Source: a virus. Taken from it: a stretch of 40,244 nt of DNA. The notes under the pieces are model-generated. The model was given only the letters and a program-made list of their open reading frames with translations, was not told where the DNA came from and ran no database searches. Shown piece by piece: positions 1 to 40,244 of the stretch; the first letter of the stretch is position 1; every line of letters starts with the position of its first letter. Position numbers and translations under genes: made by a program. Location of the stretch: IMG/VR virus record IMGVR_UViG_3300033145_001682, positions 1 to 40,244 of that record. One strand, given 5' to 3'.

Positions 1-112
1 CAAGAACGGGCAGATTCTTCGTGACTCTAACTCTCTCTGCCTTCTCTCTTCCTCTGCTTCTGCTTCCTTTGCTTCCTTCTCAGAGCAGGTCCAGCAAGGT
101 ATCAGGCTTCTG
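1..112. repeat. Terminal direct repeat, left copy (contig overlap)
   Basis: These 112 bases are identical to 40133-40244. Joining the copies closes a leftward gene in frame (199 codons including the stop), so the contig is best read as a circle of about 40,132 bp with an assembly overlap. A physical terminal repeat of a linear virion genome is possible but not needed to explain it. Confidence 0.9.
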
Positions 113-465
113 CTGCCATCTAGGAGTGCACCAAGCTGCCCCAGATTCTCTATGTCATACCAAGCATCGTTACCACAATTGTTCACGCAGCGCCAAGCTA
201 CTTGGAGTGTTGTGTCCCACCTAGTGCGACGCAGCCGAAACCGCAGACCGTCAACAACTGCCTCCCAGTATGGCGTTACATCGATGGGTGATAGTTCGAT
301 TTCTTGAGGGTCGATTTTGAGAGTTTTCTGGAGGAGAGAAACAAGCCTATCGCGCTCACGTTCTTTCTCTTCTTCCCTGGACCGTTTGATACATTCCTCA
401 TATCGTCTGACAGCCTCTCTGTGCGCTTCGATTGCCCGCTCTCTAAGCCTTGCACTCACAGCCAT
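1..465 (-). CDS. Cysteine-rich hypothetical protein, N-terminal part (gene crosses the contig join)
   Basis: The ATG at 463-465 is preceded by GGAGGA. The frame is open to base 1 and continues from 40132 down to a TGA at 40001-40003, giving 198 residues in all. The first 50 residues are highly charged. The middle carries a CVNNCGNDAWYDIENLG stretch and a CWTC pair, a probable zinc-binding module. The final third is Glu/Arg-rich and then has four more cysteines. I recognise it only as a phage hypothetical protein of the early leftward operon. It starts 18 bp after the stop of the upstream 59-residue gene, so the two are probably co-expressed. The uninterrupted frame across the join is good evidence of circularity. 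Confidence 0.85.
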   Translation of the reverse strand, partial: MAVSARLRERAIEAHREAVRRYEECIKRSREEEKERERDRLVSLLQKTLKIDPQEIELSPIDVTPYWEAVVDGLRFRLRRTRWDTTLQVAWRCVNNCGNDAWYDIENLGQLGALLDGSRSLIPCWTCSEKEAKEAEAEEERRQRELESRRICPFL

Positions 466-482
466 TTTGTGCTATCCTCCTC

Positions 483-662
483 TTAGGCGATGAGTTTCGG
501 GCCTCTGTAACTTTCGTAGAGGCTCTTTCTTTTTGCCTTCAGCAGTGCCTGCCGGATTTTGTCTGCGTCCTGTTGCAGATTCCACCCTTTCATTGCGCAT
601 TTGCGGAGTTCTGGCAGGGCCCATCTAAGGAATCCTCGAACCTTACCTGCGTAGATCGTCAC
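483..662 (-). CDS. Small basic hypothetical protein (59 aa)
   Basis: The start is GTG at 660-662, preceded by GAAGGAGGTGGTAGC, and the stop is TAA at 483-485. The start overlaps the stop of the upstream HTH gene (GTGA), so the two are translationally coupled. The 59 residues are Lys/Arg-rich, with a predicted helical centre and no recognised domain. Confidence 0.7.
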   Translation of the reverse strand: MTIYAGKVRGFLRWALPELRKCAMKGWNLQQDADKIRQALLKAKRKSLYESYRGPKLIA

Positions 663-1108
663 GCTACCACCTCCTTCGCTATCCTCTTTTCAAACCTCAG
701 TGCCCAGAGCTTCAGGGCGTTTATCTGGGCTTCAAGCTCTTTGAGTTCCTGCAGGATGGTCATAAACTCTGCGACCTCACGCTCGTCAATTACCCCGTCC
801 GCAGCTATGGCAATCAGCCTGTCCCTCATGGCCTTCACGTCGTTCAGTTCCTTCACAAGCTTCAGCACCATCTGCGCAAGGTCAGTCGTCACTACTGGAG
901 TTGCGTATTTGCGCCCGATGGGGCACTTCTCCCAGCAGTATCTCAGTGGCAGTCCCTGGTCTCCATACACTTCAGACATTTTGAGGATGGTCTCTCTCGG
1001 GGCATCGTCTTTCTTCTCGTAATCGTGGAGCGTTCTTCTGCCTATGAAGAGCTTTCTTGACGCTTTTTCCTGGCTCAATCCGGCCCTTTCCCGTGCCTCT
1101 TTCAGCAC
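659..1108 (-). CDS. XRE-type helix-turn-helix regulator with C-terminal coiled coil
   Basis: The start chosen is GTG at 1106-1108, because AAAGGAGG lies 9 bp upstream; an upstream extension of the frame would overlap the previous gene. The product has 149 residues. Residues 1-45 form an XRE HTH (ARERAGLSQEKASRKLF, then a second helix with HDYEK). A middle region has a YCWEKC Cys pair. The C-terminal 70 residues are predicted helical or coiled coil (ELNDVKAMRDRL, LKELEAQINALK). It is probably a DNA-binding regulator of the early leftward operon. Its target is unknown. Confidence 0.75.
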   Translation of the reverse strand: MLKEARERAGLSQEKASRKLFIGRRTLHDYEKKDDAPRETILKMSEVYGDQGLPLRYCWEKCPIGRKYATPVVTTDLAQMVLKLVKELNDVKAMRDRLIAIAADGVIDEREVAEFMTILQELKELEAQINALKLWALRFEKRIAKEVVA

Positions 1109-1146
1109 CCACGGCCACCTCCTTTCGTGGTAGGTTAAGGTTAAGG

Positions 1147-1287
1147 CTAAGAAGCTTTTGTGGGGACCTGTGCCTTGGCGAGGATCTCGTCCACTATGGC
1201 GTGGTAGCAACACCAGCACAGAGGAACATTGCGGAGAAAGAGTATTTCTCCCGGCCCTAGGGTCGTGCGGCAGTTAGCGCACTTCAC
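1147..1287 (-). CDS. Small zinc-ribbon protein (46 aa)
   Basis: GTG start at 1285-1287 with AAGGAGATGAGAGC upstream, overlapping the TGA of the preceding gene (GTGA coupling). Residues 3-6 (CANC) and a CWCC cluster near residues 24-27 form a likely single zinc-binding knuckle. A longer upstream frame exists, but it is antisense or overlapping and lacks a ribosome binding site. Function unknown. Confidence 0.7.
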   Translation of the reverse strand: MKCANCRTTLGPGEILFLRNVPLCWCCYHAIVDEILAKAQVPTKAS

Positions 1288-1469
1288 GCTCTCATCTCCT
1301 TTTGGACTTCCTGCTCGATCCTGGAAACGAACTCGTGGGTCTCGGTTAGCAATGCTAGCGCTCTGGAAAGAGTGATGATTTGTTCCCCGGGGCGCATGTC
1401 GGACTTGACGAGCATAGATGCTATCCGAAATGCGTTTTTGTTGATTTCTGGGAGATTGAAATTTATCAA
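1284..1469 (-). CDS. Small hypothetical protein (61 aa)
   Basis: The frame is open from a GTG at 1476-1478. That GTG lies inside the AAAGGAGGTG ribosome binding site, so the TTG at 1467-1469, eight bases further on, is the better start. The product is helical with a charged C-terminus (EFVSRIEQEVQKE). No family recognised. It sits between the excisionase-like gene and the zinc-ribbon gene. Confidence 0.6.
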   Translation of the reverse strand: MINFNLPEINKNAFRIASMLVKSDMRPGEQIITLSRALALLTETHEFVSRIEQEVQKEMRA

Positions 1470-1522
1470 CCGAATCACCTCCTTTGTTCAAAAAGGGTCT
1501 CGCCTCCGGCCCGGGGAAGCCA

Positions 1523-1738
1523 TCATCGGCTGGGGGCCTCAGCACCAGTGAGCCACTTTTCCAGCGCCGCCCTGGGGATGAGAATTCTTCCTCTGCTTTT
1601 TCTGCCTCTTGCATTGATGCGCCGATGCGGTATTTCGTTCCGGTAGACCATCCAGTAGATAGTGCTTTCGGACACGCCCAGGGCCTGCGCTGCCTCTTTG
1701 ACGGTGTAGGCGATGCGTTTTTGGTCAGGTGCCTTCAT
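1523..1738 (-). CDS. Excisionase-type MerR-like HTH protein
   Basis: 71 residues. Residues 11-30 (YTVKEAAQALGVSESTIYWM) are a winged-helix motif of the excisionase / DNA-binding-domain (HTH_17) family. The wing includes the basic RRINARGRKSRGR stretch and ends with LEKWL. It overlaps the end of the antirepressor-like gene by 14 bp. In a genome with a tyrosine integrase, such a protein may control the direction of recombination at attP or act as a small transcription factor. Sequence alone does not separate the two roles. Confidence 0.8.
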   Translation of the reverse strand: MKAPDQKRIAYTVKEAAQALGVSESTIYWMVYRNEIPHRRINARGRKSRGRILIPRAALEKWLTGAEAPSR

Positions 1739-2441
1739 GCTCTTGTGTTTCCTCCGTGTCAGTATACTGAGAAGCGGTAGCGGATTGATTGTTGTTCATC
1801 CCAGGAATTGCCCACCGCTTGATAAACTCAACTGCTTCATTGATGCGTTCTTTGGGAACATCGAAATATGACCTAATACCAAAGTGCCGTTTAATATCGT
1901 TAGCGAGCCAAATGTGAAAGCGCTTATGGAGAATTGGGTCTTTCACTATTTCCAATTTGCTTTCTATAGCTAGCTTAATTGCGCTAATCACTTCTGACTT
2001 ATCCTTAAGTTGCTCCAGCTTTGCAGCGGCTTCTGGGAGCAGAAAAGTTTCAATTGGATGCCCGAGAACATCGGCAATGCGTTTCATGGTGCTGTTCTTG
2101 GTTCTACCTGTTTTTAATAAGCTTGATATCGTTGCACGATTAACGCCGATTAGTTCGGCTAGCTGGCCTTTATCAATACCACGTTGCATCATGGCCACTA
2201 AAATCGACTCGGTATCCCAGCGAGGTTTTTTGTCTTTAGGCCAGTGAAGCTTCATGTGGCACTTATGGCATACAGGGACTAGGTTTTCGGGTTCATGATT
2301 GCTTTTAGAGCCGTCCTTGTGGTGAACTTCTGTGGCTTTACCACCGCAATATTTACATGTAAAGTTGCTTTCTTCCAGAACTTTTAATCGGTTCTTTTTC
2401 ATTTTGTAGTGGTTTTCGTATTCAAAAATGGTGGCGTGCAA
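1725..2441 (-). CDS. HNH - XRE HTH - ORF6C fusion, antirepressor-like regulator
   Basis: The TTG start at 2439-2441 follows GGGAGGTAAGCTAG. The product has 238 residues. Residues 25-66 form an HNH zinc-finger nuclease fold: Cys29/Cys32, His40-His41, Cys58/Cys61, then His66. Residues 80-133 are an XRE-type HTH (GQLAELIGVNRATISSLLK). Residues 145-225 match the ORF6C C-terminal domain of phage antirepressors (FHIWLANDIKRHFG, then YFDVP and EAVEFIKRW). It lies directly after the cro-like gene, where antirepressors normally sit. The HNH fold may cut DNA or may be a structural zinc module. The fusion order is unusual. Confidence 0.8.
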   Translation of the reverse strand: MHATIFEYENHYKMKKNRLKVLEESNFTCKYCGGKATEVHHKDGSKSNHEPENLVPVCHKCHMKLHWPKDKKPRWDTESILVAMMQRGIDKGQLAELIGVNRATISSLLKTGRTKNSTMKRIADVLGHPIETFLLPEAAAKLEQLKDKSEVISAIKLAIESKLEIVKDPILHKRFHIWLANDIKRHFGIRSYFDVPKERINEAVEFIKRWAIPGMNNNQSATASQYTDTEETQEHEGT

Positions 2442-2446
2442 CTAGC

Positions 2447-2689
2447 TTACCTCCCCTCAGTTCCGGTGGGTGCGGTTTCGTTGTTAACGTAATTTGAATC
2501 CATAAAGAAACTGGCTAATGGAACGTTTAAGGCTTTAGCGATTTTTTCTAAAGTTTTGATAGAGGGGACTAAACGACCTTTTTCAATGTCACATATAGTG
2601 CTGTTTGCGAGACCGGCTTTTCTGGCAAGCTGAGTTTGGGTTATGTTTAGTTGTCGGCGCAGCATTAGAATTTTTTCTCCGATCATCAT
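2447..2689 (-). CDS. Cro-like XRE repressor
   Basis: 80 residues, ATG start with GGGAGGGTCTCA upstream. Residues 5-60 are a complete XRE HTH (LNITQTQLARKAGLANSTIC, DIEKGR, LEKIAKALNV). It is the first gene of the leftward programme, divergent from the CI-like repressor across a 209-bp operator region. It is therefore the expected Cro counterpart in the lysis-lysogeny switch. A short non-conserved tail follows the HTH. Confidence 0.85.
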   Translation of the reverse strand: MMIGEKILMLRRQLNITQTQLARKAGLANSTICDIEKGRLVPSIKTLEKIAKALNVPLASFFMDSNYVNNETAPTGTEGR

Positions 2690-2714
2690 TGAGACCCTCC
2701 CTTTTCTGTCTTTA

Positions 2715-2742
2715 ATTATACGTGACTAGCGAAATTCCGCAA
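2715..2742 (-). promoter_or_regulatory. Leftward early promoter (cro side)
   Basis: Reading leftward there is a TATAAT -10 box (2715-2720) and a TTGCGG -35-like box (2737-2742) with 16 bp between. It would transcribe the cro-like gene starting at 2689. A near-palindrome GCGAAATTCCGC (2729-2740) overlaps the spacer, and a 17-bp operator (2750-2766) sits just upstream. Confidence 0.6.
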
Positions 2743-2749
2743 CTTTCTT

Positions 2750-2766
2750 TTTCGCTTATAACGAAA
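2750..2766. promoter_or_regulatory. Operator 1 of the CI/Cro switch
   Basis: TTTCGCTTATAACGAAA is a 17-bp inverted repeat with TTTCG/CGAAA arms. It shares its arms and spacing with the site at 2810-2826. It lies just upstream of the leftward promoter and is a likely repressor binding site. Confidence 0.65.
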
Positions 2767-2809
2767 GAATACCTCTTGTTTTTTTTAAAAATCTTCCCTA
2801 TGCTTAGTT

Positions 2810-2826
2810 TTTCGTTAATAACGAAA
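2810..2826. promoter_or_regulatory. Operator 2 of the CI/Cro switch
   Basis: TTTCGTTAATAACGAAA is a 17-bp perfect inverted repeat apart from its central base. Its centre is 60 bp from operator 1 and 59 bp from the weaker third site. It lies upstream of the -35 of the repressor promoter. Confidence 0.7.
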
Positions 2827-2835
2827 AAATTTTTC

Positions 2836-2864
2836 TTTACGGTGTGTAACATGGTAGATATAAT
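2836..2864 (+). promoter_or_regulatory. Rightward repressor-maintenance promoter
   Basis: TTTACG (2836-2841) and a consensus TATAAT (2859-2864) are 17 bp apart, with a start expected near 2871. This drives the CI-like repressor and probably the integrase. A degenerate operator (2869-2885) would cover the transcription start, which suits autoregulation. Confidence 0.65.
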
Positions 2865-2868
2865 GAAA

Positions 2869-2885
2869 ATACGGAAATAGCGAAA
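2869..2885. promoter_or_regulatory. Operator 3 (degenerate) of the CI/Cro switch
   Basis: Read on the reverse strand this is TTTCGCTATTTCCGTAT. The left arm matches operators 1 and 2, while the right arm is altered (CCG instead of ACG). It overlaps the predicted start of repressor transcription. Confidence 0.45.
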
Positions 2886-2898
2886 AGGGTGCAGTTCA

Positions 2899-3570
2899 AT
2901 GGGAAAAAAAGACAAAAAAGAAAAAGTTATAGTCGGGAAGCGAGTTAAAGCCCTTAGAGAAGAACAGAAACTTACTCTGAAGGAATTAGCTAGTAAAGCA
3001 GGAATCTCAGTAGGCTTTCTTGGGGACATAGAATCTGGGAGAACTAAACCATCCCTTGTCACCTTAAACAATTTGGCAGGGGCGTTGGGTACAACATCAG
3101 ATTACCTTCTCGGTCGCACTAATGATCCGCGGCCTATATCATCTATAGAAAAACTACCTCCTCAAGCCATTCCTGTTGACAAGTCAAGCCTGGTTCCCGT
3201 CCCTATCTACGGCGTAATCCGCGCCGGAGAACCCATGTTTGTAAACGAAGAAATCTTAGGCTACGAATACGTTTTGAAAGACGATGTTAAAAACGGTGAC
3301 TACTTCTTCCTTTTGGTCAAAGGTGACAGCATGGTTAACGCCAGGATCTGCGAAGGCGACCTTATACTGGTGAGAAAGCAGGACTGGCTGGAAAATGGGG
3401 ACATCGGGGTGATCATAGTAAACAGCGAGGAAACAACAATCAAGCGGTATTATGAGCAGAATGGGTTGGTGATTCTGAAGCCGGAGAACCAGGCGTACAG
3501 ACCACAGATATATAAACCGGATGAAGTGATTATCGTTGGCAAGGTGGTGCAGATAAAAATCAAGCTATGA
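2899..3570 (+). CDS. CI-like phage repressor with LexA/S24 self-cleavage domain
   Basis: 223 residues. Residues 11-72 are an XRE HTH (LTLKELASKAGISVGFLGDI), and residues 100-223 form a LexA/S24 peptidase domain. The expected Ser144 (KGDSM) and Lys182 (TTIKRYY) are present. A plausible Ala109-Gly110 cleavage site (RAGEP) precedes them. It therefore looks like a RecA-responsive (SOS-inducible) repressor that maintains lysogeny. The integrase starts inside its last codons (ATGA overlap), so repressor and integrase are co-expressed. Confidence 0.92.
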   Translation: MGKKDKKEKVIVGKRVKALREEQKLTLKELASKAGISVGFLGDIESGRTKPSLVTLNNLAGALGTTSDYLLGRTNDPRPISSIEKLPPQAIPVDKSSLVPVPIYGVIRAGEPMFVNEEILGYEYVLKDDVKNGDYFFLLVKGDSMVNARICEGDLILVRKQDWLENGDIGVIIVNSEETTIKRYYEQNGLVILKPENQAYRPQIYKPDEVIIVGKVVQIKIKL

Positions 3571-4712
3571 AAGGCCATATCGAGTCTACCGGTAAGGGTA
3601 AGTGGCGCGTGGTTGTTGAAGCTGGCCGAGACCCTGCTACCGGTAAGCGGAAGAGAATAGTCCGGCGGATAGAAGGGAGAAAGGCTGACGCGGAGGAACT
3701 CCTGACGCAACTGCTGGCTGAATTCAAGCAGGGCACCTATGTAGAACCCTCCAAGATTACCGTGGCCGAATGGCTGAATACGTGGCTGCACGAATACAAA
3801 AAGCAAGACCTGCGGCCCACCACCTGGGAGAGCTACGAAGTAATCATCCGCAACCACTTGGTGCCCGCGATTGGTGCCCTACCGCTGCAATCCTTGAGGC
3901 CCGAGCACCTGCAGAGGCTCTACAATGAAAAGAGAGAAGCAGGGCTGTCGGCACAAACCATCCACCACATCCACAAGGTAATCCATGGGGCACTTGAGCA
4001 GGCAATCAAAAATAGATTGATCCAGCACAACGTCAGCGAAGCGGTGACTCTCCCGAAAATTAGAAGGCGAGAGATACGGACGCTGACTCCTGAAGAGCAG
4101 TCGAAGTTTCTTAAAGTGCTTGACGGTGACCGGTTAGGTGCCGCGTTTTTGATGCTCCTCGGCACAGGCATGCGGAGAGGAGAACTTTTGGCCCTTCGCT
4201 GGGAAGACGTAAACCTGAATGAAGGCACGGTCTTCATCCAGCGTGATATGGTATGGACAAAAAACGGGCTGGTGTTTCAGGAGCCAAAAACCGAGAAATC
4301 GCGCAGGCTGGTGCCGCTACCACCGCCTGTGCTGGAAGCATTAGAGCAACACAAAGAAAAAATGGAGGCTGAGGGGAACTATAGTCCATCAGCCCCCGTA
4401 TTCTGCACTATCAACGGGAATTATATCATACCGCGCAACTTCAACCGGAAGTTTTACGAACTCTGCCGTAAGGCCGGTATAGAAGGGGTAAACCTCCACG
4501 CGCTGCGCCACACCTATGCCACAAGGTTGCTGGAAGCCAGGGAGCACCCGAAAGTGGTGCAAGAACTACTGGGGCACGCCAAGATGAGCACAACGGTTGA
4601 CATTTACTCCCATGTGCTAATGCGGATAAAAAAGCAGGCAGTAAGTGGCTTAGAGCAGGTGTTCAACAATGGCACCAAAATGGCACCAAAAAAGGGTTCT
4701 GGCACCGGTTAG
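3567..4712 (+). CDS. int: Site-specific tyrosine recombinase (phage integrase)
   Basis: 381 residues. It has an N-terminal arm-binding AP2-like region (GKWRVVVEAGRDPATGKRKR), a SAM-like core-binding domain at about 62-155, and a catalytic domain at about 172-360. The catalytic set is visible: Arg203 (GMRRGE), Lys241 (KTEKSRR), His311-x-x-Arg314 (HALRH), His337 (LLGHAKM) and Tyr347 (DIYSHV). Length is typical for the family. It overlaps the repressor gene by 4 bp and ends 28 bp before the attP core, the normal place for an integrase. A repeated GGCACCAAAA motif, probably an arm site, lies inside its last codons. Confidence 0.95.
   Translation: MKGHIESTGKGKWRVVVEAGRDPATGKRKRIVRRIEGRKADAEELLTQLLAEFKQGTYVEPSKITVAEWLNTWLHEYKKQDLRPTTWESYEVIIRNHLVPAIGALPLQSLRPEHLQRLYNEKREAGLSAQTIHHIHKVIHGALEQAIKNRLIQHNVSEAVTLPKIRRREIRTLTPEEQSKFLKVLDGDRLGAAFLMLLGTGMRRGELLALRWEDVNLNEGTVFIQRDMVWTKNGLVFQEPKTEKSRRLVPLPPPVLEALEQHKEKMEAEGNYSPSAPVFCTINGNYIIPRNFNRKFYELCRKAGIEGVNLHALRHTYATRLLEAREHPKVVQELLGHAKMSTTVDIYSHVLMRIKKQAVSGLEQVFNNGTKMAPKKGSGTG
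4671..4689. repeat. Putative integrase arm site, left copy of a 19-bp direct repeat
   Basis: GGCACCAAAATGGCACCAA occurs here, inside the last codons of the integrase gene, and again exactly at 4915-4933. The two copies flank the tRNA-derived attP core. Each copy is itself two GGCACCA units. Confidence 0.6.
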
Positions 4713-4740
4713 GTATCCCAGAACCCCTTGATTTTTCTGG

Positions 4741-4788
4741 AGCGGAAAACGGGATTCGAACCCGCGACCCTCGGCTTGGGAAGCCGAA
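4741..4788 (-). other. attP core: 3' half of tRNA-Gly(CCC)
   Basis: Read leftward, this is the 3' half of a tRNA-Gly: anticodon stem TCGGC, loop TTCCCAA (anticodon CCC), closing stem GCCGA, a variable region, T-arm GCGGG-TTCGAAT-CCCGT and 3' acceptor strand TTTCCGC plus T. No D-arm or normal 5' half is attached. This is the classical attP arrangement, in which integration restores the 3' end of the host tRNA gene. It lies next to the integrase gene. Confidence 0.85.
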
Positions 4789-4827
4789 TCAGGCAAATTG
4801 GGCACCGCTTGAAACGACCGAAAAATC

Positions 4828-4873
4828 CCCGCTAGCCTAGAAACATCAATGGCTGGCGGGTTTGCATTTGTTT
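4828..4873. terminator. Hairpin terminator between int and the toxin gene
   Basis: CCCGCTAGCC (4828-4837) pairs with GGCTGGCGGG (4851-4860), with one G-T pair and a 13-base loop. It is followed by a T-rich stretch on the + strand and by GATTTTT on the - strand. It is a plausible bidirectional terminator between the convergent integrase and toxin genes. The stretch 4713-5049 otherwise holds only the attP core and repeats. Confidence 0.5.
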
Positions 4874-4901
4874 AGCACATTTTTGCAGATTTCAGCACAT
4901 T
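4871..4901. repeat. Short direct repeats beside attP
   Basis: TTTAGCACATT (4871-4881) and TTCAGCACATT (4891-4901) are near-identical 11-mers with starts 20 bp apart, about two helical turns. They lie on the side of the attP core away from int and may be extra integrase, IHF-like or excisionase sites. Confidence 0.4.
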
Positions 4902-4914
4902 AGGGAGACTTTTG

Positions 4915-4933
4915 GGCACCAAAATGGCACCAA
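4915..4933. repeat. Putative integrase arm site, right copy of the 19-bp direct repeat
   Basis: Exact copy of the 19-mer at 4671-4689, 244 bp away in the same orientation and on the other side of the attP core. This is what a two-armed attP needs. Confidence 0.6.
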
Positions 4934-5049
4934 TTTTGGGCGGCAATTGGGCGGCAAAAACACTTCCCTATGTAAAAGATAGAGCATCAAAATAAAAAAC
5001 CAAAGGATCCCGGCTTAATGCGCTTAGAGGTTTAGATTTTGGTTCTTTG

Positions 5050-5499
5050 CTAGAAAAGCAAGTCAACTGCTGTTTCACAGTCCTCCATACTTACACCCAG
5101 CAAATGAAGGAAAAGAGCTAACATTTGATGGATTCTGTCCTCTGAAAGCTTCCCTTTTGGTCCATCAAGATCTACTTTTAGAAAAGGTTGTGCCAAACCT
5201 AATCTAAGTAAACAGTCCTTTTCAACCTCATCAGTTGCAGCAAAAACTTCAAGATCGCATTCTCTTTTTTTTGTAATGTCGTGAGATAAGGGCGCTGCTA
5301 GAACGCAAGGATGACATGGCGAGGAATTAATTGAATGGTTAGTAATTATTACAACCGGGCGCCCAGTGTGAGTATTTCTCCCAGTAATCTTTGTATCTGG
5401 TATTTTAACATCTGGATCCTTAGCAATGAAGATTTGCCCTTGCTCAAATTGCCTTGGATCAAGACCACTTTTGCGAATGGCTTCACTCAAATCCTGCAC
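5050..5499 (-). CDS. MazF/PemK-like toxin of a type II toxin-antitoxin pair
   Basis: 149 residues, GTG start, overlapping the antitoxin gene by 13 bp. The centre resembles the PemK/MazF fold: GRPVVIITNHSINSSPCHPCVLAAPLS, then CDLEVFAATD and KDCLLRLGLAQPFLK. The usual N-terminal beta-strand seems to lie after a 20-residue extension (QFEQGQIFIAK). Members of this fold are usually sequence-specific RNases, which I infer here. Paired with a Panacea-type antitoxin, it probably acts as a prophage maintenance or anti-phage module. Confidence 0.65.
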   Translation of the reverse strand: MQDLSEAIRKSGLDPRQFEQGQIFIAKDPDVKIPDTKITGRNTHTGRPVVIITNHSINSSPCHPCVLAAPLSHDITKKRECDLEVFAATDEVEKDCLLRLGLAQPFLKVDLDGPKGKLSEDRIHQMLALFLHLLGVSMEDCETAVDLLF

Positions 5500-6095
5500 T
5501 TGCTGGCTCTCTCCCTAAAACCTCTAAGCGATTCAGCCTCCTCAAAAATTGTACGGGCGTATTCTTCATCTGTGCCCCTTCGCTCAAAATTAATTGTTTT
5601 AAAAGCCTCTCGCAATTTCTTTATCGGTATCTTCTTGGCCCCCTTCTTACCTAAGGACATATCAATAACCTCCCCTATCAATTTAAAACCAACTTTTTTT
5701 TCTCGATTTAGTATATGTTGCATGGGAGGCGTGGCATACGAGATAGCTTTCAATTCAGCCAAATTTAGCCTTTGAGTTCTTAAAACCAACTCTTTTGCTA
5801 TCTTTTCTGCTTCTGGCTTTAGGCATACTTGGACTTTATTCTTTTGATGGTGATAATAAGTCACACCATCACATAGGTTTGGTTCTGCAGTAATTGAGAT
5901 CAAACCACTCTCGCTTAAATTATTTAATTCTTTGGTTATTTCTACGGAGTAAGGTCCATAATTATCCCGCACAAAAGTAACACCAGTGTAAGAGCAATTA
6001 TAGAGCACATAATATTGGTAGTCAAAAAGATAAACCAACTTAACTAATTCCGTCCGTGTCAAGGGACGTGGATATTCCTGGATAAAAAAACACAA
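5487..6095 (-). CDS. Panacea/SocA-like (DUF4065) antitoxin
   Basis: The minimum frame begins at a TTG (6093-6095) and encodes 202 residues. The N-terminal 150 residues match the Panacea/SocA domain: TRTELVKLVYLFDYQYY, then DNYGPYSVEITKELNNL, then LNLAELKAISYATPP. The C-terminal 60 residues are basic and helical, as expected for a toxin-neutralising extension. No ribosome binding site precedes the TTG. The frame stays open upstream, and AAAGGGGTGAT lies at about 6120-6130, followed by ATA and ATT (6114-6119) but no ATG or GTG. Initiation at ATT, or a damaged 5' end, is possible. The gene is co-directional with, and overlaps, the toxin. Confidence 0.7.
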   Translation of the reverse strand: MCFFIQEYPRPLTRTELVKLVYLFDYQYYVLYNCSYTGVTFVRDNYGPYSVEITKELNNLSESGLISITAEPNLCDGVTYYHHQKNKVQVCLKPEAEKIAKELVLRTQRLNLAELKAISYATPPMQHILNREKKVGFKLIGEVIDMSLGKKGAKKIPIKKLREAFKTINFERRGTDEEYARTIFEEAESLRGFRERASKCRI

Positions 6096-6210
6096 TAAGT
6101 TGCTTAAAGCACTAATTATATCACCCCTTTCATTGATTTTTTGTCTACCTTCTACATTTTTTATAAAAATCCTTTTTTCCTGAAACTCTTAATGTTCTCA
6201 TACGGAAAAT

Positions 6211-6235
6211 AAAAAAAGCCCCCTAACCCGGGGGC
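6211..6235 (-). terminator. Rho-independent terminator ending the late operon
   Basis: Read leftward: GCCCCC, loop GGGTTA, GGGGGC, then seven T. The stem contains the last codons and the TAG stop (6223-6225) of the holin gene. It ends the long leftward programme before the toxin-antitoxin pair. Confidence 0.85.
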
Positions 6236-6609
6236 ATTGCTTCCCTCTTTCCACTTTCTACCCGCTTCGCCCACTCCTCGCCGAACTCATCTTTAAATGC
6301 TCTGAGGGCTGCTTCGATTAAGCCCTTGATCTCCTCGGGTGTCACCCTTAGGCCCAGTTCCCCAGCCCTGGCCGCGAGCCACTCGGCGGCTTTCTGATAT
6401 TTCTGTTCGCCATGCAGGTCTTTATAAACCTGTTCGACGAACCTGACCGCCAGGGCAGCCAATTCCTTCTTCGTTGCCAACTCACTTTCGATCTGCTGCA
6501 TTTTCTCCACGCCCAACCGCTTCTGCAACCAGGCTATCACGTAGGTTGCGGCGAGCATGGCCAACAGAACCAAAACATTGTTTACCAGGTTATACAGCAC
6601 TTCGTGCAC
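6223..6609 (-). CDS. Phage holin, LLH (phage_holin_6_1) family
   Basis: 128 residues, GTG start after AAGGAGAGTTGAGAC. One N-terminal transmembrane helix (residues 5-28, LYNLVNNVLVLLAMLAATYVIAW) is followed by a long charged helical cytoplasmic part (KELAALAVRFVEQVY, LGLRVTPEEIKGLIEAAL). This is the pattern of the LLH holin family. It follows the amidase gene by 26 bp, and its stop lies in the operon terminator. It probably opens the membrane for the amidase. Confidence 0.8.
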   Translation of the reverse strand: MHEVLYNLVNNVLVLLAMLAATYVIAWLQKRLGVEKMQQIESELATKKELAALAVRFVEQVYKDLHGEQKYQKAAEWLAARAGELGLRVTPEEIKGLIEAALRAFKDEFGEEWAKRVESGKREAMPPG

Positions 6610-6635
6610 GTCTCAACTCTCCTTTCGTTAAGGAC

Positions 6636-7433
6636 TCATTTTCTTCCTTCCTTCAATTCCTTCACTTCTTGTTCCAGTTCTTTTATCTTTTTCACCAAAT
6701 CTCTCCGGTTATTCAGGACGACAGCCAGCACGAAAGCCTTGTCCGGAGCCTGCTCCGGATCGTGCAGTTTGGTAGTTATTCCCTCTCTTAACGCATCTTC
6801 GGCAACCTGCTTTTTCCAGTCGGGAACAACCGGAATAGGTCGGTCGGTCACGCTTACCCCTCCTCCTTTTAGCTGAACGCCTAGGACTTCTGCAATTCCT
6901 TCTGCAATCGCTTTCGCTGCCTTAATCTGAAAATTGACGTTCCTAAGCAACTGTTCTTCCTTTGGATTGCTGATAAAAGCGATTTCCACCAGTGCGGCAG
7001 GCATTTCTGTTTCTCTCAAAACGTGAAAATTCGCTGCTTTCACGCCCCGGTCAGTTAGTCCCAGGGTCTGGATAAGATTCCGCTGGATAGCCCTTGCGAG
7101 TTTTTCTCCCTGTCCGCCGAACTGATAGCAGTAAGTTTCAGTCCCATGCGCCTGTGGGTTTTCAACGCTGTTGCAGTGAATGGAAACAAAAAAGTCTACA
7201 TCTGCTTGATTGGCGATCCTGCATCTCGCGGCAAGATCTTTTTTCTGGTTGGGTGGCCAAGAAATATCATCTCCAGTCCTCGTGTAGATAACTCTTATCC
7301 CCGCTGCCTGCAGGATAGAACCGACATATCGAGTAACAGTTAGTGCTACATCTTTTTCTTTCAGACCTGTTGGCCCAACAGCCCCTGGATCGTAACCACC
7401 GTGTCCGGCATCCAAACATACTTTAAACTCCAC
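6636..7433 (-). CDS. N-acetylmuramoyl-L-alanine amidase (endolysin, Amidase_3)
   Basis: 265 residues, GTG start. Residues 1-180 are an Amidase_3 zinc amidase. The metal and catalytic set is His11 (DAGHGG), Glu26 (LKEKD), His86 (SIHCNS) and Glu150 (VEIAF). No export signal is seen, so release should depend on the holin. In place of a typical wall-binding repeat, the C-terminal 80 residues contain a short linker and a charged coiled coil (LVKKIKELEQEVKELKE). It cleaves the amide bond between MurNAc and the stem peptide. Confidence 0.93.
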   Translation of the reverse strand: MEFKVCLDAGHGGYDPGAVGPTGLKEKDVALTVTRYVGSILQAAGIRVIYTRTGDDISWPPNQKKDLAARCRIANQADVDFFVSIHCNSVENPQAHGTETYCYQFGGQGEKLARAIQRNLIQTLGLTDRGVKAANFHVLRETEMPAALVEIAFISNPKEEQLLRNVNFQIKAAKAIAEGIAEVLGVQLKGGGVSVTDRPIPVVPDWKKQVAEDALREGITTKLHDPEQAPDKAFVLAVVLNNRRDLVKKIKELEQEVKELKEGRK

Positions 7434-7683
7434 TTTCTACACCCCCATCACTTTCATTCTTCCCGTTCTTTAAATTCTCTTTGACGACAGCCCACTGCTT
7501 CAGTGCGTCAACTCCTCCTGCTCCGACCACACCAGCGATAATTGCCTGCAGTATGCTTACCCAAGCTGGATCAAGTGTTTTATGGATAGCATACATGACC
7601 ATGCAATAGACCAGTGTTGTAAGAAAACCGATGACAAGTGCTGAAATCCGTCGTTCCTCTATTGAGACAAGGTGTCGCCACAC
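7423..7683 (-). CDS. Small two-TM membrane protein of the lysis cassette
   Basis: 86 residues, GTG start 6 bp after the upstream stop (GGCGGTGA). There are two hydrophobic segments (about residues 14-34 and 42-60, the second Gly/Ala-rich: ILQAIIAGVVGAGGVDAL), with a charged C-terminus. It overlaps the amidase start by 11 bp. This is the pattern of a small holin or pinholin partner, inferred from topology and location. Confidence 0.65.
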   Translation of the reverse strand: MWRHLVSIEERRISALVIGFLTTLVYCMVMYAIHKTLDPAWVSILQAIIAGVVGAGGVDALKQWAVVKENLKNGKNESDGGVESGV

Positions 7684-7689
7684 CGGTTT

Positions 7690-7887
7690 TCACCGCCCTG
7701 CCAGCCTCAGTATCAGGTCAACAACCACCCCGCCCAAAGTTGCTGCTATACCCCAGCCGATAGCATTCAGCCGCGCCTCAATGCGCTCAAGATGTCCGTT
7801 TGTCTTCTTCCGCCAGTCTTCCAGATCCGAAACCCGCTCGTCGAGCCTTGCTTGCGCCACCTCAAGGGCGGCAAGTTTTTCGGCCAT
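7690..7887 (-). CDS. XhlA-like coiled-coil membrane protein
   Basis: 65 residues from the ATG at 7885-7887; a TTG two codons earlier is an alternative start. Residues 1-42 form a coiled coil (LAALEVAQARLDERVSDLED), and residues 44-64 a single C-terminal membrane helix (IGWGIAATLGGVVVDLILRL). This is the layout of haemolysin XhlA, which works with the holin and amidase in PBSX-type lysis. Spacing to the next gene is 7 bp or less. Confidence 0.7.
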   Translation of the reverse strand: MAEKLAALEVAQARLDERVSDLEDWRKKTNGHLERIEARLNAIGWGIAATLGGVVVDLILRLAGR

Positions 7888-7913
7888 GTCCAACCTGCCT
7901 CCCCCTTTCAGAC

Positions 7914-7942
7914 AAAATTAAAAGCCGCCTCACTTCGGCGGC
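7914..7942 (-). terminator. Terminator between the tail fibre and lysis genes
   Basis: Read leftward: GCCGCC, loop GAAGTGA, GGCGGC, followed by TTTTAATTTT. It follows the fibre-like gene by about 55 bp and may reduce, rather than stop, transcription into the lysis genes. Confidence 0.7.
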
Positions 7943-7995
7943 GGTCATTCTTTAACCAGCACCTTACAACAGAATGGAATTTGCCAACTATTTAA

Positions 7996-8850
7996 CTAGT
8001 TAGAATAGCCTAAAGCGAAGCTGGCTGTGTATTGATCGCTGTTCATGTATGCAGTCACTTTGAAATTATTTTTAAAGCTTAGGTCTGCGGTAGCAAACGT
8101 TGAATTGAAACCGATTGCAGTAAGGTAATATATTCCAGTATCTAATGTAGTGCTTAAGAAGAGTGAACCATCAATATATACCTTAACAGTCACTCGAGAA
8201 TTTGATGTATTGTTGTCTACTTTCAGCACATCTACTTCTCCAGGACCACTAACATCAAAAATAGTAACCTCAGTCGTGCTGTTAGTGGACGCCGTAGCTA
8301 TCTTCGATGTCATTAACAACGCCACATCTTTCCACCCCGTTCCATCATCATACTGAAGCACACCGTTGTAAATACGAAAATGGATATTATCCACTGTATC
8401 AGCATTAGGCCAGGTTCCCGTGCCACTGATAGTTATGTTCTTATCGGTATTATCTGGCGTTATGGAGATATTTGCCCCAGCAACCAGATCCACATTCCCA
8501 CCAGCATTACTTACACCGTCTATAGACACCAAGGCTCCGGTCTGGGCAGCAGTCACGTTGTGAGGGTTGCTGGTGTTGTTGAAGTGGTCCTTTGCATCCT
8601 GCAAAGTAGCAGGTGGAGTGTCATACCAGTTTGTAGTGCCTAGGATAGCCTTAATCCGGTTCGCGAACCAGTCCAATAGTTGCCGCAAGGTGCCGCTGTT
8701 GCTGGATGGCGCCTGTGCTGGGTCTATCGTCCTGCTGCCTTCTTCAACGGCCTGAATGTTGCCTTCTATGCGGTTGAAATCAGAGGCCGCCGGAACATTA
8801 CCGGCGGCCCAGTTCGTCTTAGGTGTTTGGTATCCTGATGGTGCGCCCAT
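7996..8850 (-). CDS. Tail fibre-like protein
   Basis: 284 residues from the ATG at 8848-8850, which has GAGGTGG upstream; an upstream in-frame TTG is less well placed. The N-terminus (TPKTNWAAGNVPAASDFNRIEGNI) is typical of distal tail or fibre proteins. A fibre motif SNPHNVTAAQTGA lies near residue 100. The rest is Thr/Ser/Asn-rich beta sequence without enzyme motifs. It is probably a receptor-binding or side fibre. It precedes the lysis cassette, as in many Bacillota phages. Confidence 0.75.
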   Translation of the reverse strand: MGAPSGYQTPKTNWAAGNVPAASDFNRIEGNIQAVEEGSRTIDPAQAPSSNSGTLRQLLDWFANRIKAILGTTNWYDTPPATLQDAKDHFNNTSNPHNVTAAQTGALVSIDGVSNAGGNVDLVAGANISITPDNTDKNITISGTGTWPNADTVDNIHFRIYNGVLQYDDGTGWKDVALLMTSKIATASTNSTTEVTIFDVSGPGEVDVLKVDNNTSNSRVTVKVYIDGSLFLSTTLDTGIYYLTAIGFNSTFATADLSFKNNFKVTAYMNSDQYTASFALGYSN

Positions 8851-8868
8851 TTGACCCACCTCTTTCAA

Positions 8869-9344
8869 CTATCGCCATTTTAAAAATATCTTTTGTAAAT
8901 TTCTTTTCGTCGCTGGCCACTTAGTTGCGCATACAGGGCAGTTGACTCGTGCATGTCCAAGCAGTTGCTGAATTGCTTCCATTGGTGCCCCATCCGCACG
9001 TAAAGTTTCTACTTCTTCTTCTGTAAGAAATTTAGGTATTCTCTGTTCTTCTTTAGGTTCCTTTATTTTTGCTGCTAGATTACTATGAATGTGACCTTCA
9101 TCGACTGCCCATCTAAAGAAAGAGCGAATGAAGCGTACACGGTGCGCTAAACTGGACGGCTTTAAATGTTCTTGCTTATAAAGATACTCTTTGAGCTGCT
9201 GATAGGTAATGTCGCTAATTTCGCAATTGCCTAATTCTCTAGCCAAAGCTCGCATTGCAGTCTATACGCTTTCAAAGTGTGTGGCGAATATTTAAGCAGT
9301 TTTTTGTCCTTTTCATAAAGATCCCACGCTTCCAAAATCTTCAT
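8869..9344 (-). pseudogene. Broken tyrosine recombinase (integrase relic)
   Basis: An ATG at 9342-9344 with AAGGAGG upstream starts an integrase-like N-terminus (MKILEAWDLYEKDK, YSPHTLKAYR). The frame shifts near 9250. The next segment is a SAM-like core-binding domain (LKPSSLAHRVRFIRSFFRW). The catalytic domain is then deleted: FLTEEEVETLR jumps to APMEAIQQLLGHA. A second frameshift follows, after which the other frame reads ESTALYAQLSGQRRKEIYKRYF-like residues. Two frameshifts plus an internal deletion make it non-functional. It has no relation to the intact integrase at 3567. Confidence 0.85.
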
Positions 9345-9424
9345 CTGGCATACCTCCTTATAAGAAGTATACCAGATTTAGTTGAATAAATCAAAGAGCT
9401 TTTGTCAATTCGCCACCCGTTAGC

Positions 9425-9619
9425 TTAAGGTAAGTCAGCTAAGTCTGGCACATTTTCCCGCACCCATTTCCCACCAATAAGTTCAGGGTTGTCATATTGC
9501 TTGTTATATCGGGAAATTAACTCAAACATAGTTAATTCGGGTTCGTCTTCGGTTGGCTGAAAATTATTCGCTATAGTTCGTAAAGCGTTAACAATCTCTT
9601 GTTTGCGTTGCTCTGTCAA
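9425..9619 (-). CDS. Small hypothetical protein of the fibre region (64 aa)
   Basis: The start chosen is TTG at 9617-9619, eight bases after GGAGG; another TTG two codons earlier is too close. The protein is acidic and hydrophilic (QPTEDEPELTMFELISRYN) and has no recognised domain. It follows the 207-residue gene with overlapping signals and is probably a small structural or chaperone protein. Confidence 0.55.
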   Translation of the reverse strand: MTEQRKQEIVNALRTIANNFQPTEDEPELTMFELISRYNKQYDNPELIGGKWVRENVPDLADLP

Positions 9620-9625
9620 ATTCAA

Positions 9626-10249
9626 TCACCTCCAGACCCTTATTACCTTAACTGTAATAGTAGCAGTATCAGTATCGTGAAGATTTTTCACCAGAACCCG
9701 AGCAGAATCCCAAACAGCTGCTAATACGTCAGCTGAAACATAATCCGTTGGCTTATTATTTACAGAAGGAATGACTAGCATTGACAAAGCAGGTAACGCT
9801 GTTGTATACGTGTCTGTAACATTTATTCGGACTGGATATAAACTCTCTGAAATAACTGATGACAATGCCCATGGCGCATTTGCATAAGCCGACCAGGGTT
9901 GTTTATCTATAGCTATTGCCACAAATACTTTCTGCTCGTCTGTAATACCTAACGATACCCAACCAGTATCGCCACCGGCGGCTACCGACATGGCATCAAT
10001 TATAGTTTCTACTTCAACTTTCCTGCCTGTTAGTTGAGTAGGCACAGCCTCCGCGTCTGTATTGACCACCTTCACATTTCCGGGATTGTCTGCCGTCAGA
10101 AGTGGGTTACCATTCGCATCGTAAAGCAAAACGCGACTCGCACCATGGGCACCATGTAAGTATTCGTAAACCCCAGTAGCAGGGTTGTAATATTGCGGTG
10201 CTGGCTTGTCGTCCGCGTCTTTCACAATCCGCTCAGTGTTCTCAGCCAT
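9626..10249 (-). CDS. Putative tail-associated structural protein
   Basis: 207 residues, ATG with AAGGAGGCGATAGTGC upstream. The N-terminus carries a YYNPATGVYEYLHGAHGA motif and VLLYDANGNPLLT. The remainder is predicted beta-rich (VSLGITDEQKVFVAIAID, ALSMLVIPSV) and ends with TATITVKVIRVW. The N-terminal pattern recurs in phage structural proteins next to fibres, but I cannot name a family. A decayed IS element separates it from the upstream tail hub gene. Confidence 0.55.
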   Translation of the reverse strand: MAENTERIVKDADDKPAPQYYNPATGVYEYLHGAHGASRVLLYDANGNPLLTADNPGNVKVVNTDAEAVPTQLTGRKVEVETIIDAMSVAAGGDTGWVSLGITDEQKVFVAIAIDKQPWSAYANAPWALSSVISESLYPVRINVTDTYTTALPALSMLVIPSVNNKPTDYVSADVLAAVWDSARVLVKNLHDTDTATITVKVIRVWR

Positions 10250-10281
10250 GCACTATCGCCTCCTTAAGCAAATAAATCTTA

Positions 10282-11909
10282 GCCCCCTGCAAAACCCCAG
10301 AGGTCTTGAGAAACAAGGGATTTTGCAGGCTTTTTTAGCAGGGTTTCCTCCAGTTTTCATCGAAATACTTAGGAGAAATTACTCTGGAGGTGAACCCCTG
10401 TTGCCTAAACTTAAGCAAATTTCCTTAGTGTCGTCTTTCGAGGAATTTGAACAGGCATCAAGCAAAGACAAACTGAAAATGCTCACCGATTACGTAGACA
10501 TCGAAGAGATCATCCCCTTAGAGGTTAAGCTGGCTTACTACAAATCCACCGGTCGCCCCCCTTATCCCTTGGGGTCCATGTTGTCTGCCTTAATCATTCA
10601 AAAAATCTTTTCTATTCCCACAGTTGAACTTTTGGTTACTTTCCTTGAACTGTCAGAGCCCCTAAGAAACTTTTGCGGCCTTGTCATCAGCGTTCCTGAC
10701 CCCGCTACTTTCTCAAGGTTCAAAGATAAAATCGGGCCAGCAGAGCTTAAAAAAATCTTAGACCGGTTGGTGGAACTAACCGAACCCTATTCTTCAAAGA
10801 GCTCGACCCTTTTGCAGCCTCCCTTCTCGTCCTGGACACAACCGGGCTAGAGGTTCCAGTAAGAGAAAATAACCCCAAGTTCTTTATTCGTTGAAAACCA
10901 GGTCGAGAAGGGAGCCCCTGAAAAACCTGAAAACGAGATTTACGCCATGACCATCGCCAAAATGCCCAAATGTGCCAAGGCCGCCCCAAAAGCCAAACTC
11001 ATGTACTCAGGCGGCCACTTTGCTTATGCCTACACCGCTGCTATCCTGACTAACGGTCTCGGCCTCGTCCGGAACGTGATGCTTTTTGAAGCACAGAAAG
11101 ATTCGCTTCTCGTAAAGCCGGTCCTGGAGGATTTCCGACAGCACCATGACCTTTCCCGTTACGAGTTTTTTGCCGCCGATGCTGGGTTTGACAGCACAGA
11201 AATTTCCGCTACCTGGTAGAAGATTGCGCTCTTTGAGCCGGTCATTAACCTAAACCCCCGGAATAGCAAGGAGTTACCTGAACCTGGGTTTGATTCCGAC
11301 GGTGTACCAGTATGTCCAAAAGATCCAACTCTAAAGTTCAAATACGCCGGCTTCTGTAAGTCCAGAAACCGTATCAAATGGCTCTGCCCCTTGAGTAAAC
11401 CGGGGAAAAAGGGCTATACTTGCACCTGTCAAGACCCCTGCACCCCTCTAAAAGCGGCCGGATGGTGTACACTTACCCTGAAGACAACTACCGAAAAAAT
11501 ACTCCCATCCCAAGAAACTCTAAGCTGTGGAAGAAAATCTACCTTTTGCGCATCGCCGTAGAGCAGGCAATCTCCCGGCTAAAAACTTCCCTTGATGCTC
11601 GGCCGCTTAACAGTAACAGACTTTGATAGCGCTTGATTTCTGACCTTGTTTTGGCAGCAATTGCCCAAAATCTTGTTGCTTTAATTGCCTTAAGGGCCAA
11701 GTTAAATGACAAAGTGAGATCGCTACGTTGGCTCGTTGCTTAGACTAGAGTAAACTTCCATTTGCGGTCTTTCGACCAACGGCTTAAAGGTATTCTTTTC
11801 CTTTGATAATGCCTTAGACAGCATAATCCAACATCTGTTAATTGAAGAGCCGTGATAATGAATAAGGGCTCTTTTGATTTTTTCAAGGAATGTTAGTTTT
11901 GCAAGCGCC
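10282..11909 (+). mobile_element. Degenerate insertion sequence (DUF772-type DDE element)
   Basis: About 1.6 kb, bounded by imperfect inverted ends: CCTGCAAAACC near 10286 and its counterpart GTTTTGCAAGC near 11896. Homology between the ends extends about 25 bp inward (a second CTTGA-AAA block). It sits between two leftward tail genes in the opposite orientation. No clear target duplication can be read. The contained transposase gene is broken. Confidence 0.7.
10401..11743 (+). pseudogene. Transposase pseudogene (DUF772 / DDE IS5-IS1182-like)
   Basis: The original start is probably the TTG at 10401, after GGAGGTGA. Residues after it match the DUF772 transposase N-terminus (LEVKLAYYKSTGRPPYPLGS, PDPATFSRFKDK). 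The DDE core is split over frames: LDTTGLEVPV (first Asp) near 10833, FFAADAGFDS (second Asp) near 11168, and the C-terminal YPEDNYRKNTPIPRNSKLWK near 11470. At least five lesions are visible: frameshifts near 10800 and 11450, and in-frame stops near 10895, 11216 and 11624. It cannot encode an active transposase. Confidence 0.85.
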
Positions 11910-11922
11910 TACAAAATAAAAT

Positions 11923-13938
11923 CTATATCCGTCTTCCTTCCAGTCGCGCCCTAAGCGCCCCAGCATATTCAAGTTCTTGCCTGATGATGTAGAAGTACCC
12001 TCTTTCGTCTGTTCCTTCTTTTTGATAGTCCGGCACGACGACCACATCGCCAAGTTCAAGCGCAGGGTTGCCCCGCCATTCGATCTCTACGTCTCGTCTC
12101 GGGTCTTTGAAGCTCGCTAGCAGTTTATCTGCTATGGTCTGTGCCATCCTTAAAGTCTGTACTAACGGGTTGGCAGGGAAGGTATAGCGGATTAGCCCGT
12201 TGTCAGTAATGCTGGCATCGTCTTTGGCGATGGCTTTTTCCTTGTTAAGCACCTTCAACGGTTTGGCGTTTACTACCACAGTAACACTTTCGTCTGATGT
12301 GCCACTGTTGGTCAGGGTAATCTCGGCTCCCCAGGCGTAACACGTTGCGCTGCTTATCGTCGTGTTGGTCGCACCTTCCAAAGTTGCGCTTGCTTCTATG
12401 CAAGGCGTTTCGTTGTAATAAAGCGTAAGCGATGCTTCTCCTCCAGCAGGAACCGTTACCGGTTCATTGCTTCGGTAAACCTCCTGAGTTGTATCCGCAG
12501 GACGGAGTGGTTGTGTCTCCACCTCGATGTAATTTGCAATTTCACTCCACTTTACTGGGTTATCTTTACGGAAGAAATCATCAATGGTTATACCGTAGGC
12601 GTCAACTACTTCTGCTTGTGCTGGGAACGCGCTACCCTGCACGAAATACTCTCCTGCAACTGGATCTGCACTCAAATATGATGGTCCTTCGACCCTCACA
12701 ATTCCATTCCTGTTGCAGTAGACTTGCCCCAGACACGCTTCGGCAATGAGGCGAAGGGCTTCCCTGTGGCTCATTGGTTCGAAATAGGCGTAGGGGATGG
12801 CGTACTGCTGGAGTTCAGTATCCACCCAGTATTCTTCCGGTTTCAATCCCGCATCCTGAAGCACTGCTACCGCCAGGTCGTAGAGAGTCTTATCTACCTG
12901 CACTTGGCTGGAGCTGTAGGTGCTCTTCCGCAAAAGTTCCAGCCTATCCCGTCCCGTGGTCTGGGCATAAACGCCATCTTCAGGAACAGACCAGTCGCCA
13001 GACCAGAACACACCCAGCGGAACGTATTCGATTTCTTCAGATTCTTCGACTACTTCTGTTTCTGCTGGAAATGCTGAACCCTGTATAAAATAACTCTTTG
13101 TAACAGTTTTGTCTGGCTTTACCCCCAGCCAAACCTTTATCCTGCGGTTCTGCTTCAAGAGTTGGTATAGCGGACTCTGTGTATTTCCAGCGTCAAATTT
13201 GCGGTTGGAGTTGTCAAGGCGGATGTCGATTTCATTAGCTGAGATGTTTCCAATAGGCAAGCTTCCCTGGCTGACCTCCCGCTCTTCCAGCAGGTGGACG
13301 GAGATAATATCGTTACCTTCGTAGGTCTCTTGTATGCTCGTGAAGAATTCGAGTATCTTCGCTTGTCGTCCTGGGTGGCTCCATTTGCGTATCTCCAGGA
13401 CAGCCTTGACTACCTGCGTAATGGGGTCTATATCCTTCGACCAGTTTACCTGCGTGTTGCCCGTTACGGTTTCGGTGTAGAGCAGTGTATCACCTTCCCC
13501 GTAAAGGCGGATCTCGAAGTCTACCGGATACTCGCCCCGCTTACTGTCACCCACGACTTTGAGACTGTGGATTGGCCTACTGAAGAATGTTACCGTCAGT
13601 GTCGGATACGACTCTACAAATGTACCATCAGCCTGAGCAAGCTGGCTCCCCCACCAACCCATTTGCTTCAGTTCAGCCTCGTCCGGCCCTGGCGCGAGTG
13701 CCCAGTCTTCGCCCAGCACCCATGCGCCATCTAGTGCTGCAAATTTGGCATAGGGTTCGGTTACGGCATCGGCGGTCTGCTCTGGGTAACTTACATTAGC
13801 TTGCTCAGAAGCAGTAACTTGGATAGATTGATCTATGAACGGGTCTGTGTAATTTATCTGCACTCTGGCATAAACCCGACGCTCATCAGCACGGATTTTG
13901 TTTAGAAAGTCCTGCGTGACGGGATACACCAACACCAC
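11923..13938 (-). CDS. Tail hub / baseplate-type minor structural protein
   Basis: 671 residues. No enzyme motif is seen. The N-terminal third contains VTFFSRPIHSLKVVGDSKRG and a carbohydrate-binding-like beta region. The middle has VYAQTTGRDRLELLRKSTY and EALRLIAEACLGQVYCNRNG, typical of phage tail-hub (gp27/Tal-like) proteins. The end (LVQTLRMAQTIADKLLASF, ELGDVVVVPDYQ) matches the C-termini of such minor structural proteins. A 15-residue segment, YF(I/V)QGSAFPA..EVV, is repeated at residues 283-297 and 431-445. The start GTG lies close to its GAGGTG, so one of the next codons may be used. It is encoded after the tape measure, as expected. Confidence 0.65.
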   Translation of the reverse strand: MVLVYPVTQDFLNKIRADERRVYARVQINYTDPFIDQSIQVTASEQANVSYPEQTADAVTEPYAKFAALDGAWVLGEDWALAPGPDEAELKQMGWWGSQLAQADGTFVESYPTLTVTFFSRPIHSLKVVGDSKRGEYPVDFEIRLYGEGDTLLYTETVTGNTQVNWSKDIDPITQVVKAVLEIRKWSHPGRQAKILEFFTSIQETYEGNDIISVHLLEEREVSQGSLPIGNISANEIDIRLDNSNRKFDAGNTQSPLYQLLKQNRRIKVWLGVKPDKTVTKSYFIQGSAFPAETEVVEESEEIEYVPLGVFWSGDWSVPEDGVYAQTTGRDRLELLRKSTYSSSQVQVDKTLYDLAVAVLQDAGLKPEEYWVDTELQQYAIPYAYFEPMSHREALRLIAEACLGQVYCNRNGIVRVEGPSYLSADPVAGEYFVQGSAFPAQAEVVDAYGITIDDFFRKDNPVKWSEIANYIEVETQPLRPADTTQEVYRSNEPVTVPAGGEASLTLYYNETPCIEASATLEGATNTTISSATCYAWGAEITLTNSGTSDESVTVVVNAKPLKVLNKEKAIAKDDASITDNGLIRYTFPANPLVQTLRMAQTIADKLLASFKDPRRDVEIEWRGNPALELGDVVVVPDYQKEGTDERGYFYIIRQELEYAGALRARLEGRRI

Positions 13939-13940
13939 CT

Positions 13941-14291
13941 CTACTGCTCAATTAGGGCTAGCGATACGTCTTTCCAGTATCGGGTTCCGGCTATCTTCTG
14001 CCAAGTAGCCTGGTTTACATCGCCCACATAAGCGGTTATGGTGGCGGTCTCGCCATTCTGAGGGTCGGGATACTGCACGGTATGGAAAACCTTGCTGTCT
14101 AAGATGTCTAGAATCTGCTGCAAATCCGAGTCAGCAATAATCTCCCACCTCATGTCCAGCCTCCGCTTGATGGCTATTATCTCCATAGCCATCTTACCGG
14201 AAGCGAGGCGTTCTGCTTTTGTTAATCGAAAGACCCCAACCTTCAGCTCGGTTGGGGTCTTGATTTGTGTCCCATTTATTAGCACTGCCAA
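13941..14291 (-). CDS. Small tail protein downstream of the tape measure
   Basis: 116 residues, TTG start with GAGGTGG overlapping the tape-measure stop. It is a compact alpha/beta protein (MAVLINGTQIKTPTELKVGV, RLDMRWEIIADSDLQQILDI, YWKDVSLALIEQ) without catalytic motifs. Its size and position between the tape measure and hub fit the small phage proteins of this site (DUF6711-like), a comparison from memory. It probably belongs to the tail tip. Confidence 0.65.
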   Translation of the reverse strand: MAVLINGTQIKTPTELKVGVFRLTKAERLASGKMAMEIIAIKRRLDMRWEIIADSDLQQILDILDSKVFHTVQYPDPQNGETATITAYVGDVNQATWQKIAGTRYWKDVSLALIEQ

Positions 14292-14293
14292 TA

Positions 14294-17200
14294 TCAGCCA
14301 CCTCGCACAGTGACAAACGTTCCGGTGCGCTGTCCTTCGCTGATCAGTGATGGGATGATAGCTCTTGCTATGCGCTTGCCATCGATTTCTAGGACAATTT
14401 CTCTCTGCGTCGCTCCCTGTTCTGCATAGACCACACGGAATGCATCGCGTATCGCTGTATACACTGCACTGGCCACCGCGCTCGCCATTTCGTCAACAAA
14501 GCCACTTCTGGTGAGTGGTATCACCGCCTCTGGCCCGCGTTCGCCGATTAGGGCTGCTGTTGGTTGCGTTACGATTCCGCCTTCGGCCAGCGGCAGCAGT
14601 GCCAGCGTTGGCAGGTGGAAGCCCCAAGACTTGCCACCCAAAGGCGGTGGCACCCAGCCAGGGATAGTAAAGCGAATCTTGTTTAATTGCTTTATCATCC
14701 AGTTGAAAGCCTTGATGATGCTGTTGATGATGGTTTTGATTGTTCTGGCGATACCGTTCCAGATGTTTTCTGCTGTTCTCTTTATCCCTTCCCAAGTGCG
14801 CTCAAGGAAGCCGAAAATATCATCCCATATCCCTTGCAGCGTGGATTTTGCCGCCTCCATTGGGCCTTCGATGTGGTTCTTGATGGCAGCCCAAGTATTT
14901 GCCGCCGCGTCTCTAATTGATGCCCATACATTACCGAGATTGGTCGAAATGATGTTCCATATCTCCTCAGTGGCCTGCTTTATGTTCTCCCACGTCTCGC
15001 TCATAAAGTTGGCTATCGCCAGCCATATCTCAGAGGCGGTCTGCTGAGCTAGTTGCCACTCATTGACCAGAAACTGGGTGATAGCACTCCATATCTGTGT
15101 AGCTGCGTTCTTTATGCTCTCCCAGGTCAAGCTGAAGAAGTTCCTAATCGCTGTCCATATCTGAGTTGCCGCAGTCCTAAGGTCGATCTTGCCCCTTATC
15201 AGGTCGTATATGGTCTGCCAAATCATGCTTGCAGTCATGTAGATGTTGCTCCATATAGTGCTCAATGTCTGCCATATAGTATTCCAAATGGTGCTAGCCG
15301 TTAGGTAGAGGTTATCCCAAGTCCCCTTAATGAAATCCCATATCGAGCCAAAAACCTGCCTGGCAGTCTGCATAAGGTTTTCCCATACCTGCGTCAGCGT
15401 ATCCCAAATAACACTCCACGATTGGGTAGTGATGTTGACAATAGCTTGCCAAGTAGTAGAAAGCACATTACCGATACTTTCCCAAACTGCTTCGGTTATC
15501 GCCTTAATCTTATCCCAGTTTTTGTATATGAGAACACCTATAGCACCAATCGGTCCTGTAAGCGCAGCTAGAATTTCCCACCATTTTAACCCCGTTTTTT
15601 TCTTTATCCAATCCCAGGCATTAACAAATCCCTGCTTTATCCAATCCCAAAACCCGCTCAAGGTCGGCTTAGCCTGTTCTAACATCTTTTCTAAATTTAG
15701 CTCCGACACGCCCAGCGCACCAGGGGCCTCCAACTCAGGTATAGCCATTTCGTCTAATCCAGCGGTTATATCCTCTGCTACCCCGGCAGTGTCCTCCATA
15801 AGCTGGTGCACTTCGTCAAAGGACTGGATGTTCTTGCCAGCGGCTTTGCCTGCTTTCTCAGTTGCTTTGCCGGCCTTGTCCATAGCACCAGCCTGGTTTT
15901 CTGCGCCTGCTGCCACCTGGTTGGAGCTGTCGGTCAATGCCTTATTCTGCTGGTTAACTTTGCTCAATACACTCTCAAGGTTTGCCCTTTCGACGCTGGC
16001 TGCATACTTACTCCAGAGCATTATGCCTCCAGTTACAGCAGCAGAAACACCTAAGATAGCCCAGCCAAGCGGTCCCATAGCAGACCAGACAGAATACAAG
16101 GCAATTCGCAGAGACTGGAGTATTCCTATGTGTTGGATTCCCGCCATAGATGCAAGGTGCAACTGGAGGCGATATATCTGCACTGCTCTGGCAACAACAT
16201 TCAGGATGCCAGATGTTGCTACAGCTTCTCCTCGCATAACGGCAGTGACAAATGTGAAACTGGCAACTGCTTTTTGCGCTAAAGCCAATACCCAAGTAAC
16301 TGTCTTGAAAGACAGAAAAGCAACCACAGCACCGAGCACTGCTGGCTTAATCAATGACCAATATTTTATTATCGTTACCGCAACTGTTTTGACGGTATTC
16401 CAGAAGCCCTTCAGGACAGCAGATGCGATACTAATCGCTGCTGCAAAGTCCGCACCGAAGGCTTTAGTAAGCGCAGCACTCATACCAAACCGACGAAATG
16501 TATTGTAGAACCCAGTCGCCCAGTCTCTTACGCCCTGCAGCCACTTGACTAGTCCTTTAAACAGGTTTGAAGTCAGGGCACCGATTGTTATTCGCCAGAC
16601 ATCGCGGATGGTGGAAGTAACGCCAAACCAGCTATTTTGTAGCTTTTCCATCATATTAGGAAATCTTTTTTCCATTCCTTCAAGAAGTATTTGGACAGCT
16701 TTATTAGCTGGGATAAGGCCTCTCTCGGCAAGCTTCATTACTTCACCTGTAGTTTTGCCCATTCCTTCAGCCAATATATCCCAGGCCTTAATATTCGCTT
16801 CAGTAAGTTGCCGCATTTCTTCAGCACTGACTTTACCCTTGGCACGCATTTGGCCTAATGCGAGGAGTATACGATTGATGCCTTCGCTTCCTGTGCCTGT
16901 TGCTGCTGCAGCATCACCAACAGCTTTTAATGTTGGTAACACTTCCTCAGCAGCAAAACCATAGGCCATCATCCGTTTGGCTGCCATTACCAAATCAGGA
17001 TATTCAAATGGTGTTTTAGCCGCAAATTCAGCCATCTCATCAAGGAAAGCTTGCGCTTTCTCTGCGCTCCCAAGCATAGTCGTAAAGCTTATCTGTGCCT
17101 GCTCCATCATGGCATTGAAGTTTACGGCCTCACCTACTACAGCTTGAAAACCTCGTCGGACAGCCTCAAAAAAGCCAACACCCAGAGCAACAGAAAAAGC

Positions 17201-17323
17201 ACCTTTAAATATGTCACCCAACTTTGTGGCCGTTGACTGGGTTTCTCTTTTCACCTGGGCTAAACCCTGCTCATATGCTTTTGTATCTATACCAAGCTTA
17301 ACCAACAGTTCGCCAATGGTCAT
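14294..17323 (-). CDS. Tail tape measure protein
   Basis: The start chosen is ATG at 17321-17323 with AAAGGTGATAAAA upstream, giving 1009 residues. Residues 60-220 match the tape-measure N-terminal domain (AQISFTTMLGSAEKAQAFLDE, TPFEYPDLVMAAKRMMAYG, GKVSAEEMRQL). Hydrophobic helices occur at about 330-460. Residues 600-900 are a long series of Trp-rich tandem repeats of the form IW..I...L...W..I...A. The C-terminus is Gly/Pro-rich with ALIGERGPEAVIPL, typical of the family. Length predicts a tail of roughly 150 nm, an inference from the usual 0.15 nm per residue. Confidence 0.95.
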   Translation of the reverse strand: MTIGELLVKLGIDTKAYEQGLAQVKRETQSTATKLGDIFKGAFSVALGVGFFEAVRRGFQAVVGEAVNFNAMMEQAQISFTTMLGSAEKAQAFLDEMAEFAAKTPFEYPDLVMAAKRMMAYGFAAEEVLPTLKAVGDAAAATGTGSEGINRILLALGQMRAKGKVSAEEMRQLTEANIKAWDILAEGMGKTTGEVMKLAERGLIPANKAVQILLEGMEKRFPNMMEKLQNSWFGVTSTIRDVWRITIGALTSNLFKGLVKWLQGVRDWATGFYNTFRRFGMSAALTKAFGADFAAAISIASAVLKGFWNTVKTVAVTIIKYWSLIKPAVLGAVVAFLSFKTVTWVLALAQKAVASFTFVTAVMRGEAVATSGILNVVARAVQIYRLQLHLASMAGIQHIGILQSLRIALYSVWSAMGPLGWAILGVSAAVTGGIMLWSKYAASVERANLESVLSKVNQQNKALTDSSNQVAAGAENQAGAMDKAGKATEKAGKAAGKNIQSFDEVHQLMEDTAGVAEDITAGLDEMAIPELEAPGALGVSELNLEKMLEQAKPTLSGFWDWIKQGFVNAWDWIKKKTGLKWWEILAALTGPIGAIGVLIYKNWDKIKAITEAVWESIGNVLSTTWQAIVNITTQSWSVIWDTLTQVWENLMQTARQVFGSIWDFIKGTWDNLYLTASTIWNTIWQTLSTIWSNIYMTASMIWQTIYDLIRGKIDLRTAATQIWTAIRNFFSLTWESIKNAATQIWSAITQFLVNEWQLAQQTASEIWLAIANFMSETWENIKQATEEIWNIISTNLGNVWASIRDAAANTWAAIKNHIEGPMEAAKSTLQGIWDDIFGFLERTWEGIKRTAENIWNGIARTIKTIINSIIKAFNWMIKQLNKIRFTIPGWVPPPLGGKSWGFHLPTLALLPLAEGGIVTQPTAALIGERGPEAVIPLTRSGFVDEMASAVASAVYTAIRDAFRVVYAEQGATQREIVLEIDGKRIARAIIPSLISEGQRTGTFVTVRGG

Positions 17324-17411
17324 TTTTATCACCTTTGCAGAAGGAGCAGAAGGAATTTTTTTGAGAAAAAAAGAAATAACATGATAACATCAATAACGGA
17401 GGTGAAAAATT

Positions 17412-17759
17412 ATGGCCAAAAATAAAGTCATTGCTGGCGATTATGCTGGTTGTATCGTCGGGCAAGCGTGGGGTATACCATACATCTCTACTAGTCTAAC
17501 CAAAAGCGTTCAGCTAACCAAAAATACCATTGCATCGTATGAAGTATTGGACGAAACAAAGACTAAAAGTGCCATGAGTATTGCTGGCCGTGGCCTTATT
17601 GGCGGCTTCTTGCTTGGGCCTGCTGGTATGCTCGCAGGAGCTTTATCCGCAAAAGCTAAAGGTTCCTACATAGTCGCTATACAGTTTAAAGACGGCAAGA
17701 AAAGCCTATTGGAAGTTGACGAAAAAATATACAAAGCCTTCACCAAGCAGTTGTTTTGA
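17412..17759 (+). CDS. Rightward small protein with glycine-rich membrane segment (moron candidate)
   Basis: 115 residues, ATG after GGAGGTGAAAAATT. The N-terminus is VIAGDYAGCIVGQAWG. A KSVQLTKNTIASYEVLDE segment precedes a Gly/Ala-rich hydrophobic hairpin (AGRGLIGGFLLGPAGMLAGA, residues about 57-77), then VAIQFKDGKKSLLEVDEKIY. Similar small proteins occur in Bacillota genomes and phages, with no function I can name. It is the only rightward gene inside the structural operon. It lies exactly between the tail chaperone and tape-measure genes, which are normally adjacent. That pattern suggests late insertion and independent expression. Confidence 0.75.
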   Translation: MAKNKVIAGDYAGCIVGQAWGIPYISTSLTKSVQLTKNTIASYEVLDETKTKSAMSIAGRGLIGGFLLGPAGMLAGALSAKAKGSYIVAIQFKDGKKSLLEVDEKIYKAFTKQLF

Positions 17760-17765
17760 ACAAAA

Positions 17766-18116
17766 TTACCACGGCCCTTTTAACCTCTTTGCTTTTGCCT
17801 CCTCGATGAATTTGGCCCAGCGGTTCTCCTCACGCTGGGCCTTCTTCGTCAGCTTCTCCATTTTCTTCCTCATTTCCTTGCTGATAAACGCATCCGGTTC
17901 GATCTGCTTCGACTTCTTCTTGCTGAACATGCTGGCTATAGCGCTCACTCCGTTGGTGATTACTGCAGCCAGAAAAGCCCAGCGGCTGCGCATCTCGTGG
18001 TATTCCTGCAGAAATTTCTGCCTCTCAAGCTCCTTTAAGATAGCTACAAGTTCACTAGGCCTTAGTTGGCGCATTTCGTCCAGCGTCCAGCCAAATTCAC
18101 GGGCCAGCAACACCAC
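17766..18116 (-). CDS. Tail assembly chaperone, frameshift (T) part
   Basis: 116 residues if started within this frame, but it is probably made as an extension of the upstream chaperone. The -1 frame is open from the TTTTTTA slippery site at 18179-18185 through this ORF, giving a fusion of about 229 residues. It contains EFGWTLDEMRQLRPSELVAIL, typical of T-type chaperones, a short hydrophobic segment and a Lys/Arg-rich tail. It helps tape-measure folding and tail-tube assembly. Confidence 0.8.
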   Translation of the reverse strand: MVLLAREFGWTLDEMRQLRPSELVAILKELERQKFLQEYHEMRSRWAFLAAVITNGVSAIASMFSKKKSKQIEPDAFISKEMRKKMEKLTKKAQREENRWAKFIEEAKAKRLKGPW

Positions 18117-18454
18117 TACTTCTGCGGTAAGCCACTCTGAGCTAAGGTCAGCATCGGCCTCAGCAGCTTCTTGAGCCCTAAAAAATTTACATCAAGGAAC
18201 GCCTCGATAAGTTCCTCGATTTCGCTCATGTAGGCATTCTTTATGTCATCTTTGGTGAGCTCTGGGAAGATGACTAGTAGCTTCTCATAGAGTATGTCGA
18301 AGTCAAGCGCATCCAGTTCTTTTGCGAGGTCTATGTTGGCTATCTTCCCTTTGCTGGACGGGAAGAGTTCGGTTATCAGCTTCTCAAGTTCGCCTATCCG
18401 CTTCTCCTCTACCCTTATTTCCTTACCTGCAAAGGACACAACCTTGTTTCGCAT
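18116..18454 (-). CDS. Tail assembly chaperone, G part
   Basis: 112 residues. The N-terminus (KVVSFAGKEIRVEEKRIGELE) and the helical body (LTKDDIKNAYMSEIEELIEAF) fit gpG-like chaperones encoded between the tail tube and tape-measure genes. Codons 90-92 (AAT TTT TTA) contain the heptamer T TTT TTA, a canonical -1 slippery sequence. The zero frame ends 21 codons later at a TAG whose bases overlap the nominal start of the T part. Confidence 0.85.
   Translation of the reverse strand: MRNKVVSFAGKEIRVEEKRIGELEKLITELFPSSKGKIANIDLAKELDALDFDILYEKLLVIFPELTKDDIKNAYMSEIEELIEAFLDVNFLGLKKLLRPMLTLAQSGLPQK
18179..18185 (-). promoter_or_regulatory. -1 ribosomal frameshift site (TTTTTTA)
   Basis: In the reading frame of the G chaperone the bases are T TTT TTA. 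After a -1 slip, translation continues as AGG GCT CAA GAA GCT without a stop into the T part (stop at 17766). This matches the conserved G/GT frameshift of long-tailed phages. Confidence 0.8.
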
Positions 18455-18464
18455 CTAATCACTC

Positions 18465-19079
18465 CTACAACCTGAAGTATAGTGGACCAACACCTTCAAA
18501 ATCGATGCTTTCTTCCACCAGGCTGTCTACAGCAGTCTCTATGCCCTCAGAAGTTATCAGCGCAAAGCCCTCAAGACACCTCTGGGAAGCACCGTTGTCG
18601 ATGAACAGCTTCACTACGATAATCTCGCCAAGGCTCTTGTAGAACCTGTCATCTCCCCAGTAGGCTTCAGCACTGCCGCTCCAGCCTTTTAGCACCTGCT
18701 GGAACTCTTTCCAGCCTCCGCTGGCAAATGTGGTCGCCTCAGGCGTTTCTGCATCAGTGTCCACACTCCAGTTGAAAAAGCCACCACACTGCACCAGTGT
18801 CAGTGCCTCACCGGAGACGGTAACAACATCTGTATCGAGCAGAGGAGTGTCAAAGACAACATAACCGCCAACCCTCTCAAGAGCATAACCAGAAGTCACA
18901 ACCGTACCGTTCACTTTGACCGTTATTTCTGCATCCAACGGCCAATAGCGGTAAGCCTCGTTCGTGACCTGATAGCGAGTGTAGTCAGCATTTGGTGTTG
19001 TGGCCTCGTCAGTAAAAGCAACAGGGGCCGCATCCACGTCAGACACGTATACGGCCCCTACCTTGCCGCTAATTGCCAT
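18465..19079 (-). CDS. Tail tube-like protein 2
   Basis: 204 residues, ATG after AAAGGCGGTGAT. The C-terminal 130 residues share the pattern of the adjacent tail tube protein: GGWKEFQQVLKGWSGSAEAYW here against NGWKEFLAGLKEWSGSFEGN there. The first 70 residues add a beta domain (VTSGYALERVGGYVVFD). It is probably a second tube or tube-terminator subunit that arose by duplication. Confidence 0.75.
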   Translation of the reverse strand: MAISGKVGAVYVSDVDAAPVAFTDEATTPNADYTRYQVTNEAYRYWPLDAEITVKVNGTVVTSGYALERVGGYVVFDTPLLDTDVVTVSGEALTLVQCGGFFNWSVDTDAETPEATTFASGGWKEFQQVLKGWSGSAEAYWGDDRFYKSLGEIIVVKLFIDNGASQRCLEGFALITSEGIETAVDSLVEESIDFEGVGPLYFRL

Positions 19080-19094
19080 CGTGTATCACCGCCT

Positions 19095-19481
19095 TTAGCT
19101 CAGGGTTATGACTAGTTGCCCGCTGCCCTGGAAGTCGCAGGAAAAGCTGATCTTATCGTCAACTGGCGTTTCGATAGAAGGCTTTACGAAAGCGGTTCCC
19201 GAGAATTTCTTCGTATCATCGATTCTCAGTTCAAGGTTGACGCTTTCACCATTTACCCAAGCGTTTATCAATGCCACCTGTCCATTTGTGTCTGTTGGGT
19301 CAAAGTTGCCTTCAAACGATCCAGACCATTCTTTCAGCCCTGCCAAAAACTCCTTCCAGCCGTTGCTGTCAAAAGAAGTGATGTCGATGTCGTCAGCGCC
19401 CAAGTCAAGCGACCAGGTGCTGATCTCTGCCACTTTGTAGGTGTCGATATATACACTCCCGCCCTTGCCAGCAAGTGCCAT
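19095..19481 (-). CDS. Major tail tube protein
   Basis: 128 residues, ATG with AAGGAGG upstream. It has a compact beta fold: KGGSVYIDTYKVAEISTWSLD, then DIDITSFDSNGWKEFLAGLKEWSGSFEG, then ISFSCDFQGSGQLVI. These are features of TP901-1/HK97-type tail tube proteins. It lies between the tail terminator and the chaperone genes, the standard position. The tube subunits polymerise around the tape measure. Confidence 0.85.
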   Translation of the reverse strand: MALAGKGGSVYIDTYKVAEISTWSLDLGADDIDITSFDSNGWKEFLAGLKEWSGSFEGNFDPTDTNGQVALINAWVNGESVNLELRIDDTKKFSGTAFVKPSIETPVDDKISFSCDFQGSGQLVITLS

Positions 19482-19497
19482 TTAGTAATCAACCTCC

Positions 19498-19908
19498 TTA
19501 CTCCTCAATTGTCTCAACACGAAGCCTAAAGGTGTGCCCGATGTGAGGTGTAGCCTCGGTAGTAATCACCGGCTCACCACTCTCCAGATTGGACATCAGG
19601 CACGTCCCACGTAGCTGAAAGTCAGACCTGAAGGCCGCAACTATGTCCGGGACTAAATTCTTCAAGTTGTTCCAACTAGACTCGAATGTTTTCCCATCTG
19701 CCGGATAAAACAAGTCAATGGCAAAGTGGTAAACGATTCGGTATTTGTCGTCCATAGTGGCAAATACCTGTTCAAATCCGTTGTATCTGATAACCAGAGC
19801 AGGCAACTGCCTGCCTATCTCCGTCACAGGCCGAAAATAAACTTTCTTGATCGACGTGACCGATGCAAATATGTCGGCTATAGCCTGTTCTATTGTAGCA
19901 ATGCCCAT
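19498..19908 (-). CDS. Tail terminator (gpU-like) protein
   Basis: 136 residues, ATG after AAAGGCGGGTGATTAA. The sequence (IEQAIADIFASVTSIKKVYF, IRYNGFEQVF, VYHFAIDLFYPADGKTFE) has the alternating helix-strand pattern of gpU-like tail terminators. Its place between the HK97-gp10-like and tube genes supports this. It would cap the tail tube and join it to the head. No strict signature motif exists. Confidence 0.7.
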   Translation of the reverse strand: MGIATIEQAIADIFASVTSIKKVYFRPVTEIGRQLPALVIRYNGFEQVFATMDDKYRIVYHFAIDLFYPADGKTFESSWNNLKNLVPDIVAAFRSDFQLRGTCLMSNLESGEPVITTEATPHIGHTFRLRVETIEE

Positions 19909-19912
19909 TTAA

Positions 19913-20413
19913 TCACCCGCCTTTGATCGCACCAATTAGCTTCGATGCATACCGTTTCGCCACCATAGCAACTTCTTTAGCTGTTTCTTTGAAAGCGCGC
20001 GTCATATATCTCTTCGGTTTAGTCCCCTTCTTTGCGATAGACCTGCTGACTAAGAATGCTACTCTTTCTATCGCTTCAGGCTCCCTAATCCCCAGCTTTA
20101 TCCTAACCCACCGCTCGATTGGCTCTCTCGGTGGCCAGTGCGGGCGTGTGCCGAATTCTACAAAAGCGGCGTAAGGCTTTTGTTTAGAGCCAACTGCGAC
20201 TACTTCCCATTCCCCGGTTTTAACGCGATGTGGTGTAATGCTCCTCCGCAGGTTTCCGGTAGCGTATGGTGCATAGTTCTTCGCCCTGTATGCCAACCTG
20301 TGTGCCAGGTCTGATATCATCTCATCCATCACGGCTTCTGCTCTGGCAGGCGAACGCCTAAGCTGCGCCATCAGATCCGGTGGCTTCATCTCGACTTTAA
20401 CCTTAACCTTCAT
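19913..20413 (-). CDS. HK97 gp10-like head-tail joining protein
   Basis: About 166 residues from the ATG at 20411-20413, which overlaps the upstream stop. Key stretches are RLAYRAKNYAPYATGNLRRSI and KPYAAFVEFGTRPHWPPREP, the classical HK97-gp10 signature (aP..tG.Lr.si, y....EfGT). It forms part of the neck between connector and tail. Confidence 0.9.
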   Translation of the reverse strand: MKVKVKVEMKPPDLMAQLRRSPARAEAVMDEMISDLAHRLAYRAKNYAPYATGNLRRSITPHRVKTGEWEVVAVGSKQKPYAAFVEFGTRPHWPPREPIERWVRIKLGIREPEAIERVAFLVSRSIAKKGTKPKRYMTRAFKETAKEVAMVAKRYASKLIGAIKGG

Positions 20414-21066
20414 CACGGCCCGATCACCGCCACCGGCTGGACATACGGCGCGAGCAACCTGCGGACGTGTGGCGGTATTCCTTCCGGTCTCAGCAGGATC
20501 CCGCGTTCACTCGCCAGGTCAGCAAACGTGGACGGCCCAGCGTGCCACAGTTCGTAGCACCAGACCAGCACTGCTTGGCGGATGCCTTCGCCACCTGGTT
20601 GGTAATTTACTGCAATAAGGTTGCCGTCTGCGTCCCTTTCTTGCTCGGCCCATCCCGCCACATAGGCCACTTCCACGGCCTGTGGATACGGTGCCCACTT
20701 GGACTGATACTGCTTCGGGTATGCTGGCGGCCAGTAGGACAACTGCGGGAGCCTCCTAATGCGTCCTTCTTCGAGATAGACAAGATAATCTTCGTCTTCT
20801 ACCAAGTCGAAACTAAGTTCTTTCACGGAGCTAACAGATAAAACAGGACGGTGGCGCAGTGCTATCCATTCCACGCCACCGTCATATTTCTCAGTGTAGG
20901 TCTGTTTAAACACGCCGCCGAGATACTGGTTTACGGCGTCTGATACTCCGTTCAGAATGAGACAGAGCAGGTCTTGTTCGTCAGTTGTGTGGTCTTGCTC
21001 CCGCCACACGTATGCCTTTGCTTCCTCAAGTGTTGCCAGAGCAGTCGTGCTAGGTGCTACAGCCAT
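20413..21066 (-). CDS. Head-tail connector (gp6-like adaptor)
   Basis: 217 residues. The N-terminal helical half (ATLEEAKAYVWREQDHTTDEQ, LLCLILNGVSDAVNQYLGG) is typical of gp6/YqbG-like adaptors. A beta insertion (YDGGVEWIALRHRPVLSVSS) follows. The C-terminal helices contain GIRQAVLVWCYELWHAGPST. It would form the dodecameric ring below the portal. Confidence 0.8.
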   Translation of the reverse strand: MAVAPSTTALATLEEAKAYVWREQDHTTDEQDLLCLILNGVSDAVNQYLGGVFKQTYTEKYDGGVEWIALRHRPVLSVSSVKELSFDLVEDEDYLVYLEEGRIRRLPQLSYWPPAYPKQYQSKWAPYPQAVEVAYVAGWAEQERDADGNLIAVNYQPGGEGIRQAVLVWCYELWHAGPSTFADLASERGILLRPEGIPPHVRRLLAPYVQPVAVIGP

Positions 21067-21072
21067 AGGCTA

Positions 21073-21246
21073 TCAGCCCCGCTTTCTCTTAGGCTTCGGC
21101 GTTTCTTTCTTGGACTCAGCTTCTTCCTGTTGCTTCTTGGCTACCGCGGCTAGAGCCTCAGCCCAGAACTGGTCTTTCACTTCGTATTCGCCAGCAGGCC
21201 ACTCAAGGCCCAGGATGTTCACCTTTTCCTTCAGGACAACCTTCAT
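21073..21246 (-). CDS. Small structural-region protein (57 aa)
   Basis: The start is ATG at 21244-21246 in an ATGA overlap with the upstream gene. A short beta N-terminus (VVLKEKVNILGLEWPAGEYEV) is followed by a Lys/Glu-rich tail (KKETPKPKRKRG). It resembles small proteins often found between capsid and connector genes. Function unknown. Confidence 0.6.
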   Translation of the reverse strand: MKVVLKEKVNILGLEWPAGEYEVKDQFWAEALAAVAKKQQEEAESKKETPKPKRKRG

Positions 21247-21524
21247 GTTGCCCACCACACTACCAGCAGTTGGTTGCCGGTGGTGTCCGCGCCGATCGAA
21301 ATGCTACCATTGCCAACCGTTGTTATAGCTGCTCGGTCTGCAACAATTGCGCTACCGCTGCTTGCTGTTGGCGGCTGGAATTCCAGGACAGCAACAAGCG
21401 CGTCCCCTGGCTTAATTCCTGACACGGCAATTGCTGTGTCCGCCGCAGCCCCGTCAACCACAGCAAACTTAAGCTCCAATCCAGCACCCGTAAGACGGGC
21501 GCGCAGGTCACGGAAGCTCGCCAT
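21243..21524 (-). CDS. Putative head decoration or accessory protein (93 aa)
   Basis: The ATG at 21522-21524 is preferred over the GTG one codon earlier; AAGGGGGTG lies upstream. The protein is low in charge and Ala/Thr/Gly-rich (DGAAADTAIAVSGIKPGDAL, LEFQPPTASSGSAIVADRA), with a predicted beta-sandwich. Its position directly after the major capsid gene suggests a capsid accessory protein. No family recognised. Confidence 0.5.
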   Translation of the reverse strand: MASFRDLRARLTGAGLELKFAVVDGAAADTAIAVSGIKPGDALVAVLEFQPPTASSGSAIVADRAAITTVGNGSISIGADTTGNQLLVVWWAT

Positions 21525-21539
21525 CACCCACGCACCCCC

Positions 21540-22523
21540 TTACAGTGCGATGTTGTAGGCCAATACGATGGCCTCAGGATCGGCTAGTTTCACGTCAGCG
21601 CGACAGGTGACGATGATGGAGGTCGCACCTTCGCGCGGGTCGCGGAACTTCTCCACCTTCACCCGGCGGTGGAAGCCCACAATGATGTTCTGTGGATTGA
21701 CCAGGATTGCAAATTTGCTGTAGTCAACGCTCGCACCGTTGATGGTGTCGGTTCCGCTCATCATCGGGACTTCTTTCACGGGGATGCCGCGGAACGCCAA
21801 CTGAGTAGCTAGGTTAGCTACTGTGGCCTGGTCACCCAGACCGGTGCCGCGTGCAGCCAGCGCAGCCTGGTATCCGTCACGGTGTTTGACAGGCACATAG
21901 AGCCTCAGTGTGGAGTAGTCGCGGCGGTACTTCGCAGGCATTGCTTCAACCATTGCTTTGAATAAGTCATCGTAGGAGTTTATAGCAGAAGCATCAACCT
22001 GCTGGGCTGCCGGTGCGTCCGACTGAGCCTGCTTGATTATTCCGTCCAACAGATCAAGATAAGCATCTTCGCCTGTAGTCCTAGCAGTATCGCCTTTAAT
22101 GAACAGTTCTTCTAGGTCGCGGCCAACGGCTTCTGCAACCATTTCCATGATGGTGTCGGCAAGTTTTTCTTTCTCGATGTTGTCCTCGAATACTTCATCG
22201 GAGATCGGCACTTCACCTTTGACTAAGACAGTGTTTAGAGTGACCAGCCCAGTGCTGGGCTTAACGCGGTCGGCATCATCGAGCCTTGTCCCTTCAGTGC
22301 CGGGTCTTAAGATACGGTTGCCGAAAGCGATTCTCGGAACCTCAAACTTCGGGCTGTCGCTGTCTTCGTAGCGGCACTCTTTGGTGATGGTTGTGTAATC
22401 AATAGCTACACGCAGGAACTCCTTCGCCTGCTGTGGCGAGAGATAACCACCGCCAGCGGGAGCCTGCAGATCGGAAGTCGTGAATGTTGCCTTTTCTAAC
22501 CACTCTTGCGCTGTCTTCGGCAT
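21540..22523 (-). CDS. Major capsid protein (HK97 fold)
   Basis: 327 residues, ATG after GGAGG. Features of the phage_capsid family: a short N-terminal helical delta-like region, GGYLSPQQAKEFL, the E-loop/P-domain region RILRPGTEGTRLDD, then VKGEVPISDEVFEDNIEKE and the terminal GFHRRVKVEKFRDPREG with CRADVKLADPEAI. It follows the scaffold-like gene, in standard order. It builds the icosahedral shell. Confidence 0.9.
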   Translation of the reverse strand: MPKTAQEWLEKATFTTSDLQAPAGGGYLSPQQAKEFLRVAIDYTTITKECRYEDSDSPKFEVPRIAFGNRILRPGTEGTRLDDADRVKPSTGLVTLNTVLVKGEVPISDEVFEDNIEKEKLADTIMEMVAEAVGRDLEELFIKGDTARTTGEDAYLDLLDGIIKQAQSDAPAAQQVDASAINSYDDLFKAMVEAMPAKYRRDYSTLRLYVPVKHRDGYQAALAARGTGLGDQATVANLATQLAFRGIPVKEVPMMSGTDTINGASVDYSKFAILVNPQNIIVGFHRRVKVEKFRDPREGATSIIVTCRADVKLADPEAIVLAYNIAL

Positions 22524-22548
22524 TTTGTGAGTCCACCTCCATCAAAAT

Positions 22549-23091
22549 TTAATTACCGAAGATTACGTCGGCAAACAGCCCTTCGCCCCACTTGCGCGCA
22601 GTCGACTTCTCCACTCTGGCGGGGTCTTCGGGCTGCTTCGACGCCGGTGCAGACTTGGCTACCTGCTGCTTCTGGAGTGCGTCTTTGATCTCGTTGAGCA
22701 CCTGCATTTGGGCCTCCAGAGCCTTCAGGAGTTGGTCTTCGTCTTCGGCCTTCTTCTTCGGCTTCTTCTTGTCGTCTTCTGGCTCAGGGTAGCCGTAGCC
22801 GTATTCTTCTTCGGGTTTCTTCTTCGCCTTGGCCTTGAACTGCACATCAGCATTCAAAAGCTTAGCCAGCGTGTTGAGGGCTTCGACAGCTTCTTCGCCG
22901 AGTTCAACTTCCCCTTCGCTGGCTTCCTTCTTGACCGCTTCAATCACACTCATTGCAGCCTTCTGTAGTTCTTCCAAGTTCACCATCTCCTCATCCTCCT
23001 CCTCGCTCTTTAGTATCAGCCACTTGCGGCCAGTAGCGGGCCTGTCAACAGCGTCAACCTGCTCGATGTCGGCGTCCTTGATCTCCGGCAA
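22549..23091 (-). CDS. Scaffold-like capsid assembly protein
   Basis: The best start is TTG at 23089-23091, nine bases after AGGAGG, giving 180 residues. The N-terminus (IKDADIEQVDAVDRPATGRK) resembles sequences next to XkdF-type proteases. The rest is very acidic or basic and helical: EELQKAAMSVIEAVKKEASE, a KKKPEEEYGYGYPEPEDDKKK linker and LKALEAQMQVLNEIKDALQK. This composition fits a scaffold removed by the prohead protease encoded just upstream. It could instead be an accessory assembly factor. Confidence 0.65.
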   Translation of the reverse strand: MPEIKDADIEQVDAVDRPATGRKWLILKSEEEDEEMVNLEELQKAAMSVIEAVKKEASEGEVELGEEAVEALNTLAKLLNADVQFKAKAKKKPEEEYGYGYPEPEDDKKKPKKKAEDEDQLLKALEAQMQVLNEIKDALQKQQVAKSAPASKQPEDPARVEKSTARKWGEGLFADVIFGN

Positions 23092-23113
23092 ACACGTCCA
23101 CCTCCTTTCCAAG

Positions 23114-26100
23114 TTACTTGACTTTCCGGCCCCAGCCCTGGATGCTGAAGCCGGTAAACTCACCCTTCTTGATGCGTTCCCAGGCTTCAGGCGACCACAC
23201 CACACCCAGGAGCCAGTCGCCGGGCTTTACCTTCTCCCCGTTTACTTCCCATACTGGGCCCCGGTAGATGTAGGACTCAACGACCTCACCTGCGCCTTCC
23301 GTTCCGTCTTTGTGCATCAGTCCGACTCTGCGGTGCTTGAGCAGGTAGTTCCAAGCAGTTTTCTCAAGCTCTTCCGGTGTCATGTAGTCGTCATGGGCGT
23401 CCTTCTCGTTGGCTGGATAAGCTACAGCAAGAGTATAACGGCGTTCCTCTTCGGCCTTAAGGATCTTGGCCAGCTTCGTAACGTCAACTAAGTTGTGTCC
23501 CTTTGCCAGATTGTCAGGGTCTTTCGGCCACACTAGGTAGCGCTGGCCTTTATCGCGTATTTCCTGCACGACTTCATCAAAATCGTGTGTTTTGGCGTAA
23601 GGTCTTTGGTCTTCTGGTCTGGTAAATATCCAGATGCGCTTCTTGCCATTTGCTGGAACATATTGCCACAGGAAACGACCTTTGAGTTTCTGGCCTTCAA
23701 GCCATATCTCCACGGCGTGCTGGCGCGCGAAGCCCAAGCGCCAGGTACCGTGATCTATGGCGAAAAACTTGCTATATTTGCGCGATGTGGAACCGACTCC
23801 GCCAGGTTCTACTACCAACGGCTTATCTAAACCGACCTTTAGCCAGACAGAAGGTCCAAACAGTTTAGGCGCAGACTGTATCTTTTCATCAGGATCGTGC
23901 ATCATGCGGAAGATGCGTAATTCCTCACGGTTCTCCTCCGTTGTGCCTGCGAACAGGCTTATACCCCACCAACCGTCAAAACGGTCGGTGCCCAGGCGCA
24001 GATCGAAGTGTAAGCTGTGGTCTGTTTCAAGCAGTTCTTCCATACTGAGTTTGGTCTCTTCTTCAGTCAATCCGCGCCAGTGGGCATGTAACACAAAAGG
24101 CAACGCCTTTCCGCTTAATGGCATTGCCTCGTGCCAGTTTTCCTCCCAATTGCGGTGAGCAGCTTCACCCCTTGTCTCGTCACCTTCGCCTTCTTCGCCT
24201 CTTTGCTTTTCCACAACTTCTTGCAGCACGCCACCGCGCCTGGCGATGTCAACGACTTGGTTGGCAAAGTATGGCCTGCTTCGGCTTTTGTCCACGTCTA
24301 TAGGCTTAGCACCGAGCCAGTCAAGATGTAAGCCGTCGTCAGCCTGGCGAACGATTATTTCCTCCACTTCAAATGTCACGATGTCTCCAGTCTCAGCTTT
24401 GAACGGCGCATTGAAACTCCAGCCGAGATCTACCACCTTTTGGTCTTCAAACTCCACGATATTAGCGAAGTCGGCATCACCCAGAAGCAAGCCACCCCGA
24501 AAGCCGTAGGTGCCGTTTTTGTTCCGTTTCACATCCAGCACCCATGCTTTGATTTCGACAGCATGTTTTATCTTTGCCATACCGTCCGTGCCTGGCTTAA
24601 GTTCAAACGGCGCAGCAAGGTCCTTGAGAACAATACCTTCGCTTAAATACATACCACCGAGTTTCTCCCAGGCCCGCTTCAGGTCGGCCTTGCTTTCTAT
24701 CTTCATCTGGTCAGTAATGGCGAAGTGCTTGTCGCCCTTGAGATACTTGTCGTAGAACTCTTCCAGCAGCTTACGCCTTTCGGCGAACGGTTTTTCGTGC
24801 ACGTCGCCACCCTTCTCATCCCAATAAAGCAAATCAAAGACCGTAACCTTTGGGTAAGCATCCTCTGGAAGCTCTGGCTTATCGGCAGTCAGAGTCATCA
24901 GCTTGATGCGTGGCCAGGGCTTGCCATCCTGCTCTACTCCGACGTTGGCATCTAGGATAAAATCAGCGTCAATCTTTTGCAGTGCTTCAGTTATTTCCGG
25001 CAACTGCTTGTTGCGTTCCTTCTGGCTATCTTCAAAGAAGATGCTCACCCTATCCCCGGCTTTCTGTAGGCAGGATCTGAATCCATTAAGCTTCTCCTCA
25101 GCCACTACACCATTCGGCAGGTGTTTCTTTACCCAGGGCCAGATTTCATCCGGCGAAAACGCTTCTGTCTGGGCGTGGTAAAGCTTCATCGCCGGTTTCT
25201 GCATCGGGAAGCGGGCGATAGGTTTCAATTCTCTCTTCTCGATTTGTTCGGGTTTCCGTAGGACACCGCGCACATAGACCAGATCCCCATGCTCAATCTC
25301 TTCCAGCTCCTCTACCTCGAACCTGGGCCTGTTCTCTAACAGGTTGTCCTGCGTCCAGAAGTAGAAGCTAGATTTATTCCAGAAACTGCGATGTCCAGGA
25401 TGGGCAAATGCCCCTTCACCCCTAGTGCTGGGGACCTCAAACACGAATTTCCCGCCAGGTTTGAGCACACGCCAGATCTCGCTCATAATGGCTTCTTTAT
25501 CGCTTAAGTGCTCCAACACATGCCATGCCCTAATTTCGTCGGCATAATTATCTGGCAACGGTATGCCTTGCTCTAAGTCTGCTACAATGTCAACTTCAGG
25601 GTAATTTTGCTTATCAATGCCTAGATACCCTTCAGGCTTATTGTTTCCGCACCCTAAATCGACCCTAATAGCGTCGGTTTTAGATACAAATTCTAGTCCT
25701 TTGCGTGGTCTCAGCACCAAGTCATACAAAGGCACATAGGCTTGGTCTTTCGCAAGGTGCGGACCCTGAGAATTGAAGAGCAGGTGCAGTTTTTTGCCCT
25801 GCTTGTCCGGGTCAATTAATTTCCTGATGAGCAGGTAAAGGCTCTCTTTCTGGCCTTTAGAGAGCCTCTCTTCGTCTTCGCGCACCAAAACGTCTATGTC
25901 GTTCGGCTCCTCGCTCTTCACTGCCGAACCGACGAGACTGACATAAGCAGGCACAAGTACTTGGTCGTCGACTATCTTGAGACGCTCTTCCAGCCAATCA
26001 GAAGCACCCTTCATCAGCTTTTCTGATTGCTCGTCTAGTTCATCGTGGGGATTGTGGTTCATGCCGCGCCTCTTCATCTCCTCGACAACCCACACGTGTT

Positions 26101-26257
26101 GTTGAAAGCCGCGATATTCAGTTGCTTCACCACGTGCCTTTGCCGCGCCGTAAAGCTGGTGAAGGCGACGGTGCAGGTTGAGCAGTTCTTCATCAGATAA
26201 TTGGCTAATTTCTTTACTCGTCATATTGAAAATATCGTGAACTTTCTCGATACTCAT
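23114..26257 (-). CDS. Giant fusion: nucleotidyltransferase - SAM methyltransferase - DNA ligase - LigD-like phosphoesterase - XkdF prohead protease
   Basis: 1047 residues, ATG at 26255-26257 with GGAGGAC upstream, one uninterrupted frame. Residues 1-95 are helical. About 100-185 is a minimal nucleotidyltransferase (G110-S111, D120-x-D122). About 197-335 is a class I methyltransferase (VDLGCGNN 199-206, LGID 212-215, WHVLEHLS 245-252, RVLKPGG 263-269). About 345-655 is an ATP-dependent ligase: motif I EEKLNGFR with candidate Lys389, VFDLLYWD 473-480, SEGIVLKD 539-546, AKIKHAVEIKAW 561-572, then an OB-like part. About 715-905 resembles the LigD 3'-phosphoesterase (DHSLHFDLRLG 746-756; LEGQKLKGRF 853-862). 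Residues 938-1047 are XkdF/S78_2-like (His982, Ser1038 in FSIQG). It occupies the prohead-protease slot. Activities are inferred. Confidence 0.85.
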   Translation of the reverse strand: MSIEKVHDIFNMTSKEISQLSDEELLNLHRRLHQLYGAAKARGEATEYRGFQQHVWVVEEMKRRGMNHNPHDELDEQSEKLMKGASDWLEERLKIVDDQVLVPAYVSLVGSAVKSEEPNDIDVLVREDEERLSKGQKESLYLLIRKLIDPDKQGKKLHLLFNSQGPHLAKDQAYVPLYDLVLRPRKGLEFVSKTDAIRVDLGCGNNKPEGYLGIDKQNYPEVDIVADLEQGIPLPDNYADEIRAWHVLEHLSDKEAIMSEIWRVLKPGGKFVFEVPSTRGEGAFAHPGHRSFWNKSSFYFWTQDNLLENRPRFEVEELEEIEHGDLVYVRGVLRKPEQIEKRELKPIARFPMQKPAMKLYHAQTEAFSPDEIWPWVKKHLPNGVVAEEKLNGFRSCLQKAGDRVSIFFEDSQKERNKQLPEITEALQKIDADFILDANVGVEQDGKPWPRIKLMTLTADKPELPEDAYPKVTVFDLLYWDEKGGDVHEKPFAERRKLLEEFYDKYLKGDKHFAITDQMKIESKADLKRAWEKLGGMYLSEGIVLKDLAAPFELKPGTDGMAKIKHAVEIKAWVLDVKRNKNGTYGFRGGLLLGDADFANIVEFEDQKVVDLGWSFNAPFKAETGDIVTFEVEEIIVRQADDGLHLDWLGAKPIDVDKSRSRPYFANQVVDIARRGGVLQEVVEKQRGEEGEGDETRGEAAHRNWEENWHEAMPLSGKALPFVLHAHWRGLTEEETKLSMEELLETDHSLHFDLRLGTDRFDGWWGISLFAGTTEENREELRIFRMMHDPDEKIQSAPKLFGPSVWLKVGLDKPLVVEPGGVGSTSRKYSKFFAIDHGTWRLGFARQHAVEIWLEGQKLKGRFLWQYVPANGKKRIWIFTRPEDQRPYAKTHDFDEVVQEIRDKGQRYLVWPKDPDNLAKGHNLVDVTKLAKILKAEEERRYTLAVAYPANEKDAHDDYMTPEELEKTAWNYLLKHRRVGLMHKDGTEGAGEVVESYIYRGPVWEVNGEKVKPGDWLLGVVWSPEAWERIKKGEFTGFSIQGWGRKVK

Positions 26258-26261
26258 CGGC

Positions 26262-26816
26262 TTAGTCCTCCACGATGATGAATTTCAGCATCACATTGGC
26301 CTGCGCAGTCCCGTCGTTGGTGATTGATATTAAGTAATCCTCGTTTGGCTTGAGGCGCAGTGGAACCTGGGCCAGGAGTTGTTCACCACCTGCTCCCTTG
26401 AAGCTAACTGTCCCGCCTGCATAAAACTCATCGATCTGCGTGGCACCAGTAACATCAACGTTAGTGGGATCTGAGTATGCAACTACTGACGAAGCGCTAG
26501 GGCTTTCACGGTTGCGGTTGATTAGCGCAACCGGTGTCACTCCATCGGCCAGGCTTGGGTCCTCATGCATCTTCAGCGTTATTTTCTCGCTGTCTGTGGC
26601 CACCGTCTCAACCCAGAAACATACAGGGTTTTCGCCGATTTTTAGCTGCATGTAAGCAGTAGCGCCGACATCCAGCATATACTTTGCAGTTCCAGTATAA
26701 GCCTTGCCTTGCATAAGTAGTTTGCTGAATACTGGCAGATACACAAATGCCTGGCGCACTGCGTCAAACCCGGCCTGCCCTCTGGCTAAATCGTCGGCCC
26801 ATTCCCAGAAGCCCAT
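26262..26816 (-). CDS. Hypothetical head-module protein (184 aa)
   Basis: The ATG at 26814-26816 is preferred (AAAGGAG nine bases upstream); an ATG three codons earlier overlaps the ribosome binding site. The N-terminal 40 residues are helical (ALWEW-like, DDLARGQAGFDAVRQAF). The rest is a predicted beta-sandwich ending in LRLKPNEDYLISITNDGTA and VMLKFIIVED. This C-terminal pattern occurs in phage head or fibre accessory proteins, but I cannot assign a family. It sits between the minor head gene and the fused protease, so a virion component is likely. Confidence 0.6.
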   Translation of the reverse strand: MGFWEWADDLARGQAGFDAVRQAFVYLPVFSKLLMQGKAYTGTAKYMLDVGATAYMQLKIGENPVCFWVETVATDSEKITLKMHEDPSLADGVTPVALINRNRESPSASSVVAYSDPTNVDVTGATQIDEFYAGGTVSFKGAGGEQLLAQVPLRLKPNEDYLISITNDGTAQANVMLKFIIVED

Positions 26817-26840
26817 AGCCACCATCTCCTTTTAGCGCCA

Positions 26841-27611
26841 TCATAGCGCTGGCAGTTCAGGAGCCTTCAAATATGAAACCGTGCACCTGCAACGTGGGTG
26901 CGACGGGGCGTGCATGTTACCATCCTGAAACGGCGTCCTGATTGGTATTGCCCCCTGTGCTGAGTTAGCACGGCAGATAGGGCAAACCCTTGCGTCCCCA
27001 ACGTTGATCCAGACTTTATACTGCAGGCCACCAGCAACAGACGTGGCGTAGGTCATCGTCTCAGTAGCTCTGGCCCACTCAGTCCAGGCAATAACCTCGG
27101 CGCGCTCTTTGGAAACCTCGGCCCATTCGCGGCGTATCCTCTTGGCAAAATCCCACTGGTCTTCGCCTGCCAGCATAGCTTCAGCAAGAAGTTTCCTAAG
27201 CCTCTCTTTGAGTGTGTCTGGTATGCCAACTATAAAGGGCATAGTATTGCGCACCGCTTCCTCAAACACAGAACGCGCAAAAACTTCATCGAAGCCGCGC
27301 ACCATCGCCTGTGCCAGTTCCAGTTTCGCCGCCTCTTCCCAAAGCTGGGTCACCATCTCCACCGTCACATCGAATGCAGAAATAAGGTCTTCCGGCAATT
27401 CCTCTTCACGGGCATCCTTGCGCAAGCGGAAGAACTTTTCCCAGGGATAATCAATGACCTTCTCCGCTATCGCCTGCTGCAACCTTCTTTGCCAGGCGCG
27501 CCTCAGTTTCGCCTGGTCTTTTTGCTTTTTCTTCGCCAGGACTTGCTCGACAGCCCACAGCAGCCTGTTTGACTTCCAGAACTCACTCTCTTCCGGTATC
27601 GGGTGATACAT
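26841..27611 (-). CDS. Minor head protein (Mu gpF / SPP1 gp7-like)
   Basis: 256 residues, overlapping the portal gene by 29 bp. The C-terminal 130 residues contain the Mu-F signature: KERAEVIAWTEWARATETMT, WINVGDARVCPICRANSAQG and HPRCRCTVSYL, with the conserved Cys and His residues. The N-terminal half is helical and basic. Proteins of this family bind the portal and are needed for infective capsids. Confidence 0.88.
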   Translation of the reverse strand: MYHPIPEESEFWKSNRLLWAVEQVLAKKKQKDQAKLRRAWQRRLQQAIAEKVIDYPWEKFFRLRKDAREEELPEDLISAFDVTVEMVTQLWEEAAKLELAQAMVRGFDEVFARSVFEEAVRNTMPFIVGIPDTLKERLRKLLAEAMLAGEDQWDFAKRIRREWAEVSKERAEVIAWTEWARATETMTYATSVAGGLQYKVWINVGDARVCPICRANSAQGAIPIRTPFQDGNMHAPSHPRCRCTVSYLKAPELPAL

Positions 27612-28974
27612 CCTCCACCGCCACCGCCTTCAGTGCTTCTCTCAGTTCATGCAACAAGTCAACAGCCTTCCTCAATTGCGGTTCGGTTATCTCCTGACCG
27701 CGATAATAGAACGCGTCCAGTGCGGGGTCTTCTGCAGGTTCCAGACCAAGCTCCGCCCTGGCCTCGTTCGGGGTCATCAGACCAACTTCAACGGCTTTGG
27801 TCGCCACCTCAAGTGAGAGTTCGGTCTCTTCCCAGTCAAGGTCTTCAAGTTGCCAACGCCATCCTTGGAGATTGAAACCCTGTGGCCCAAATAGCGTCTT
27901 GTTTAGCCGATCTTCCAAAACTGTCTGCAACGGCTCGACAACACCGTGCCGGTAAGCCTGCAACATTTCTCTTGCCGCAGAGCCGCCTAAACTCCCCAGC
28001 AACGCCCAGCCAACACGATAAGGCGGAACCGAATGCGCCATGAGTATAGTCTTGATCAGGTCCTCCCGACGCTTCAGGAAATGGCCTTCGCGTATGTCTG
28101 GGTTGATCTTCTCTACCGCTACTTCAACAGTCTTGGGCAACCCAAGCACCAGCGTCGAGTGGTATTTTGTCACCGCATTGTGCAGTTCCGTCGTTATCTC
28201 CTGCACATACCGCTGGGCCATCTCCGGAGTATCCGTCCTCAGCACCATAAGCCTGCCGACTGTTCCACTGCTCTCAAAGAACGCCAGGCTATAGTCGCGT
28301 ATGGCATTGTATTCCGCAATCGACGCCAGACAAGAGATCCAGTGCGGCACCCCATATCGCGAACGCGACGAATAGCGTGTGAAGAAAATCACCTCGCTGG
28401 CGTCTTGGTCGCCATCCTCCCACTTACCGTTAAGCGGATTCAAACGTGCTTCTACTCCAAAACGCTTAAAGTAGCGGAACTGTCCGTTCTTGTGCTGGAC
28501 AAACACGTCCGGGTCCTTCGTAAGCCGTATTGTGTAGGCTGGCATCGGGTAGATTGCGCCGATGTTGCCGTCTTCGTCCCTTACCACTTCCCAGGCAGAC
28601 CAGCCGATTGCCAACTGCTCCCATGCTGCTTGATAGAGCAGTTCCCCAAACGTATACTGCGGGGAAAGGTCATCGAGCATCTTCTCCACAGCGTCCTTAA
28701 CGTCCGAGTCCGCGTCTTCGTCTTCTGCCACAAAGAACCACCCACGTCCGACAGCATCAGTTGCTACCGCGTGCAGGGCAGCAGAGTGTATTTCATTCGT
28801 CTCAGCCAGAACCATCAGCTTCTGCGGGTTGTATGGCGGCTCGATCGCAAAGCCAAGCGTATACAACTGCTCAAAAGCGTCAGGTAACTGCTTTGATGCT
28901 GGCTGCGAGGCTACAGCCTTGGCGATGATCTCCTTGTTATCTTTTCGCTTCAGTATCCGGTCTAAGAGTGCCAT
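27583..28974 (-). CDS. Portal protein (PBSX XkdE-like)
   Basis: 463 residues. Portal features: FAIEPPYNPQKLMVLAETNE, LLYQAAWEQLAIGWSAWEVV, IFFTRYSSRSRYGVPHWISC, and a helical crown region LEVATKAVEVGLMTPNEARAEL. The combination with an XtmB-like terminase and an XkdF domain resembles the PBSX head module. It overlaps the large terminase gene by 13 bp. Twelve subunits form the DNA entry ring. Confidence 0.9.
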   Translation of the reverse strand: MALLDRILKRKDNKEIIAKAVASQPASKQLPDAFEQLYTLGFAIEPPYNPQKLMVLAETNEIHSAALHAVATDAVGRGWFFVAEDEDADSDVKDAVEKMLDDLSPQYTFGELLYQAAWEQLAIGWSAWEVVRDEDGNIGAIYPMPAYTIRLTKDPDVFVQHKNGQFRYFKRFGVEARLNPLNGKWEDGDQDASEVIFFTRYSSRSRYGVPHWISCLASIAEYNAIRDYSLAFFESSGTVGRLMVLRTDTPEMAQRYVQEITTELHNAVTKYHSTLVLGLPKTVEVAVEKINPDIREGHFLKRREDLIKTILMAHSVPPYRVGWALLGSLGGSAAREMLQAYRHGVVEPLQTVLEDRLNKTLFGPQGFNLQGWRWQLEDLDWEETELSLEVATKAVEVGLMTPNEARAELGLEPAEDPALDAFYYRGQEITEPQLRKAVDLLHELREALKAVAVEDVSPDTGRE

Positions 28975-30182
28975 CTCAAAACCCCCGTCACAGGCGTCCA
29001 GTCGGCTCTGCTGACTGCGCCCATAATCGCGTAGCGGAGTGCGTCCGCGATGTGGTCGTCACGCTTAAGCGGCTTGTCTTCGCCACGTTCCTGCGCCTTT
29101 TTATCCCACACGTAGGAATAAAACTGGCTGATTGTCTTTTCGCATTTTCGGTAAACAAAAAGCCGGTCGCTGCCCAGCAACCGGCTCACGGTAGCGATTC
29201 CTTCGAGGACCTCACTGTTAGCTTCCTGCACTTGAGAAACCCCTTCCGCCCTAAATTGCTCGATTAACACCTGGGCCGAAGGGTCAACATAGACAGTAGC
29301 GGGAATTATATCCCCAATCCAGTCAAGGAAATCTTTTACGTATTTGTCAACCGTTTTAGCCCCCGCTTGGCGTCCTTCGTGGAAGTATTCCTTAATCACG
29401 TAATAAGTGCCCTGCTTTACTCCGATAAGCAGGAACACCGTGGGGTTCTGCATCCCGAAGTCAACACCGACAACATAGCGCTCAAACTTGTCAGGGAGTG
29501 CATCAACAACGTGCCTGTTTTCGTCAAACATATCGTAGACAACGCCTTCAGCCGCTACCCACTCGCCCAGCACAAAACGCTTGTAAAACAAACCGCTGTA
29601 GGTCTTGCGCAGGAATTCTACATAATCGGTTGGTAGAAATGGGCTATCTTCTAACTGGAAACGCTCGATGTAATAACCTTTTTCGCCAGCACCCTGCACG
29701 TAATCTTGGTAGAGCCAGTGGTAAGGCGAATCTGGGTTCGTGGTGCCGAATATCTTTGCGTTTTCGCCACTGTTTCTGGCAAGTATCTGCTCAAAAACGC
29801 TTTGCGGATAAGTCGTTATCTCATCCAGCAGCGCCCCATAAAGCGTCAAGCCCCGAATACGAGTCTCGCTTTTCTCATCGTTTGCTCCCAAGATATATAC
29901 CTTATGGCCCAAGAAATTCATTTCGTCACGGGTCATCAAATATTCGTATGAGTTTTCCCCGAGATACTGCCTGAAAATCGGTATAACGTTGCGCCTCACT
30001 GTGTCCCTTGTTTTGCCGAAGATGGCGAACTGCTTCGGTTCGGTAAAGCGCATCATGTGTAACAAGAAGGCAATTGTTGCCGCAACAGTTTTGCCGCTCC
30101 GCACAGAGCCTACCGCGATGTTAAATTTCCTCGTCGCCTTCCTGATAAATGTCTTCTGCTTCTGGCTGAAGGCTATCGACAA
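28962..30182 (-). CDS. terL: Terminase large subunit (XtmB-like)
   Basis: 406 residues. The ATPase domain has Walker A GSVRSGKT (25-32) and Walker B LYGALLDE with Asp120-Glu121. The RNase H-like nuclease domain has acidic residues Asp241 (VGVDFG), Asp300 (VYVDPS) and Asp376/Asp380 (DDHIAD). It powers DNA packaging and cuts the concatemer. It starts inside the last 62 bp of the small terminase gene. The residue pattern is intact, so it should be active. Confidence 0.93.
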   Translation of the reverse strand: MSIAFSQKQKTFIRKATRKFNIAVGSVRSGKTVAATIAFLLHMMRFTEPKQFAIFGKTRDTVRRNVIPIFRQYLGENSYEYLMTRDEMNFLGHKVYILGANDEKSETRIRGLTLYGALLDEITTYPQSVFEQILARNSGENAKIFGTTNPDSPYHWLYQDYVQGAGEKGYYIERFQLEDSPFLPTDYVEFLRKTYSGLFYKRFVLGEWVAAEGVVYDMFDENRHVVDALPDKFERYVVGVDFGMQNPTVFLLIGVKQGTYYVIKEYFHEGRQAGAKTVDKYVKDFLDWIGDIIPATVYVDPSAQVLIEQFRAEGVSQVQEANSEVLEGIATVSRLLGSDRLFVYRKCEKTISQFYSYVWDKKAQERGEDKPLKRDDHIADALRYAIMGAVSRADWTPVTGVLRWHS

Positions 30183-30666
30183 TTTCCTTCACCTTCTGCA
30201 ATAGGCCTTTCGTGTTCTCTTCGTTTGATTTCTCGTCTAAACCCAGCGCCTTTCTCTGCCCTTCCTGCACCATCTTCAGGACGCTGGCAGCTTTCTCCAG
30301 GGCATAGGGATTGAGTTTCCCTCTCTGGCTTACGAAGTGGTTCTGAAAATCTTTCAACGCCCAGCGCACTATATTTAAAAACCCACCCCATGCCTCGAGG
30401 TGAGCCAAATTCCAATCAATCTCCCGCTTAATTTGTCCCTCTATAACGCCCTCAATAATTTTGCTCCTTTTTTGCTCCTCTTTTGCTCCTTTTTCCTTAT
30501 CCCACCCTTTAGTTTTCTCTCGAAAATTCCCGTTATATTTCAGGCCCTCGCGCTCAGCAAACTCGCGAAGACTCTTATAGTCCCCTAGCAAAAACTTCTG
30601 ACGTAACGCTTCCCAGTCATATCGGTCATATCGCCTCCGAGCCATCACCTCCCACCACCCAATCAC
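30121..30666 (-). CDS. terS: Terminase small subunit-like protein
   Basis: 181 residues from a GTG at 30664-30666; the ATG seven codons later (MARRRYDR) is too close to its GGAGGTG. The N-terminal 60 residues include an HTH-like segment (EALRQKFLLGDYKSLREFA, then EREGLKYNG). A coiled coil and an acidic C-terminus follow. Its position directly before terL, with a 62-bp overlap, supports the assignment, although the family is divergent. It recognises the packaging site. Confidence 0.8.
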   Translation of the reverse strand: MIGWWEVMARRRYDRYDWEALRQKFLLGDYKSLREFAEREGLKYNGNFREKTKGWDKEKGAKEEQKRSKIIEGVIEGQIKREIDWNLAHLEAWGGFLNIVRWALKDFQNHFVSQRGKLNPYALEKAASVLKMVQEGQRKALGLDEKSNEENTKGLLQKVKEIVDSLQPEAEDIYQEGDEEI

Positions 30667-30672
30667 CTCGCC

Positions 30673-30852
30673 TTATTCCAACGGCTCAACCGTTACCTTA
30701 AACGCCTTCCCCGCCAATAACAGCAGCTTTATCGCCTGCGCCACGTCCGTGCCAGGCACGTCAAGTTTAATCCTGGCGCCGTCGCCTTGGCCATGCACAC
30801 TCACTGCTGATTGTATTGGCGGAAGGCTGGCAGTGAAAGTGATTTTCTCCAT
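30673..30852 (-). CDS. Small hypothetical protein before the terminase genes (59 aa)
   Basis: ATG at 30850-30852 with GGAAGGGGTCTGAGC upstream, TAA at 30673. The protein is small and beta-rich (MEKITFTASLPPIQSAVSVH, IKLDVPGTDVAQAIKLLLLA, FKVTVEPLE). It ends 7 bp before the terminase small subunit start. No family recognised. Good spacing and codon use support a real gene. Confidence 0.65.
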   Translation of the reverse strand: MEKITFTASLPPIQSAVSVHGQGDGARIKLDVPGTDVAQAIKLLLLAGKAFKVTVEPLE

Positions 30853-30866
30853 GCTCAGACCCCTTC

Positions 30867-31097
30867 CTACCAGCCCCTAATTACAGGCTTTAGTGGATTA
30901 TCTATTAAGTTAATCTTCTTTTTCGCGTCGTCATCCGCGTGACTACCACACAGCTTTTTGCTTTCCTCCGCTATTTCTCTAAGAAGCAGCACCGTTTTCT
31001 TCAACTCGTCATTGATTGCTTGAATCTCTTTTAGCACTGTCAAGCCACCATCTAGTTTTATTGAGAGAACCAGATTACCAATATCCTTAATGTCCAC
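30867..31097 (-). CDS. Small coiled-coil hypothetical protein (76 aa)
   Basis: ATG start with AAAGGAGTGACACTGTGG upstream. Mainly helical (LTVLKEIQAINDELKKTVLL, REIAEESKKL), followed by a short basic tail. It opens the packaging operon, just downstream of the tRNA-Trp region. Function unknown. Confidence 0.65.
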   Translation of the reverse strand: MDIKDIGNLVLSIKLDGGLTVLKEIQAINDELKKTVLLLREIAEESKKLCGSHADDDAKKKINLIDNPLKPVIRGW

Positions 31098-31130
31098 AGT
31101 GTCACTCCTTTACTCTGTTAAGTACGAAAG

Positions 31131-31197
31131 CCGCCCTACACATCATCGCCTGCGACATGAGTCGCAAGACTCATGCAGTAGCGGCCAACGGGCTAAG
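31131..31197. ncRNA. Structured element with two strong hairpins downstream of tRNA-Trp
   Basis: CATGAGTC-GCAA-GACTCATG (31157-31176) is a perfect 8-bp hairpin with a GNRA-type loop on the + strand. AACGGGC-TAA-GCCCGTT (about 31187-31203) is a perfect 7-bp hairpin. Nothing protein-coding spans them. There is no T-run, so they are not ordinary terminators. The combination recalls HEARO/IscB omegaRNA scaffolds, but I cannot confirm that by eye. Coordinates are approximate. Confidence 0.35.
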
Positions 31198-31217
31198 CCC
31201 GTTAATTCTCATTTAAT

Positions 31218-31297
31218 TGGCGAGGGAGGTAGGACTTGAACCCACACACCAGCCCGGGATCTGGAGTCCCGCGCTCTACCAGTTGAGCTACTCCCTC
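31218..31297 (-). tRNA. tRNA-Trp (anticodon CCA), CCA end encoded
   Basis: Acceptor GAGGGAG/CTCCCTC, D-stem GCTC/GAGC, anticodon stem CGGGA/TCCCG with loop CTCCAGA (anticodon CCA), T-stem GTGGG/CCTAC with loop TTCAAGT, discriminator G and genomic CCA. The variable region is 9 bases, longer than the usual 4-5. All stems pair, so it is probably functional. It lies between the late regulator and the packaging genes. Confidence 0.9.
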
Positions 31298-31329
31298 GCA
31301 AAATTTTTTAAGCAGGCCCCATTCTCCCT

Positions 31330-31470
31330 ACAAACCACCCACGCGGCGCGTGGGGCTTCGGATCGGACAGAACCCTGCAATCGGCGACCATCAGGACTCA
31401 TCCCTTACGGCCACTACGTGCCGCTGCCGCCGATTAAACCGTCCTCTGCAGGACGGCTTCATCCGCTTAC
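31330..31470 (-). mobile_element. Orphan IS605/TnpB right-end or omegaRNA-like remnant
   Basis: Read leftward this stretch starts with GTAAGCGGATGAAGCCGTCC and a GTCC-TGCAGA-GGAC hairpin. A GC-rich body follows, ending in GAAGCCCCACGC-GCC-GCGTGGGTGG. That last hairpin matches the typical right end of IS605-type tnpB elements, which is also the 3' end of the omegaRNA. No TnpB coding sequence remains nearby. Recognition is from memory of the terminal motif, so it is tentative. Confidence 0.4.
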
Positions 31471-32058
31471 TATGTTACTACACTTTTTGCTAGAAAAAGT
31501 ACTGTCTTTTTTCAGAAGACCTCTGCTCAGTGCAAGGAAAGCAGTGTAAATAACAGCATCCCGCCATTTGTTCTTCACATGGCTCTCAGAGTAATGTAGT
31601 TTATTCGCTATCTTGCGCCAAACCGGCCTCCCGCGGTACCCCCTTCCATACATCCTCCTCAATTTAATGATTGGACCGTACTCGGTTTGTTCCACTTCAC
31701 GCACGAGGCAAATCCACTGTTCTTCTTCTGCTATCTCTTGCAAGAGCCTACACGCCTTGTTACCGGTTGGGTCAGATATATGTCCACGCTTGGGGACAAT
31801 ACGCACCAACTCAGTAGCATTGGCTTCAATTATCTCCTTACGCTTTCGCTCCAACTCCCGCTCCTTCTCTGGCGCATTAAGCAACCAAAATATTACTTGA
31901 CTGTAGTAAGGCTCCAGCACCTTACGCAGTTCATTCAATGCTGTTGCCACCCCCGCCGGAGTGTGGTAGTATTTTCTTAGCAAGAAATGTGCATAACAAG
32001 CCCCGGCAGGGGTTATTTTTTTATGCTTTTTGTGGCACATTTTCTTTGGAATGCGCAA
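31459..32058 (-). CDS. RinA/ArpU-like late transcription regulator
   Basis: 199 residues, although translation may begin later (several in-frame starts before VATALNELRKVLEP). The middle is helical and charged (KERELERKRKEIIEANATEL). A sigma/ArpU-like HTH lies at about residues 141-172 (GRPVWRKIANKLHYSESHVK, NKWRDAVIY). It sits immediately before the tRNA and terminase genes, where RinA/ArpU regulators control late transcription. Its last codons run into the IS605-like remnant, so the C-terminus may be altered. Confidence 0.65.
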   Translation of the reverse strand: MRIPKKMCHKKHKKITPAGACYAHFLLRKYYHTPAGVATALNELRKVLEPYYSQVIFWLLNAPEKERELERKRKEIIEANATELVRIVPKRGHISDPTGNKACRLLQEIAEEEQWICLVREVEQTEYGPIIKLRRMYGRGYRGRPVWRKIANKLHYSESHVKNKWRDAVIYTAFLALSRGLLKKDSTFSSKKCSNIVSG

Positions 32059-32175
32059 TAAAATTATATTTAATGACCTAAAACAAAATATTTTTTACCT
32101 CAGAAAAAGTATAAATCCTTCAAAATGTTAAAAAAATAATTTTAAAGTCTAACCTAACATTGGAGGTATTTACAA

Positions 32176-32487
32176 ATGAAATTAGATGAAATTATAGGAA
32201 GAACAACAGTGGTCGAAAACTGTATAAAAGATTTTCGTGAATGTCTTATTGATGTTTCAATAAATGGAAAGACAAGTACAAAATATTCCAAATTAGTTTC
32301 ATATTTAGGTGGCGTACAAATAGATACTGAAAATATGGAAATTCCTGACGATGTTTTTCCCTTTCTTGTAGAAGATGAAAATACCCATAACGTTCGTTCA
32401 ATTCCAACTTTAATAATACTTATCATCTTGAAATATTTAGTTACCCCTCTTAATAAAGATGAAAATCCTCCTACGAATATAGATTAA
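32176..32487 (+). CDS. AT-rich rightward hypothetical gene, probably truncated by a stop codon
   Basis: ATG after TTGGAGGTATTTACAA. 103 residues: DFRECLIDVSINGKTSTKYS, GVQIDTENMEIPDDVFPF, and a hydrophobic segment IPTLIILIILKYLV near the end. The TAA at 32485 is followed in the same frame by 19 plausible codons (PDVDPDNDNIGPADPFSYH) and a second TAA at 32545. A CAA-to-TAA type change may therefore have shortened the gene. It is far more AT-rich than its neighbours and on the opposite strand, which suggests horizontal transfer. Function unknown. Confidence 0.6.
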   Translation: MKLDEIIGRTTVVENCIKDFRECLIDVSINGKTSTKYSKLVSYLGGVQIDTENMEIPDDVFPFLVEDENTHNVRSIPTLIILIILKYLVTPLNKDENPPTNID

Positions 32488-32722
32488 CCAGACGTTGACC
32501 CAGACAATGATAATATTGGTCCAGCAGATCCGTTTTCATACCATTAAAGAATTATATATCTTATGAAAATGTAAGTGTTGCAATATTCTCAGTTGCATTC
32601 TGGTTCTCCAGAGTACAATTCTTTTAAACATAATCAATCATCTTAATTAACCTATGTGTCAGCTCCATTACATCACTACCTACGCTAATATCTTAATTTG
32701 CACATTCTAAACATTATCCGCA

Positions 32723-32851
32723 TTACTTACCTCGCCAGCCCCACCGCCTCCAAGCTTCTTGGAATTGTCTATCCATTGCCTTCATTTCTTTCCCAATCTG
32801 CTTTTGTTCTCTAATCACGCGAGCAAGCAATTTCGCCATCAGCTTGAACAT
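32723..32851 (-). CDS. Very small basic protein (42 aa)
   Basis: ATG at 32849-32851, TAA at 32723. A basic amphipathic helix (MAKLLARVIREQKQIGKEMK, RQFQEAWRRWGWRGK). The ribosome binding site is weak (AAGGGCGGTG, 14 bases upstream); the internal ATG four codons later is an alternative. Between 32548 and 32722 I see only AT-rich sequence with no gene. Confidence 0.45.
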   Translation of the reverse strand: MFKLMAKLLARVIREQKQIGKEMKAMDRQFQEAWRRWGWRGK

Positions 32852-32861
32852 CTTCACGACT

Positions 32862-33026
32862 TTACACCGCCCTTTCTTCTTCCAGCAAGCCCCCCAGCCC
32901 AGGCCTCGGGGGTTCCTCCATAATCTTCTTCCAGTGCCAGAACGGAATCGCCAGCGCCAGCCAGCGCCGGAGCCTCTCGGCCACGTCCGGCTGGCGCCAC
33001 TCGATGTACTCAGCTACGGTGATCAT
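32862..33026 (-). CDS. Small hypothetical protein (54 aa)
   Basis: ATG at 33024-33026, closely following the upstream stop. ITVAEYIEWRQPDVAERLRR begins the protein, then LALAIPFWHWKKIMEEPP and an acidic tail. It has Trp-rich helices and no recognised domain. It is coupled to the 196-residue gene. Confidence 0.55.
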   Translation of the reverse strand: MITVAEYIEWRQPDVAERLRRWLALAIPFWHWKKIMEEPPRPGLGGLLEEERAV

Positions 33027-33032
33027 CCAGCT

Positions 33033-33623
33033 TCATCCTTCTCCTTCGCCATCCTCTATGAGCTTGCCTACCCAGCCGCACACGACCTTTCCACCTTCCA
33101 GCAGGAGATGCTCGCTCCACTCAGCCTCGAAGCAAAAGCGCTTCCTCGGGCCGAGCTTCTCCGTCAGTCTCCTCATCATTTGCCTCATGTTGCACACAAG
33201 AGTCCTGCTATATTCTTTGTTCGGTCCGCTGCTCCTCCCACTCCTAAACACATACCCTTCAGCATCATCATTGCCGCAGGGAACTACTGCAATGACTTTC
33301 CCATTCCGACTGATGCGGACCACTGCTTTGAAGCGCGGTGCTTCCGAATCTCTGTAGCAAGGCGAGAGGAGTAAGGCCGGGACATTTATCCGCATGCAGT
33401 CGTCAGTGACAACAATCAGCGGCTTACCCCCCGGTCTCCTGCCGCCGTAAGGCTTCACTTCCTCGAACAGCGAGAGGTCGTAATACCTGCGCCCTGTGCC
33501 TTCGAGCTTTTCTGTCTCCTCTTGGACCCGCTGTTCCAGCCTGCTTTCATGTTCAACTTTGTAATTGTGTGTGACCACATCACCGGAAGTCGACTGGTCT
33601 AGCATAGACCTCAAAGACCGCAT
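33033..33623 (-). CDS. Hypothetical early protein, paralogue of the gene at 33843-34340
   Basis: 196 residues, ATG after CAGGAGGGCGAGAAA. It shares with the 165-residue neighbour the opening YDLSLFEEVKPYGGRRPGGK, a following I-x-V-P-(A/V) beta region, a KVIAVVP segment and a late FCFEAEWSEH motif. Cys residues occur at the centre. No family recognised. The common plan suggests a duplicated DNA-binding or regulatory fold specific to this phage group. Confidence 0.6.
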   Translation of the reverse strand: MRSLRSMLDQSTSGDVVTHNYKVEHESRLEQRVQEETEKLEGTGRRYYDLSLFEEVKPYGGRRPGGKPLIVVTDDCMRINVPALLLSPCYRDSEAPRFKAVVRISRNGKVIAVVPCGNDDAEGYVFRSGRSSGPNKEYSRTLVCNMRQMMRRLTEKLGPRKRFCFEAEWSEHLLLEGGKVVCGWVGKLIEDGEGEG

Positions 33624-33817
33624 TTTCTCGCCCTCCTGTAAATCTTCACAAGACCTCCATCGGGATACTCAAACCGGTAACGCTCTACTTGACCAGAACT
33701 CCTAAAACGGAACACGGTCTCACAGTCCATACAGCGCCACCATTCGCAAACATCACCAAAGTAAGCCTTGTGCATCTTTTTTGACCCGCAATCAGGGCAA
33801 AGCTTGTCTTTCGGCAC
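33611..33817 (-). CDS. Zinc-ribbon protein (68 aa)
   Basis: GTG start after AAAAAGGTGGGATAGC. Two CxxC pairs are seen, CPDC at 7-10 and CMDC at 29-32, in a classical zinc ribbon. A beta hairpin (VERYRFEYPDGGLVKIYRR) and a basic tail follow. It lies between the two paralogous genes and overlaps the start of the second by 13 bp. Likely nucleic-acid binding. Confidence 0.7.
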   Translation of the reverse strand: MPKDKLCPDCGSKKMHKAYFGDVCEWWRCMDCETVFRFRSSGQVERYRFEYPDGGLVKIYRRARKCGL

Positions 33818-33842
33818 GCTATCCCACCTTTTTAACAGGTCT

Positions 33843-34340
33843 TCAAACCTTAATCCTCCACTTTTTGAGCGGGTGCTCTTTCTCTTTTTCCGGCCTGATC
33901 AGTCTACACTCCAGCCATTTGTTCTCTTCGTCCCACTTGACTTCAAACCTAGCAGGCAGTTCAATACCTGCTGCTTGCAGGTCATCTGCTAAAGGCTTAC
34001 AGTGCACTCGTTTACTTTTGTCTTTGCCGTTCTTTTTCGCTGGTGGTAGCACCGGAAACCCGTCTTCTTCCTCCTTCACCACCAGGATGGTGCCTGCCTT
34101 GTTGAGATACAGCCCCACTCTCTGACCTTCCTCCAGATACTTGCTGGCTTCCGCTGAAAACCGAAGCAAACCAACAGGGGCCACGGACAACCAACTCCCT
34201 CCCCTGCGACCCCGCATGTCCTGGACTTTATACCGCTTGAACAAGCTCAAGTCCAGCTTGCGTCTTTCGTTCGTGACCACCTGCTCGGGTTCGCCGAGCT
34301 TGACTTCCTCGGTTTGGGCAACCAGCTTTCCTCTCTTCAA
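33843..34340 (-). CDS. Hypothetical early protein, paralogue of the gene at 33033-33623
   Basis: 165 residues, TTG start nine bases after GGAGG. The matching segments are KLDLSLFKRYKVQDMRGRRG, LNKAGTILVVKEEEDGFPVL and ARFEVKWDEENKWLECRL. It has no cysteines and ends in a basic tail. Same operon and same orientation as its paralogue, with the zinc-ribbon gene between them. Confidence 0.6.
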   Translation of the reverse strand: MKRGKLVAQTEEVKLGEPEQVVTNERRKLDLSLFKRYKVQDMRGRRGGSWLSVAPVGLLRFSAEASKYLEEGQRVGLYLNKAGTILVVKEEEDGFPVLPPAKKNGKDKSKRVHCKPLADDLQAAGIELPARFEVKWDEENKWLECRLIRPEKEKEHPLKKWRIKV

Positions 34341-34341
34341 C

Positions 34342-34638
34342 TCACACCGCCTCCTGGATTACGAACCCTTTTCCATCTTCCCAGACCCAGACCTCATAGC
34401 TGATACTGGCAAACCTGGGCAGTTGTTGAAGCCTCTCCTTTGCCGCCTCGTACTCCGCCTTCCAAATGCCGCCCTCCTGCACTCTCTTCACCTGTATGAA
34501 CCGGACCCCGGTGGGCCCCACGGCAATCACATCCGCGAAGCCGTGAGACCCCGCAGTCCGCAGGACTTCATAACCAGCCTTCTCCAGTATCTTTGCTACG
34601 TCATACTCTTTACTCCGACCGCGCTTGTAGTTGCTCAC
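34342..34638 (-). CDS. Hjc-like Holliday-junction resolvase / PD-(D/E)XK nuclease
   Basis: 98 residues from a GTG at 34636-34638, overlapping the upstream TGA. It has the Hjc pattern: YKRGRSKEYDVAKILEKAGY with Glu11, VLRTAGSHGFADVIAV with Asp36, then FIQVKRV with Lys51. The usual catalytic Glu before x-Lys is Gln49, seen in some nucleases of this fold. A short ARERLQQL-like helix and an EVWVWED strand complete the domain. It probably resolves recombination or replication junctions before packaging. Confidence 0.8.
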   Translation of the reverse strand: MSNYKRGRSKEYDVAKILEKAGYEVLRTAGSHGFADVIAVGPTGVRFIQVKRVQEGGIWKAEYEAAKERLQQLPRFASISYEVWVWEDGKGFVIQEAV

Positions 34639-34802
34639 CCAACAACCACCTTCTTCCCGTACCTTCTGCCGGGCCACACAACCAACAGCCGACCGGTTCG
34701 ATAGTCCAGGTACACCAGCCGACCGCACTCCGTGCAGAGGTGGGCCGTCTTTCCGCGCCACCTTACCTTCACTGTCTGCCGGAAGCACCTTGCACACAGC
34801 AC
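34635..34802 (-). CDS. Small zinc-ribbon protein (55 aa)
   Basis: GTG at 34800-34802 with GGAGGCGGGAAGACA upstream, TGA at 34635 overlapping the nuclease start (GTGA). It has two Cys pairs (CARC 3-6, CTEC 23-26) and beta segments VKVRWRGKTAHL and RLVYLDYRTGRLLVVW. It shares DNA with the 35-residue frame at 34769-34876. Probably a nucleic-acid-binding partner of the nuclease. Confidence 0.65.
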   Translation of the reverse strand: MLCARCFRQTVKVRWRGKTAHLCTECGRLVYLDYRTGRLLVVWPGRRYGKKVVVG

Positions 34803-34876
34803 TGTCTTCCCGCCTCCATACCTTCCTTCTCGTAGGCGTTTATGTTGCGAAAGTAGCCTGAGTAAACCAGTTTCAT
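34769..34876 (-). CDS. Short ORF overlapping the zinc-ribbon gene (35 aa)
   Basis: ATG at 34874-34876 with a strong GGGGGTGACAGC ribosome binding site and an ATGA overlap with the upstream gene. MKLVYSGYFRNINAYEKEG begins the product, which runs into a low-quality tail after leaving the zinc-ribbon frame. Either it is a tiny coupling peptide, or the two frames were once one gene split by a shift near 34815. Confidence 0.4.
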   Translation of the reverse strand: MKLVYSGYFRNINAYEKEGMEAGRQCCVQGASGRQ

Positions 34877-35076
34877 GCTGTCACCCCCGGTGGGATACCT
34901 ACCGCCACCACTATCCCGGGGAACTCATCTCGGTTGTGGGGAAACCACACCACAACCCGCTCCCGCAGTTTCCGGATTTCCTCCCGCTCCCTGACTCGGC
35001 GTCTCCTCTCCTCCCGGGCCGTGCGGCCCGGGCGTTTATGCTGTGCCGAAATACTCTCGCCTCCCGATTTATCCAC
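34873..35076 (-). CDS. Small basic protein (67 aa)
   Basis: The GTG at 35074-35076 overlaps the DnaC-like gene stop. A very basic helical N-terminus (AREERRRRVREREEIRKLRE) is followed by a beta hairpin (VVVWFPHNRDEFPGIVVAVG). It is probably DNA- or RNA-binding. The start is uncertain, and codons around REREEIRK could also initiate. Confidence 0.5.
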   Translation of the reverse strand: MDKSGGESISAQHKRPGRTAREERRRRVREREEIRKLRERVVVWFPHNRDEFPGIVVAVGIPPGVTA

Positions 35077-35854
35077 TCTTTCTCAAATCTGGTCCTTTGA
35101 GACCGACGAAGATGCAAAACTCAGCAATCCTGGACGCCAGCGCAACGCCAACCTCTTCCTCGTAGCGCTTCTCCAGCTCAGTCAGTGTAAAGTTTGTTGT
35201 CACTACAAACGGCCGGAGTTCACTGTATCTAGTGTCTATGACCTCAAACAGGACCTGCTGAACCCAAGGTGAAACCTTTTCTTTCCCCAGGTCATCTACC
35301 ACCAGCAGAGGAACCGTGCAGAGGTCGTTTATCACCTGTTGCTCATCTACACAGTCTTCGCCATAGGTCTGCTTAATGCGCCCCAGCAACTTCACAACGC
35401 TGCCAAAAATACACGGTATCCCTGCGCGCATCAGCACATGCATGAGAGAAGCAGCCAATCCTGTCTTGCCCGTTCCCACAGAACCGGTGATAAACAAGCC
35501 CTTGTTGTGCCCCCGCTTCGCAATGAACTCTTCTGCGTATTTCCGCACAACCTGCAACGCTTTATCATCAACCAACCCTTGCGCTGTTTCAAAGCTCATC
35601 TTGTGATAGCGGGCAGGCAGGCCAGAATTTTTCAAAAGGGTTTGATATCTCTGCTCCTGCTCCAACTTGCGCTGTCGTTCTTCTTGGATTTTCTGGCGTC
35701 TAGCTTCTTCCTCACGAGCCTTGACAGCCTCAGCACACATACAGGGCTGGGGCCGAATCCATGTAGTGAAACCTAACTCGGGAATCTCCCGCTTCTCCCA
35801 GCGATATTCCGTCCCGCAGTAAGGGCACACCACCGGTTCAGGCTCAGGTTTCAT
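35069..35854 (-). CDS. DnaC/IstB-like helicase loader
   Basis: 261 residues from the ATG at 35852-35854, overlapping the initiator gene by 11 bp; an upstream in-frame start is less likely. The N-terminus has a zinc module (Cys10/Cys13 in CPYC, Cys38/Cys40 in CMC), then a Glu/Arg-rich coiled coil. The AAA+ domain has Walker A GSVGTGKT (124-131), Walker B LLVVDDLG (183-190), sensor-like VVTTN (217-221) and ASRIAEFC at the end. It would load the host replicative helicase at the phage origin. It pairs with the DnaD-like initiator encoded just before it. Confidence 0.88.
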   Translation of the reverse strand: MKPEPEPVVCPYCGTEYRWEKREIPELGFTTWIRPQPCMCAEAVKAREEEARRQKIQEERQRKLEQEQRYQTLLKNSGLPARYHKMSFETAQGLVDDKALQVVRKYAEEFIAKRGHNKGLFITGSVGTGKTGLAASLMHVLMRAGIPCIFGSVVKLLGRIKQTYGEDCVDEQQVINDLCTVPLLVVDDLGKEKVSPWVQQVLFEVIDTRYSELRPFVVTTNFTLTELEKRYEEEVGVALASRIAEFCIFVGLKGPDLRKSG

Positions 35855-36785
35855 AGAGCCGGCGCTCCCATTCTTCCATGCGGTCTTCAATACTTCGCCC
35901 GCTTGGCGGGTTTCTGCCACCACCGTTTACCTCCTTCGCTGGCATGTTAAGCCACTTGTCCACTTGTGAATCATTCCGGAAGATGAACTCAGGGGTGGCG
36001 TAGACCTGGCCTTTGTCGTTTTCGCCGCAGTGGAAGGGGCTGGCCCGAATGTTGCGGATGGCAGTCTTCAGTTCCTCGACGGTGTAAGTCTTCAAGCGGG
36101 CTTGGATCTTTTTGCGGCGTTCTTTTGTTAACTTCAAAGGCCTGGCCCATATATCACCGAAAAGCTCGTTGTAATAGTCCATGACCTCTTGAGCAGCCTC
36201 TCGAGCCGGAGGTTGGCACGCGCCGTCCAACGGCTCGTTGGACAAGGTGTCGTTAGACACCTTATCTTTTTTATTTTTCTTAGGGGAAAGTGAAGGAGAA
36301 GGAGAAGGAGAAGGAGAAGGAGAAGGAAAGGCGGGGTTTTCTTGTGATTCTGCAGAAAAATTTTGTTCTTCTGTGGTTTCAAATTTTTTCTGTGTTTTCG
36401 CAGAAAAATTTTGTTCCTCTGCAGTAATGTCTTCCTGGCCCTTTTGTGAACCACTCTTAGTTCTTTTTGTTTGAGGTATGTATGTTTGGTAACGGTAGAA
36501 GCTCTCAGGAAATGTTATCCTATTGTTTTCTCTGTCCCAGTTGATAAGCCCTAGTTTGTGCATACCTTCGAGTGCATGAATGATGTCCTCTACTGACTTA
36601 TCTCTGCGTCCAGGAACGACTTGGTAAAGCAATTGTTCCGGATCTCCCGTCAGTGAAGCACTGTCATCAGCATGCGGGATCATCCAGGTATAAAGAAGCG
36701 CCGCAAAATCTCCATATTCCAGCGCCAGCTTGTTTACCCTAGTGTCAAGCGAGATATCTGTGCTGATGAAACGCTTCCTGCCCAC
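35844..36785 (-). CDS. DnaD-like replication initiator (phage replisome organizer)
   Basis: 313 residues, GTG after GAGGAGAAGG. The N-terminal 120 residues form a winged-helix replisome-organizer domain (RFISTDISLDTRVNKLALEY, LLYTWMIPHADD, LGLINWDRENNRITF). A low-complexity linker follows: two EEQNFSA repeats and a run of Ser-Pro repeats coded by a GGAGAA hexamer array. The C-terminal helices (RERRKKIQARLKTYT-like, FIFRNDSQVDKWLN) resemble DnaD/DnaB loaders. It probably binds the origin, which may lie within its own gene. Confidence 0.8.
   Translation of the reverse strand: MGRKRFISTDISLDTRVNKLALEYGDFAALLYTWMIPHADDSASLTGDPEQLLYQVVPGRRDKSVEDIIHALEGMHKLGLINWDRENNRITFPESFYRYQTYIPQTKRTKSGSQKGQEDITAEEQNFSAKTQKKFETTEEQNFSAESQENPAFPSPSPSPSPSPSLSPKKNKKDKVSNDTLSNEPLDGACQPPAREAAQEVMDYYNELFGDIWARPLKLTKERRKKIQARLKTYTVEELKTAIRNIRASPFHCGENDKGQVYATPEFIFRNDSQVDKWLNMPAKEVNGGGRNPPSGRSIEDRMEEWERRLYET
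36293..36330. repeat. GGAGAA hexanucleotide microsatellite in the initiator gene
   Basis: About six tandem units of a GAAGGA-type hexamer. They encode the Ser-Pro run of the initiator linker. The array length is expected to vary by slippage in whole codons. Confidence 0.85.
36352..36421. other. Candidate replication origin with iteron-like direct repeats
   Basis: Two 22-bp direct repeats beginning GCAGAAAAATTTTGTTC (36352-36373 and 36400-36421, one mismatch, 48 bp apart) surround an AT-rich stretch. They lie inside the replication initiator gene, the same plan as the lambda O gene origin. They could instead be simple coding duplications (EEQNFSA). Confidence 0.45.
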
Positions 36786-36821
36786 TTTTCCTTCTCCTCT
36801 CCTAAGCTTTTTAATTTCCAG

Positions 36822-37121
36822 TTAAACCCTCAAATTAAGGTCCACATCAACAGCCAGAGGAACACCTGTTTCCGGCCTGTTTCTTCCTTTATCGCAAATA
36901 CACCGGTAGCCGAATTGATATGGAAAATTGTTTATCTGCTTCTCTATCACAACCCACCCTGAGTCGTGGCAGAAAGGGCAGTCCCAATCTCTTTTTTCCT
37001 TTCTAACAACAATGAGATTGTTGCACCTCGGGCAGTGCCTCGACCGCTGACCGTTTGGGAATATTACCTCACACCCACAATGGGCACATTTTACGACTTC
37101 TTTATTGCTCACTTGTTGCAC
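36822..37121 (-). CDS. Multi-zinc-finger protein (99 aa)
   Basis: GTG after GGGAGAATA. It has four Cys pairs (CAHC, CPRC, CPFC, CIC) in two zinc ribbons separated by a basic linker (IVVRKEKRDWD). It overlaps the end of the next upstream gene by 20 bp. Expected nucleic-acid binding, possibly regulating replication or transcription. Confidence 0.7.
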   Translation of the reverse strand: MQQVSNKEVVKCAHCGCEVIFPNGQRSRHCPRCNNLIVVRKEKRDWDCPFCHDSGWVVIEKQINNFPYQFGYRCICDKGRNRPETGVPLAVDVDLNLRV

Positions 37122-37323
37122 TATTCTCCCTTCTAATCTGCACTTTTGCCTTCTTCAACCTCTTCAGAGCCGCTTCCAGCCGCTGTTCTGCTGCCTTCAT
37201 TTCATATATGGCTGCATCGATTTCCTCCAGCACCTTCGCCTCATTGAACCTCTGCTCGGCAGCATAATACTGCTCTAATGCTTCTTGCAGATCAGGGTCG
37301 AGCAATGAAACATTCACCCGCAT
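37102..37323 (-). CDS. Coiled-coil hypothetical protein (73 aa)
   Basis: ATG after GGAGGCGAGGCG. Almost entirely coiled coil (LQEALEQYYAAEQRFNEAKV, AAIYEMKAAEQRLEAALKRL). Overlaps on both sides (10 and 20 bp) show it belongs to the operon. It may be an oligomerisation or assembly partner. Confidence 0.65.
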   Translation of the reverse strand: MRVNVSLLDPDLQEALEQYYAAEQRFNEAKVLEEIDAAIYEMKAAEQRLEAALKRLKKAKVQIRRENSATSEQ

Positions 37324-37562
37324 CGCCTCGCCTCCTCAGCGCGCTTCTTCATTAAGTTGAGCAGACACGTTCGGTGCCCCCAGACACCACCAACCGGCTT
37401 TTCTCCAATGAAGTTACCTATTGAAATCAGGTAAGATGTAGGCCTGTAAACTGTCAGGCTGTAGACCTCATCGCAGCGACCTCCGCACACCTCGCAGTTT
37501 CCATATCTTGCGCTGCTGCCGCCGGTGCGTCTGAGGTCAAACCCTATCGCTAAAGGCAACAT
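37314..37562 (-). CDS. Cysteine-containing hypothetical protein (82 aa)
   Basis: ATG overlapping the previous stop (TAATG). A CEVCGGRC motif near residue 23 and a later HRTC suggest one zinc site. A central beta segment (YSLTVYRPTSYLISIGNF) follows. No family recognised. Confidence 0.6.
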   Translation of the reverse strand: MLPLAIGFDLRRTGGSSARYGNCEVCGGRCDEVYSLTVYRPTSYLISIGNFIGEKPVGGVWGHRTCLLNLMKKRAEEARRCG

Positions 37563-37750
37563 TAGATCTCACTCTCCACTATCTCTGAATCGCTGTCTGG
37601 CACCGCCACTTTTATGGTTCGAACAACAAGCCACACGCCAACTTTTGTATTGCAATTGTAACAGGTGAAGGTGGCATATCCGCCTTCACCATTGTAGGGC
37701 CCAAAAATTTCTTCTCCACACTTAGGGCAATATAACTCTTTAACAATCAT
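37562..37750 (-). CDS. Zinc-ribbon protein (62 aa)
   Basis: ATG after GGGGCGAGATAC. CPKC at 8-11 and CYNC at 30-33 form a zinc ribbon (ATFTCYNCNTKVGVWLVVRT), with an acidic tail. One of several small zinc proteins of the early region. Confidence 0.7.
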   Translation of the reverse strand: MIVKELYCPKCGEEIFGPYNGEGGYATFTCYNCNTKVGVWLVVRTIKVAVPDSDSEIVESEI

Positions 37751-37804
37751 GTATCTCGCCCCGTTTTTGTTGTTGTTAAAACCAAAACACGGCCAGCCAG
37801 GGCC

Positions 37805-38764
37805 TCACGAAGAGACCCCGGCAGCCGCGCTTTTCGGTGGCATAAGCTGAACCCGGCGCTCGATGTATGCTGCCAATTTATCTAAATCGTGTTGCGTTTG
37901 CACGAAGTTGGTCAACGATTCTACTTTTTCGACTTTGTAGAGTTCAGCGGCAAAACTGTGCACCTGCGCGTGGTCTAACCCAAGTTTCCGCATTTTACCC
38001 CAGAAGCGATTCCAGTTCGGCTTCTCAGTGCTTTCAGTGTTCGATGTGCCTTTATCAACTACTGTTGTGGCCGCGGGCGCGCCGTCGCTCAGCCATGCCT
38101 TAATCATATCGGCAACGTCCTTCCCAGGCTTCTGCACAATGAGACCATCTAAGGCACGGCAGCGCGTCTTGGTCACGACAAAGTTATGGTCTAAATCCAT
38201 ATCAGCCACGATGTCGAACTCGTATTCCATACCGTCTCGCTGAATGGGCTGCATACCGACTTTTTTGATGACGGTCTTGCCTTTATCGTCAACAGTCTGG
38301 ATGTATTCCATTTTGCTTCGCAGAGTGGCAATCAGATGACCTGGATAGGATAACATGGCTTCGATTAGCTTGTTGTGTAAGGGGGTAACATCGCGCCATG
38401 CGGCAAACCGGTTGCCTCCGTATTTGGCTGCGTTCTTGTCGGCAAGCTCAAGTGCTCCTTCTGTGCCCGCCCAGGCGTGGCTTAATGAGTCAATGATAAG
38501 TACATCGTAACCGGCCTGCGCTGCAGCCTTGATGCCATCGATGTAAAGCTGTGGATGGAACTTGGTGAGTTCGAGCACATCAAAATCGAACTCATCAGCG
38601 TATTTACTTGCGCTGCCGTGCTCGGTGTCGATGACAGCGATTCTGTTTCCTAACTCTTTCGCAAGCAACAGGGCTGTGTATGTCTTGCCACAACCGCTCG
38701 GCCCGATGATGCCGATACGGGCTTTAGCCTGCGACTTGACGGCTTTCCTGAACTGCAGAGCCAT
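37805..38764 (-). CDS. Sak4-like RecA-fold ATPase (recombination)
   Basis: 319 residues, ATG after GGAGGTGAAGGAGA. The RecA/AAA_24 fold is clear: Walker A GPSGCGKT (21-28), Walker B VLIIDSLSHAW (Asp92), then HLIATLRSKMEYIQ. The C-terminal 90 residues are less conserved and contain a helical WNRFWGKMRKLGLDHAQVHS segment. Sak4 proteins support phage homologous recombination, usually with an SSB-like partner. No SSB gene is visible in this window. Confidence 0.8.
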   Translation of the reverse strand: MALQFRKAVKSQAKARIGIIGPSGCGKTYTALLLAKELGNRIAVIDTEHGSASKYADEFDFDVLELTKFHPQLYIDGIKAAAQAGYDVLIIDSLSHAWAGTEGALELADKNAAKYGGNRFAAWRDVTPLHNKLIEAMLSYPGHLIATLRSKMEYIQTVDDKGKTVIKKVGMQPIQRDGMEYEFDIVADMDLDHNFVVTKTRCRALDGLIVQKPGKDVADMIKAWLSDGAPAATTVVDKGTSNTESTEKPNWNRFWGKMRKLGLDHAQVHSFAAELYKVEKVESLTNFVQTQHDLDKLAAYIERRVQLMPPKSAAAGVSS

Positions 38765-39182
38765 TCTCCTTCACCTCCTCGACCACCCACGCGTGGGTGG
38801 TCTTAACCTTCTGGAACGGAGCCAGTTCTTCGGGGTTCAGCAGCTTAGCCTTAATGAGCCTGTCAATCTTGCTTCTGTCCGGGCTTACGGCTAGATGCCA
38901 TACACCTCTGCTTTCCAGGTAGGCCTTCAGGTCATCGCTGTCCGGATAGCTGATGCTCTTGCGCTCCTGCCTCTTCAGCACTTTGTTGTCGAAACGGAGC
39001 ACGGTGATGTTCATCTGGGTGAATACAGTGTCAAAGTGGGATTGAATGTCTTTAATCTCGTCCCGGATGCGTCTTTCCTGCTCTTTCAGCTCGAGGTAGC
39101 GGTTGAAAGCGTTTTCGAGTTCCAGCCACTCGAACTCGAAGGCGGCCTTACCTTCCGCCGGCATGATGTTTTTTTCCAACAA
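38724..39182 (-). CDS. Hypothetical protein upstream of the Sak4-like gene (152 aa)
   Basis: The best start is TTG at 39180-39182, with GGAG seven bases upstream; a longer frame runs backwards through the tRNA-like region without a ribosome binding site. Coiled coil near 30-60 (YLELKEQERRIRDEIKDIQS), then a compact domain FDNKVLKRQERKSISYPDSD and SKIDRLIKAKLLNPEE. It overlaps the ATPase gene by 41 bp and may be its partner. Family unknown to me. Confidence 0.65.
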   Translation of the reverse strand: MLEKNIMPAEGKAAFEFEWLELENAFNRYLELKEQERRIRDEIKDIQSHFDTVFTQMNITVLRFDNKVLKRQERKSISYPDSDDLKAYLESRGVWHLAVSPDRSKIDRLIKAKLLNPEELAPFQKVKTTHAWVVEEVKENGSAVQESRQVAG

Positions 39183-39208
39183 ACCCACTCTCCTTTTATT
39201 TATTTTGT

Positions 39209-39334
39209 AGGGGCGGGCAGGGCTCGAACCTGCATAACAGGCCCCACGAACTTTTTCAACAGCGGAATCCCTTTCGGCTTTTCGCCTACTTGCCTGTCTA
39301 CCCCGCCAGCGTCTACCCATTCCGCCACCGCCCC
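39209..39334 (-). tRNA. tRNA-like sequence (leucine/serine-type ends, aberrant anticodon region)
   Basis: Ends match a class II tRNA: acceptor GGGGCGG/CCGCCCC, D-arm GCG-GAATGGGTAGA-CGC as in tRNA-Leu, and T-arm GCAGG-TTCGAGC-CCTGC. Between D-arm and T-arm lie 76 bases instead of about 32, with no 5-bp stem carrying a 7-base anticodon loop. Part of the extra sequence (TGGCGGGGTAGAC) resembles a second copy of the D-arm. No CCA is encoded. It is probably a degenerate or rebuilt tRNA, isotype not assignable. Confidence 0.55.
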
Positions 39335-39374
39335 TGCAAAATTAGTCAATATTCGCGGGTTCGCCAGGCCACTT

Positions 39375-39617
39375 TTAAGACAGAAGTTGAAGTAGCTTTA
39401 ACATTGGGTCACTTTTGTAGATATTTGGCTTTCTGTCGTCCGGATTGTCGCTAAAGTTGTCGCATTTCACGATGGTATTCCCGTCAAACTTGAAAGGGTA
39501 GATGCCGCATCTTGGCCATGTTTTAGATTCTTTTACTCCACCTGGATTGTTGCAACCGATATGGGCGCTGCCGGGAACAGAAAGCCTATGCACGCACTTC
39601 CAACACGGAGAACCCAA
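39375..39617 (-). CDS. Cysteine-rich small phage protein (80 aa)
   Basis: Start TTG at 39615-39617 (GAGGGTTAAC upstream, weak). CWKC at 5-8, PGSAHIGCNNP, WPRCGIYPFKFD and VKCDNF give five cysteines and a His. This pattern is known among phage hypothetical proteins. A zinc fold is likely. It follows the second long hairpin repeat by 24 bases. Confidence 0.65.
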   Translation of the reverse strand: MGSPCWKCVHRLSVPGSAHIGCNNPGGVKESKTWPRCGIYPFKFDGNTIVKCDNFSDNPDDRKPNIYKSDPMLKLLQLLS

Positions 39618-39640
39618 AGTTAACCCTCACTTTCTTTTTC

Positions 39641-39708
39641 CCCGCCCGCACCTGGGAGAGAAGGCTGAGCAGCCGATACACAACACCTGGATCAGTAGTG
39701 CGGGCGGG
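39641..39708. repeat. Long hairpin repeat, copy B
   Basis: CCCGCCCGCAC (39641-39651) pairs perfectly with GTGCGGGCGGG (39698-39708), enclosing 46 bases that include the conserved ACACAACACCTGGATCA. Copy A lies at 39920-39989. There is no T-run, so it is not an ordinary terminator. Read leftward it lies between the 39-residue and the 80-residue genes. Confidence 0.8.
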
Positions 39709-39769
39709 CTATTCGGTTGTCTACCACCTCATGCTCAGAACACGTATCATACAGTACCCTGCTGCTTCG

Positions 39770-39889
39770 TTACCATACAATAGCCAAAAATCCTAAAAGA
39801 ATATAACCGTGACTATGCATTCGAATTACTTTAACAGGCTTCCACACATTAGAAACAACCATAGTGTAACGGCCAACTTTAATTTTCAT
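39770..39889 (-). CDS. Tiny protein with hydrophobic C-terminus (39 aa)
   Basis: ATG at 39887-39889 after GGGGTGG. MKIKVGRYTMVVSNVWKPVK is followed by HSHGYILLGFLAIVW, a possible short membrane segment. It lies between the two copies of the long hairpin repeat. Whether it is translated is uncertain. Confidence 0.45.
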   Translation of the reverse strand: MKIKVGRYTMVVSNVWKPVKVIRMHSHGYILLGFLAIVW

Positions 39890-39919
39890 TTCAAACCACC
39901 CCTGCAAGTATTTTTTTGC

Positions 39920-39989
39920 CCCGCCCGCACCGGGAGAGGGAGGGATGCTGGCAGCCGACACACAACACCTGGATCAGGGTGCGGGCGGG
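39920..39989. repeat. Long hairpin repeat, copy A
   Basis: Same 11-bp arms as copy B (39920-39930 and 39979-39989), enclosing 48 bases with conserved ACACAACACCTGGATCA. Flanking bases are also conserved (read leftward, GACAAC-GAATAG before the stem). Together the copies form a direct repeat of about 85 bp starting just after the stop of the 198-residue gene. Confidence 0.8.
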
Positions 39990-40000
39990 CTATTCAGTTG

Positions 40001-40244
40001 TCATCCCATTTTCCACGTCTTTACGTGGAGACCATTGAGAGACATACCGATAATTGCCTGACTAAGCGCAACGACTGCACACTTTTGCTCGTCTTCGTCC
40101 CAGAATGCACAACGGGTTGTGCATTCCTCGCTCAAGAACGGGCAGATTCTTCGTGACTCTAACTCTCTCTGCCTTCTCTCTTCCTCTGCTTCTGCTTCCT
40201 TTGCTTCCTTCTCAGAGCAGGTCCAGCAAGGTATCAGGCTTCTG
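40001..40244 (-). CDS. Cysteine-rich hypothetical protein, C-terminal part (continuation of the gene at 1-465)
   Basis: Bases 40133-40244 repeat 1-112. The unique part, 40001-40132, adds 43 residues and a TGA stop at 40001-40003. The C-terminus carries the CPFLSEECTTRCAFW motif and one more Cys, which look like metal ligands. The stop is followed within about 10 bp by the first of two long GC-rich hairpin repeats. Confidence 0.85.
   Translation of the reverse strand, partial: RSLIPCWTCSEKEAKEAEAEEERRQRELESRRICPFLSEECTTRCAFWDEDEQKCAVVALSQAIIGMSLNGLHVKTWKMG
40133..40244. repeat. Terminal direct repeat, right copy (contig overlap)
   Basis: Exact copy of bases 1-112. It lies inside the leftward gene that starts at 465 and ends at 40001, so removing one copy restores one uninterrupted gene. 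Confidence 0.9.

Follow-up and report, generated by a model that had tools for sequence, protein, structure and literature searches.

A prohead-protease fusion protein bearing exchangeable DNA-repair-type enzyme domains in the head-gene region of tailed viruses

The 40,244-nucleotide stretch of viral DNA analysed here (the window) encodes a single protein in which an XkdF (Peptidase_S78_2) prohead protease follows a nucleotidyltransferase (NTase)-like domain, a methyltransferase, an ATP-dependent ligase and a LigD-type 3′-phosphoesterase (PE). On balance, we favour reading it as a polyvalent prohead-protease protein that brings DNA-repair cargo into the prohead, where the cargo is freed by XkdF to act on phage DNA or on host defence. 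The frame starts with ATG and is uninterrupted (Table 1). About 60 related ORFs were found in virus contigs, in two MAGs and in the archaeal virus ANMV-1. The fusion recurs with end-to-end homology across dozens of independent contigs, L002, L004 and L005 being full-length relatives of the window protein, and is therefore far beyond chance.

Table 1. Fusion ORF, its domains and the neighbouring head genes in the window (residue numbers refer to the fusion protein)
Feature	Position	Strand	Evidence or content
Whole fusion ORF, 1047 aa	23114..26257	(-)	N-domain / NTase-like / MTase / ligase+OB / LigD-type PE / XkdF protease
N-terminal helical domain, family hallmark, aa 12-74	26036..26224	(-)	own HMM
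NTase-like domain, aa 97-185, with G110-S111, D120xD122, D179	25703..25969	(-)	motif conservation
SAM-dependent methyltransferase, aa 197-336	25250..25669	(-)	Pfam Methyltransf_11; own HMM
ATP-dependent ligase nucleotidyltransferase core, aa 363-564	24566..25171	(-)	Pfam PF01068 E=1e-18; motif table
Putative OB domain behind ligase core, aa 567-679	24221..24559	(-)	own HMM and alignment
LigD-type 3′-phosphoesterase, aa 694-911	23525..24178	(-)	AF2 + Foldseek, PDB profile search, motif table
XkdF (Peptidase_S78_2) prohead protease, aa 930-1045	23123..23470	(-)	Pfam E=3e-24
Scaffold-like ORF, downstream of fusion	22549..23205	(-)	phrog_3017 match, positions 4-34
Major capsid protein	21540..22523	(-)	Phage_capsid E=6e-13, phrog_1623 E=2e-84
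MuF-like minor head protein	26841..27611	(-)	Phage_Mu_F E=4.5e-13
Portal protein	27583..28974	(-)	Phage_portal E=3e-25

The genes at the locus are arranged in the order terminase, portal, MuF, a 187-aa gene, the fusion ORF, a scaffold-like gene and capsid, which bears out the placement of the fusion in the normal protease slot between minor head and capsid genes. At the loci examined, including that of the XkdF-less relative L046, portal and MuF genes lie upstream of the fusion and the major head protein downstream. The window protein shares its protease domain, the conserved His and Ser and the head-gene position with the XkdF proteins (PF14550, S78_2) of PBSX-like phages. In ordinary XkdF proteins, such as that of Lactococcus phage 28201 (L016), however, a VDRxAN-type motif, N-terminal of XkdF, and a scaffold region belong to the same gene, whereas the window has enzymes fused upstream and a separate downstream ORF that holds a VDRPA motif and that, from its position and composition, is probably the scaffold.

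The Peptidase_S78_2 profile scores 85.7 bits on the window fusion, compared to a curated cut-off of 24, in agreement with the C-terminal protease proposed by an earlier reading made from the sequence alone. In an alignment of 24 sequences, Asp953, His982 and Ser1038 are invariant and Glu994 is nearly so; the catalytic His982 and Ser1038 are thus kept in the window. Nine records with XkdF, among them the window, were tested; each has a single copy of the domain, and a head-protease search covering S78 and S78_2 returned no S78 protease in any of them. The XkdF frame is a long fusion or a PE-bearing frame in eight of these records, and a separate frame of 410 aa in the ninth (G318). By these searches, the domain looks like the only head-maturation protease of the phage, and the idea that enzyme cargo is linked to the protease is well supported. 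Of 61 family ORFs, partial ones included, 44 have XkdF as their final domain, 42 of them with no more than 28 residues beyond it; wherever the domain is found, it is C-terminal. A search with PF14550 across 301 genomes of the phylum of the MAG that encodes L050 gave four matches and no long fusion of the present family.

The modules between the N-terminal domain and XkdF vary, and comprise uracil-DNA glycosylase (UDG, in many relatives), Dam (in some), methyltransferase, the anti-CBASS protein Acb1 and a metallo-β-lactamase-like region; one relative that lacks XkdF carries ADP-ribosyltransferases. Such cargo also occurs without XkdF in L029, L045-L047, L050 and ANMV-1, so that the tie to the protease is not obligatory. 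The UDG, Dam, Acb1 and ADP-ribosyltransferase modules point to DNA repair or protection and to counter-defence more generally. Comparison of the window with L002 gives identities of 80% for the NTase-like domain, 39% for the ligase, 84% for the PE and 85% for XkdF, while comparison with L044 gives 79% for the methyltransferase, 77% for the ligase, 54% for the PE and 32% for XkdF. AU tests reject a grouping of the window with L002 in the ligase tree (p = 2e-10) and with L044 in the PE tree (p = 6e-33), and the methyltransferase label requires three changes on the ligase tree versus 11, as many as at random, on the PE tree. The trees show that methyltransferase and ligase have been swapped in frame as a single cassette. 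The cargo domains are under purifying selection, with dN/dS values of about 0.01-0.16 in every domain tested (close pairs with unsaturated dS).

Because XkdF is apparently the only head-maturation protease, the fusion would be a late product that assembles into the prohead together with the scaffold, as expected from the role of such a protease. XkdF would then cut the polypeptide and release the N-terminal enzymes, which would work on the phage’s own DNA, either in the head while the DNA is being packaged or once it has been ejected into a new host cell. The PE would trim damaged 3′ ends and the ligase would seal nicks, while in relatives UDG would remove uracil and Dam would methylate the DNA; Acb1 and, in the XkdF-less relative, the ADP-ribosyltransferases might act as host-defence antagonists from the same cassette series. 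Prohead proteases of well-studied phages mostly exit the head or are degraded in it, and retention of the cargo is therefore not assured. More tentatively, and as a possibility rather than an expectation, tailed viruses of bacteria, and probably of archaea, may package a protease-borne repair-kit polyprotein, free it by proteolysis and inject it, so that the genome is repaired and protected as it enters the cell. Such a kit would consist of a uracil glycosylase, 3′-end trimming, possible gap filling by the NTase, a ligase and protective methylases. An essential, prohead-built protease, apparently the only one of the phage, joined to a large exchangeable set of enzymes is a strong hint of virion-borne repair and counter-defence enzymes. 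Some large eukaryotic viruses carry DNA-repair enzymes; if correct, the packaged-repair reading would provide their phage counterpart and suggest how phage DNA outlasts damage outside the cell.

It is less probable, but deserves to be taken seriously, that XkdF frees the polyprotein inside the infected cell, with the enzymes acting on replicating or packaging DNA rather than being virion-borne, and the fusion simply setting late-expression timing. Ligase, UDG and Dam do serve replicating phages, the fusion sits in a late head operon, and the enzymes persist in some relatives that have no XkdF. However, replication functions would be oddly late in a head operon, the Acb1 and ADP-ribosyltransferase cargo is better suited to entry, and the enzymes are fused to a protein that ordinarily becomes part of the prohead.

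While a Pfam scan of the window protein gave no significant match over the PE segment, an AF2 model of this domain (pLDDT 95.6) returned LigD PEs for each of its top seven Foldseek matches (E = 1.5e-6 to 4.8e-5). These are all of the PDB matches with E ≤ 1e-3, and the next, unrelated match has E = 0.023. A PE family profile searched against the PDB likewise matched LigD PEs alone (best E = 4e-4). The predicted β-barrel is thus confirmed as that of the LigD 3′-phosphoesterase superfamily, as the sequence-only reading had suggested from signatures that are indeed present, and a chance motif match is ruled out. One signature, given as H-x-x-L-H-x-D-x-R-L, in fact reads HSLHFDLRL and is one residue shorter. 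Conserved residues His726, His750, Asp752 and Arg754 correspond, by alignment rather than by superposed coordinates, to His42, His48, Asp50 and Arg52 of PaeLigD, matching its Mn triad (His42, His48, Asp50) plus Arg52; residue roles are taken from the study of that enzyme, in which the phosphate-site residues His84 and Tyr88 of P. aeruginosa LigD are essential (PMC8656161). The PE motif table shows no conserved His or Tyr at the aligned place, and the invariant His847 is a possible substitute for the missing phosphate-site residue.

This PE and the ATP-ligase core share one polypeptide, as in bacterial LigD. The role originally proposed would have them packaged together as an end-joining set, sealing or capping the ends of the genome either while it is packaged or when it enters a cell. 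We regard this as improbable. Ku was absent from all 12 records searched, which may be fragments, while the positive control was detected, and Pfam scans of the window fusion and its relatives found no LigD primase/polymerase (PrimPol-type) domain. Moreover, PE and ligase belong to cassettes that can be separated, UDG and Dam would be out of place in such a kit, and the ligase motifs of the window are altered. The family also differs from LigD in its domain order, its extra modules, its protease fusion and, in the window, the missing His84/Tyr88 counterparts.

The ligase and methyltransferase assignments both stand above Pfam cut-offs (DNA_ligase_A_M, aa 376-564, E = 1e-18; Methyltransf_11, aa 215-273, E = 8e-11). 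The motifs, K389-L-N-G, LDAN, E540-G-I-V-L-K and K562-I-K564, place the window ligase, as judged from its sequence, in a variant class: motif I is KxNG instead of KxDG and motif III has changed from DGE to DAN, with loss of the Glu, while the Lys389 nucleophile, motif IV EGxV (Glu540-Gly541) and motif V KxK (Lys562/Lys564) are kept. The proposed NTase fared less evenly. Its GS...DxD...D pattern, to be compared with hG[GS]...DxD...D of the pol-β-type NTase superfamily, is present in most of 27 relatives, but NTP_transf_2 matches weakly (best E = 0.008, in L004), and Foldseek with a poor AF2 model (pLDDT 72, pTM 0.48) gave no significant match. The OB domain, which we assign from position and motif, and the N-terminal helical domain are two parts beyond those listed earlier. 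The isolated N-terminal segment gives a marginal match, just above cut-off, to Pyr_excise (PF03013, the T4 endonuclease V family; E = 7.6e-5); PF03013 matches eight of 21 family members, and a PDB profile search with the domain gave zero matches.

The changes in ligase motifs I and III and the lack of identifiable His84/Tyr88 counterparts in the PE count against packaged repair. They also raise the alternative, to which we likewise give little credence, that most of the cargo lacks catalytic activity in the window and in those relatives with a methyltransferase. It would instead serve as an internal protein that binds DNA or has a structural role, and the altered ligase would be a relic that binds nucleic acid or senses nucleotides. 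Every sequence in the motif table that has a methyltransferase shows KxNG and lacks the motif III Glu, and the T4 endonuclease V family match is degenerate. Against this, the ligase retains its nucleophilic Lys together with the Glu of motif IV and the Lys of motif V, the PE retains its metal triad and Arg, the domains tested are under purifying selection, and canonical ligases (KxDG, GE) occupy the same slot in relatives such as L002, L024 and L051.

In the Arthrobacter phages Ottawa, Kovu and Edmundo, the gene in the protease slot encodes a 2H phosphoesterase fused ahead of XkdF, a likeness to the window family that is limited to one small, unrelated enzyme, with no ligase, LigD-type PE, UDG or methyltransferase. 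These proteins are annotated as “RNA ligase” or as capsid maturation protease; the former can be ruled out, as the domain is a 2H phosphoesterase. Such a fusion, and the known occurrence of ligase, NTase and methyltransferase sets in RNA repair, would fit a scheme in which the window enzymes mend tRNAs cut by host anticodon nucleases at entry. We consider this very unlikely, as the ligase is closest to DNA ligases and UDG, Dam and the LigD-type PE act on DNA. As for a misassembly or chance union of separate genes, the frame is broken inside UDG in one relative contig (3300033145_000910; L064/L030), but the end-to-end sharing of the fusion by dozens of independent contigs rules this out for the window to near certainty.

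Polyvalent proteins of phages and conjugative elements were described by Iyer et al. in 2017 (PMC5512222), some of them ending in a peptidase that resembles head proteases (assemblin-like), with packaging inferred; the earlier claim of a new way of using end-joining enzymes was therefore overstated. The packaged-repair reading places the window family among them: shuffled, unrelated enzyme domains share one polypeptide with a peptidase, next to portal-terminase packaging genes. In one class of these proteins the assemblin-like peptidase is always C-terminal, and the domains of polyvalent proteins also include Dam, 2H phosphoesterase and ADP-ribosyltransferase (PMC5512222). The main text of that study, however, does not mention XkdF, nor uracil-DNA glycosylase or DNA ligase as domains, whereas a set for strand-break and base repair forms the core of the present family and its peptidase is the sole XkdF/S78 head protease found. 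A literature search of limited reach found no paper on XkdF fused to ligase or UDG. The packaged-repair reading, if correct, would also supply a modular scheme of cargo loading, in which new enzymes could be read from the slot between the N-terminal domain and XkdF. With its exchanged cassettes, the family already offers a list of candidate effectors of early infection.

The ANMV-1 protein annotated as “ATP-dependent DNA ligase” (AJP62006.1) has the same NTase-ligase-OB-PE order and is encoded directly after the portal gene, but differs in having no XkdF domain and a C-terminal part without an assigned domain. Two “DNA methyltransferase” labels look like name carry-over, one on the 210-aa XkdF protein of Rhizobium phage RHph_TM16 and the other on the Lactococcus phage 28201 protein, which reads as XkdF plus scaffold-like sequence.

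The fusion ORF (23114-26257, minus strand) is an uninterrupted frame of 1047 codons opening with ATG, and the protease, ligase and methyltransferase that the sequence-only reading placed in it all score above the Pfam curated cut-offs. Among ligase profiles, the best matches are to DNA ligases. The frame does sit in the protease slot claimed for it between minor head and capsid genes, in the order MuF, 187-aa gene, fusion, scaffold-like ORF, capsid. The scaffold-like ORF carries a ‘VDRPA’ motif; in ordinary phages (locus L016, for example) this motif lies N-terminal of XkdF, the Peptidase_S78_2 prohead protease, in one protein, whereas in the window the two occupy separate ORFs. The record, a virus contig of 40,244 bases, is probably that of a temperate phage, as it encodes an S24-type repressor and an integrase.

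Features of the window and domain layouts of related ORFs (NTD, N-terminal helical domain; MTase, methyltransferase; LIG, ligase; PE, LigD-type 3'-phosphoesterase)
Feature	Position or locus	Remark
Peptidase_S78_2 (XkdF)	aa 930-1045	Pfam, above curated cut-off
ATP-dependent ligase core	aa 376-564	Pfam, above curated cut-off
Methyltransf_11	window ORF	Pfam, above curated cut-off
Terminase large subunit	28962-30182	same strand as fusion ORF
Portal	27583-28974	same strand as fusion ORF
MuF	26841-27611	same strand as fusion ORF
187-aa gene	between MuF and fusion ORF	same strand
Scaffold-like ORF	22549-23205 (-)	between fusion ORF and capsid gene
Capsid gene	21540-22523	same strand as fusion ORF
S24-type repressor, integrase	2.9-4.7 kb	
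Archaeal Holliday junction resolvase Hjc match	34342-34797 (-)	E=6e-6
IstB/DnaA-like ATPase	35069-35923	near Hjc-like ORF
AAA_24 ATPase	37805-38764	near Hjc-like ORF
NTD-NTase-MTase-LIG-UDG-PE-XkdF		12 ORFs
NTD-NTase-LIG-UDG-PE-XkdF		6 ORFs
NTD-NTase-LIG-PE-XkdF		5 ORFs
NTD-NTase-MTase-LIG-PE-XkdF		5 ORFs; window's own
Extra Dam module	L018, L027, L084	
Extra anti-CBASS Acb1 (PF23474)	L039, ORF 2863-7062	E=2.6e-22
Extra metallo-beta-lactamase-like region	L024	

A Pfam search with aa 694-911, the proposed LigD-like phosphoesterase (PE), returned no match. When a profile built from 32 relatives was run against the PDB, however, every hit was a LigD phosphoesterase (five sequences, best E=4e-4), the AF2 model has a mean pLDDT of 95.6, and all seven Foldseek matches to the PDB with E≤1e-3 were LigD phosphoesterases. 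In P. aeruginosa LigD, H42, H48 and D50 form the Mn site, which is accompanied by R52, and H84 and Y88 are essential (PMC8656161). By alignment rather than superposed coordinates, the first four correspond to conserved H726, H750, D752 and R754, and no conserved counterparts of H84 and Y88 were found in the aligned domains; H847 is invariant among aligned relatives. Given these profile and model matches and the partly kept active-site residues, the LigD-type fold is established, and catalytic activity is plausible but possibly altered.

The proposed NTase kept its GS...DxD...D pattern in most relatives, but its profile and structure matches fell below significance. The N-terminal helical domain matched Pyr_excise (T4 endonuclease V family) in the window (E=7.6e-5) and in 8 of 21 family members; a PDB search gave no support for this kinship, which we treat as a sequence-based lead.

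A full-length query and two profiles, for the PE and for the N-domain, recovered dozens of contigs with relatives, including L050 and L051 (MAGs labelled Dehalococcoides sp. JdFR-54 and Methanothrix sp.), and in the archaeal virus ANMV-1 an NTase-ligase-PE arrangement directly follows the portal. The fusion is a family, not a freak. Its members have a variable middle and conserved ends: XkdF is the final domain in 44 of 61 ORFs scanned with our own HMMs, partial ORFs included, and layouts shrink to NTD-XkdF (L078) and NTD-NTase-PE-XkdF (L083).

Identity between the window and L002 is 80-85% in NTase, PE and XkdF and 39% in the ligase; with L044 it is 77-79% in methyltransferase and ligase, 75% in the OB domain and 32-54% elsewhere. 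L002/L005 and L005/L044 show a reciprocal pattern. The ligase tree pairs the window with L044 (99/96), while the PE tree groups it with L002 and L018-L021; AU tests rejected alternative placements on both, with p-values that are descriptive because pairs were picked after the identities were seen. The methyltransferase label required 3 changes on the ligase tree (0/500 shuffles were as low) and 11, the same as random, on the PE tree. Wherever a member listed in the motif table has a methyltransferase, its ligase is of the KxNG type and the Glu of motif III has become Asp or Asn. Together, these identities, trees and motifs indicate that methyltransferase and variant ligase travel as one in-frame cassette. 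In each domain tested, dN/dS was ~0.01-0.16 for close pairs with unsaturated synonymous change, the L027/L028 pair having too few differences to be informative.

XkdF is single-copy in each of nine XkdF-bearing records, lying within a long fusion or PE-bearing frame in eight and in a separate 410-aa frame in the ninth (G318). The head-protease search covered two families, XkdF (S78_2) and S78, and S78 was found in 0/17 records. It is therefore probable that the fusion must serve as head protease. At the loci with scanned surroundings, the upstream side has portal or MuF genes and the downstream side a major head protein.

Polyvalent proteins of phages are a known kind, and the prediction for them is that they are packaged with the DNA and delivered along with it; one class always has a C-terminal assemblin-like peptidase, predicted to process proteins in virion assembly (Iyer et al. 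2017, PMC5512222). The present family fits this plan, with another protease family (XkdF) at the C-terminus and a DNA-repair-centred cargo: the fusion would probably enter the prohead and be cut, and the cargo would be injected and its enzymes would repair DNA. The end-joining role proposed earlier is the weaker reading, since Ku was found in 0/12 records and the LigD polymerase domain was not matched. We found no earlier description, in the open-access papers searched, of repair cargo that is anchored to XkdF and exchanged in frame as cassettes.

Several loci show further arrangements. Acb1 in L039 is inserted between NTase and methyltransferase, within the protease fusion. At L031, a 1804-aa ORF (476-5887; methyltransferase, ligase and, in two stretches, ADP-ribosyltransferase PF03496, E=1.6e-40) directly precedes a 265-aa PE gene; XkdF and S78 searches of this record gave no match. 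Read by eye, L071 aa 271-674, between the NTase and the contig end, appears GNAT acetyltransferase-like, then metallo-beta-lactamase-like. In L030/L064 (contig 3300033145_000910) the frame breaks within UDG and so forms two ORFs, through either a sequencing error or a real split. Partial ligase matches precede the full core in tandem in L029 and L035, which suggests a duplicated or inserted segment. The 1000-aa gp3 of Arthrobacter phage Mufasa8 (L056, 2003-5005) is called a portal by one record and a MutT/NUDIX hydrolase by a second. It adjoins a small XkdF protease that shares 53% identity with the window's, and may likewise be a head protein to which cargo is fused. At 31218-31376 (minus strand) in the window itself, in the stretch that separates the head genes from the early region, a tRNA-Trp gene adjoins a DUF3800-VIII RNA match (42.5 bits, above the gathering score).
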